Shown in pieces: positions 1 through 64,000 of a stretch of DNA of 64,000 nt (positions within the stretch are counted from its first letter, which is position 1; every line of letters begins with the position of its first letter). A program made the translations under genes and the position numbers. The notes under the pieces are model-generated. The model saw only the letters and a list, made by a program, of their open reading frames with translations. It was not told the origin of the DNA and did not search any database. Origin of the DNA: Salminus brasiliensis (lineage: Eukaryota; Chordata; Actinopteri; Characiformes; Bryconidae); the NCBI RefSeq assembly GCF_030463535.1, contig NC_132878.1:26174425-26238424 (forward strand), read 5' to 3'.

Positions 1-367
1 AGCAAGAAATACAGCATTAAGTGGCTTTTACACACAGTGCTCCTCATGATCCAGGAGGGAGAGGAGCACACTTGGCTAAATCCCACAAAGTGGCAGACAG
101 ATTATTAGGTACAGGAGTTCTTATTTTACCTTATTTTACGGACTGTTAAAGATTGATGGAAAATAACAGCCATTTTCAACAGTATTATTCTGTTATTCTA
201 AAGAAAGATTCTGTTGTAAATGGTCTGAATGTGAAATGCATTATGGGACATTTTTTAGACAAGTCCTAATAAAGCCACTCTGCACAAGCAGACTGCTTTA
301 ACCTCTTCATTACAGTTTGTACTTTAGACACATTTTACTGTGTTTTCATGAATTATTTAGCGTTTTA

Positions 368-909
368 TTAACAGTGATATCATGTGTTTATAAAAGCAGC
401 ATTTTACTGTACATTTCTACAACAGTGTAACAGGCAGGACTTGTTCATTTATTATGTATCAGTCAGGATCTGTGAAGGACCTGTTAGCATGTATTATGCA
501 TCAGCTAGGACCTGGGGAGAGTTCTCCTCCCGCGAGCTGTATTGGGCAGCGCCCACAGGTGTAGTCTGCGTCTATTGGGCATGACGTCAACACAGCATGG
601 CGCCTATATCTATCCGGACTTGCGCAACAGCGTTTGTTTGGCGTGGTGAACGCAGGTAGTATGAGTTATTGCTCTACAGACGGTGGGTGGATCATGTTTT
701 ATAGGAAGTGTTCTGTCTGTTTGTTCAGTTGAGGTACTTAATAAATCTGAGTTCAGGTAACTGTGGTGCCACATTAGTTAAAGTGGACTGGGTTCTATTG
801 GTGGACCCATTTGGTATTAAGGTTACATTTACAGTAACTTATTGGAAACCCTGCTACTTTTTTTTGTTGCTACAAATCACTGCCATGTTTAAACAGTGTA
901 ACAAGCAGT
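368..909 (+). promoter_or_regulatory. CpG-rich promoter-like / LTR-like block, unit 1
   Basis: Seen directly: TATAAAAG at 389-396, two inverted CCAAT boxes (541-545, 574-578), a full palindromic CRE (TGACGTCA, 582-589), a TATA-like stretch at 605-613, about a dozen CpGs between 532 and 682, and AATAAA at 740-745. This order (CCAAT, CRE, TATA, then a polyadenylation signal) resembles the U3-R-U5 plan of an LTR, but I cannot fix TG...CA ends or a short target duplication. A 16-bp imperfect direct repeat (421-438 and 892-909) flanks the block. It reads rightward, away from any TRIM gene to its left. It could be a solo LTR or a genuine promoter of an unrecognised transcript. The 66-codon ORF across it is not convincing as a gene. 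Confidence 0.5.
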
Positions 910-1006
910 GCAGTGATGCTGAGACTAATGCTGTGTATGAACCATAACACACTCTGCTTTGACAAATCTAATTTGTGTATATATATTTATTTATTTTAAT
1001 TAGTTT

Positions 1007-1688
1007 AGTGGACAGTCACATGAGCGCAGCTAGTTAAGTCTCCCTGTTCCATCTCCAGCACCATCACACTGAATGTGGGGGTGACCCAACACAGTGCCCC
1101 AGGGGGTTCTGAGTTCTCTGCTGAAAAACTCAGATCACTTCAAGAAGTTCACCAACTTCCAGTGCTGGGTCTGATCAGCATACAGAGAGGAGGTGCAGAG
1201 ACTGGCAGACTAGAGTAAAGTCAGCAGCCCTTACCTGAAGGTAGACAAGACTAAAGAAATGGTTGTTGGAGAACGCTACACAACTACTCTCTGCTCAACA
1301 TCGACAGTCCAACAAGACTGCAACAGCAGTTTCCCCACAAGCAATCTGACTCCAGTGAAAGCATTGCACTACATACTACCTCACTACATCCCTGGACTCT
1401 GCACATTTATTGACCTATTGCTGCTCTAACCTGTGCTGCACTCTACTGGTTTGAACATGATATGCACATTTTATTGCACAACCCTACTCACCACTACCCT
1501 CAGACTCTTATTTATTTGCACTCTCTAGTCTGCACTGTATGCCTTGTGTTGTGCTGTCTGTATTCGCTTGTTCTGTGTTGGACTTTTGTTTCTGTCTGCA
1601 CTGTGTTGCGTTGCACCATGGTCCTGGAGGATTGTTTTGTTTCACTGTGTACTGTGAGTTAAAATGACCAAGCCTCTTGACTTGGTCA
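1007..1688 (+). mobile_element. Rex1-like non-LTR retrotransposon fragment, unit 1
   Basis: The plus strand near 1237-1275 translates to a piece like KVDKTKEMVV, matching the xKTKExxxDFRR motif of fish Rex1/L2-type reverse transcriptases. In unit 2 the reading continues through DFRRT. Downstream is a T-rich 3'-UTR-like tail ending in a short perfect hairpin, TGACCAAG with CTTGGTCA, at 1665-1688. In unit 1 the RT motif is broken by a small deletion after MVV. It is a dead 5'-truncated copy. Family assignment rests on the motif only. Confidence 0.55.
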
Positions 1689-2625
1689 GTCATAGCTGAT
1701 TAAAATTTGTATAAATATCTATGCTCACATCAGACACCTTAAACTGATAACTGACTTTTTTGTTTGACTTTATAATCTGATTGGAGCTACAAACACTGCA
1801 GGAATCTACAGAACAGTCATCATGGTCTTGTTAGCACAACATGCCCTTAAAACTCCAACCAGAAGACCACATGAAGAACAGAGTGGATGTAGCTCTTTGG
1901 GAGGAGTCACATTATCTGCTGCTCCCAGAAAAAAATCTCCCTCATGCTGGTTAAGGGTCAGCAGATGAGGAGTGCAACTCCAGAAGCAGAAAGACCATAA
2001 AGCTTGTCTGTAATGAGATTAGTCTGACTTGTGTTTCCAGGTATAGCAGGATTGTGTGATCTGATTCAGATAGACAATATGGTCAGTGTGAACTTGCTGC
2101 TGGTCATATCTCATATGGATTAGTAACCACTGAAAGAAGCACATCAGCATTATACAGAGATATGAAGTTTATAGTGGACAGTCACATGATCACAGCTAGT
2201 CCAGTCTCCCTGTTTCATCCTGTTTATCTCATACATTTGTTACAATGTCCAGTCTTACATTTCTCTGGTGTGTAGATCAGCTCTTACATTTACATCACTA
2301 CACTTCTCAAGTGGGTGGGTGTAAGACTCGCACATTGTTCTCGAATCTCACAACAAACCTCTGAAATCTCCAACTTTACTAAATATCTGAGACTTCAAAC
2401 TCCTGCTGAAAGCATATTACTCAGCATGTTTGGATTCAGGGCCTTTATTCTGTCTTGATGTCCACTGTCTGCTGTGCAGCAAGAGGGACATCTTGTGCTG
2501 GTATGATGGTGCTATATGCCAAAGGCTAGATTACTGTAAAGCACTTTTGTCAGGTTGTTCCAGCAGGAACCTCAATAAACTTCAGCTGGTTCAAAATGCT
2601 GCAGCCAGGGTCCTTACTAAAACTA

Positions 2626-4170
2626 CAAACCGGATTCCAAAAAAGTTGGGATACTAAACAAATTGTGAATAAAAACTGAATGCAATGATGTGGAGATGGC
2701 AAATGTCAATATTTTATTCGTAATAGAACAAAGTTTAATCTGAGTAAATGGAACATTTTAAAGGAGAAATATGTTGATTCAAAATTTCATGGCATCAACA
2801 AATCCCAAAAAAGTTTGGACAAGTAGCAATAAGTGGCTGGAAAAAGGAAATTGAGCATATAACGATCAGCTGGAAGACCAATTAACACTAATTAGGTCAA
2901 TTGACAACATGATTGGGTATAAAAAGAGCTTCTCAGAGTGTCAGTGTCTCTCTGAAGCCGCGATGGTAAGAGGATCACCAATTCCACTATTGTTGCGCAG
3001 AAAGATAGTGCAGCAATACCAGAATGGTGTTACCCAGCGTAAAATAGCAAAGACTTTTAAGTTATCATCATCAACCGTGCTTAACATCATCAAAAGATTC
3101 AGAGAATCTGGAACAATCGCTGTGTGTAAGGGTCAAGGCCGTAAAACTCTACTGGATGCTCATGATCTCCGGGCCCTTAAACGTCACTGCACCTCAAACA
3201 GGAATGCCACTGTCAAGGAAATAACAGAATGGGCTCAGGAATACTTCTAGAAATCATTGTCAGTGATAACAATCCACCGTGCCATCCGCCGTTGCCAGCT
3301 GAAACTCTACAGTGCAAAGAGGAAGCCATTTCTAAGCAAGCTCCACAAGCTCAGACGTTTGCACTGGGCCAGGGGTCTTTTAAAATGGAGTGTGGCAAAA
3401 TGGAAGACTGTTCTGTGGTCAGATGAGTCACGATTTGAAGTTCTTTATGGAACACTGGGACGCCATGTCATCCGGACCAGAGAGGACAAGGATAACCCAA
3501 GTTATCAAAGCTCTGTTCAGAAGCCTGCATCACTGATGGTATGGGGTTGCATGAGTGCTTGTGGCATGGGCAGCTTGCATGTCTGGAAAGGCACCATTAA
3601 TGCAGAGAACTATGTTTAGGTTCTAGAACAACATATGCTCCCATCTAGACGTCATCTCTTTCAGGGAAGACCCTGCATTTTTCAACTGCAGCAGTCACGA
3701 CATCATGGCTACGTAGGAGAAGGATCCGGGTACTGAAATGGCCAGCCTGCAGTCCAGATCTTTCACCTATAGAGAACATTTGGCGCATCATAAAGAGGAA
3801 GGTGCGACAAAGAAGGCCCAAGACGATTGAACAGTTAGAGGCCTGTATTAGACATGAATGGGAGAGCGTTCCTATTTCTAAACCTGAGAAACTGGTCTCC
3901 TCTGTACCCAGACGTCTGTTGAGTGTTGTAAGAAGAAGGGGGGGATGCCACACAGTGGTAAAAATGGCCTTGTACCTACTTTTTTGGGATTTGTTGATGG
4001 CATGAAATTTTGAATCAACATATTTCTCCTTTAAAATGTTCCATTTACTCAGATTAAACTTTTGATCTGTCATCTAGGTTCATCTATTGACATTTGCCAT
4101 CTTCACATCGTTGCATTCAGTTTTTATTTACAATTTGTTTAGTGTCCCAACTTTTTTGGAATCCGGTTTG
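2626..4170 (+). mobile_element. Tc1-like DNA transposon, nested in LINE, unit 1
   Basis: Terminal inverted repeats begin CAAACCGGATTCCAAAAAAG at 2626 and end in the complement at 4170. TA dinucleotides flank both ends (2624-2625, 4171-4172), as expected for Tc1/mariner target duplication. It interrupts the L2-like LINE reading frame between VLTKT and the HISPVL region. Length is 1.54 kb. Its transposase is broken by stops. Confidence 0.9.
2909..4005 (+). pseudogene. Tc1-like transposase pseudogene, unit 1
   Basis: Starts MIGYKKSFSECQ; a paired-like helix-turn-helix region follows (KIVQQYQNGVTQRKIAKTF, then STVLNIIKRFRESG). A CAG-to-TAG change at about 3248 stops the frame after EYF. The same frame resumes with HRAIRRCQLKLYSAKRKP and the first catalytic aspartate in WSDESRF, then stops again at 3619. 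The C-terminal catalytic part, SPDLSPIENIWR, is near 3757-3790. The middle catalytic segment is scrambled. Clearly inactive. Confidence 0.85.
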
Positions 4171-5253
4171 TAGAAATTTTCACCATATCAGTCCAGTTCT
4201 ATCAGCACTTCATTGGCTCACAGTTAAATTCAATACAAAATTCTTTTTTTAACATATAAAGTCCTACATGGCCTCACTCCTGAGTACCTGCGGCATCTTA
4301 TTACATATTACGAACCATCAAGACTACTTAGATTTCAGGGTGCTGGACTCCTACTCATTCCCAAAATTCAGAAAACCTCAGCAGGGGGAAAGAGCCTTTT
4401 CTTATAAAGCCCCCCAAACTCTGGAATAACCTTTCAGATAACCTTCGGGACTCAGACACCGTCTCAATCTTTAAATCTAAGCTGAAAACTCATCTGTTTA
4501 GTTTAGCTTTTGGTAATTAATGTTTCTTAGATAAAGGTTGCAGGTCCAGGGGTTCGCGGACCCAGGGGATTGTAGTACACTGAGATGCTGGAGCTGTCGT
4601 CTCGCTGTCGTCTCGTTTTCAGGGTGCTCTCGTGTCTGTGTTACCTTCTGGCTCTCTCCTTATAATTAGGCTGTTATAGTCTGACTTGCCGAAGTCATCA
4701 GACACATTCTGATACTGCTCTGATCTCTGCTCTCCATAAAATTCCTCTCAGAATCTTCTCAGAGTAAATGGCCACCCAGCCCGACCTGCTGGAAGATTGC
4801 CCGCTGAGGTCCCCTCTACCTGTGTCAAACCAGCTGCCACCTACTGGTCTAACCAGCAGGCCCCCCACCCACCACCACCCATAACTGCTACCTGTTTAAT
4901 GACCATGTTAAAACCTAAAAAAAAAAACCCAAATGGACTCGTAACTGTCTGCCACTATTAATATCACCATTATTAACTATCTGTTGTATCTGGTTTGGTC
5001 ATTTTTATCATTAATGTTTAAATAGTTCTGACCATTGGAGGATGGGTCCCCCTTGTGAGACTTGGTTCCTCCCAAGGTTTCTTCCTCCAGCTCTGAGGGA
5101 GTTTTTCCTTGCCACTATCGCCATTGGCTTGCTCACTGGGGGTCTTTGATCCATCATATCTTACGTTATTTTCTTCTTTCTTCTTTGTCTCTGTCTTTTA
5201 TTAATCACTATTTATGTAAAGCTGCTTTGTGACGACAACAGACTTAACTTGAC

Positions 5254-7140
5254 TATATCACAGTGTGCTGGGGCAGAGGTTCTAGTGCAGGGCATTTTCT
5301 ACACACTGCTTTTCTCTTAGAGGAACTGGGAAGCTGGTTCCTTCTAATGAACTTTATCCCAAATCCTCATGGATTTGTACTTTCCTGAGAGTTGAACGAG
5401 TTTAATACTATATAATCTAGTACTATCTAGTACATGTCACAGAGGGAGAAAACATGGCCTCGTTTTGGGGGGATTTCATGGAGTTGAGCGCTTTCACACG
5501 GTGTAATGGAGTTTGGGCGACCCCTAGTGGCAAGTGGTGAACTGCAGCTAAACTTAGCTTTGGTGCTTCTGAGCTGCGGTCCTTCAGCAGCAGACTGTGC
5601 TTCTAACGCTGGGGGCAGGAGCACAGCTCCGTGTTTTGTTGCTAAATTCAGATTAAAAACGTGTTTCAGTTAAAAATCCTCTACTCACTTCAACTATCAT
5701 ACAGATGAGCAAGTGTTGAGATGAAGACTGCACTGTTTTAGCTCGTAGTTCAGCTTTTATCAGCTTCGTCTTCGTTTCTCTGTCGTGAGTTTGGGTGAGG
5801 AGAACATGAGGCTCCATTTTCCTCTGTTTTCTCCAGTCCTGCTAGCGGTGGATGAACTAAGCCATGTTTTACTTTCATTAGAGATATTAGTATTTCTTTA
5901 CCCAGCTTAAACCTGATCTGCAGTCATCACACCACCTAGAAGACTTTGAACCTCTCCAGCCCTTTTTTCCATTTCCAGTCTGAAATTACACTCCCACATC
6001 TTGAGGCTTTCTGCTCCAGCCTTATATAAACTAGAGGCAATTTCACCAGTTACTGAAAAGCCTTCACTTTTGGAGTAGAAAACATGTAGAGATATTGAAA
6101 TTGATCTGCAGTGGTCAAAATATGATAAAAACCACAAAAAGAATTTTCCTGAATTTCATTTTAAAATCTAGATTTTAGAGACTATAAACTGAAGCCTTCA
6201 TGTCCCCCAAAACTTTCTGCTTTGGACTCTCGTGTCACCATGGGTCTACTTTCACCAGGCAACATTTGGAGCTGATCCCTCCTCCTGATTTGAAGTTCTT
6301 CTAGCTGGAGCTGACAGTGAACAGGCAGCTTCTCCAAGTGTCCTTTTAGAGTCTCCAAAGTCTCCAACCTCTCCATCATAAGAACAGCTCATTTTACTGC
6401 AGGAAAGGGATCGTGTATTATCTGCACTTGATGGCAACATGTTATCCTGTATTTCTTCACCTTCTTTTTACAAACTTACGTCATCCACCAGTTCTGATTG
6501 AATATTTTATTCTAGTGCCAAACCAAGAGCAATCACTAGTAGATAAGAGCAAAGAGGCAGGAGGGTCTAGTTTCACCTTTGCTTGTTTTATTTAGTCCGG
6601 TTTTGTTATTCTAGCTTTCACAGCTCTCACTGCTGTCCGACTCCAGCAAAGCCTCTGCTTCACTTTCCCGTTCCCACTCGGTCAAAATCTCTCCAACAGC
6701 ATAAAATACTTTCTTCTATGGTTTCTGAGTTTGTTTTGAAGCAATTTTTATTGATTATTGCTGCCAATAATTTCTTCCTTCCTGAGAAGCTGCTTCAGGA
6801 AACAATCCTTCAGAAGGAAAAAGGTTCTGGAGCTCAGATTTGAGAAGCTTCAGAGCTGCATGAATGAAATGCTGGATTTCTGCTGGAAATCCATGATGTG
6901 AGCTGACAGACTGTAGATGAGCTGGTGTGAAAGGACTCCTTCACATCCTCACCTAATGCTTCCTTTTCCATCAGCTGTGTTACTGACAACCCTCTGAACT
7001 CTTCATCTGCGTCTGTTTAAACACTCAAGCAGCAGAGAGGCTGAGAGAATGTGGGTTCAGCTCTGTGGAGAAGACGTGAAGAAGAGTCTTCATGTGAAGA
7101 GCTTCATCTTTTTCTCTCAGTTAATGAATGAAAGAGAAAC
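5254..7140 (-). other. Unidentified segment with exon-like minus-strand pieces, unit 1
   Basis: Lies between the LINE tail and the TRIM A stop codon. On minus, an exon-like block at 5913-6105 is preceded by a good acceptor (pyrimidine-rich, then CTGCAG) and followed by CAG|GT. It encodes a helical stretch including GEIASSLYKAGAESLKMWEC. A second block (about 6261-6395) follows CCCTTTCCTGCAG, encodes a coiled-coil-like MMERLETLETLKGHLEKL, and ends at CCTG|GTGAAAG. The phases of the two blocks do not join without a stop, so a working gene is not shown. TTTATT at 6747-6752 gives an AATAAA on minus about 430 bp past the TRIM A stop, so part of this may be TRIM 3' UTR. I do not recognise a family. 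Confidence 0.35.
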
Positions 7141-7181
7141 GTAGGAGATTCTTTTCAGATCTACAAGATTTAACACACACA

Positions 7182-8042
7182 TCACTTCTTATCACATAAC
7201 CTCACAGTTCCTGCAACATAGAACCCAGCGTAGAGCGGCTGAGTGAATGTGGTGTGGAGTGTGTGTAGGAGGGTCATTGTGTCAGAGACGCTGTAGAAGG
7301 ACAGAGTTCCTGCACTGTGATCCACATACACTCCTATTCTGGAGGATGGTGGAGCTGAGAGCTTAGTCTGAATGTTGTTGTGGAGGAAAGAGAGAGAGGA
7401 GGAACACTTCAGACTCCAGGACTGACTGTTGCGTCCAAACACACACTCATTACCCCCTCCTTTCCTGCTGATCCCTTTATATGAGACTGATATGTACACC
7501 CACCAATCTCCACTGTTCCACTCAACCTCCCAGTAACAGCGTCCACACACACTCTCCTTACACAACACCTGTTTCCAGCTGTTAAACCTCTCTGGATGAT
7601 CAGAGTATGACTGGTCTTCTTCACTCCACATCACCACTCTGTTCTTCTCAGACAGTCTGAGGTAATTATTCACTGTGTTGGAATCCAGAGTCAGTCGACA
7701 GTGATCTACAGAAAAGTAAAGAAAAGAAAAGTTAAATTATTTAAAGTAAAACACTGTTGCTGAGTGTGTGTGTGCTTGTGTGTGTGTGTGTTTAATTCAG
7801 TATATGTCTGTGTGTGTGTTTGTCTTTTAATGTGTGTGAATTTATTTCATTTAGTGTCGTGTTTGTGTGTGTTGGGTATGTATGTGTTTTGTGAATGTGT
7901 GTGAGTGTGTGTATGGATGTGAGTGTTCCTTTTAAATGGTTTGTGTTTGTATGTTTTCTTTGTGTGTGTGTGTGTGATGTTGGTTTAATGCGTGTTTAAT
8001 TCAGCAGTTGTGTTTGTTTGGTATGTCTGTTCGCGCGCGCAT

Positions 8043-8087
<45 letters not shown>

Positions 8088-8510
8088 ACATACATTGCAG
8101 AAAATCTTCTCTGGTTTTTGGCTCTGAGGATAAAATCTGAACTGCTGCAGCTGTGGAGACACACAAACACAACAGTCCAACAGCATGAATAGAATAAAAC
8201 AGAGTAGAGCAGAATAGAATAGAATTAAAATGTTCCTGAAGATTAAAGATAAAGTTTAAAACGTAAAAACAATCTTTATTTCTAAGAAACTTAGAAGATC
8301 AGTCATTTCAGTCTTTCTCTCTCTCTCTAAAACAGGATTTACCTGTTGATAAATATAACAGTTTTGTAGAAATATGAGAGAAGTAATAACAGTAATAATA
8401 GAAGAACAGCAATAATACAATAATTCATGTAAAGCAAATAAATGATATTTTTAAAGGGTGCTCTTTTAAATGTATGTGAATTACACTGATCAGTTACCAG
8501 CATCTTTCTC

Positions 8511-8563
<53 letters not shown>

Positions 8564-11500
8564 GGTCTAATGAAATATGACACTCTGTTACAGTGTGAAT
8601 CTGTAATGGTGGACCAATTCCAGCCACCAGAGGGCAGCGGTAGTCCGATAATCAGTCCTAACTCCCAGCACCTGGTGAGCTGAGTATATATACTCCTCAA
8701 GGAACAACCAGAGTGGCTGGTCTTTTGTGGAGCACATGGTGTTTACAACATACAGGCGGTTATTTGGTGTCGTTTCATACACAGTGTTCCTTCTGTCTTG
8801 TCTCTTTTGAAAAGTTAGGTCTCACCCTTCCCTATTTTCCAATTCCTGTTCAAAAGAAGGCAGTGAGGTTTCTCCATCCCCTTCTCCTAGTTTACTCATT
8901 TATCTTTAGGAAGAACTGGAGGTTCAAGGAACCTTCCTCCTTTCCCTCCTTATTTTTCTGCCATAGCTTTGTTTGGCAGTCCAAGCTATTTAGTTCGCCT
9001 CAGTTCAAAGAAGGCAGCCAGCCTCCCCTGACATCGTTGTCTGGTTTTCCCGCTCAAACCCTCCCCTGTGCAGTGGTAAAGTAGTGGTAAAGTACCTGGT
9101 TTCTGATCCCGTGGACCTGGGTTCAATTCCCACTGAAAGTTGGGATATCATTAAGTTCTGATACCCATGCCTTTCTGTTCCACATCTTGACAGCTAAGTG
9201 TTTAGGTCATATTCTAACTACCACTGGTAGCTCTATCAGTAGGGCCCTGGACTAGTTCTATTAGTGCTACCATTACAGAATCAGCTGCTGGACACAGTTG
9301 GTGGCTGCAGTGCTTGGTCAGTGTGTGGAGGAACAGTAAGAGGAACAGAGTTCAATTAGATCATTTCTATGGAGCTCAGAGGAAACTTGTCTCACTTGTC
9401 CTCTTTCTGTCCAAGTAAAGATTCCCATCCTTATGTCTGACAGCAGGACAGCTGCTCTTACCATGTGGAGGGATCTTCCAGAACTCCTCTCTGCAGAATT
9501 CCTCTAGTCGCTCTTTCAGCTCAGAGACAGATTTCCTCACTCCATCAAATGAGGGATGTTGATGGACAGGAATGCTGGCTGAGTCCTCAGATCCAGAAGA
9601 GACACAGAGAGACTGGAAACTCTACAGAGAGAAGAAACACAGTGGAGGAAGATGAAGATGAAGGTGGAGAAGAGAGATGAAGGAGATCAGAGCAAATGAG
9701 ACTAAAGAGAAAGTTGGGATTACAGACAACTTTATTTAGTGGAGCTTAATGAACTTCTGCTGAGAGGAACTTTACAAACTTGATGAGGAGCAGCTTCCTC
9801 TGTAGATCAGTGAGTGTTACCTGGAGGAAATGGAGGTGATCCTCTGTGTGTGAAAGCTGCTCCAGCTCAGTGTGTCTCTTCTTTAGATCAGCCATCTCCT
9901 GCTGCAGTTTCTCCAGGAGTTCTTCAGCTCCACTCAGTTCAGCCTTCTCCTGAGCTCTGATCAGCTCTGTTACCTCAGAGCGCTTTTTCTCAATGGAGCG
10001 GATCAGCTCAGTAAAGATCCTCTCACTGTCCTCCACTGCTGCCTGTGCAGAGCACTGTTACACACACACACACACACACACACAGAGTGAATATTCTCTA
10101 CAAGGCTAATGTAGCAGTGGTGTAAAAGTACTCTGATTCTGATGAGATCTGAGTAACAGTAAGAGTGAAGGAAAGGAGCTGGAGGAAGAATCAATCAGAG
10201 TAAAGAGGAAATAACAATAAAGGGAAGAAAAGAAAAGTGAAAGCTGCAATGAATCAAATCACTTCTAATGAATGTGATCTTTAGCAGAGCTGTTTCAGTA
10301 CTGTGACCTGATCTGGAACCTGACTGGAATTGTTCAGAAACAATATATTTTTATTTATTTGTGTAAAGATTCAATTTTCTAGTATTTTACTGAATAGAGT
10401 AGGTTGAGCTCATGTTTGAGGTAAACACTAAAACACAGAACAGTACTGAAGATCCTCACATTCTGATTATTAGATCTTAGTGTTGATTAATGTTGTAAAA
10501 AAGCATAGCAGGTAAATATTTCTGCTTTTTTTACTGTAAAGCCGTTCTAACAACAACTGGAAGCTCATATTCGATCAGTAACAGATCATTTGTTCAGGAA
10601 ATGTAGTAAAAATAAGGTAACCTTGTTTATGTGGAGTCTGACACTGTATTACACACTGTTATCTATAAACATGGAAAATAAATGATATGTGTGTTTGTCA
10701 GGTTTTATAGATTAGAAATAGCTACATTAGCCTCAGTCCTTCACTGCAGAACTGAAAAGCAAACTTCAGACCCCAAAACAGCTTTTGACTCTGTTTGGGA
10801 AAAGGAGAAAAACTTTGTCTTTCTGTTCTCACCTTAAGAGTGTTCACTGCCTGTTCCAGCTCCTGCAGCTTCTTCTGCTTCTCCTGGATCCTCTGCTGGA
10901 GTTTCTCCTGCATCTCTTTTAGCTGAGTCTATGAACAAACACATTTGATGATGTTTATGAATTTGTGTGAATTATGATCTAGATGGGTAGATGGGTGTTG
11001 GCTGGTTACACATTCACTAACTGCTCTGATCAGTTTATTGAACTCTTCTGTACAAACAGCATTTGAACTCATTCCTTCAAAATCTATGTACTAAAATCAA
11101 GAACCGACTTTCTTTAACTCGATCAACTGATTAATGAAACTCCTTCTGGATGAGGAATCTAATTAGTCTGAGCTGATTCTGAATGATCTAACAGTTCTCA
11201 CCTGTTTCCTGCTTCTTTCTGTTGTAGCTGAGACTGTATCGTGTCCCCTGTGATCCTCCATTGTGCATAAATAGCAGATAGAGCTCTGATCAGTACGACA
11301 GTAGATCTCGATCAGTCTGTCATGCTGAGAGCAGATCTTCTCTTGTAGCTGGGTGGACGCTTTGACCAGCTTGTGTTTCTTCAGTCCAGGAACTTCATAG
11401 TGAGGTTTAAGATGAGTTTCACAAAAGGAGGCCAGACACATCAGACAGGACTTGATGGCTTTGAGTTTTCTCCCGGTGCAGAAATCACACTCCACATCTC

Positions 11501-11792
11501 CAGGTCCAGCGTAACGGGGAGCAGGAGAAGCAGCTTCGAGTTGTGTCTTCTTCAGTTTCTCCACCACTTCAGCCAGCATGTTGTTCCTGCGTAGAACAGG
11601 CCTTGGAGTGAACGTCTCTCTGCACTGGGGGCAGCTGTAGACCCCCCTCTGTTCATCCTGATCCCAGCAGCCATTAATACACACCATACAGAAACTGTGT
11701 CCACAGTGGATGGTCACTGGATCCTTCAGCAGATCCAGACAGACTGGACAGCTGAACTGCTCGTGATCTACTGAAATACTGGCCTCTGCCAT
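7182..11792 (-). CDS. TRIM E3 ubiquitin ligase, copy A (RING, two B-boxes, coiled coil, PRY-SPRY)
   Basis: Six coding exons on minus: 11202-11792, 10833-10928, 9821-10054, 9462-9621, 8094-8144, 7182-7705. All have GT-AG junctions and the sum is 1656 nt (551 aa). Exon 1 holds a C3HC4 RING (C15, C18, C30, H32, C35, C38, C54, C57), B-box 1 (C102, C105, C116, C119, C124, H127) and B-box 2 (C154, H157, C165, C173, C176, H181, H184). The 96-nt and 234-nt exons form the coiled coil (about 198-307). Exons 4-5 are a linker, with SFQSLC and KTREDFLQ motifs. Exon 6 is PRY-SPRY (378-551), with LTLD, CYWEVEW, RIGVYVDH and VRLCD. The family (TRIM25/TRIM16/finTRIM-like) catalyses ubiquitin transfer, often in antiviral signalling, in the cytoplasm. 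The start is the first ATG, just after the ISRE-like site. Expression is not shown. Exon 5 could begin 6 nt earlier, in frame. Confidence 0.88.
7756..8084. repeat. (GT)n-rich stretch in intron 5, TRIM A
   Basis: A 330-bp region of diverged TG/GT repeats ending in a pure run at 8050-8084, just downstream (sense) of the exon 5 donor. Shorter versions are in units 2-5 (about 19850-20132, 30695-30818, 41355-41478, 52015-52138). ORFs read through it are artefacts. Confidence 0.85.
8515..8560. repeat. (GT)n microsatellite in intron 4, TRIM A
   Basis: A pure GT run of over 40 nt. Counterparts: 20601-20619 (short), 31249-31289, 41909-41949 and 52569-52607. The unit 5 run is 2 nt shorter than that of unit 4, one of the few differences between those units. 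Confidence 0.88.
8586..9060 (+). repeat. LTR-like interspersed repeat with TATA box in TRIM intron 4, unit 1
   Basis: The plus strand begins near TGTTACAGTGTGAATCTG and contains a CACCAGAGGGCAG stretch and a strong TATATATACTCC box near 8683-8695, followed by pyrimidine-rich sequence. The layout is like fish gypsy-type LTRs, but no paired LTR or target duplication is visible, so this is a tentative call. An open frame across it is likely incidental. Confidence 0.35.
9071..9260 (+). repeat. tRNA-like / SINE-like sequence in TRIM intron 4, unit 1
   Basis: Contains GGTTCAATTCC (9120-9130), a perfect match to the RNA polymerase III B box, preceded by a tRNA-like 5' half (GTGGTAAAGTACCTGG). About 100 bp further is TAGCTCTATCAGTAGGGC (near 9228-9245), which resembles the 5' arm of another tRNA. 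No full cloverleaf can be drawn, so I call a tRNA-derived SINE or tRNA relic rather than a tRNA gene. Confidence 0.45.
10060..10084. repeat. (AC)n microsatellite at the exon 3 acceptor, TRIM A
   Basis: 25 nt of AC on plus, so (GT)n on the transcribed sense strand, placed directly before the TAACAG acceptor of the 234-nt exon. It replaces the usual pyrimidine tract. Confidence 0.9.
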
Positions 11793-11833
11793 TTTCCTGC
11801 ACTTCTAGACTGAGAGAGAGCAGCACTCTGAGA

Positions 11834-11847
11834 TCACTTTCGTTTTC
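11834..11847 (-). promoter_or_regulatory. ISRE/IRF-like element, TRIM A promoter
   Basis: On the coding strand GAAAACGAAAGTGA, 42 bp upstream of the ATG. It differs from the ISRE consensus (GAAANNGAAACT) at one core base and contains the two GAAA cores with the IRF spacing. A kappaB-like GGGACTTCC lies nearby at 11864-11872. It suggests induction by interferon or IRF factors. Confidence 0.7.
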
Positions 11848-11893
11848 TCTGAACTGAGCAGGAGGGACTTCCTGCTTTCCTGCTGCTCAGAGT

Positions 11894-11896
<3 letters not shown>

Positions 11897-11934
<38 letters not shown>
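11897..11934. repeat. (AG)n microsatellite upstream of TRIM A
   Basis: Nearly pure AG dinucleotide run about 105 bp upstream of the ATG, close to the likely transcription start. Counterparts of different length lie upstream of every copy. Confidence 0.9.
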
Positions 11935-11938
<4 letters not shown>

Positions 11939-12396
11939 AGAGGACAGAACTGATTGGTGGACTGGGAACTAAATATCTTGCACTTTTGCAGAACACATGA
12001 CCGTTTAACTATTAGCTAAATTCATCAGCAAGAAATACAGCATTAAGTGGCTTTTACACACAGTGCTCCTCATGATCCAGGAGGTAGAGGAGCACACTTG
12101 GCTAAATCCCTCATGGTGGGACATATTATTAGGTACAGGAGTTTTTATTTGACATTATTTTACGGACTGTTAAACATTGATGGAAAATAACAGCCATTTT
12201 CAACAGTATTATTCTGTTATTTTAATGAAAGATGCATTTCTGTTGTAAATGGTCTGAATGTGAAATGCATTATGGGACATTTTTTAGACAAGTCCTAATA
12301 AAGCCACTCTGCACAAGCAGCCTGCTTTAACCTCTTCATTACAGTTTGTACTTTAGACACATTTTAATGTGTTTTTATGAATTATTTAGCGTTTTA

Positions 12397-12922
12397 TTAA
12401 CAGTGATATCATGTGTTTATAAAAGCAGCATTTTACTGTACATTTCTACAACAGTGTAACAGGCAGGACTTGTTCATTTATTATGTATCAGTCAGGATCT
12501 GTGAAGGACCTGTTAGCATGTATTATGCATCAGCTAGGACCTGGGGAGAGTTCTCCTCCCGCGAGCTGTATTGGGCAGCGCCCACAGGTGTAGTCTGCGT
12601 CTATTGGGCATGACGTCAACACAGCATGGCGCCTATATCTATCCGGACTTGCGCAACAGCGTTTGTTTGGCGTGGTGAACGCAGGTAGTATGAGTTATTG
12701 CTCTACAGACGGTGGGTGGATCATGTTTTATAGGAAGTGTTCTGTCTGTTTGTTCAGTTGAGGTACTTGATAAATCTGAGTTCAGGTAACTGTGGTGCCG
12801 CATTAGTTAAAGTGGACTGGGTTCTATTGGTGGACCCATTTGGTATTAAGGTTACATTTACAGTAACTTATTGGCTTTTTTTGCTACAAATCACTGCCAT
12901 GTTTAAACAGTGTAACAAGCAG
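12397..12922 (+). promoter_or_regulatory. CpG-rich promoter-like / LTR-like block, unit 2
   Basis: Same block as at 368-909, with the CRE at 12611-12618. It lies about 0.6-1.1 kb upstream of the TRIM A start codon (11792) and points away from it, so the TRIM A promoter and this block are divergent. The AATAAA of unit 1 reads GATAAA here (near 12769), and a short stretch near 12874 is deleted. Confidence 0.5.
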
Positions 12923-13019
12923 TGCAGTGATGCTGAGACTAATGCTGTGTATGAACCATAACACACTCTGCTTTGACAAATCTAATTTGTGTATATATAT
13001 TTATTTATTTTAATTAGTT

Positions 13020-13724
13020 TAGTGGACAGTCACATGAGCGCAGCTAGTTAAGTCTCCCTGTTCCATCTCCAGCACCATCACACTGAATGTGGGGTTGACC
13101 CAACACAGTGCCCCAGGGGGTTCTGAGTTCTCTGCTGAAAAACTCAAATCACTTCAAGAAGTTCACCAATGATAAACCAGTGCTGGGTCTGATCAGCATA
13201 CAGAGAGGAGGTGCAGCGCCTGACAGACTAGTGTAAAGTCAGCAGCCCTTACCTGAAGGTAGACAAGACTAAAGAAATGGTTGTTGACTTTAGGAGAACG
13301 CTACACAACCACTCTCCGCTCAACATCGACAGTCCAACAAGACTGCAACAGCAGTTTCCCCACAAGCAATCTGACTCCAGTGAAAGCATTGCACTACATA
13401 CTACCTCACTACATCCCTGGACTCTGCACATTTATTGACCTATTTTAAAAAAATGGCTGCTCTAACCTGTGCTGCACTCTACTGGTTTGAACATGATATG
13501 CACATTTTATTGCACAACCCTACTCCCCACTACCCTCAGACTCTTATTTATTTGCACTCTCTAGTCTGCACTGTATGCCTTGTGTTGTGCTGTCTGTATT
13601 CGCTTGTTCTGTGTTGGACTTTTGTTTCTGTCTGCACTGTGTTGCGTTGCACCATGGTCCTGGAGGATCGTTTTGTTTCACTGTGTACTGTGAGTTAAAA
13701 TGACCAAGCCTCTTGACTTGGTCA
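13020..13724 (+). mobile_element. Rex1-like non-LTR retrotransposon fragment, unit 2
   Basis: Best-preserved copy of the reverse-transcriptase piece: near 13254-13330 the plus strand reads KVDKTKEMVVDFRRT followed by a SPLNID-like stretch, typical of fish Rex1-type elements. It ends in the same 3' hairpin (13701-13724) and is 5' truncated. Confidence 0.58.
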
Positions 13725-14662
13725 GTCATAGCTGATTAAAATTTGTATAAATATCTATGCTGACATCAGACACCTTAAACTGATAACTGATCTTTTTGTT
13801 TGACTTTATTATCTGATTGAAGCTACAAACACTGCAGGAATCTACAGAACAGTCATCATGGTCTTGTTAGCACAACATGCCCTTAAAACTCCAACCAGAA
13901 GACCACATGAAGAACTGAGGAGTGGATGTAGCTCTTTGGGAGGAGTCACATTATCTGCTGCTCCCAGAAAAAATCTCCCTCATGCTGGTTAAGGGTCAGC
14001 AGATGAGGATTGCACCTCCAGAAGCAAAAAGACCATAAAGCTTGTCTGTAATGAGATTAGTCTGACTTGTGTTTCCAGGTATAGCAGGATTGTGTGAACT
14101 GATTGAGATAGACAATATGGTCAGTGTGAACTTGCTGGTCATATCTCATATGGATTAGTAACCACTGAAAGAAGCACATCAGCATTAGACAGAGATATGA
14201 ACTTTATAGTGGACAGTCACATGATCACAGCTAGTCCAGTCTCCCTGTTTCATCCTGTTTATCTCTCATACATTTGTTACAATGTCCAGTCTTACATTTC
14301 TCTTGTGTGTAGATCAGCTCTTACATTTACATCACTACACCTCTCAAGTGGGTGGGTGTGAGACTCACACATTGTTCTCGAATCTCACAACAAACCTCTG
14401 AAATCTCCAACTTTACTAAATATCTGAGACTTCAAACTCCTGCTAAAAGCATATTACTCAGCATGTTTGGATTCAGGGCCTTTATTCTGTCTTGATGTCC
14501 ACGGTCTGCTGTGCAGCAAGAGGGACATCTTGTGCTGGTATGATGGTGCTATATGCCAAAGGCTAGATTACTGTAATGCACTTTTGTCAGGTTGTACCAA
14601 CAGGAACCTCAATAAACTTCAGCTTGTTTAAAATGCTGCAGCCAGGGTCCTTACTAAAACTA

Positions 14663-16213
14663 CAAACCGGATTCCAAAAAAGTTGGGATACTAAACAAAT
14701 TGTGAATAAAAACTGAATGCAATGATGTGGAGATGGCAAATGTCAATATTATATTCGTAATAGAACATAGATGACAGATCAAAAGTTTAATCTGAGTAAA
14801 TGGAACATTTTAAAGGAGAAATATGTTGATTCAAAATTTCATGGCGTCAACAAATCCCAAAAAAGTTTGGACAAGTAGCAATAAGTGGCTGGAAAAAGGA
14901 ACTTGAGCATATAACGAACAGCTGGAAGACCAATTAACACTAATTAGGTCAATTGACAACATGATTGGGTATAAAAAGAGCTTCTCAGAGTGTCAGTGTC
15001 TCTCTGAAGCCGCGATGGTAAGAGGACCACCAATTCCACTATTGTTGCGCAGAAAGATAGTGCAGCAATACCAGAATGGTGTTACCCAGCATAAAATAGC
15101 AAAGACTTTTAAGTTATCATCATCAACCGTGCTTAACATCATCAAAAGATTCAGAGAATCTGGAACAATCGCTGTGTGTAAGGGTCAAGGCCGTAAAACT
15201 CTACTGGATGCTCATGATCTCCGGGCCCTTAAACGTCACTGCACCTCAAACAGGAATGCCACTGTCAAGGAAATAACAGAATGGGCTCAGGAATACTTCC
15301 AGAAATCATTGTCCACAAACACAACCCACCGTGCCATCCGCCATTGCCAGCTGAAACTCTACAGTGCAAAGAGGAAGCCATTTCTAAGCAAGCTCCACAA
15401 GCTCAGACGTTTGCACTGGGCCAGGGGTCTTTTAAAATGGAGTGTGGCAAAATGGAAGACTGTTCTGTGGTCAGATGAGGCACGATTTGAAGTTCTTTAT
15501 GGAACACTGGGACGCCATGTCATCCGGACCAGAGAGGACAAGGATAACCCAAGTTATCAACGCTCCGTTCAGAAGCCTGCATCACTGATGGTATGGGGTT
15601 GCATGAGTGCTTGTGGCATGGGCAGCTTGCATGTTTGGAAAGGCACCATTAATGCAGAGAACTATGTTTAGGTTCTAGAACAACATATGCTCCCATCTAG
15701 ACGTCATCTCTTTCAGGGAAGACCCTGCATTTTTCAACTGCAGCAGTCACAACATCATGGCTACGTAGGAGAAGGATCCGGGTACTGAAATGGCCAGCCT
15801 GCAGTCCAGATCTTTCACCTATAGAGAACATTTGGCGCATCATAAAGAGGAAGGTGCGACAAAGAAGGCCCAAGACGACTGAACAGTTAGAGGCCTGTAT
15901 TAGACATGAATGGGAGAGCATTCCTATTTCTAAACCTGAGAAACTGGTCTCCTCTGTACCCAGACGTCTGTTGAGTGTTGTAAGAAGAAGGGGGGATGCC
16001 ACATAGTGGTAAAAATGGCCTTGTACCTACTTTTTTGGGATTTGTTGATGGAATGAAATTTTGAATCAACATATTTCTCCTTTAAAATGTTCCAGATTAA
16101 ACTTTTGATCTGTCATCTAGGTTCATCTATTGACATTTGCTATCTCCACATCATTGCATTCAGTTTTTATTTACAATTTGTTTAGTGTCCCAACTTTTTT
16201 GGAATCCGGTTTG
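14663..16213 (+). mobile_element. Tc1-like DNA transposon, nested in LINE, unit 2
   Basis: Complete by ends: both terminal inverted repeats and the flanking TA (14661-14662, 16214-16215) are present. It has the same insertion point as unit 1, so insertion preceded the segmental duplication. It contains the longest remaining transposase frame of the two full-length copies. Confidence 0.9.
14961..15671 (+). pseudogene. Tc1-like transposase, truncated at 236 aa, unit 2
   Basis: The longest open transposase frame in a full-length element: N-terminal helix-turn-helix domains, then the catalytic start with WSDEARF (first Asp) and LMVWGCMSACG. A TAG after AENYV ends the frame before the second catalytic aspartate. 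The usual family length is about 340 aa. Downstream the third acidic motif, SPDLSPIENIW, survives in another frame near 15800-15830. DNA binding could be intact, but catalysis cannot be. Confidence 0.85.
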
Positions 16214-17312
16214 TAGAAATTTTGACCATATCAGTCCAGTTCTATCAGCACTTCATTGGCTCCCAGTTAAATTCAATACAAATTTATTTTATTTACATAT
16301 AAAGTCCTACATGGCCTCACTCCTGAGTACCTGCGGCATCTTATTACATATTACGAACCATCAAGACTACTTAGATTTCAGGGTGCTGGACTCCTACTCA
16401 TTCCCAAAATTCAGAAAACCTCAGCAGGGGGAAGAGCCTTTTCTTATAAAGCCCCCCAAACTCTGGAATAACCTTCGGGACTCAGACACCGTCTCAATCT
16501 TTAAATCTAAGCTGAAAACTCATCTGTTTAGTTTAACTTTTGGTAATTAATGTTTCTTAGATAAAGGTTGCAGGTCCAGGGGTTCGGGGACCCAGGGAAT
16601 TGTAGTACACTGAGATGCTGGAGCTGTCGTCTCGCTGTCGTCTCGTTTTCAGGGTGTTCTCGTGTCTGTGTTACCTTCTGGCTCTCTCCTTATAATTAGG
16701 CTGTTATAGTCTGACCTGCCGGAGTCATCAGACACATTCTGATACTGCTCAACAGTCTCTGCTCTCCATAAAATTCCTCTCAGAATCTTCTCCGAGTAAA
16801 TGGCCACCCAGCCCGACCTGCTGGAAGATTGCCCGCTGAGGTCCCCTCTACCTGCGTCAAACCAGCTGCCACCTACTGGTCCAACCAGCAGGCCCCCCAC
16901 CCACCACCACCCATAACTGCTACCTGTTTAATGACCATGTTAAAACCTAAAAAAAAACCCAAATGGACTCGTAACTGTCTGCCACTATTAATATCACCAT
17001 TATGAACTATCTGTTGTATCTGGTTTGGTCATTTTTATCATTAATGTTTAAATAGTTCTGACCAGAGGAGGCTGGGTCCCCCTTGTGAGACTTGGTTCCT
17101 CCCAAGGTTTCTTCCTCCAGCTCTGAGGGAGTTTTTCCTTGCCACTGTCGCCATTGGCTTGCTCACTGGGGGTCTTTGATCCATCATATCTTACGTTATT
17201 TTCTTCTTTCTTCTTTGTCTCTGTCTTTTATTAATCACTATTTATGTAAAGCTGCTTTGTGATGACAACAGTTGTAAAAAGCGCTTTACAAATAAATCTG
17301 ACTTGACTTGAC

Positions 17313-19180
17313 TATATCACAGTGTGCTGGGGCAGAGGTTCTAGTGCAGGGCATCTTCTACACACTGCTTTTCTCTTAGAGGAACTGGGAAGCTGTGTGT
17401 AACCTGTAATGGTAGAAACTGGTTCCTTCTAATGAACTTTATTCCAAATCCTCATGGATTTGTACTTTCCTGAGAGTTGAACGAGTTTAATACTATATAA
17501 TCTAGTACTATCTAGTACATGTCACAGAGGGAGAAAACATGCCCTCGTTTTGGGGGGATTTCATGGAGTTGAGCGCTTTCACACGGTGTAATGGAGTTTG
17601 GGCGACCCCTAGTGGCAAGTGGTGAACTGCAGCTAGACTTAGCTTTGGTGCTTCTGAGCTGCGGTCCTTCAGCAGCAGACTGTGCTTCTAACGCTGGGGG
17701 CAGGAGCACAGCTCCGTGTTTTGTTGCTAAATTCAGATTAAAAACGTGTTTCAGTTAAAAATCCTCTACTCACTTCAACTATCATACAGATGAGCAAGTG
17801 TTGTGATGAAGACTGCACTGTTTTAGCTCGTACTTCAGCTTTTATCAGCTTCGTCTTCGTTTCTCTGTCGTGAGTTTGGGTGAGGAGAACATGAGGCTCC
17901 ATTTTCCTCTGTTTTCTCCAGTCCTGCTAGCGGTGGATGAACTAAGCCATGTTTTACTTTCATTAGAGATATTAGTATTTCTTTACCCAGCTTAAACCTG
18001 ATCTGCAGTCATCACACCACCTAGAAGACTTTGAACCTCTCCAGCCCTTTTTTCCATTTCCAGTCTGAAATTACACTCCCACATCTTGAGGCTTTCTGCT
18101 CCAGCCTTATATAAACTAGAGGCAATTTCACCAGTTACTGAAAAGCCTTCACTTTTGGAGTAGAAAACATGTAGAAATATTGAAATTGATCTGCAGTGGT
18201 CAAAATATGATAAAAACCACAAAAAGAATTTTCCTGAATTTCATTTTAAAATCTAGATTTTAGAGACTATAAACTGAAGCCTTCATGTCCCCCAAAACTT
18301 TCTGCTTTGGACTCTCGTGTCACCATGGGTCTACTTTCACCAGGCAACATTTGGAGCTGATCCCTCCTCCTGATTTGAAGTTCTTCTAGCTGGAGCTGAC
18401 AGTGAACAGGCTGCTTCTCCAAGTGTCCTTTTAGAGTCTCTAAAGTCTCCAACCTCTCCATCATAAGAACAGCTCATTTTACTGCAGGAAAGGGATCGTG
18501 TATTATCTGCACTTGATGGCAACATGTTATCCTGTATTTCTTCACCTTCTTTGACAAACTTACGTCATCCACCAGTTCTGATTGAATATTTTATTCTAGT
18601 GCCAAACCAAGAGCAATCACTAGTAGATAAGAGCAAAGAGGCAGGAGGGTCTAGTTTCACCTTTGCTTGTTTTATTTAGTCAGGTTTTCTTATTCTAGCT
18701 TTCACAGCTCTCACTGCTGTCCGACTCCAGCAAAGCCTCGGCTTCACTTTCCCGTTCCAACTCTGTCAAAATTTCTCCAACAGCATAAAATACTTTCTTC
18801 TATGATTTCTGAGTTTGTTTTGAAGCAATTTTTATTGATTATTGCTGCCAATAATTTCTTCCTTCCTGAGAAGCTGCTTCAGGAAACAATCCTTCAGAAG
18901 TAAAAAGGTTCTGGAGCTCAGATTTGAGAAGCTTCAGAGCTGCATGAATGAAATGCTGGATTTCTGATGGAAATCCATGATGTGAGCTGACAGACTGTAG
19001 ATGAGCTGGTGTGAAAGGACTCCTTCACATCCTCACCTAATGCTTCCTTTTCCATCAGCTGTGTTACTGACAACCCTCTGAACTCTTCATCTGCGGCTGT
19101 TTAAACACTCAAGCAGCAGAGAGGCTGAGAGAATGTGGGTTCAGCTCTGTGGAGAAGACGTGAAGAAGAGTCTTCATGTG
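17313..19180 (-). other. Unidentified segment with exon-like minus-strand pieces, unit 2
   Basis: Counterpart of 5254-7140. The same two exon-like blocks are present, with few substitutions (for example SIF for SIS and EKQ for EKL), and the reading frames stay open. A minus-strand AATAAA is at 18831-18836. Confidence 0.33.
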
Positions 19181-19265
19181 AAGAGCTTTATCTTTTTCTC
19201 TCAGTTAATGAATGAAAGAGAAACGTAGGAGATTCTTTTCAGATCTACAAGATTTAACACACACA

Positions 19266-20382
19266 TCACTTCTTATCACATAACCTCACAGTTCCTCCAG
19301 AAACATAGAACCCAGCGTAGAGCGGCTGAGTGAATGTGGTGTGGAGTGTGTGTAGGAGGGTCATTGTGTCAGAGACGCTGTAGAAGGACAGAGTTCCTGC
19401 ACTGTGATCCACATACACTCCTATTCTGGAGGATGGTGGAGCTGAGAGCTTAGTCCGAATGTTGTTGTGGAGGAAAGAGAGAGAGGAGGAACACTCCAGA
19501 CTCCAGGACTGACTGTTGCATCCAAACACACACTCATTACCCCCTCCTTTCCTGCTGATCCCTTTATATGAGACTGATATGTACACCCACCAATCTCCAC
19601 TGTTCCACTCAACCTCCCAGTAACAGCGTCCACACACACTCTCCTTACACAACACCTGTTTCCAGCTGTTAAACCTCTCTGGATGATCAGAGTATGACTG
19701 GACTTCTTTACTCCACATCACCACTCTGTTCTTCTCAGACAGTCTGAGGTAATTATTTACTGTGTTGGGATCCAGAGTCAGTCGACAGTGATCTACAGAA
19801 AAGTAAAGAAAAGAAAAGTTAAATTATTTAAAGTAAAACACTGTTGCTGGATGTGTGTGTGCTTGTGTGTGTGTGTTTAATTCAGTATATGTCTGTGTGT
19901 GTGTTTGCCTTTTAATGTGTGTGAATTTATTTCATTTAGTGTCGTGTTTGTGTGTGTTGGGTATGTATATGTTTTGTGAATGTGTGTGAGTGTGTGTATG
20001 GATGTGAGTGTTCCTTTTAAATGGTTTGTGTTTGTATGTTTTCTTTGTGTGTGTGTGTGATATTGTTTTAATGTGTGTTTAATTCAGCAATTGTGTTTGT
20101 TTGGTATGTCTGTTTGTGTGTGTGTGTGTGTGTATTACACATACATTGCAGAAAATCTTCTCTGGTTTTTGGCTCTGAGGATAAAATCTGAACTGCTGCA
20201 GCTGTGGAGACACACAAACACATCAGTCCAACAGCATGAATAGAGTAGAATAGAATAGAATAGAATAAAACAGAGTAGAGTAGAATAGAATAGAATTAAA
20301 ATGTTCATGAAGATTAAAGATAAAATTTAAAACGTAAAAACAATCTTTATTTCTAAGAAACTTTGAAGAAGATCAGTCATTT

Positions 20383-20416
<34 letters not shown>

Positions 20417-22101
20417 AAAACAGGATTTACCTGTTGATAAATATAACAGTTTTGTAGAAATATGAGAGAAGTAATAACAGTAATAATAGAAGAACAGCAA
20501 TAATACAATAATTCATGTAAAGCAAATAAATGATATTTTTAAGGAGTGCTCTTTTAAATGTATGTGAATTACACTGATCAGTTACCAGCATCTTTCTCGC
20601 TGTGTGTGTGTGTGTGTGTTATTGGTCTAATGAAATATGACACTCTGTTACAGTGTGAATCTGTAAGGGTGGACCAATTCCAGCCACCAGAGGGCAGCGG
20701 TAGTCCGATAATCAGTCCTAACTCCCAGCACCTGGTGAGCTGAGTATATATACTCCTCAAGGAACAACCAGAGTGGCTGGTTCTTTGTGGAGCACATAGT
20801 GTTTACAACATACAGGCGGTTATTTGGTGTTGTTTCATACACAGTGTTCCTTCTGTCTTGTCTCTTTTGGAAAGTTAGGTCTCACCCTTCCCTACTTTCC
20901 AATTCCTGTTCAAAAGAAGGCAGTGAGGTTTCTCCATCCCCCTCTCCTAGTTTACTCATTTATCTTTAGGAAGAACTGGAGGTTCAAGGAACCTTCCTCC
21001 TTTCCCTCCTTATTTTTCCGCCATAGCTTTGTTTGGGAGTCCAAGCTATTTAGTTCGCCTCAGTTCAAAGAAGGCAGTCAGCCTCCCCTGACATCGTTGT
21101 CTGGTTTTCCCGCTCAAACCCTCCCCTGTGCAGTGGTAAAGTAGTGGTAAAGTACCTGGTTTCTGATCCTGTGGACCTGGGTTCAATTCCCACTGAAAGT
21201 TGGGATATCATTAAGTTCTGATACCCATGCCTTTCTGTTCCACATCTTGACAAGTGTTTAGGTCATATTCTAACTACCACTGGTAGCTCTATCGGTAGGG
21301 CCCTGGACTAGTTCTATTAGTGCTACTGGATCAGCTGCTGGATACAGGTGATGGCTGCAGTGCGTGGTCAGTGTGTGGAGGAACAGTAAGAGAAACAGAG
21401 TTCAATTAGATCATTTCTATGGAGCTCAGAGGAAACTTGTCTCACTTGTCCTCTTTCTGTCCAAGTAAAGATTCCCATCCTTATGTCTGACAGCAGGACA
21501 GCTGCTCTTACCATGTGGAGGGATCTTCCTGAACTCCTCTCTGCAGAATTCCTCTAGTCGCTCTTTCAGCTCAGAGACAGATTTCCTCACTCCATCAAAT
21601 GAGGGATGTTGATGGACAGTGATGCTGGCTGAGTTCTCAGATCCAGAAGAGACACAGAGAGACTGGAAACTCTACAGAGAGAAGAAACACAATGGAGGAA
21701 GATGAAGGTGGAGAAGAGAGATGAAGGAGATCAGAGCAAATGAGACTAAAGAGAAAGTTGGGATTACAGACAGCTTTATTTAGTGGAGCTTAATGAACTT
21801 CTGCTGAGAGGAGCTTTACAAGCTTGATGAGGAGCAGCTTCCTCTGTAGATCAGTGAGTGTTACCTGGAGGAAATGGAGGTGATCCTCTGTGTGTGAAAG
21901 CTGCTCCAGCTCAGTGTGTCTCCTCTTTAGATCAGCCATCTCCTGCTGCAGTTTCTCCAGGAGTTCTTCAGCTCCACTCAGTTCAGCCTTCTCCTGAGCT
22001 CTGATCAGCTCTGTTAGCTCAGAGCGCTTTTTCTCAATTGAGCGGATCAGCTCAGTAAAGATCCTCTCACTGTCCTCCACTGCTGATTGTGCAGAGCGCT
22101 G

Positions 22102-22140
<39 letters not shown>

Positions 22141-23860
22141 GAATATTCTCTAGAAGGCTAATGTAGCAGTGGTGTAAAAGTACTCTGATTCTGATGAGAT
22201 CTGAGTAACAGTAAGAGTGAAGGAAAGGAGCTGGAGGAAGAATCAATCAGAGTAAAGAGGAAATATTTGCTAAAGGGAAGAAAGGAAAAGTGAAAGCTGC
22301 AATGAATCAAATCACTTCTAATGAATGTGATCTTTAGCAGAGCTGTTTCAGTACTGTGACCTGATCTGGATCCTGACTGGAATTGTTCAAAAACATCATA
22401 TTTTCATTTATTTGTGTAAAGATTCAATTTTCTAGTATTTTACTGAACCACAGTAGGTTGGACTCATGTTTGAGGTAAACACTAAAACACAGAACAGTAC
22501 TGAAGATCCTCACATTCTGATTATTAGATCTTTGTGTTGATTAAAAAATGTTGTAAATGATGTTGTAAAAAAGCATAGCAGGTAAATATTTCTGCTTTTT
22601 TACTTTAAAGCCGTTCTAACAACAACTGGAAGCTCCTATTCGATCAGTAACAGATCATTTGTTCAGGAAATGTAGTAAAAATAAGGTAACCTTGTTTATG
22701 TGGAGTCTGACACTGTATTACACACTGTTATCTATAAACATGGAAAAGAAATGATCTGTGCGTTTGTCAGGTTTTATAGATTAGAAATAGCTACATTAGC
22801 CTCAGTCCTTCACTGCAGAACTGAAAAGCAAACTTCAGACCCCGAACAGCTTTTGACTCTGTTTGGGAAAAGGAGAAAAACTGTGTCTTTCTGTTCTCAC
22901 CTTAAGAGTGTTCACTGTCTGTTCCAGCTCCTGCAGCTTCTTCTGCTTCTCCTGGATCCTCTGCTGGAGTTTCTCCTGCATCTCTTTTAGCTGAGTCTAT
23001 GAACAAACACATTTGATGATGTTTATGAATTTGTGTGAATTATGATCTAGATGGGTAGATGGCTGTTGGCTGGTTACACATTCACTAACTGCTCTGATCA
23101 GTTTATTGAACTCTTCCGTACAAACAGCATTTGAACTCATTCCTTCAAAATCTATGTACTAAAATCAAGAACCAACTTTCTTTAACTCGATCAACTGATT
23201 AATGAAACTCCTTCTGGATGAGGAATCTAATTAGTCTGAGCTGATTCTGAATGATCTAACAGTTCTCACCTGTTTCCTGCTTCTTTCTGTTGTAGCTGAG
23301 ACTGTATCGTGTCCCCTGTGATCCTCCATTGTGCATAAATAGCAGATAGAGCTCTGATCAGTACGACAGTAGATCTCGATCAGTCTGTCATGCTGAGAGC
23401 AGATCTTCTCTTGTAGCTGGGTGGACGCTTTGACCAGCTTGTGCTTCTTCCAAGTAGGAACTTCAGAGTGAGGTTTAAGATGAGTTTCACAAAAGGAGGC
23501 CAGACACGTCAGACAGGACTTGATGGCTTTGAGTTTTCTCCCGGTGCAGAAATCACACTCCACATCTCCAGGTCCAGCGTAACGGGGAGCAGGAGAAGCA
23601 GCTTGGAGTTGTGTCTTCTTCAGTTTCTCCACCACTTCAGCCAGCATGTTGTTCCTGCGTAGAACAGGCCTTGGAGTGAACGTCTCTCTGCACTGGGGGC
23701 AGCTGTAGACCCCCTTCTGTTCATCCTGATCCCAGCAGCCATTAATACACACCATACAGAAACTGTGTCCACAGTGGATGGTCACTGGATCCTTCAGCAG
23801 ATCCAGACAGACTGGACAGCTGAACTGCTCGTGATCTACTGAAATACTGGCCTCTGCCAT
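19266..23860 (-). CDS. TRIM E3 ubiquitin ligase, copy B
   Basis: Exons on minus: 23270-23860, 22901-22996, 21865-22098, 21512-21671, 20145-20195, 19266-19792; 1659 nt, 552 aa, no stop or frameshift. Zinc ligands of the RING and both B-boxes match copy A. Differences in exon 1 include QKGVYSC for QRGVYSC and HSEVPTWKKHK for HYEVPGLKKHK. These exon 1 features are shared with copies C and D. The SPRY keeps the NSGDWWVYIS loop of copy A, ends GFYVSGGTVRLC, and reads WSKEVQ where A has WSEEDQ. So the 5' half groups with C and D and the 3' half with A. This suggests recombination or gene conversion. Confidence 0.88.
20646..21120 (+). repeat. LTR-like interspersed repeat in TRIM intron 4, unit 2
   Basis: Counterpart of 8586-9060, with the same TATA stretch and few substitutions. 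Confidence 0.35.
21131..21310 (+). repeat. tRNA-like / SINE-like sequence in TRIM intron 4, unit 2
   Basis: Counterpart of 9071-9260, with the B-box sequence kept; a small deletion lies after CACATCTTGACA. Confidence 0.42.
22104..22136. repeat. (AC)n microsatellite at the exon 3 acceptor, TRIM B
   Basis: 33-nt run in the same position relative to exon 3 as in copy A. Confidence 0.9.
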
Positions 23861-23901
23861 TTTCCTGCACTTCTAGACTGAGAGAGAGCAGCACTCTGAG
23901 A

Positions 23902-23915
23902 TCACTTTCGTTTTC
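23902..23915 (-). promoter_or_regulatory. ISRE/IRF-like element, TRIM B promoter
   Basis: Same 14-bp motif and the same 42-bp distance to the ATG as in copy A. Confidence 0.7.
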
Positions 23916-23966
23916 TCTGAACTGAGCAGGAGGGACTTCCTGCTTTCCTGCTGCTCAGAGTGTCAC

Positions 23967-23985
23967 AGAGAGGGGAGGAGAGAGA

Positions 23986-24022
<37 letters not shown>
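23967..24022. repeat. (AG)n microsatellite upstream of TRIM B
   Basis: Imperfect AG run with GGGGAGG and TGAG interruptions, longer than in copy A. Confidence 0.88.
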
Positions 24023-24026
<4 letters not shown>

Positions 24027-24479
24027 AGAGGACAGAACTGATTGGTGGACGGGGAACTAAATATCTTGCACTTTTGCAGAACACATGACCGTTTAACTAT
24101 TAGCTAAATTCATCAGCAAGAAATACAGCATTAAGTGGCTTTTACACACAGTGCTCCTCATGATCCAGGAGGGAGAGGAGCACACTTGGCTAAATCCCTC
24201 ATGGTGGGACATATTATTAGGTACTTCTTATTTGACATTATTTTACGGACTGTTAAAGATTGATGGAAAATAACAGCCATTTTCAACAGTATTATTCTGT
24301 TATTTTAATGAAAGATGCATTTCTGTTGTAAATGGTCTGAATGTGAAAAGCATTATGGGACATTTTTTAGACAAGTCCTAATAAAGCCACTCTGCACAAG
24401 CAGCCTGCTTTAACCTCTTCATTACAGTTTGTACTTTAGACACATTTTACTGTGTTTTTATGAATTATTTAGCGTTGTA

Positions 24480-25025
24480 TTAACAGTGATATCATGTGTT
24501 TATAAAAGCAGCATTTTACTGTACATTTCTACAACAGTGTAACAGGCAGGACTTGTTCATTTATTATGTATCAGTCAGGATCTGTGAAGGACCTGTTAGC
24601 ATGTATTATGCATCAGCTAGGACCTGGGGAGAGTTCTCCTCCCGCGAGCTGTATTGGGCAGCGCCCACAGGTGTAGTCTGCGTCTATTGGGCATGACGTC
24701 AACACAGCATGGCGCCTATATCTATCCGGACTTGCGCAACAGCGTTTGTTTGGCGTGGTGAACGCAGGTAGTATGAGTTATTGCTCTACAGACGGTGGGT
24801 GGATCATGTTTTATAGGAAGTGTTCTGTCTGTTTGTTCAGTTGAGGTACTTAATAAATCTGAGTTCAGGTAACTGTGGTGCCGCATTAGTTAAAGTGGAC
24901 TGGGTTCTATTGGTGGACCCATTTGGTATTAAGGTTACATTTACAGTAACTTATTGGAAACCCTGCTACTTTTTTTTTTGTTGCTACAAATCACTGCCAT
25001 GTTTAAACAGTGTAACAAGCAGTGC
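24480..25025 (+). promoter_or_regulatory. CpG-rich promoter-like / LTR-like block, unit 3
   Basis: Same block, with the CRE at 24694-24701. It is divergent to TRIM B, whose ATG is at 23860. The core from the upstream TATA box to the polyadenylation signal appears unchanged from unit 1. Confidence 0.5.
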
Positions 25026-25117
25026 AGTGATGCTGAGACTAATGCTGTGTATGAACCATAACACACTCTGCTCTGACAAATCTAATTTGTGTATATATTT
25101 ATTTATTTTAATTAGTT

Positions 25118-25824
25118 TAGTGGACAGTCACATGAGCACAGCTAGTCAAGTCTCCCTGTTCCATCTCCAGCACCATCACACTGAATGTGGGGGTGACCCA
25201 ACACAGTGCCCCAGGGGGTTCTGAGTTCTCTGCTGAAAAACTCAAATCACTTCATGAAGTTCACCAATGATAAACCAGTGCTGGGTCTGATCAGCATACA
25301 GAGAGGAGGTGCAGAGACTGACAGACTAGTGTAAAGTCAGCAGCCCTTACCTGAAGGTAGACAAGACTAAAGAAATGGTTGTTGACTTTAGGAGAACGCT
25401 ACACAACCACTCTCCGCTCAACATCGACAGTCCAACAAGACTGCAACAGCACTTTCCCCACAAGCAATCTGACTCCAGTGAAAGCATTGCACTACATACT
25501 ACCTCACTACATCCCTGGACTCTGCACATTTATTGACCTATTTAAAAAAAAAATGGCTGCTCTAACCTGTGCTGCACTCTACTGGTTTGAACATGATATG
25601 CACATTTTATTGCACAACCCTACTCCCCACTACTCTCAGACTCTTATTTATTTGCACTCTCTAGTCTGCACTGTATGCCTTGTGTTGTGCTGTCTGTATT
25701 CGCTTGTTCTGTGTTGGACTTTTGTTTCTGTCTGCACTGTGTTGCGTTGCACCATGGTCCTGGAGGATTGTTTTGTTTCACTGTGTACTGTGAGTTAAAA
25801 TGACCAAGCCTCTTGACTTGGTCA
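25118..25824 (+). mobile_element. Rex1-like non-LTR retrotransposon fragment, unit 3
   Basis: Same fragment as at 13020-13724, with the KTKEMVVDFRRT motif near 25360-25400 and the 3' hairpin at 25801-25824. Truncated and non-functional. Confidence 0.55.
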
Positions 25825-26765
25825 GTCATAGCTGATTAAAATTTGTATAAATATCTATGCTGACATCAGACACCTTAAACTGATAACTGACCTTTTTGTT
25901 TGACTTTATAATCTGATTGAAGCTACAAACACTGCAGGAATCTACAGAACAGTCATCATGGTCTTGTTAGCACAACATGCCTTTAAAACTCCAACCAGAA
26001 GACCTCATAAAGAACTGAGGAGTGGATGTAGCTCTTTGGGAGGAGTCACATTATCTGCTGCTCCCAGAAAAAATCTCCCTCATGCTGGTTAAGGGTCAGC
26101 AGATGAGGATTGCACCTCCAGAAGCAAAAAGACCATAAAGCTAATCCGTAATGAGATTAGTCTGACTTGTGTTTCCAGGTATAGCAGGATTGTGTGAACT
26201 GATTCAGATAGACAATATGGTCAGTGTGAACTTGCTGCTGGTCATATCTCATATGGATTAGTAACCACTGAAAGAAGCACATCAGCATTATACAGAGATA
26301 TGAAGTTTATAGTGGACAGTCACATGATCACAGCTAGTCCAGTCTCCCTGTTTCATCCTGTTTATCTCTCATACGTTTGTTACAATGTCCAGTCTTACAT
26401 TTCTCTGGTGTTTAGATCAGCTCTTACATTTACATCACTACACTTCTCAAGTGGGTGGGTGTGAGACTCCCTCATTGTTCTCGAATCTCACAACAAACCT
26501 CTGAAATCTCCAACTTTACTAAATATCTGAGACTTCAAACTTATGCTGAAAGCATATTACTCAGCATGTTTGGATTCAGGGCCTTTATTCTGTCTTGATG
26601 TCCACTGTCTGCTGTGCAGCAAGAGGGACATCTTGTGCTGGTATGATGGTGCTATATGCCAAAGGCTAGATTACTGTAATGCACTTTTGTCAGGTTGTTC
26701 CAGCAGGAACCTCAATAAACTTCAGCTGGTTCAAAATGCTGCAGCCAGGGTCCTTACTAAAACTA

Positions 26766-27640
26766 CAAACCGGATTCCAAAAAAGTTGGGATACTAAACA
26801 AATTGTGAATAAAAACTGAATACAATGATGTGGAGATGGCAAATGTCAATATTATATTCGTAATAGAACATAGATGACAGATCAAAAGTTTAATCTGAGT
26901 AAATGGAACATTTTAAAGGAGAAATATGTTGATTCAAAATTTCATGGCGTCAACAAATCCCAAAAAAGTTTGGACAAGTAGCAATAAGTGGCTGGAAAAA
27001 GGAAATTGAGCATATAACGAACAGCTGGAAGACCAATTAACACTAATTAGGTCAATTGACAACATGATTGGGTATAAAAAGAGCTTCTCAGAGTGTCAGT
27101 GTCTCTCTGAAGCCGCGATGGTAAGAGGATCACCAATTCCACCATTGTTGCGCAGAAAGATAGTGCAGCAATACCAGAATGGTGTTACCCAGCGTAAAAT
27201 AGCAAAGACTTTTAAGTTATCATCATCAACCGTGCTTAACATCATCAAAAGATTCAGAGAATCTGGAACAATCGCTGTGTATAAGGGTCAAGGCCGTAAA
27301 ACTCTACTGGATGCTCATGATCTCCGGGCCCTTAAACGTCACTGCACCTCAAACAGGAATGCCACTGTCAAGGAAATAACAGAATGGGCTCAGGAATACT
27401 TCCAGAAATCATTGTCAGTGAACACAATCCACCGTGCCATCCGCCGTTGCCAGCTGAAACTCTACAGTGCAAAGAGGAAGCCATTTCTAAGCAAGCTCCA
27501 CAAGCTCAGACGTTTGCACTGGTCCAGGGGTCTTTTAAAATGGAGTGTGGCAAAATGGAAGACTGTTCTGTGGTCAGATGAGGCACGATTTGAAGTTCTT
27601 TATGGAACACTGGGACGCCATGTCATCCAGGCCAGAGAGA
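26766..27640 (+). mobile_element. Tc1-like transposon, 3' half deleted, unit 3
   Basis: The 5' inverted repeat and the transposase N-terminal half are present. The element stops at a junction near 27635-27641, where Tc1 sequence runs straight into LINE 3'-UTR sequence through a short AGAGA-type overlap. The right inverted repeat is lost, so it cannot transpose. Confidence 0.88.
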
Positions 27641-27828
27641 ATCTTCTCCGAGTAAATGGCCACCCAGCCCGACCTGCTGGAAGATTGCCCGCTGAGGTCC
27701 CCTCTACCTGCGTCAAACCAGCTGCCACCTACTGGTCCAACCAGCAGGCCCCCCACCCACCACCACCCATAACTGCTACCTGTTTAATGACCATGTTAAA
27801 ACCTAAAAAAAACCAAATGGACTCGTAA
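27064..27828 (+). pseudogene. Chimeric ORF: Tc1 transposase N-part fused to LINE 3'-UTR, unit 3
   Basis: A 254-codon open frame. Residues 1 to about 190 are Tc1 transposase: both helix-turn-helix subdomains and WSDEARF with the first catalytic Asp, ending in LGRHVIQARE. From about residue 193 the deletion junction switches to sequence from the LINE 3' UTR (LLRVNGHPARPAGRLPAEVP and onward), which was never coding. Unlike unit 1, this copy has CAG rather than TAG at EYFQ, so the DNA-binding part is uninterrupted. I infer a fortuitous ORF; expression is unknown. Confidence 0.7.
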
Positions 27829-28161
27829 CTGTCTGCCACTATTAATATCACCATTATGAACTATCTGTTGTATCTGGTTTGGTCATTTTTATCATTAATG
27901 TTTAAATAGTTCTGACCAGAGGAGGCTGGGTCCCCCTTGTGAGACTTGGTTCCTCCCAAGGTTTCTTCCTCCAGCTCTGAGGGAGTTTTTCCTTGCCACT
28001 GTCGCCATTGGCTTACTCACGGGGGTCTTTGATCCGTCATATCTTACGTTATTTTCTTCTTTCTTCTTTGTCTCTGTCTTTTATTAATCACTATTTATGT
28101 AAAGCTGCTTTGTGACGACAACAGTTGTAAAAAGCGCTTTACAAATAAATCTGACTTGACT

Positions 28162-30030
28162 ATATCACAGTGTGCTGGGGCAGAGGTTCTAGTGCAGGGC
28201 ATTTTCTACACACTGCTTTTCTCTTAGAGGAACTGGGAAGCTGTGTGTAACCTGTAATGGTAGAAACTGGTTCCTTCTAATGAACTTTATTCCAAATCCT
28301 CATGGATTTGTACTTTCCTGAGAGTTGAACGAGTTTAATACTATATAATCTAGTACTATCTAGTACATGTCACAGAGGGAGAAAACATGCCCTCGTTTTG
28401 GGGGGATTTCATGGAGTTGAGCGCTTTCACACGGTGTAATGGAGTTTGGGCGACCCCTAGTGGCAAGTGGTGAACTGCAGCTAGACTTAGCTTTGGTGCT
28501 TCTGAGCTGCGGTCCTTCAGCAGCAGACTGTGCTTCTAACGCTGGGGGCAGGAGCACAGCTCCGTGTTTTGTTGCTAAATTCAGATTAAAAACGTGTTTC
28601 AGTTAAAAATCCTCTACTCACTTAAACTATCATACAGATGAGCAAGTGTTGAGATGAAGACTGCACTGTTTTAGCTCGTAGTTCAGCTTTTATCAGCTTC
28701 GTCTTCGTTTCTCTGTCGTGAGTTTGGGTGAGGAGAACATGAGGCTCCATTTTCCTCTGTTTTCTCCAGTCCTGCTAGCGGTGGATGAACTAAGCCATGT
28801 TTTACTTTCATTAGAGATAATTGTATTTCTTTACCCAGCTTAAACCTGATCTGCAGTCATCACACCACCTAGAAGACTTTGAACCTCTCCAGCCCTTTTT
28901 TCCATTTCCAGTCTGAAATTACACTCCCACATCTTGAGGCTTTCTGCTCCAGCCTTATATAAACTAGAGGCAATTTCACCAGTTACTGAAAAGCCTTCAC
29001 TTTTGGAGTAGAAAACATGTAGAAATATTGAAATTGATCTGCAGTGGTCAAAATATGATAAAAACCACAAAAAGAATTTTCCTGAATTTCATTTTAAAAT
29101 CTAGATTTTAGAGACTATAAACTGAAGCCTTCATGTCCCCCAAAACTTTCTGCTTTGGACTCTCGTGTCACCATGGGTCTACTTTCACCAGGCAACATTT
29201 GGAGCTGATCCCTCCTCCTGATTTGAAGTTCTTCTAGCTGGAGCTGACAGTGAACAGGCTGCTTCTCCAAGTGTCCTTTTAGAGTCTCTAAAGTCTCCAA
29301 CCTCTCCATCATAAGAACAGCTCATTTTACTGCAGGAAAGGGATCGTGTATTATCTGCACTTGATGGCAACATGTTATCCTGTATTTCTTCACCTTCTTT
29401 GACAAACTTACGTCATCCACCAGTTCTGATTGAATATTTTATTCTAGTGCCAAACCAAGAGCAATCACTAGTAGATAAGAGCAAAGAGGCAGGAGGGTCT
29501 AGTTTCACCTTTGCTTGTTTTATTTAGTCAGGTTTTCTTATTCTAGCTTTCACAGCTCTCACTGCTGTCCAACTCCAGCAAAGCCTCGGCTTCACTTTCC
29601 CGTTCCAACTCTGTCAAAATTTCTCCAACAGCATAAAATACTTTCTTCTATGATTTCTGAGTTTGTTTTGAAGCAATTTTTATTGATTATTGCTGCCAAT
29701 AATTTCTTCCTTCCTGAGAAGCTGCTTCAGGAAACAATCCTTCAGAAGTAAAAAGGTTCTGGAGCTCAGATTTGAGAAGCTTCAGAGCTGCATGAATGAA
29801 ATGCTGGATTTCTGATGGAAATCCATGATGTGAGCTGACAGACTGTAGATGAGCTGGTGTGAAAGGACTCCTTCACATCCTCACCTAATGCTTCCTTTTC
29901 CATCAGCTGTGTTACTGACAACCCTCTGAACTCTTCATCTGCGGCTGTTTAAACACTCAAGCAGCAGAGAGGCTGAGAGAATGTGGGTTCAGCTCTGTGG
30001 AGAAGACGTGAAGAAGAGTCTTCATGTGAA
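28162..30030 (-). other. Unidentified segment with exon-like minus-strand pieces, unit 3
   Basis: Counterpart of 17313-19180, with identical translations of the two open blocks (28840-29070 and 29115-29312). A minus-strand AATAAA is at 29679-29684. Confidence 0.33.
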
Positions 30031-30113
30031 GAGCTTCATCTTTTTCTCTCAGTTAATGAATGAAAGAGAATCGTAGGAGATTCTTTTCAGATCTACAAGA
30101 TTTAACACACACA

Positions 30114-31247
30114 TCACTTCTTATCACATAACCTCACAGTGGATCCACCACAAACCCAGAACCCAGCGTAGAGCGGCTGAGTGAATGTGGTGTGGAGTGT
30201 GTGTAGGAGGGTCATTGTGTCAGAGACGCTGTAGAAGGACAGAGTTCCTGCACTGTGATCCACATACACTCCTATTCTGGAGGATGGTGGAGCTGAGACC
30301 TTAGTCCGAATGCTGTTGTGGAGAAAAGAGAGAGAGGAGGAACACACCAGACTCCAGGACTGACTGTTGCATCCAAACACACACTCATTACCCCCTCCTT
30401 TCCTGCTGATCCCTTTATATGAGACTGATATGTACACACACCCCCCTCCGCTCCACTCAACCTCCCAGTAACAACGTCCACACACACTCTCCTTACACAA
30501 CACCTGAGGCCAGCTGTTAAACCTCTCTGGATGATCAGAGTATGACTGGACTTTACTCCACATCACCACTCTGTTCTTCTCAGACAGTCTGAGGTGATTA
30601 TTTACTGTGTTGGGATCCAGAGTCAGTCGACAGTGATCTACAGAAAAGTAAAGAAAAGAAAAGTTAAATTATTTAAAGTAAAACACTGTTGCTGAGTGTG
30701 TGTGTGTGCTTGTGTGTGTGTGTTTAATTCAGTACATGTCTGTGTGTGTGTTTGTCTTTTAATGTGTGTGAATTTGTTTCATTTAGTGTCGTGTTTGTGT
30801 GTGGGTATGTATGTGTGTTACACATACACTGCAGAAAGTCTTCTCTGGTTTTTGGCTCTGAGGATAAAATCTGAACTGCTGCAGCTGTGGAGACACACAA
30901 ACACAACAGTCCAACAGCATAAATAGAATAGAATAGAATAGAGTAGAGTAGAGTAGAATAGAATTAAAATGTTTCTGAAGATTAAAGATAAAGTTTAAAA
31001 CGTAAAAACAATCTTTATTTCTAAGAAACTTAGAAGATCAGTCATTTCAGTCTTTCTCTCTCTCTCTAAAACCGGATTTATCTGTTGATAAATATAACAG
31101 TTTTGTAGAAATATGAGAGAAGTAATAACAGTAATAATAGAAGAACAGCAATAATACAATAATTCATGTAAAGCAAATAAATGATATTTTTAAGGAGTGC
31201 TCTTTTAAATGTATGTGAATTACACTGATCAGTTACCAGCATCTTTC

Positions 31248-31293
<46 letters not shown>

Positions 31294-32781
31294 GGTCTGA
31301 TGAAATATGACACTCTGTTACAGTGTGAATCTGTAAGGGTGGACCAATTCCAGCCACCAGAGGGCAGCGGTAGTCCGATAATCAGTCCTAACTCCCAGCA
31401 CCTGGTGAGCTGAGTATATATACTCCTCAAGGAACAACCAGAGTGGCTGGTTCTTTGTGGAGCACATAGTGTTTACAACATACAGGCGGTTATTTGGTGT
31501 CGTTTCATACACTGTGTTCCTTCTGTCTTGTTTCTTTTGGAAAGTTAGGTCTCACCCTTTCCTACTTTCCAATTTCTGTTCAAAAGAAGGCAGTGAGGTT
31601 TCTCCATCCCCTTCTCCTAGTTTACTCATTTATCTTTAGGAAGAACTGGAGGTTCAAGGAACCTTCCTCCTTTCCCTCCTTATTTTTCTGCCATAGCTTT
31701 GTTTGGGAGTCCAAGCTATTTAGTTCGCCTCAGTTCAAAGAAGGCAGCCAGCCTCCCCTGGCATCGTTGTCTGGTTTTCCTGCTCAAACCCTCCCTTGTG
31801 CAGTGGTAAAGTAGTGGTAAAGTACCTGGTTTCTGATCCCGTGGACCTGGGTTCAATTCCCACTGAAAGTTGGGATATCATTAAGTTCTGATACCCATGC
31901 CTTTCTGTTCCACATCTTGACAGCTAAGTGTTTAGGTCATATTCTAACTACCACTGGTAGCTCTATCGGTAGGGCCCTGGACTAGTCCCGCTAGTGCTAC
32001 CATTACAGAATCAGCTGCTGGACACAGGTGGTGGCTGCAGTGCGTGGTCAGTGTGTAGAGGAACAGTAAGAGGAACAGAGTTCAATTAGATAATTTCTAT
32101 GGAGCTCAGAGGAAACTTGTCTCACTTGTCCTCTTTCTGTCCAAGTAAAGATTCCCATCCTTATGTCTGACAGCAGGACAGCTGCTCTTACCATGTGGAG
32201 GGATCTTCCTGAACTCCTCTCTGCAGAATTCCTGTAGTCGCTCTTTCAGCTCAGAGACAGATTTCCTCACTCCATCAAATGAGGGATGTTGATGGACAGT
32301 GATGCTGGCTGAGTCCTCAGATCCAGAAGAGACACAGAGAGACTGGAAACTCTACAGAGAGAAGAAACACAATGGAGGAAGATGAAGGTGGAGAAGAGAG
32401 ATGAAGGAGATCAGAGCAAATGAGACTAAAGAGAAAGTTGGGATTACAGACAGCTTTATTTAGTGGAGCTTAATGAACTTCTGCTGAGAGGAGCTTTACA
32501 AGCTTGATGAGGAGCAGCTTCCTCTGTAGATCAGTGAGTGTTACCTGGAGGAAATGGAGGTGATCCTCTGTGTGTGAAAGCTGCTCCAGCTCAGTGTGTC
32601 TCCTCTTTAGATCAGCCATCTCCTGCTGCAGTTTCTCCAGGAGTTCTTCAGCTCCACTCAGTTCAGCCTTCTCCTGAGCTCTGATCAGCTCTGTTAGCTC
32701 AGAGCGCTTTTTCTCAATTGAGCGGATCAGCTCAGTAAAGATCCTCTCACTGTCCTCCACTGCTGATTGTGCAGAGCGCTG

Positions 32782-32824
<43 letters not shown>

Positions 32825-34519
32825 GAATATTCTCTAGAAGGCTAATGTAGCAGTGGTGTAAAAGTACTCTGATTCTGATGAGATCTGAGTAACAGTAAGA
32901 GTGAAGGAAAGGAGCTGGAGGAAGAATCAATCAGAGTAAAGAGGAAATATTTGCTAAAGGGAAGAAAGGAAAAGTGAAAGCTGCAATGAATCAAATCACT
33001 TCTAATGAATGTGATCTTTAGCAGAGCTGTTTCAGTACTGTGACCTGATCTGGATCCTATTTTCATTTATTTGTGTAAAGATTCAATTTTCTAGTATTTT
33101 ACTGAACCACAGTAGGTTGGACTCATGTTTGAGGTAAACACTAAAACACAGAACAGTACTGAAGATCCTCACATTCTGATTATTAGATCTTTGTGTTGAT
33201 TAAAAAATGTTGTAAATGATGTTGTAAAAAAGCATAGCAGGTAAATATTTCTGCTTTTTTACTTTAAAGCCGTTCTAACAACAACTGGAAGCTCCTATTC
33301 GATCAGTAACAGATCATTTGTTCAGGAAATGTAGTAAAAATAAGGTAACCTTGTTTATGTGGAGTCTGACACTGTATTACACACTGTTATCTATAAACAT
33401 GGAAAAGAAATGATCTGTGCGTTTGTCAGGTTTTATAGATTAGAAATAGCTACATTAGCCTCAGTCCTTCACTGCAGAACTGAAAAGCAAACTTCAGACC
33501 CCGAACAGCTTTTGACTCTGTTTGGGAAAAGGAGAAAAACTGTGTCTTTCTGTTCTCACCTTAAGAGTGTTCACTGTCTGTTCCAGCTCCTGCAGCTTCT
33601 TCTGCTTCTCCTGGATCCTCTGCTGGAGTTTCTCCTGCATCTCTTTTAGCTGAGTCTATGAACAAACACATTTGATGATGTTTATGAATTTGTGTGAATT
33701 ATGATCTAGATGGGTAGATGGCTGTTGGCTGGTTACACATTCACTAACTGCTCTGATCAGTTTATTGAACTCTTCCGTACAAACAGCATTTGAACTCATT
33801 CCTTCAAAATCTATGTACTAAAATCAAGAACCAACTTTCTTTAACTCGATCAACTGATTAATGAAACTCCTTCTGGATGAGGAATCTAATTAGTCTGAGC
33901 TGATTCTGAATGATCTAACAGTTCTCACCTGTTTCCTGCTTCTTTCTGTTGTAGCTGAGACTGTATCGTGTCCCCTGTGATCCTCCATTGTGCATAAATA
34001 GCAGATAGAGCTCTGATCAGTACGACAGTAGATCTCGATCAGTCTGTCATGCTGAGAGCAGATCTTCTCTTGTAGCTGGGTGGACGCTTTGACCAGCTTG
34101 TGCTTCTTCCAAGTAGGAACTTCAGAGTGAGGTTTAAGATGAGTTTCACAAAAGGAGGCCAGACACGTCAGACAGGACTTGATGGCTTTGAGTTTTCTCC
34201 CGGTGCAGAAATCACACTCCACATCTCCAGGTCCAGCGTAACGGGGAGCAGGAGAAGCAGCTTGGAGTTGTGTCTTCTTCAGTTTCTCCACCACTTCAGC
34301 CAGCATGTTGTTCCTGCGTAGAACAGGCCTTGGAGTGAACGTCTCTCTGCACTGGGGGCAGCTGTAGACCCCCTTCTGTTCATCCTGATCCCAGCAGCCA
34401 TTAATACACACCATACAGAAACTGTGTCCACAGTGGATGGTCACTGGATCCTTCAGCAGATCCAGACAGACTGGACAGCTGAACTGCTCGTGATCTACTG
34501 AAATACTGGCCTCTGCCAT
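30114..34519 (-). CDS. TRIM E3 ubiquitin ligase, copy C
   Basis: Exons on minus: 33929-34519, 33560-33655, 32545-32778, 32192-32351, 30828-30878, 30114-30637; 1656 nt, 551 aa, intact. Exon 1 translation is identical to B and D. In the SPRY, the loop of A and B is replaced by EWSGGGCVYIS, the C-terminus is GFWVCGGSTVRLC, and the PRY-to-SPRY link reads WSKVQSYSDH with NSWPQVL. The substitution at NSW-x-QVL (Lys in A and B, Pro here, Tyr in D and E) and a 3-nt length difference are almost the only coding changes from copy D. Confidence 0.88.
31316..31795 (+). repeat. LTR-like interspersed repeat in TRIM intron 4, unit 3
   Basis: Counterpart of 8586-9060. Confidence 0.35.
31801..31985 (+). repeat. 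tRNA-like / SINE-like sequence in TRIM intron 4, unit 3
   Basis: Counterpart of 9071-9260, B box kept. Confidence 0.42.
32784..32820. repeat. (AC)n microsatellite at the exon 3 acceptor, TRIM C
   Basis: 37-nt run at the exon 3 acceptor. Confidence 0.9.
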
Positions 34520-34560
34520 TTTCCTGCACTTCTAGACTGAGAGAGAGCAGCACTCTGAGA

Positions 34561-34574
34561 TCACTTTCGTTTTC
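34561..34574 (-). promoter_or_regulatory. ISRE/IRF-like element, TRIM C promoter
   Basis: Same motif, 42 bp upstream of the ATG of copy C. Confidence 0.7.
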
Positions 34575-34626
34575 TCTGAACTGAGCAGGAGGGACTTCCT
34601 GCTTTCCTGCTGCTCAGAGTGTCACA

Positions 34627-34642
34627 GAGAGGGGAGGAGAGA

Positions 34643-34680
<38 letters not shown>
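34627..34680. repeat. (AG)n microsatellite upstream of TRIM C
   Basis: Imperfect AG run; it differs from the copy B counterpart by a few AG units. Confidence 0.88.
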
Positions 34681-34683
<3 letters not shown>

Positions 34684-35136
34684 AGAGGACAGAACTGATT
34701 GGTGGACGGGGAACTAAATATCTTGCACTTTTGCAGAACACATGACCGTTTAACTATTAGCTAAATTCATCAGCAAGAAATACAGCATTAAGTGGCTTTT
34801 ACACACAGTGCTCCTCATGATCCAGGAGGGAGAGGAGCACACTTGGCTAAATCCCTCATGGTGGGACATATTATTAGGTACTTCTTATTTGACATTATTT
34901 TACGGACTGTTAAAGATTGATGGAAAATAACAGCCATTTTCAACAGTATTATTCTGTTATTTTAATGAAAGATGCATTTCTGTTGTAAATGGTCTGAATG
35001 TGAAAAGCATTATGGGACATTTTTTAGACAAGTCCTAATAAAGCCACTCTGCACAAGCAGCCTGCTTTAACCTCTTCATTACAGTTTGTACTTTAGACAC
35101 ATTTTACTGTGTTTTTATGAATTATTTAGCGTTGTA

Positions 35137-35682
35137 TTAACAGTGATATCATGTGTTTATAAAAGCAGCATTTTACTGTACATTTCTACAACAGTGTAAC
35201 AGGCAGGACTTGTTCATTTATTATGTATCAGTCAGGATCTGTGAAGGACCTGTTAGCATGTATTATGCATCAGCTAGGACCTGGGGAGAGTTCTCCTCCC
35301 GCGAGCTGTATTGGGCAGCGCCCACAGGTGTAGTCTGCGTCTATTGGGCATGACGTCAACACAGCATGGCGCCTATATCTATCCGGACTTGCGCAACAGC
35401 GTTTGTTTGGCGTGGTGAACGCAGGTAGTATGAGTTATTGCTCTACAGACGGTGGGTGGATCATGTTTTATAGGAAGTGTTCTGTCTGTTTGTTCAGTTG
35501 AGGTACTTAATAAATCTGAGTTCAGGTAACTGTGGTGCCGCATTAGTTAAAGTGGACTGGGTTCTATTGGTGGACCCATTTGGTATTAAGGTTACATTTA
35601 CAGTAACTTATTGGAAACCCTGCTACTTTTTTTTTTGTTGCTACAAATCACTGCCATGTTTAAACAGTGTAACAAGCAGTGC
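35137..35682 (+). promoter_or_regulatory. CpG-rich promoter-like / LTR-like block, unit 4
   Basis: Same block, with the CRE at 35351-35358. It is divergent to TRIM C (ATG at 34519) and shows no visible difference from unit 3. Confidence 0.5.
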
Positions 35683-35774
35683 AGTGATGCTGAGACTAAT
35701 GCTGTGTATGAACCATAACACACTCTGCTCTGACAAATCTAATTTGTGTATATATTTATTTATTTTAATTAGTT

Positions 35775-36481
35775 TAGTGGACAGTCACATGAGCACAGCT
35801 AGTCAAGTCTCCCTGTTCCATCTCCAGCACCATCACACTGAATGTGGGGGTGACCCAACACAGTGCCCCAGGGGGTTCTGAGTTCTCTGCTGAAAAACTC
35901 AAATCACTTCATGAAGTTCACCAATGATAAACCAGTGCTGGGTCTGATCAGCATACAGAGAGGAGGTGCAGAGACTGACAGACTAGTGTAAAGTCAGCAG
36001 CCCTTACCTGAAGGTAGACAAGACTAAAGAAATGGTTGTTGACTTTAGGAGAACGCTACACAACCACTCTCCGCTCAACATCGACAGTCCAACAAGACTG
36101 CAACAGCACTTTCCCCACAAGCAATCTGACTCCAGTGAAAGCATTGCACTACATACTACCTCACTACATCCCTGGACTCTGCACATTTATTGACCTATTT
36201 AAAAAAAAAATGGCTGCTCTAACCTGTGCTGCACTCTACTGGTTTGAACATGATATGCACATTTTATTGCACAACCCTACTCCCCACTACTCTCAGACTC
36301 TTATTTATTTGCACTCTCTAGTCTGCACTGTATGCCTTGTGTTGTGCTGTCTGTATTCGCTTGTTCTGTGTTGGACTTTTGTTTCTGTCTGCACTGTGTT
36401 GCGTTGCACCATGGTCCTGGAGGATTGTTTTGTTTCACTGTGTACTGTGAGTTAAAATGACCAAGCCTCTTGACTTGGTCA
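35775..36481 (+). mobile_element. Rex1-like non-LTR retrotransposon fragment, unit 4
   Basis: Duplicate of the unit 3 fragment (25118-25824), with the same RT motif and 3' hairpin. It was carried along by the segmental duplication rather than by independent insertion. Confidence 0.55.
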
Positions 36482-37422
36482 GTCATAGCTGATTAAAATT
36501 TGTATAAATATCTATGCTGACATCAGACACCTTAAACTGATAACTGACCTTTTTGTTTGACTTTATAATCTGATTGAAGCTACAAACACTGCAGGAATCT
36601 ACAGAACAGTCATCATGGTCTTGTTAGCACAACATGCCTTTAAAACTCCAACCAGAAGACCTCATAAAGAACTGAGGAGTGGATGTAGCTCTTTGGGAGG
36701 AGTCACATTATCTGCTGCTCCCAGAAAAAATCTCCCTCATGCTGGTTAAGGGTCAGCAGATGAGGATTGCACCTCCAGAAGCAAAAAGACCATAAAGCTA
36801 ATCCGTAATGAGATTAGTCTGACTTGTGTTTCCAGGTATAGCAGGATTGTGTGAACTGATTCAGATAGACAATATGGTCAGTGTGAACTTGCTGCTGGTC
36901 ATATCTCATATGGATTAGTAACCACTGAAAGAAGCACATCAGCATTATACAGAGATATGAAGTTTATAGTGGACAGTCACATGATCACAGCTAGTCCAGT
37001 CTCCCTGTTTCATCCTGTTTATCTCTCATACGTTTGTTACAATGTCCAGTCTTACATTTCTCTGGTGTTTAGATCAGCTCTTACATTTACATCACTACAC
37101 TTCTCAAGTGGGTGGGTGTGAGACTCCCTCATTGTTCTCGAATCTCACAACAAACCTCTGAAATCTCCAACTTTACTAAATATCTGAGACTTCAAACTTA
37201 TGCTGAAAGCATATTACTCAGCATGTTTGGATTCAGGGCCTTTATTCTGTCTTGATGTCCACTGTCTGCTGTGCAGCAAGAGGGACATCTTGTGCTGGTA
37301 TGATGGTGCTATATGCCAAAGGCTAGATTACTGTAATGCACTTTTGTCAGGTTGTTCCAGCAGGAACCTCAATAAACTTCAGCTGGTTCAAAATGCTGCA
37401 GCCAGGGTCCTTACTAAAACTA

Positions 37423-38297
37423 CAAACCGGATTCCAAAAAAGTTGGGATACTAAACAAATTGTGAATAAAAACTGAATACAATGATGTGGAGATGGCAAA
37501 TGTCAATATTATATTCGTAATAGAACATAGATGACAGATCAAAAGTTTAATCTGAGTAAATGGAACATTTTAAAGGAGAAATATGTTGATTCAAAATTTC
37601 ATGGCGTCAACAAATCCCAAAAAAGTTTGGACAAGTAGCAATAAGTGGCTGGAAAAAGGAAATTGAGCATATAACGAACAGCTGGAAGACCAATTAACAC
37701 TAATTAGGTCAATTGACAACATGATTGGGTATAAAAAGAGCTTCTCAGAGTGTCAGTGTCTCTCTGAAGCCGCGATGGTAAGAGGATCACCAATTCCACC
37801 ATTGTTGCGCAGAAAGATAGTGCAGCAATACCAGAATGGTGTTACCCAGCGTAAAATAGCAAAGACTTTTAAGTTATCATCATCAACCGTGCTTAACATC
37901 ATCAAAAGATTCAGAGAATCTGGAACAATCGCTGTGTATAAGGGTCAAGGCCGTAAAACTCTACTGGATGCTCATGATCTCCGGGCCCTTAAACGTCACT
38001 GCACCTCAAACAGGAATGCCACTGTCAAGGAAATAACAGAATGGGCTCAGGAATACTTCCAGAAATCATTGTCAGTGAACACAATCCACCGTGCCATCCG
38101 CCGTTGCCAGCTGAAACTCTACAGTGCAAAGAGGAAGCCATTTCTAAGCAAGCTCCACAAGCTCAGACGTTTGCACTGGTCCAGGGGTCTTTTAAAATGG
38201 AGTGTGGCAAAATGGAAGACTGTTCTGTGGTCAGATGAGGCACGATTTGAAGTTCTTTATGGAACACTGGGACGCCATGTCATCCAGGCCAGAGAGA
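37423..38297 (+). mobile_element. Tc1-like transposon, 3' half deleted, unit 4
   Basis: Same truncated element and same junction as at 26766-27640, so the deletion predates duplication of units 3-5. Confidence 0.88.
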
Positions 38298-38485
38298 ATC
38301 TTCTCCGAGTAAATGGCCACCCAGCCCGACCTGCTGGAAGATTGCCCGCTGAGGTCCCCTCTACCTGCGTCAAACCAGCTGCCACCTACTGGTCCAACCA
38401 GCAGGCCCCCCACCCACCACCACCCATAACTGCTACCTGTTTAATGACCATGTTAAAACCTAAAAAAAACCAAATGGACTCGTAA
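37721..38485 (+). pseudogene. Chimeric ORF: Tc1 transposase N-part fused to LINE 3'-UTR, unit 4
   Basis: Identical in translation to the 254-codon chimera of unit 3 (27064-27828), duplicated with the unit. Confidence 0.7.
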
Positions 38486-38818
38486 CTGTCTGCCACTATT
38501 AATATCACCATTATGAACTATCTGTTGTATCTGGTTTGGTCATTTTTATCATTAATGTTTAAATAGTTCTGACCAGAGGAGGCTGGGTCCCCCTTGTGAG
38601 ACTTGGTTCCTCCCAAGGTTTCTTCCTCCAGCTCTGAGGGAGTTTTTCCTTGCCACTGTCGCCATTGGCTTACTCACGGGGGTCTTTGATCCGTCATATC
38701 TTACGTTATTTTCTTCTTTCTTCTTTGTCTCTGTCTTTTATTAATCACTATTTATGTAAAGCTGCTTTGTGACGACAACAGTTGTAAAAAGCGCTTTACA
38801 AATAAATCTGACTTGACT

Positions 38819-40690
38819 ATATCACAGTGTGCTGGGGCAGAGGTTCTAGTGCAGGGCATTTTCTACACACTGCTTTTCTCTTAGAGGAACTGGGAAGCTG
38901 TGTGTAACCTGTAATGGTAGAAACTGGTTCCTTCTAATGAACTTTATTCCAAATCCTCATGGATTTGTACTTTCCTGAGAGTTGAACGAGTTTAATACTA
39001 TATAATCTAGTACTATCTAGTACATGTCACAGAGGGAGAAAACATGCCCTCGTTTTGGGGGGATTTCATGGAGTTGAGCGCTTTCACACGGTGTAATGGA
39101 GTTTGGGCGACCCCTAGTGGCAAGTGGTGAACTGCAGCTAGACTTAGCTTTGGTGCTTCTGAGCTGCGGTCCTTCAGCAGCAGACTGTGCTTCTAACGCT
39201 GGGGGCAGGAGCACAGCTCCGTGTTTTGTTGCTAAATTCAGATTAAAAACGTGTTTCAGTTAAAAATCCTCTACTCACTTAAACTATCATACAGATGAGC
39301 AAGTGTTGAGATGAAGACTGCACTGTTTTAGCTCGTAGTTCAGCTTTTATCAGCTTCGTCTTCGTTTCTCTGTCGTGAGTTTGGGTGAGGAGAACATGAG
39401 GCTCCATTTTCCTCTGTTTTCTCCAGTCCTGCTAGCGGTGGATGAACTAAGCCATGTTTTACTTTCATTAGAGATAATTGTATTTCTTTACCCAGCTTAA
39501 ACCTGATCTGCAGTCATCACACCACCTAGAAGACTTTGAACCTCTCCAGCCCTTTTTTCCATTTCCAGTCTGAAATTACACTCCCACATCTTGAGGCTTT
39601 CTGCTCCAGCCTTATATAAACTAGAGGCAATTTCACCAGTTACTGAAAAGCCTTCACTTTTGGAGTAGAAAACATGTAGAAATATTGAAATTGATCTGCA
39701 GTGGTCAAAATATGATAAAAACCACAAAAAGAATTTTCCTGAATTTCATTTTAAAATCTAGATTTTAGAGACTATAAACTGAAGCCTTCATGTCCCCCAA
39801 AACTTTCTGCTTTGGACTCTCGTGTCACCATGGGTCTACTTTCACCAGGCAACATTTGGAGCTGATCCCTCCTCCTGATTTGAAGTTCTTCTAGCTGGAG
39901 CTGACAGTGAACAGGCTGCTTCTCCAAGTGTCCTTTTAGAGTCTCTAAAGTCTCCAACCTCTCCATCATAAGAACAGCTCATTTTACTGCAGGAAAGGGA
40001 TCGTGTATTATCTGCACTTGATGGCAACATGTTATCCTGTATTTCTTCACCTTCTTTGACAAACTTACGTCATCCACCAGTTCTGATTGAATATTTTATT
40101 CTAGTGCCAAACCAAGAGCAATCACTAGTAGATAAGAGCAAAGAGGCAGGAGGGTCTAGTTTCACCTTTGCTTGTTTTATTTAGTCAGGTTTTCTTATTC
40201 TAGCTTTCACAGCTCTCACTGCTGTCCAACTCCAGCAAAGCCTCGGCTTCACTTTCCCGTTCCAACTCTGTCAAAATTTCTCCAACAGCATAAAATACTT
40301 TCTTCTATGATTTCTGAGTTTGTTTTGAAGCAATTTTTATTGATTATTGCTGCCAATAATTTCTTCCTTCCTGAGAAGCTGCTTCAGGAAACAATCCTTC
40401 AGAAGTAAAAAGGTTCTGGAGCTCAGATTTGAGAAGCTTCAGAGCTGCATGAATGAAATGCTGGATTTCTGATGGAAATCCATGATGTGAGCTGACAGAC
40501 TGTAGATGAGCTGGTGTGAAAGGACTCCTTCACATCCTCACCTAATGCTTCCTTTTCCATCAGCTGTGTTACTGACAACCCTCTGAACTCTTCATCTGCG
40601 GCTGTTTAAACACTCAAGCAGCAGAGAGGCTGAGAGAATGTGGGTTCAGCTCTGTGGAGAAGACGTGAAGAAGAGTCTTCATGTGAAGAG
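38819..40690 (-). other. Unidentified segment with exon-like minus-strand pieces, unit 4
   Basis: Duplicate of the unit 3 segment; open blocks at 39497-39727 and 39772-39969. Confidence 0.33.
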
Positions 40691-40770
40691 CTTCATCTTT
40701 TTCTCTCAGTTAATGAATGAAAGAGAATCGTAGGAGATTCTTTTCAGATCTACAAGATTTAACACACACA

Positions 40771-41907
40771 TCACTTCTTATCACATAACCTCACAGTGGA
40801 TCCACCACAAACCCAGAACCCAGCGTAGAGCGGCTGAGTGAATGTGGTGTGGAGTGTGTGTAGGAGGGTCATTGTGTCAGAGACGCTGTAGAAGGACAGA
40901 GTTCCTGCACTGTGATCCACATACACTCCTATTCTGGAGGATGGTGGAGCTGAGACCTTAGTCCGAATGCTGTTGTGGAGAAAAGAGAGAGAGGAGGAAC
41001 ACACCAGACTCCAGGACTGACTGTTGCATCCAAACACACACTCATTACCCCCTCCTTTCCTGCTGATCCCTTTATATGAGACTGATATGTACACACACCC
41101 CCCTCCGCTCCACTCAACCTCCCAGTAACAACGTCCACACACACTCTCCTTACACAACACCTGATACCAGCTGTTAAACCTCTCTGGATGATCAGAGTAT
41201 GGCTGGTCTTCTTCACTCCACATCACCACTCTGTTCTTCTCAGACAGTCTGAGGTGATTATTTACTGTGTTGGGATCCAGAGTCAGTCGACAGTGATCTA
41301 CAGAAAAGTAAAGAAAAGAAAAGTTAAATTATTTAAAGTAAAACACTGTTGCTGAGTGTGTGTGTGTGCTTGTGTGTGTGTGTTTAATTCAGTACATGTC
41401 TGTGTGTGTGTTTGTCTTTTAATGTGTGTGAATTTGTTTCATTTAGTGTCGTGTTTGTGTGTGGGTATGTATGTGTGTTACACATACACTGCAGAAAGTC
41501 TTCTCTGGTTTTTGGCTCTGAGGATAAAATCTGAACTGCTGCAGCTGTGGAGACACACAAACACAACAGTCCAACAGCATAAATAGAATAGAATAGAATA
41601 GAGTAGAGTAGAGTAGAATAGAATTAAAATGTTTCTGAAGATTAAAGATAAAGTTTAAAACGTAAAAACAATCTTTATTTCTAAGAAACTTAGAAGATCA
41701 GTCATTTCAGTCTTTCTCTCTCTCTCTAAAACCGGATTTATCTGTTGATAAATATAACAGTTTTGTAGAAATATGAGAGAAGTAATAACAGTAATAATAG
41801 AAGAACAGCAATAATACAATAATTCATGTAAAGCAAATAAATGATATTTTTAAGGAGTGCTCTTTTAAATGTATGTGAATTACACTGATCAGTTACCAGC
41901 ATCTTTC

Positions 41908-41953
<46 letters not shown>

Positions 41954-43441
41954 GGTCTGATGAAATATGACACTCTGTTACAGTGTGAATCTGTAAGGGT
42001 GGACCAATTCCAGCCACCAGAGGGCAGCGGTAGTCCGATAATCAGTCCTAACTCCCAGCACCTGGTGAGCTGAGTATATATACTCCTCAAGGAACAACCA
42101 GAGTGGCTGGTTCTTTGTGGAGCACATAGTGTTTACAACATACAGGCGGTTATTTGGTGTCGTTTCATACACTGTGTTCCTTCTGTCTTGTTTCTTTTGG
42201 AAAGTTAGGTCTCACCCTTTCCTACTTTCCAATTTCTGTTCAAAAGAAGGCAGTGAGGTTTCTCCATCCCCTTCTCCTAGTTTACTCATTTATCTTTAGG
42301 AAGAACTGGAGGTTCAAGGAACCTTCCTCCTTTCCCTCCTTATTTTTCTGCCATAGCTTTGTTTGGGAGTCCAAGCTATTTAGTTCGCCTCAGTTCAAAG
42401 AAGGCAGCCAGCCTCCCCTGGCATCGTTGTCTGGTTTTCCTGCTCAAACCCTCCCTTGTGCAGTGGTAAAGTAGTGGTAAAGTACCTGGTTTCTGATCCC
42501 GTGGACCTGGGTTCAATTCCCACTGAAAGTTGGGATATCATTAAGTTCTGATACCCATGCCTTTCTGTTCCACATCTTGACAGCTAAGTGTTTAGGTCAT
42601 ATTCTAACTACCACTGGTAGCTCTATCGGTAGGGCCCTGGACTAGTCCCGCTAGTGCTACCATTACAGAATCAGCTGCTGGACACAGGTGGTGGCTGCAG
42701 TGCGTGGTCAGTGTGTAGAGGAACAGTAAGAGGAACAGAGTTCAATTAGATAATTTCTATGGAGCTCAGAGGAAACTTGTCTCACTTGTCCTCTTTCTGT
42801 CCAAGTAAAGATTCCCATCCTTATGTCTGACAGCAGGACAGCTGCTCTTACCATGTGGAGGGATCTTCCTGAACTCCTCTCTGCAGAATTCCTGTAGTCG
42901 CTCTTTCAGCTCAGAGACAGATTTCCTCACTCCATCAAATGAGGGATGTTGATGGACAGTGATGCTGGCTGAGTCCTCAGATCCAGAAGAGACACAGAGA
43001 GACTGGAAACTCTACAGAGAGAAGAAACACAATGGAGGAAGATGAAGGTGGAGAAGAGAGATGAAGGAGATCAGAGCAAATGAGACTAAAGAGAAAGTTG
43101 GGATTACAGACAGCTTTATTTAGTGGAGCTTAATGAACTTCTGCTGAGAGGAGCTTTACAAGCTTGATGAGGAGCAGCTTCCTCTGTAGATCAGTGAGTG
43201 TTACCTGGAGGAAATGGAGGTGATCCTCTGTGTGTGAAAGCTGCTCCAGCTCAGTGTGTCTCCTCTTTAGATCAGCCATCTCCTGCTGCAGTTTCTCCAG
43301 GAGTTCTTCAGCTCCACTCAGTTCAGCCTTCTCCTGAGCTCTGATCAGCTCTGTTAGCTCAGAGCGCTTTTTCTCAATTGAGCGGATCAGCTCAGTAAAG
43401 ATCCTCTCACTGTCCTCCACTGCTGATTGTGCAGAGCGCTG

Positions 43442-43484
<43 letters not shown>

Positions 43485-45179
43485 GAATATTCTCTAGAAG
43501 GCTAATGTAGCAGTGGTGTAAAAGTACTCTGATTCTGATGAGATCTGAGTAACAGTAAGAGTGAAGGAAAGGAGCTGGAGGAAGAATCAATCAGAGTAAA
43601 GAGGAAATATTTGCTAAAGGGAAGAAAGGAAAAGTGAAAGCTGCAATGAATCAAATCACTTCTAATGAATGTGATCTTTAGCAGAGCTGTTTCAGTACTG
43701 TGACCTGATCTGGATCCTATTTTCATTTATTTGTGTAAAGATTCAATTTTCTAGTATTTTACTGAACCACAGTAGGTTGGACTCATGTTTGAGGTAAACA
43801 CTAAAACACAGAACAGTACTGAAGATCCTCACATTCTGATTATTAGATCTTTGTGTTGATTAAAAAATGTTGTAAATGATGTTGTAAAAAAGCATAGCAG
43901 GTAAATATTTCTGCTTTTTTACTTTAAAGCCGTTCTAACAACAACTGGAAGCTCCTATTCGATCAGTAACAGATCATTTGTTCAGGAAATGTAGTAAAAA
44001 TAAGGTAACCTTGTTTATGTGGAGTCTGACACTGTATTACACACTGTTATCTATAAACATGGAAAAGAAATGATCTGTGCGTTTGTCAGGTTTTATAGAT
44101 TAGAAATAGCTACATTAGCCTCAGTCCTTCACTGCAGAACTGAAAAGCAAACTTCAGACCCCGAACAGCTTTTGACTCTGTTTGGGAAAAGGAGAAAAAC
44201 TGTGTCTTTCTGTTCTCACCTTAAGAGTGTTCACTGTCTGTTCCAGCTCCTGCAGCTTCTTCTGCTTCTCCTGGATCCTCTGCTGGAGTTTCTCCTGCAT
44301 CTCTTTTAGCTGAGTCTATGAACAAACACATTTGATGATGTTTATGAATTTGTGTGAATTATGATCTAGATGGGTAGATGGCTGTTGGCTGGTTACACAT
44401 TCACTAACTGCTCTGATCAGTTTATTGAACTCTTCCGTACAAACAGCATTTGAACTCATTCCTTCAAAATCTATGTACTAAAATCAAGAACCAACTTTCT
44501 TTAACTCGATCAACTGATTAATGAAACTCCTTCTGGATGAGGAATCTAATTAGTCTGAGCTGATTCTGAATGATCTAACAGTTCTCACCTGTTTCCTGCT
44601 TCTTTCTGTTGTAGCTGAGACTGTATCGTGTCCCCTGTGATCCTCCATTGTGCATAAATAGCAGATAGAGCTCTGATCAGTACGACAGTAGATCTCGATC
44701 AGTCTGTCATGCTGAGAGCAGATCTTCTCTTGTAGCTGGGTGGACGCTTTGACCAGCTTGTGCTTCTTCCAAGTAGGAACTTCAGAGTGAGGTTTAAGAT
44801 GAGTTTCACAAAAGGAGGCCAGACACGTCAGACAGGACTTGATGGCTTTGAGTTTTCTCCCGGTGCAGAAATCACACTCCACATCTCCAGGTCCAGCGTA
44901 ACGGGGAGCAGGAGAAGCAGCTTGGAGTTGTGTCTTCTTCAGTTTCTCCACCACTTCAGCCAGCATGTTGTTCCTGCGTAGAACAGGCCTTGGAGTGAAC
45001 GTCTCTCTGCACTGGGGGCAGCTGTAGACCCCCTTCTGTTCATCCTGATCCCAGCAGCCATTAATACACACCATACAGAAACTGTGTCCACAGTGGATGG
45101 TCACTGGATCCTTCAGCAGATCCAGACAGACTGGACAGCTGAACTGCTCGTGATCTACTGAAATACTGGCCTCTGCCAT
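40771..45179 (-). CDS. TRIM E3 ubiquitin ligase, copy D
   Basis: Exons on minus: 44589-45179, 44220-44315, 43205-43438, 42852-43011, 41488-41538, 40771-41297; 1659 nt, 552 aa, intact. Exons 1-5 match copy C. The SPRY has WSEEDQPYSDH and NSWYQVL in place of copy C's WSKVQSYSDH and NSWPQVL; the EED part resembles copy A. The remaining SPRY loops (SGGGCVYIS, GFWVCGGSTV) match C and E. The RING and both B-boxes are complete, so ligase activity is predicted to be kept while target recognition may differ. Confidence 0.88.
41976..42455 (+). repeat. LTR-like interspersed repeat in TRIM intron 4, unit 4
   Basis: Counterpart of 8586-9060, matching unit 3. Confidence 0.35.
42461..42645 (+). repeat. tRNA-like / SINE-like sequence in TRIM intron 4, unit 4
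   Basis: Counterpart of 9071-9260, B box kept. Confidence 0.42.
43444..43480. repeat. (AC)n microsatellite at the exon 3 acceptor, TRIM D
   Basis: 37-nt run at the exon 3 acceptor. Confidence 0.9.
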
Positions 45180-45220
45180 TTTCCTGCACTTCTAGACTGA
45201 GAGAGAGCAGCACTCTGAGA

Positions 45221-45234
45221 TCACTTTCGTTTTC
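45221..45234 (-). promoter_or_regulatory. ISRE/IRF-like element, TRIM D promoter
   Basis: Same motif, 42 bp upstream of the ATG of copy D. Confidence 0.7.
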
Positions 45235-45286
45235 TCTGAACTGAGCAGGAGGGACTTCCTGCTTTCCTGCTGCTCAGAGTGTCACA

Positions 45287-45302
45287 GAGAGGGGAGGAGA
45301 GA

Positions 45303-45340
<38 letters not shown>
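45287..45340. repeat. (AG)n microsatellite upstream of TRIM D
   Basis: Same as in copy C. Confidence 0.88.
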
Positions 45341-45343
<3 letters not shown>

Positions 45344-45796
45344 AGAGGACAGAACTGATTGGTGGACGGGGAACTAAATATCTTGCACTTTTGCAGAACA
45401 CATGACCGTTTAACTATTAGCTAAATTCATCAGCAAGAAATACAGCATTAAGTGGCTTTTACACACAGTGCTCCTCATGATCCAGGAGGGAGAGGAGCAC
45501 ACTTGGCTAAATCCCTCATGGTGGGACATATTATTAGGTACTTCTTATTTGACATTATTTTACGGACTGTTAAAGATTGATGGAAAATAACAGCCATTTT
45601 CAACAGTATTATTCTGTTATTTTAATGAAAGATGCATTTCTGTTGTAAATGGTCTGAATGTGAAAAGCATTATGGGACATTTTTTAGACAAGTCCTAATA
45701 AAGCCACTCTGCACAAGCAGCCTGCTTTAACCTCTTCATTACAGTTTGTACTTTAGACACATTTTACTGTGTTTTTATGAATTATTTAGCGTTGTA

Positions 45797-46342
45797 TTAA
45801 CAGTGATATCATGTGTTTATAAAAGCAGCATTTTACTGTACATTTCTACAACAGTGTAACAGGCAGGACTTGTTCATTTATTATGTATCAGTCAGGATCT
45901 GTGAAGGACCTGTTAGCATGTATTATGCATCAGCTAGGACCTGGGGAGAGTTCTCCTCCCGCGAGCTGTATTGGGCAGCGCCCACAGGTGTAGTCTGCGT
46001 CTATTGGGCATGACGTCAACACAGCATGGCGCCTATATCTATCCGGACTTGCGCAACAGCGTTTGTTTGGCGTGGTGAACGCAGGTAGTATGAGTTATTG
46101 CTCTACAGACGGTGGGTGGATCATGTTTTATAGGAAGTGTTCTGTCTGTTTGTTCAGTTGAGGTACTTAATAAATCTGAGTTCAGGTAACTGTGGTGCCG
46201 CATTAGTTAAAGTGGACTGGGTTCTATTGGTGGACCCATTTGGTATTAAGGTTACATTTACAGTAACTTATTGGAAACCCTGCTACTTTTTTTTTTGTTG
46301 CTACAAATCACTGCCATGTTTAAACAGTGTAACAAGCAGTGC
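45797..46342 (+). promoter_or_regulatory. CpG-rich promoter-like / LTR-like block, unit 5
   Basis: Same block, with the CRE at 46011-46018, divergent to TRIM D (ATG at 45179). TRIM E has no such block upstream: the single-copy rpl36a region begins instead. Confidence 0.5.
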
Positions 46343-46434
46343 AGTGATGCTGAGACTAATGCTGTGTATGAACCATAACACACTCTGCTCTGACAAATCT
46401 AATTTGTGTATATATTTATTTATTTTAATTAGTT

Positions 46435-47141
46435 TAGTGGACAGTCACATGAGCACAGCTAGTCAAGTCTCCCTGTTCCATCTCCAGCACCATCACACTG
46501 AATGTGGGGGTGACCCAACACAGTGCCCCAGGGGGTTCTGAGTTCTCTGCTGAAAAACTCAAATCACTTCATGAAGTTCACCAATGATAAACCAGTGCTG
46601 GGTCTGATCAGCATACAGAGAGGAGGTGCAGAGACTGACAGACTAGTGTAAAGTCAGCAGCCCTTACCTGAAGGTAGACAAGACTAAAGAAATGGTTGTT
46701 GACTTTAGGAGAACGCTACACAACCACTCTCCGCTCAACATCGACAGTCCAACAAGACTGCAACAGCACTTTCCCCACAAGCAATCTGACTCCAGTGAAA
46801 GCATTGCACTACATACTACCTCACTACATCCCTGGACTCTGCACATTTATTGACCTATTTAAAAAAAAAATGGCTGCTCTAACCTGTGCTGCACTCTACT
46901 GGTTTGAACATGATATGCACATTTTATTGCACAACCCTACTCCCCACTACTCTCAGACTCTTATTTATTTGCACTCTCTAGTCTGCACTGTATGCCTTGT
47001 GTTGTGCTGTCTGTATTCGCTTGTTCTGTGTTGGACTTTTGTTTCTGTCTGCACTGTGTTGCGTTGCACCATGGTCCTGGAGGATTGTTTTGTTTCACTG
47101 TGTACTGTGAGTTAAAATGACCAAGCCTCTTGACTTGGTCA
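46435..47141 (+). mobile_element. Rex1-like non-LTR retrotransposon fragment, unit 5
   Basis: Duplicate of the unit 3 and 4 fragments, with the same RT motif and 3' hairpin. Confidence 0.55.
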
Positions 47142-48082
47142 GTCATAGCTGATTAAAATTTGTATAAATATCTATGCTGACATCAGACACCTTAAACTGA
47201 TAACTGACCTTTTTGTTTGACTTTATAATCTGATTGAAGCTACAAACACTGCAGGAATCTACAGAACAGTCATCATGGTCTTGTTAGCACAACATGCCTT
47301 TAAAACTCCAACCAGAAGACCTCATAAAGAACTGAGGAGTGGATGTAGCTCTTTGGGAGGAGTCACATTATCTGCTGCTCCCAGAAAAAATCTCCCTCAT
47401 GCTGGTTAAGGGTCAGCAGATGAGGATTGCACCTCCAGAAGCAAAAAGACCATAAAGCTAATCCGTAATGAGATTAGTCTGACTTGTGTTTCCAGGTATA
47501 GCAGGATTGTGTGAACTGATTCAGATAGACAATATGGTCAGTGTGAACTTGCTGCTGGTCATATCTCATATGGATTAGTAACCACTGAAAGAAGCACATC
47601 AGCATTATACAGAGATATGAAGTTTATAGTGGACAGTCACATGATCACAGCTAGTCCAGTCTCCCTGTTTCATCCTGTTTATCTCTCATACGTTTGTTAC
47701 AATGTCCAGTCTTACATTTCTCTGGTGTTTAGATCAGCTCTTACATTTACATCACTACACTTCTCAAGTGGGTGGGTGTGAGACTCCCTCATTGTTCTCG
47801 AATCTCACAACAAACCTCTGAAATCTCCAACTTTACTAAATATCTGAGACTTCAAACTTATGCTGAAAGCATATTACTCAGCATGTTTGGATTCAGGGCC
47901 TTTATTCTGTCTTGATGTCCACTGTCTGCTGTGCAGCAAGAGGGACATCTTGTGCTGGTATGATGGTGCTATATGCCAAAGGCTAGATTACTGTAATGCA
48001 CTTTTGTCAGGTTGTTCCAGCAGGAACCTCAATAAACTTCAGCTGGTTCAAAATGCTGCAGCCAGGGTCCTTACTAAAACTA

Positions 48083-48957
48083 CAAACCGGATTCCAAAAA
48101 AGTTGGGATACTAAACAAATTGTGAATAAAAACTGAATACAATGATGTGGAGATGGCAAATGTCAATATTATATTCGTAATAGAACATAGATGACAGATC
48201 AAAAGTTTAATCTGAGTAAATGGAACATTTTAAAGGAGAAATATGTTGATTCAAAATTTCATGGCGTCAACAAATCCCAAAAAAGTTTGGACAAGTAGCA
48301 ATAAGTGGCTGGAAAAAGGAAATTGAGCATATAACGAACAGCTGGAAGACCAATTAACACTAATTAGGTCAATTGACAACATGATTGGGTATAAAAAGAG
48401 CTTCTCAGAGTGTCAGTGTCTCTCTGAAGCCGCGATGGTAAGAGGATCACCAATTCCACCATTGTTGCGCAGAAAGATAGTGCAGCAATACCAGAATGGT
48501 GTTACCCAGCGTAAAATAGCAAAGACTTTTAAGTTATCATCATCAACCGTGCTTAACATCATCAAAAGATTCAGAGAATCTGGAACAATCGCTGTGTATA
48601 AGGGTCAAGGCCGTAAAACTCTACTGGATGCTCATGATCTCCGGGCCCTTAAACGTCACTGCACCTCAAACAGGAATGCCACTGTCAAGGAAATAACAGA
48701 ATGGGCTCAGGAATACTTCCAGAAATCATTGTCAGTGAACACAATCCACCGTGCCATCCGCCGTTGCCAGCTGAAACTCTACAGTGCAAAGAGGAAGCCA
48801 TTTCTAAGCAAGCTCCACAAGCTCAGACGTTTGCACTGGTCCAGGGGTCTTTTAAAATGGAGTGTGGCAAAATGGAAGACTGTTCTGTGGTCAGATGAGG
48901 CACGATTTGAAGTTCTTTATGGAACACTGGGACGCCATGTCATCCAGGCCAGAGAGA
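48083..48957 (+). mobile_element. Tc1-like transposon, 3' half deleted, unit 5
   Basis: Same truncated element and junction as in units 3 and 4. Confidence 0.88.
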
Positions 48958-49145
48958 ATCTTCTCCGAGTAAATGGCCACCCAGCCCGACCTGCTGGAAG
49001 ATTGCCCGCTGAGGTCCCCTCTACCTGCGTCAAACCAGCTGCCACCTACTGGTCCAACCAGCAGGCCCCCCACCCACCACCACCCATAACTGCTACCTGT
49101 TTAATGACCATGTTAAAACCTAAAAAAAACCAAATGGACTCGTAA
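48381..49145 (+). pseudogene. Chimeric ORF: Tc1 transposase N-part fused to LINE 3'-UTR, unit 5
   Basis: Identical in translation to the chimeras of units 3 and 4, duplicated with the unit. Confidence 0.7.
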
Positions 49146-49478
49146 CTGTCTGCCACTATTAATATCACCATTATGAACTATCTGTTGTATCTGGTTTGGT
49201 CATTTTTATCATTAATGTTTAAATAGTTCTGACCAGAGGAGGCTGGGTCCCCCTTGTGAGACTTGGTTCCTCCCAAGGTTTCTTCCTCCAGCTCTGAGGG
49301 AGTTTTTCCTTGCCACTGTCGCCATTGGCTTACTCACGGGGGTCTTTGATCCGTCATATCTTACGTTATTTTCTTCTTTCTTCTTTGTCTCTGTCTTTTA
49401 TTAATCACTATTTATGTAAAGCTGCTTTGTGACGACAACAGTTGTAAAAAGCGCTTTACAAATAAATCTGACTTGACT

Positions 49479-51350
49479 ATATCACAGTGTGCTGGGGCAG
49501 AGGTTCTAGTGCAGGGCATTTTCTACACACTGCTTTTCTCTTAGAGGAACTGGGAAGCTGTGTGTAACCTGTAATGGTAGAAACTGGTTCCTTCTAATGA
49601 ACTTTATTCCAAATCCTCATGGATTTGTACTTTCCTGAGAGTTGAACGAGTTTAATACTATATAATCTAGTACTATCTAGTACATGTCACAGAGGGAGAA
49701 AACATGCCCTCGTTTTGGGGGGATTTCATGGAGTTGAGCGCTTTCACACGGTGTAATGGAGTTTGGGCGACCCCTAGTGGCAAGTGGTGAACTGCAGCTA
49801 GACTTAGCTTTGGTGCTTCTGAGCTGCGGTCCTTCAGCAGCAGACTGTGCTTCTAACGCTGGGGGCAGGAGCACAGCTCCGTGTTTTGTTGCTAAATTCA
49901 GATTAAAAACGTGTTTCAGTTAAAAATCCTCTACTCACTTAAACTATCATACAGATGAGCAAGTGTTGAGATGAAGACTGCACTGTTTTAGCTCGTAGTT
50001 CAGCTTTTATCAGCTTCGTCTTCGTTTCTCTGTCGTGAGTTTGGGTGAGGAGAACATGAGGCTCCATTTTCCTCTGTTTTCTCCAGTCCTGCTAGCGGTG
50101 GATGAACTAAGCCATGTTTTACTTTCATTAGAGATAATTGTATTTCTTTACCCAGCTTAAACCTGATCTGCAGTCATCACACCACCTAGAAGACTTTGAA
50201 CCTCTCCAGCCCTTTTTTCCATTTCCAGTCTGAAATTACACTCCCACATCTTGAGGCTTTCTGCTCCAGCCTTATATAAACTAGAGGCAATTTCACCAGT
50301 TACTGAAAAGCCTTCACTTTTGGAGTAGAAAACATGTAGAAATATTGAAATTGATCTGCAGTGGTCAAAATATGATAAAAACCACAAAAAGAATTTTCCT
50401 GAATTTCATTTTAAAATCTAGATTTTAGAGACTATAAACTGAAGCCTTCATGTCCCCCAAAACTTTCTGCTTTGGACTCTCGTGTCACCATGGGTCTACT
50501 TTCACCAGGCAACATTTGGAGCTGATCCCTCCTCCTGATTTGAAGTTCTTCTAGCTGGAGCTGACAGTGAACAGGCTGCTTCTCCAAGTGTCCTTTTAGA
50601 GTCTCTAAAGTCTCCAACCTCTCCATCATAAGAACAGCTCATTTTACTGCAGGAAAGGGATCGTGTATTATCTGCACTTGATGGCAACATGTTATCCTGT
50701 ATTTCTTCACCTTCTTTGACAAACTTACGTCATCCACCAGTTCTGATTGAATATTTTATTCTAGTGCCAAACCAAGAGCAATCACTAGTAGATAAGAGCA
50801 AAGAGGCAGGAGGGTCTAGTTTCACCTTTGCTTGTTTTATTTAGTCAGGTTTTCTTATTCTAGCTTTCACAGCTCTCACTGCTGTCCAACTCCAGCAAAG
50901 CCTCGGCTTCACTTTCCCGTTCCAACTCTGTCAAAATTTCTCCAACAGCATAAAATACTTTCTTCTATGATTTCTGAGTTTGTTTTGAAGCAATTTTTAT
51001 TGATTATTGCTGCCAATAATTTCTTCCTTCCTGAGAAGCTGCTTCAGGAAACAATCCTTCAGAAGTAAAAAGGTTCTGGAGCTCAGATTTGAGAAGCTTC
51101 AGAGCTGCATGAATGAAATGCTGGATTTCTGATGGAAATCCATGATGTGAGCTGACAGACTGTAGATGAGCTGGTGTGAAAGGACTCCTTCACATCCTCA
51201 CCTAATGCTTCCTTTTCCATCAGCTGTGTTACTGACAACCCTCTGAACTCTTCATCTGCGGCTGTTTAAACACTCAAGCAGCAGAGAGGCTGAGAGAATG
51301 TGGGTTCAGCTCTGTGGAGAAGACGTGAAGAAGAGTCTTCATGTGAAGAG
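49479..51350 (-). other. Unidentified segment with exon-like minus-strand pieces, unit 5
   Basis: Duplicate of the unit 3 and 4 segment; open blocks at 50157-50387 and 50432-50629. Confidence 0.33.
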
Positions 51351-51430
51351 CTTCATCTTTTTCTCTCAGTTAATGAATGAAAGAGAATCGTAGGAGATTC
51401 TTTTCAGATCTACAAGATTTAACACACACA

Positions 51431-52567
51431 TCACTTCTTATCACATAACCTCACAGTGGATCCACCACAAACCCAGAACCCAGCGTAGAGCGGCTGAGTG
51501 AATGTGGTGTGGAGTGTGTGTAGGAGGGTCATTGTGTCAGAGACGCTGTAGAAGGACAGAGTTCCTGCACTGTGATCCACATACACTCCTATTCTGGAGG
51601 ATGGTGGAGCTGAGACCTTAGTCCGAATGCTGTTGTGGAGAAAAGAGAGAGAGGAGGAACACACCAGACTCCAGGACTGACTGTTGCATCCAAACACACA
51701 CTCATTACCCCCTCCTTTCCTGCTGATCCCTTTATATGAGACTGATATGTACACACACCCCCCTCCGCTCCACTCAACCTCCCAGTAACAACGTCCACAC
51801 ACACTCTCCTTACACAACACCTGATACCAGCTGTTAAACCTCTCTGGATGATCAGAGTATGGCTGGTCTTCTTCACTCCACATCACCACTCTGTTCTTCT
51901 CAGACAGTCTGAGGTGATTATTTACTGTGTTGGGATCCAGAGTCAGTCGACAGTGATCTACAGAAAAGTAAAGAAAAGAAAAGTTAAATTATTTAAAGTA
52001 AAACACTGTTGCTGAGTGTGTGTGTGTGCTTGTGTGTGTGTGTTTAATTCAGTACATGTCTGTGTGTGTGTTTGTCTTTTAATGTGTGTGAATTTGTTTC
52101 ATTTAGTGTCGTGTTTGTGTGTGGGTATGTATGTGTGTTACACATACACTGCAGAAAGTCTTCTCTGGTTTTTGGCTCTGAGGATAAAATCTGAACTGCT
52201 GCAGCTGTGGAGACACACAAACACAACAGTCCAACAGCATAAATAGAATAGAATAGAATAGAGTAGAGTAGAGTAGAATAGAATTAAAATGTTTCTGAAG
52301 ATTAAAGATAAAGTTTAAAACGTAAAAACAATCTTTATTTCTAAGAAACTTAGAAGATCAGTCATTTCAGTCTTTCTCTCTCTCTCTAAAACCGGATTTA
52401 TCTGTTGATAAATATAACAGTTTTGTAGAAATATGAGAGAAGTAATAACAGTAATAATAGAAGAACAGCAATAATACAATAATTCATGTAAAGCAAATAA
52501 ATGATATTTTTAAGGAGTGCTCTTTTAAATGTATGTGAATTACACTGATCAGTTACCAGCATCTTTC

Positions 52568-52611
<44 letters not shown>

Positions 52612-54102
52612 GGTCTGATGAAATATGACACTCTGTTACAGTGTGAATCTGTAAGGGTGGACCAATTCCAGCCACCAGAGGGCAGCGGTAGTCCGATAAT
52701 CAGTCCTAACTCCCAGCACCTGGTGAGCTGAGTATATATACTCCTCAAGGAACAACCAGAGTGGCTGGTTCTTTGTGGAGCACATAGTGTTTACAACATA
52801 CAGGCGGTTATTTGGTGTCGTTTCATACACTGTGTTCCTTCTGTCTTGTTTCTTTTGGAAAGTTAGGTCTCACCCTTTCCTACTTTCCAATTTCTGTTCA
52901 AAAGAAGGCAGTGAGGTTTCTCCATCCCCTTCTCCTAGTTTACTCATTTATCTTTAGGAAGAACTGGAGGTTCAAGGAACCTTCCTCCTTTCCCTCCTTA
53001 TTTTTCTGCCATAGCTTTGTTTGGGAGTCCAAGCTATTTAGTTCGCCTCAGTTCAAAGAAGGCAGCCAGCCTCCCCTGGCATCGTTGTCTGGTTTTCCTG
53101 CTCAAACCCTCCCTTGTGCAGTGGTAAAGTAGTGGTAAAGTACCTGGTTTCTGATCCCGTGGACCTGGGTTCAATTCCCACTGAAAGTTGGGATATCATT
53201 AAGTTCTGATACCCATGCCTTTCTGTTCCACATCTTGACAGCTAAGTGTTTAGGTCATATTCTAACTACCACTGGTAGCTCTATCGGTAGGGCCCTGGAC
53301 TAGTCCCGCTAGTGCTACCATTACAGAATCAGCTGCTGGACACAGGTGGTGGCTGCAGTGCGTGGTCAGTGTGTAGAGGAACAGTAAGAGGAACAGAGTT
53401 CAATTAGATAATTTCTATGGAGCTCAGAGGAAACTTGTCTCACTTGTCCTCTTTCTGTCCAAGTAAAGATTCCCATCCTTATGTCTGACAGCAGGACAGC
53501 TGCTCTTACCATGTGGAGGGATCTTCCTGAACTCCTCTCTGCAGAATTCCTGTAGTCGCTCTTTCAGCTCAGAGACAGATTTCCTCACTCCATCAAATGA
53601 GGGATGTTGATGGACAGTGATGCTGGCTGAGTCCTCAGATCCAGAAGAGACACAGAGAGACTGGAAACTCTACAGAGAGAAGAAACACAATGGAGGAAGA
53701 TGAAGGTGGAGAAGAGAGATGAAGGAGATCAGAGCAAATGAGACTAAAGAGAAAGTTGGGATTACAGACAGCTTTATTTAGTGGAGCTTAATGAACTTCT
53801 GCTGAGAGGAGCTTTACAAGCTTGATGAGGAGCAGCTTCCTCTGTAGATCAGTGAGTGTTACCTGGAGGAAATGGAGGTGATCCTCTGTGTGTGAAAGCT
53901 GCTCCAGCTCACTGTGTCTCCTCTTTAGATCAGCCATCTCCTGCTGCAGTTTCTCCAGGAGTTCTTCAGCTCCACTCAGTTCAGCCTTCTCCTGAGCTCT
54001 GATCAGCTCTGTTAGCTCAGAGCGCTTTTTCTCAATGGAGCGGATCAGCTCAGTGAAGATCCTCTCACTGTCCTCCACTGCTGACTGTGCAGAGCGCTGT
54101 TA

Positions 54103-54162
<60 letters not shown>

Positions 54163-56451
54163 GAATATTCTCTACAAGGTTAATGTAGCAGTGGTGTAAA
54201 AGTACTGTAAAAGTAAAAGTTCTGATAAGATCTGAGTAACAGTAAGAGTGAAGGAAAGTAGTTCAGAGGGATTAGGAGTAAAGAATCAGAGTAAAGAGGA
54301 AATATAAGCAGCAGCTGATCTTAGAACATGAGTTTGAACATATTCATTAAAGCATTCCAAGACATATTTTGGTGCTAATCTATGATCAAATGTATAAACC
54401 AGTATAAATACTTTATAATCCATTGAGAAAGTTAAAAATCATTAAAGGTCATTGAAAACCTTTAAGAGATTTAAATGATTTAGACATTTTATTTTATTTT
54501 AAAATCACTTCTAAATGAGGCAGGTAGCTGTAGTCTAATGAAATTAAATGTGTTTATTCTTTTTTGTGTAATAGTGCTCTGACTACAACGGTCTGAACAA
54601 GCTGTAGTTGATCAGTTGTGTTTTAAACACAATGCATAACACATTACAATAGTCTAATAGTTCAGGTTCTCATGATCTTTCAGTTTGACAAAAGGTCTAA
54701 ACATTTTTTATTTCTTAACTGAAGGAGAGTAAAAGTTTTCTAACAATCAAAGTAAGATTTAAAGGTCAGGGTGGAGTCTAAAGGTATCTAATTTCATATT
54801 CAGTTAATTACTATTGTAAAAATAAAAATACAATTTAATATTTTACTTTTTTACTTCACATACCTTCTAACACAAACTACAAAATGTAGTACCAATCACT
54901 TATCTCTTCACTGGCTGACTGGAGGAGATCCAGACTGAGCTCTGAAATATCAAATCTCTGCTCAGTACTCACCTTAAGAGTGTTCACTGTCTGCTCCACC
55001 TCCTGTAGCTTCCTCTGCTTCTCCTGGATCCTCTGCTGGAGTTTCTCCTGCATCTCTTTTAGCTGATTCTGTGAATGTTTATTACTTTTTGTGAATTATG
55101 ACCTACAAAGATTAGTAATAACTGGCATCTGAAGATGTAATGTTAATTTTTTTCACAGAGCTGTCTTTTAGACTATTACTTTTATACAATTACTTTAATA
55201 TTAGTAATATTATGACATATTACGGTCACACACACAAGTATTTCCATTGCGGCATAACACTACATGCGAAATTGTGATTTTGTCTTTGCATCATCGGTTC
55301 ATTTTGGCTAGAAAACATTTAAAAGATAATCACAACGCTCATTTTGTTTGTTTCAAGCTTGTGTTATCAAGGCCCCTTTCACTAGCTTAAATAAAGCCTA
55401 TTCTAACGTTACTGATTCCTTGGTATTTTGGTAGGTTATACAGTTATAAGTGGCTATAAACAGAACATTCTGCTATAAGCTTTCTTTAGCTTGTCTGTTG
55501 TATGGCCTTCTTTCTTTTAAGTATGTACAACGGTCCATTGCTCAGTAAAATTGAACTAAACTGACTGACTGAAAGAGTTAGCTGCTCAAGCTTTTGGAAA
55601 GATGCTGGGGCATTATAAGGAATGAAGTGCCTGTAATGAATTTGCATGGTGTGTCCTGTACTACTGCTCAGCAATGGGAAGAAATTGACTTTGACTTTGT
55701 CTAATAATGCCCCTGTGTCACACTGTCTTATGAGCACAACAACCCAGGTAGATGGGTGTCGGCTGATTAATAAAACTCCTTCCTCATCCAGAAGGAGTTT
55801 CATTAATCAGCTGACACCCATCTAGTCTGAGCTGATTCTGAATGATCTAACAGTTCTCACCTGTTTCCTGCTTCTTTCTGTTGTAGCTGAGACTGTATCG
55901 TGTCCCCTGTGATCCTCCATTGTGCATAAATAGCAGATAGAGCTCTGATCAGTACGACAGTAGATCTCGATCAGTCTGTCATGCTGAGAGCAGATCTTCT
56001 CTTGTAGCTGGGTGGACGCTTTGACCAGCTTGTGCTTCTTCAGTCCAGGAACTTCATAGTGAGGTTTAAGATGAGTTTCACAAAAGGAGGCCAGACACAT
56101 CAGACAGGACTTGATGGCTTTGAGTTTTCTCCCGGTACAGAAATCACACTCCACATCTCCAGGTCCAGCATAACGGGGAGCAGGAGAAGCAGCTTGGAGT
56201 TGTGTCTTCTTCAGTTTCTCCACCACTTCAGCCAGCATGTTGTTCCTGCGTAGAACAGGCCTTGGAGTGAACGTCTCTCTGCACTGGGGGCAGCTGTAGA
56301 CCCCCCTCTGTTCATCCTGATCCCAGCAGCCATTAATACACACCATACAGAAACTGTGTCCACAGTGGATGGTCACTGGATCCTTCAGCAGATCCAGACA
56401 GACTGGACAGCTGAACTGCTCGTGATCTACTGAAATACTGGCCTCTGCCAT
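51431..56451 (-). CDS. TRIM E3 ubiquitin ligase, copy E (array-edge copy)
   Basis: Exons on minus: 55861-56451, 54973-55068, 53863-54096, 53510-53669, 52148-52198, 51431-51957; 1659 nt, 552 aa, intact. The SPRY exon translation equals copy D. Exon 1 instead resembles copy A (QRGVYSC, CLMCLASFC, HYEVPGLKKHK). Exon 2 begins NQLKEM (TQLKEM elsewhere) and has several changes. Introns 1 and 2 are largely unrelated to those of A-D and longer, so the 5' half is probably the older, non-homogenised version. A 32-bp-arm hairpin lies in intron 1 close to the exon 1 donor. It is head-to-head with rpl36a, with about 0.7 kb between start codons. Confidence 0.87.
52634..53112 (+). repeat. LTR-like interspersed repeat in TRIM intron 4, unit 5
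   Basis: Counterpart of 8586-9060, matching units 3 and 4. Confidence 0.35.
53119..53303 (+). repeat. tRNA-like / SINE-like sequence in TRIM intron 4, unit 5
   Basis: Counterpart of 9071-9260, B box kept. Confidence 0.42.
54102..54158. repeat. (AC)n microsatellite at the exon 3 acceptor, TRIM E
   Basis: 57-nt run with one ATAC interruption, the longest of the five. Confidence 0.9.
54200..54960. other. Intron 2 of TRIM E, sequence not shared with other copies
   Basis: AT-rich, with no ORF or recognised repeat. The corresponding intron of copies A-D (for example 43439-44219) has different sequence through most of its length. Only the ends next to the exons match. Confidence 0.7.
55075..55745. 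other. Intron 1 of TRIM E, sequence not shared with other copies
   Basis: Intron 1 is 792 nt here against 273 nt in copy D. The extra sequence is AT-rich and holds no feature I recognise; a 105-codon minus-strand ORF over it looks incidental. Confidence 0.7.
55750..55823. repeat. Long hairpin in intron 1 of TRIM E
   Basis: Arms 55750-55781 and 55792-55823 are reverse complements at 30 of 32 positions, with a 10-nt loop. The right arm is an inverted version of sequence that runs forward in copies A-D (for example around 44511-44542). It starts about 37 nt downstream (sense) of the exon 1 splice donor. Confidence 0.92.
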
Positions 56452-56492
56452 TTTCCTGCACTTCTAGACTGAGAGAGAGCAGCACTCTGAGA

Positions 56493-56506
56493 TCACTTTC
56501 GTTTTC
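56493..56506 (-). promoter_or_regulatory. ISRE/IRF-like element, TRIM E promoter
   Basis: Same motif and spacing, preserved even in the edge copy whose introns differ. This argues that the site is old in the array. Confidence 0.7.
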
Positions 56507-56562
56507 TCTGAACTGAGCAGGAGGGACTTCCTGCTTTCCTGCTGCTCAGAGTGTCACAGAGA

Positions 56563-56594
56563 GGGAGAGGGAGAGGGAGAGAGAGAGAGAGAGG
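56563..56594. repeat. (AG)n microsatellite upstream of TRIM E
   Basis: GGGAGA/GAGA run; homology to the array ends within about 10 bp of its right side. Confidence 0.88.
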
Positions 56595-56603
56595 ACAGAA
56601 CTG

Positions 56604-57115
56604 ACATCCCATCTACTACATTTGTACTTCTACTCAAGTTTTCTTTTTGGTAAAGACTTTTAAAGTAAATTACTGTTTCTTGAGTATTGCTTTGAATTAC
56701 AACCTCTGCTGCTGGTAATTAAAAAAAATGTTGTCAGTCTCGACTTTAATAAAATAATATTAGGTATGAACACCCAGGTTCTGTCTCACTGTCTGTCTGT
56801 CTTCTTGGCTCTCTGTCTGTCTTTCAGCTGGGGTTCTCTACAGCTTTTGATAAACATCTACAGCTACAACGTGATATACACATATTTCTGTTATGTAAGA
56901 ATCATCTAGTGCTCAAGTGGTTTTGTTTTTTTGAACGACTTGCAAAATCGAATATTATATTATTTTAATATTATTAATATTTGGTACGTTTTTCTGCAGC
57001 AAATGTGAGTGTTATACATTCGCAACTTTGAATAGAAGCGCTGGTTTACGGTGTAGTTGCTGGATTTATCCGCCAGGGGCAGCACCGCAGAGCTGCGTCC
57101 CACCGTACCATAACC
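56604..57115. other. Single-copy spacer between TRIM E and rpl36a
   Basis: Mostly AT-rich sequence without an ORF or recognised repeat; GC content rises from about 57030 toward the rpl36a promoter. Confidence 0.6.
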
Positions 57116-57123
57116 CCCTGCAG

Positions 57124-57135
57124 TGCGCATGCGCG
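57124..57135 (+). promoter_or_regulatory. NRF1 site in the rpl36a promoter
   Basis: TGCGCATGCGCG fits the NRF1 consensus YGCGCAYGCGCR exactly. It lies immediately upstream of the probable start site. NRF1 sites are common in promoters of housekeeping genes. Confidence 0.75.
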
Positions 57136-57143
57136 TCCTCTTC
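57136..57143 (+). promoter_or_regulatory. 5'-TOP-like transcription start of rpl36a
   Basis: The pyrimidine tract TCCTCTTC lies about 30 bp before the ATG. Vertebrate ribosomal protein mRNAs start at a C within such a tract, which places them under mTOR/LARP1 translational control. The exact start base is inferred. Confidence 0.6.
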
Positions 57144-57166
57144 GGTCCTGCGCTACGAGGGCAACC

Positions 57167-61657
<4,491 letters not shown>

Positions 61658-61690
61658 GCTGGGCCATGGACGTTTTTGTGGTATTCCATC

Positions 61691-61696
61691 AATAAA
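61691..61696 (+). terminator. Polyadenylation signal of rpl36a
   Basis: AATAAA 34 nt after the stop codon, followed by TG-rich sequence. This gives the very short 3' UTR typical of ribosomal protein mRNAs. Confidence 0.85.
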
Positions 61697-61699
61697 AGT

Positions 61700-64000
61700 T
61701 GTATACAGAAACATATTGACTCCTGCATTTATTTGGATTACTTCATTTGCTGAAGGTGACTGGTTTGCCTATATTGCGTAAACAAAGTACTTACTGAAGT
61801 ACCAGCGCTTGTCTTTAGGCAATGTAGTGGCGTTAATAGAGAATCATTTAAAATGTAACAGATTGACGTAAACGTAAGGATCTAAATGTACTTCCCAAGT
61901 CTGTTTATATGCACACAGTAGCCCTGCAGTTGGATTATGTGGACGTGTTTAGTCGTGACACCCACTGAAACAATATATAGTTGCACAAACAATGTACAGT
62001 TGACACTTGTGTTCAAGTGCTGAAAACACAGACGCTGTGGTTCTCTTCCCCTCTTGCGCAACAGCAGTTCCGTTGACTGTAGATCACAACCACAGCAATA
62101 ATGAACATGTGAGGAGAAGTAGGTGCTCAATAATGTGAGGAATATGCTCTTTCAAAGGGAGCCACAATAACTGGATGAAGAGGAGCCTGTTGTGAGGCAC
62201 CTTGCAACCCATCCAGTGCCTGCGTCTGTGGTTGAAAGTGCTTTGTTTAAAACATCTACCCAAACGTCTACACATCCGATCTTAGCATTTCAATGACAGC
62301 ATAACATCCTTACCCAGTAAAGTGGACGTGCTGGGTGCTGGTGAGGCTCTTAGGTTGGATCTTAGGCTACTGTCTTACCTGAGAGCCACAAAACACACAC
62401 CAAAACTTCCATAATAAAATCATTACAACCCTTTCAACAGCCCTTTTAAACTTTGCTTGTAAAAAAGCTTTTCAAACAGACAGCAAGTCCATGTAACTGG
62501 ATAAGGCAGCTAGGTGGAGTGGCTCACTTGTACACAGTGTCTTGCGTGTACCCATGCTGGGAAACACATTACGCATGAAAGGCCTCCTGTTCTGCAGAAA
62601 GAAGAGTGTCTTGTATAAACACTTATCAGCAGAATCATTTAGCTGCTGCGCCCCATTGTGTCAGTGAGTGAACATCTAAGAGAGGTGAGGGTGCATTAGA
62701 CAACGACTGAAAAACTGATCTAAGATCTGCACTGTTTGCTCTGAAAAGTGTTCTGCATGTTGCCAGGTTAACTTTTCATAAAGAACCATGTTTAATTCCT
62801 GCTACACTAAATGGATTTGGTTTGTCTCTTACAGTAAAGGAGTAGGAAACAGTAACTGTTATGATATTGGAAGTTTAATTTTGATATTTTGACTATCTCT
62901 CTTCACCAGAGCCAGGCCAAGGCGCACTAGAATTATGCGGCCGCTTAGGGCCCCAATGTCACCAGGGACCCGTAAGAGCACCAAGATATCATGATAAAAA
63001 TATTAATTTTAAAAATAACATTGAATAATAAAATGAAATCATATTACACAGGTAAAAGCGACTTTATATGAATTTATTTTCATAGTTGGCACACCAATAC
63101 TAGGTTAATCAGTTCCTGCTGTTGGCTGCTGCCACTGTTGGGCAAATGCAGATATTTTCCGCTTGGGTGGTTGAGAAAGGCCCGGGAGCTTCTGCGTATT
63201 GCACAATATCTCTCTCCTGGCAAATCGCTCCAATCTAATTGACAGAATGTCCTTATCAGTAGATTGCGGGGATGTCAAACACATGTCAAAAACATTTTCC
63301 GAATACATTGAAATAAAAGGCATAAACAGTTATGACAAAGCTCTTTTACAGGAAATGATGTCATTAGGTAAAGTGGTTTTATTGCCTTTGAATTGTGCAG
63401 AAAGTTGACAAAAGCCTCAGTGTCTATTCTTTTCACAAGCAGTTTGAGATTTGGCTCTAGGATTTGCTGGTATTTTGTGGTACTCCATTCTTCCCTCCAC
63501 CTGTGCTATATTGAGGGTATGCATGCTACATCATAGATGGTGGGGTTACTGTGGCTACGGCCACCAAGCAGCAAAAAGACAGACTGAGCGGCAGCGTTAG
63601 CACTCCGTGTGAATGCCGCTAACACAAAAACAGAAAGAGCTGTTCAGCAGAAATTCAGAGCACCATTTTTACAGACTGCTGAGAGTTAAAGAAAAAAGAA
63701 ACTAATGGATTGCTGAATTTCACATAAACGACTGGAATCCAGGCACCGAAATGTGTGGGGAAAAAACAAAGCCCACTGCAGTTGCGAATTTAGAAAGCTA
63801 GCAAACCTGGATGAGACTAAAGCCATTCACTCAACTTTGTGCTCTCAGATATGAGGCTTTATCATCTAAACGAATGTGATTTGAGCCTCGGTTAGCTGGA
63901 CGTTTCTGGCTACACACCAATGTCCATGGATCATTGGTTCTTTAGTTAGTTTAATTTGGATGGATCACTGTGGAGTTCAACTGCCTTTAACTTGAGCAGA
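61700..64000. other. Intergenic sequence right of rpl36a
   Basis: No gene is supported. Short ORFs on both strands (61882-62275, 63105-63408) have no recognised motif and overlap each other. A GC-rich patch near 62925-62975 (GCGGCCGCTTAGGGCCCC) could be a relic of a hAT-type element, but this is not demonstrable here. Confidence 0.4.

Follow-up and report, generated by a model that had tools for sequence, protein, structure and literature searches.

A short patch in the PRY-SPRY exon separates near-identical finTRIM-type gene copies of Salminus brasiliensis and was probably transferred as a block between gene copies

The window, a 64,000-bp stretch of Salminus brasiliensis DNA (assembly GCF_030463535.1, contig NC_132878.1, positions 26,174,425–26,238,424), contains five copies (A to E) of one gene, and two of them, C and D, are distinguished by a single short segment of the exon that encodes the PRY-SPRY (B30.2) domain. 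The question raised by this locus is how such a segment came to differ within otherwise identical DNA. The initial annotation offered two answers, strong diversifying selection or a short gene-conversion tract derived from another paralogue.

The gene of the array is encoded by the minus strand and is similar to finTRIM genes, i.e. fish antiviral-type TRIMs (Table 1). Pfam matches above the cut-off (zf-C3HC4_4, zf-B_box, TRIM_CC, PRY and SPRY) revealed the RING and B-box, coiled coil and PRY-SPRY domains of this group; one B-box was matched, compared with the two (the first degenerate) of the finTRIM definition. According to the available part of PMC2657112, the first finTRIM exons measure 555–594, 96 and 234 bp. 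Those found here are 591, 96 and 234 bp long and have AG/GT borders and open frames, although the lengths 96 and 234 bp were preset in the exon search, which indicates that such exons fit and leaves others possible. The last finTRIM exons comprise 154, 60 and about 545 coding bp, and their counterparts 151 or 160, 60 (one candidate of several) and about 521 bp. Of the relatives of its B30.2 domain that have a solved structure, TRIM16 ranks first and, among TRIMs, TRIM25 next, in agreement with the accessible text of the same paper. The predicted structure of exon 6 (five window copies) had a mean pLDDT of 44.7, and no conclusion is drawn from it.

Table 1. Position of the gene, repeat and patch features within the window.
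Feature	Position	Strand	Remark
Gene A exon 6 (array unit u11)	7182..7705	-	
Gene B exon 6 (array unit u12)	19266..19792	-	
Tandem unit 3 (C)	27638..38294	.	alignment of units
Gene C exon 6 (PRY-SPRY / B30.2), including stop	30114..30637	-	start inferred from CTGTAG acceptor
Patch in C (K-VQS ... SWP), sole C/D difference	30508..30554	-	alignment
Gene C exon 5, 60-bp candidate	32077..32136	-	alternative 32065-32124
Gene C exon 4	32192..32351	-	ambiguous acceptor (151 or 160 bp)
Gene C exon 3, 234 bp, TRIM coiled coil	32545..32778	-	
Gene C exon 2, 96 bp, inferred coiled coil	33560..33655	-	
Gene C exon 1, 591 bp, RING + B-box	33929..34519	-	up to GTGAGA donor
Tandem unit 4 (D)	38295..48954	.	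alignment of units
Gene D exon 6	40771..41297	-	
Maximal putative conversion tract in D, 124 bp	41132..41255	-	identical to array unit u01 (genome C1 near 26072576)
Patch in D (EEDQP ... SWY), minimal putative conversion tract, 50 bp	41165..41214	-	alignment
Tandem unit 5 (E), near-identical part	48955..53911	.	
Gene E exon 6	51431..51957	-	
Patch in E, same as that of D	51825..51874	-	

Base-by-base alignment of units C and D, the check proposed with the initial annotation, revealed that only 8 of 10,660 columns differ and that all of these lie within the patch, while the remaining 10,610 bases agree without exception. The differences are far from evenly spread, and the pattern is sharper than had been claimed. 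The clustering described earlier was confirmed, but its extent was reduced from about 65 bp to 47 bp of C. The differing columns correspond to six events: five substitutions, each of which alters an amino acid, and one 3-bp indel equivalent to one codon, in frame. On the minus strand C reads WSK-VQSYSDHPERFNSWPQ, and both D and E read WSEEDQPYSDHPERFNSWYQ. Codon alignment also bore out the reported state of the variable codon in NSW-x-QVL: AAA for genes A and B, CCT for C, and TAT for both D and E. The patch falls within the Pfam PRY match and outside the SPRY match, i.e. in the PRY half of the domain; contact of a B30.2 loop with targets is taken from the available part of PMC2657112.

When the repeat was compared with itself shifted by one period, agreement extended across 17,921 bp (10,610 bp of C/D, 3,658 bp on the left and 3,653 bp of D versus E on the right), a stretch bounded by AG and TG microsatellites. 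E departs from D by one change in TG length, followed by mismatches from position 53912 (43254 + 10658). These comparisons draw on the sequence of one assembly, and they are best explained by C, D and E being very recent tandem duplicates of one finTRIM-type gene.

A probable donor sequence elsewhere in the genome, which the initial annotation had recommended looking for, was found for the D patch. The 76-mer spanning the patch of D and E was found, as an exact match, in these two copies and at one further place in the genome, unit u01 of this array, at a distance of about 143 kb. D equals u01 at all eight differing columns, the indel included, and at one of them its state is shared with u01 alone among 17 other copies. 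The two sequences are identical over a block of 124 bp and not in its flanks, as expected of a donor in ectopic gene conversion, and the C/D pair displays the other hallmark of this process, a cluster of differences that begins and ends sharply within otherwise identical DNA. For the 73-mer of the C patch, the genome search yielded no exact match besides C itself; its nearest relative is a paralogue 0.69 Mb away, with one mismatch, and C equals paralogue p25511 at seven of the eight columns. The exact k-mer counts are lower bounds, and further TRIM-like matches (31–34 Mb on C1 and on other contigs) were covered by the two exact k-mer searches only. Among the best 14 of 91 pairs of units, no other pair as clean as C/D was detected; the next cleanest, u02/u10, shows 23 differences over the 4,583 columns that lie outside the exon, as well as one differing block.

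These sequence comparisons strongly suggest that the patch moved as a block between gene copies by ectopic gene conversion, which upholds the second of the two initial proposals. The D patch was probably copied in as a unit and not assembled from single mutations. Transfer from u01 to D is, on grounds of parsimony, the most likely direction, and is held with less assurance than the block transfer itself. The GENECONV-like run test, which had also been recommended, gave a divided answer: for D versus u01 no significant signal was obtained across the gene (P 0.12), but within the exon P was 0.004, uncorrected for 12 comparisons (u13, a near-copy of u14, was excluded). Within the exon, the longest run shared by D was 14 with u01, 15 with u12 and 13 with u06.

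Independent point mutations in D or C, driven by strong diversifying selection, are an extremely improbable source of the patch. Whereas all five substitutions change an amino acid and SPRY pN lies 2.2-fold above noncoding pi (interval 1.25–3.49; P 0.005), not a single substitution is present in the 10,610 bp beyond the patch, and D agrees completely with u01 at the differing columns. With six events placed uniformly over 10,660 bp, the probability of finding them all confined to 50 bp is about 1.4e-11; with a local rate 10-, 20- or 50-fold higher, that of all six falling in the patch is 8e-9, 4e-7 and 5e-5, respectively. Point mutation plus selection is a poor account because the flanking bases are unchanged, and as the sole origin of the patch it was dropped on these event counts.

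The role left for diversifying selection, as a keeper of loop diversity, is moderately supported by the substitution patterns. Besides the elevated pN, the exon has a dN/dS of 1.52, with a pN/pS bootstrap interval (0.89–2.91) that spans 1. Codon positions revealed no sign of selection, the polymorphic columns numbering 26, 21 and 19 without avoidance of position 3 (P 0.26), and exons 1 and 6 are equally clumped (variance/mean 0.068 and 0.064). Loop diversity may be retained because it alters protein binding.

It is fairly unlikely that C was instead the recipient, i.e. that the D patch was once common to C, D and E until a donor absent from the assembly converted C, which would be a sub-case of block transfer between copies. 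The lack of a second exact 73-mer in the genome search would be expected if this donor were an unsampled allele, and the CCT codon is present in one 25.6-Mb paralogue too; however, two transfers would be needed and not one, as D already equals u01 over 124 bp, and the similarity of C to p25511 is consistent with an older state. There is likewise only a slim chance of an allelic route, by conversion or double crossover between D alleles of which the other had received the u01 patch earlier. This would look the same as the direct route in one haplotype, but it adds a step and still requires the transfer from a u01-like copy. An assembly artefact, in which two haplotypes of one locus were falsely duplicated or D was polished by u01 reads, is very unlikely. 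Near-identical tandem units are difficult to assemble and a 2,500-N run is present elsewhere in the array, but the differences form coherent in-frame codons and not homopolymer errors, it would be unusual for two haplotypes of a 10.66-kb unit to differ by a single patch and nothing else, and u01 reads would mismatch D on either side of the 124-bp block.

With u01 as the donor, we infer the following order of events. Duplication of C/D would have come first, after which at least 50 bp and at most 124 bp over a PRY loop of D would have been overwritten by ectopic gene conversion from u01; the converted D would then have been duplicated to yield E. C would retain an older patch, similar to that of the paralogue 0.69 Mb away. 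Should reads confirm this transfer, the array would allow the pace of patch-wise change in innate receptors to be measured and the effect of an exchanged loop on binding to be tested.

More broadly, exon 6 of the array consists of a conserved framework interrupted by short blocks of hypervariable codons, which are combined in many ways in different copies, and the C/D patch is one visible instance of this arrangement. Eight blocks form 15 distinct combinations in 16 units. On average, pairs among 14 units differ by 13.9% in the blocks and by 0.8% in the exon framework (both computed with fixed denominators), compared with 1.93% outside the exon. The blocks were picked post hoc, and the sole guard is a cross-check with four paralogues (25.5–25.65 Mb), whose variable codons predict those of the array (odds ratio 13, P 1.4e-9). 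Unit u00, a partial match at the array edge, was excluded from the gene alignment, dN/dS, cross-validation and pair counts, and included in the codon list and the 16-unit combination count; codon 177 is variable only through its short match. Unit u15 (E), whose intron part seems mis-aligned, was excluded from the recombination tests and pair means and included in dN/dS and the paralogue codon prediction. Exon 1 is incomplete in 7 of 14 units (4.7-kb extraction; an N run in u04).

Site incompatibility rises with distance across the whole gene (P 0.001) and in the exon, where the PHI-like test gave P 0.003 at 50 bp and faded to 0.042 at 100 bp and 0.127 at 300 bp. Exon r2 drops from 0.29 (<10 bp) to 0.15 (30–60 bp). 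Upstream of exon 6, the gene gives an equal recombination signal (P 0.001), and exchange is therefore not exon-specific. All four two-allele combinations are present in 11 of 28 block pairs; this pattern was not found for the pair of blocks that forms the patch.

A bolder and quite unlikely reading is that the B30.2 exon of the array acts as a germline cassette system in which the transfer of loop blocks is favoured. The invariant framework runs would then provide the homology arms, and loop alleles common to clusters 0.4–0.7 Mb apart would form a reservoir from which new receptors are continually recombined, perhaps so fast that individuals or tissues differ.

The array shares with the zebrafish and trout finTRIM (ftr) genes the RING, B-box, coiled coil and B30.2 domains, what appear to be six exons of similar lengths, and clustered copies (PMC2657112, available part). 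In ftr genes, variable and positively selected sites lie in the B30.2 loops, mostly in the one that joins strands 2 and 3 (loop 1). The paper finds a single GARD breakpoint within this domain, and the word conversion is absent from its main text, whereas the array shows what is probably one short transfer from a candidate donor. For zebrafish btr/trim35, the accessible text of PMC3137616 describes fish TRIM multigene sets with selected B30.2 loops and seven GARD breakpoints in btr B30.2, and names gene conversion once, in a reference title. Young primate TRIM genes are, like the copies studied here, recent duplicates tested for conversion; the portion of PMC3228819 available gives one breakpoint, in the first coding exon, and conversion was judged not extensive. 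In Arabidopsis RPP8, sequence exchanged among paralogues, including one at a distance of 2 Mb, diversifies recognition genes (PMC6771003, as far as its text was available), but these are plant NLR genes studied with population data, while the array offers one near-identical pair. Gene conversion, together with positive selection on B30.2, has already been inferred for zebrafish NLR-B30.2 genes (PMC4852459, excerpted text), and its authors suggest that sub-exon tracts could combine substitutions. Those genes encode NACHT proteins and not TRIMs, and the excerpted text bounds no single tract, compared with 50–124 bp in the array. The array seems to preserve one such sub-exon transfer almost undisturbed, here among TRIM genes, and both a probable donor and limits of 50–124 bp can be given for it.

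Base-by-base alignment of units 3 and 4 (C and D) of the finTRIM-type TRIM array showed that 8 of the 10,660 columns differ, all of them at positions 30508-30554, confirming the view of the initial annotation that the C/D differences cluster in exon 6. These differences comprise a 3-bp indel and five substitutions, every one of which (5/5) alters an amino acid. Outside this patch, 10,610 bases of C and D contain no differences. When the repeat was compared with itself one period on, a further 3,658 bases on the left and 3,653 on the right (D versus E, the fifth unit) were identical, the identity ending at AG and TG microsatellites. The probability that 6/6 events would fall within the patch is 8e-9 at a 10-fold and 4e-7 at a 20-fold higher patch rate. 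Since there are no substitutions outside the patch, C/D divergence is below 2.8e-4. Mutation rates per site between 1e-8 and 2e-9 would place the C/D split at most about 14,000 to 71,000 generations ago.

A donor elsewhere in the genome, as envisaged by the initial annotation, has a candidate in u01, an array unit located ~143 kb from D. The D patch 76-mer has exact matches at D, E and u01 (match counts being lower bounds). Unit u01 is identical to D across 124 bp (41132-41255), with mismatches on either side, and agrees with D at 8/8 differing columns; at column 94 it is the only one of 17 other copies with the D state. The paralogue p25511, 0.69 Mb from C, agrees with C at 7/8 of these columns. 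Searching the genome (1.07 Gb) for the C 73-mer gave no exact match besides C itself, the nearest being p25511 (1 mismatch) and array unit u06 (3 mismatches). The account requiring the fewest steps would be a single transfer, probably directed from u01 to D, that preceded the copying of D to E.

By position, the patch corresponds to residues 39-55 of the D translation, enclosed by the Pfam PRY match (residues 15-62). According to PMC2657112, most positively selected finTRIM sites lie in loop 1, which connects strands 2 and 3, and are comparable to the region of TRIM5alpha that recognizes viruses. Because a predicted structure model was of too poor quality for use, the assignment of the patch to loop 1 is putative.

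Among 16 units, 53 codons of exon 6 vary, 6 of them only silently and 47 through amino-acid changes or codon indels. The variation forms blocks, between which up to 23 consecutive codons are invariant (15 units). Eight hypervariable blocks, chosen after inspection of the data, occur in 15 distinct combinations in the 16 units (D = E). The mean pair difference is 13.9% in blocks, 0.8% in the conserved framework and 1.93% outside the exon (14 units). Four-way reassortment is complete in 11/28 block pairs; the two blocks that the patch contains did not show it in full. Since the blocks were chosen post hoc, four paralogues (25.5-25.65 Mb) served as a check: 22 of the 35 codons variable among them also vary in the array, compared to 16/141 other codons (P 1.4e-9). 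Some loop states of these paralogues are also present in the array, and no match to large non-exon parts of the unit was found in their loci.

Site incompatibility increases with distance in the whole gene (P 0.001) and in the part upstream of exon 6 (P 0.001); exchange is therefore gene-wide, and a special exon hotspot was not demonstrated. Within exon 6, P was 0.003 at 50 bp, 0.042 at 100 bp and 0.127 at 300 bp. The stretch from exon 3 to exon 5, introns included (32158-32820), shows ~98% identity to the 25.5-25.65 Mb paralogues (L023, L024 and L025), with 93-96% for exon 1 and 79-91% for exon 6; it may reflect a separate recent inter-cluster exchange.

Noncoding pi was 0.0205, and SPRY pN, at 0.045, exceeded it (P 0.005; interval of the ratio 1.25-3.49). 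The dN/dS of exon 6 was 1.52 (pN/pS bootstrap interval 0.89-2.91), with 2.09 in blocks and 0.42 in the framework; the pN/pS values of exons 1 and 3 were 0.77 and 0.85. No depletion of polymorphism was found at codon position 3, and clumping in exon 1 equals that in exon 6. Selection is likely, but is not proven by the array alone. A smaller variable stretch lies in exon 1 (about 34101-34200), upstream of the Pfam-matched B-box; PMC2657112 also describes selected sites in the finTRIM RING and B-box region.

The tandem array comprises five units (A to E) in the window and further units upstream, with 16 copies of the last exon across the 223-kb stretch examined, and its genes lie on the minus strand. 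Upstream of the window, the array contains a 2,500-N run (C1:26109925-26112424). In each of the 14 units examined, the reading frame is open in exons 2 and 3 and neither exon varies in length; exon 6 is open across the compared stretch in 16/16.

Exon organization of the gene in unit C
Feature	Content	Length or borders	Strand
Exon 1	RING + B-box	591 bp	minus
Coiled-coil exons	coiled coil	96 bp and 234 bp	minus
Two short exons		borders ambiguous	minus
Final exon	PRY-SPRY		minus

Tc1-like transposase remnants are present at unit junctions: 27010-27828 (+), whose 27010-27825 reading matches Pfam HTH_Tnp_Tc3_2, and 37667-38485 and, in A, 2855-4005, both called from sequence likeness only. Because the junction is ~1.25 kb longer in A and B than in C, D and E, the latter three seem to share a deletion cutting the element. 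Unit E diverges from D starting at 53912 and, from ~54305 to near the RING exon at 55823, is unaligned to other units except for a short weaker match; 53912-55823 is likely an unequal-crossover breakpoint.

In the PMC literature, from which subscription journals and bioRxiv are mostly absent, the accessible text yielded no description of one transfer with defined bounds in a TRIM array and nothing on teleost B30.2 gene conversion tracts beyond PMC4852459, apart from which finTRIMs and gene conversion meet solely in reference titles. The exon layout of gene C is close to that of zebrafish finTRIMs, as described in PMC2657112. For young primate TRIM genes, PMC3228819 reports one breakpoint and conversion that is not extensive, and for NLR-B30.2 genes the authors of PMC4852459 suggest that sub-exon tracts could combine substitutions.
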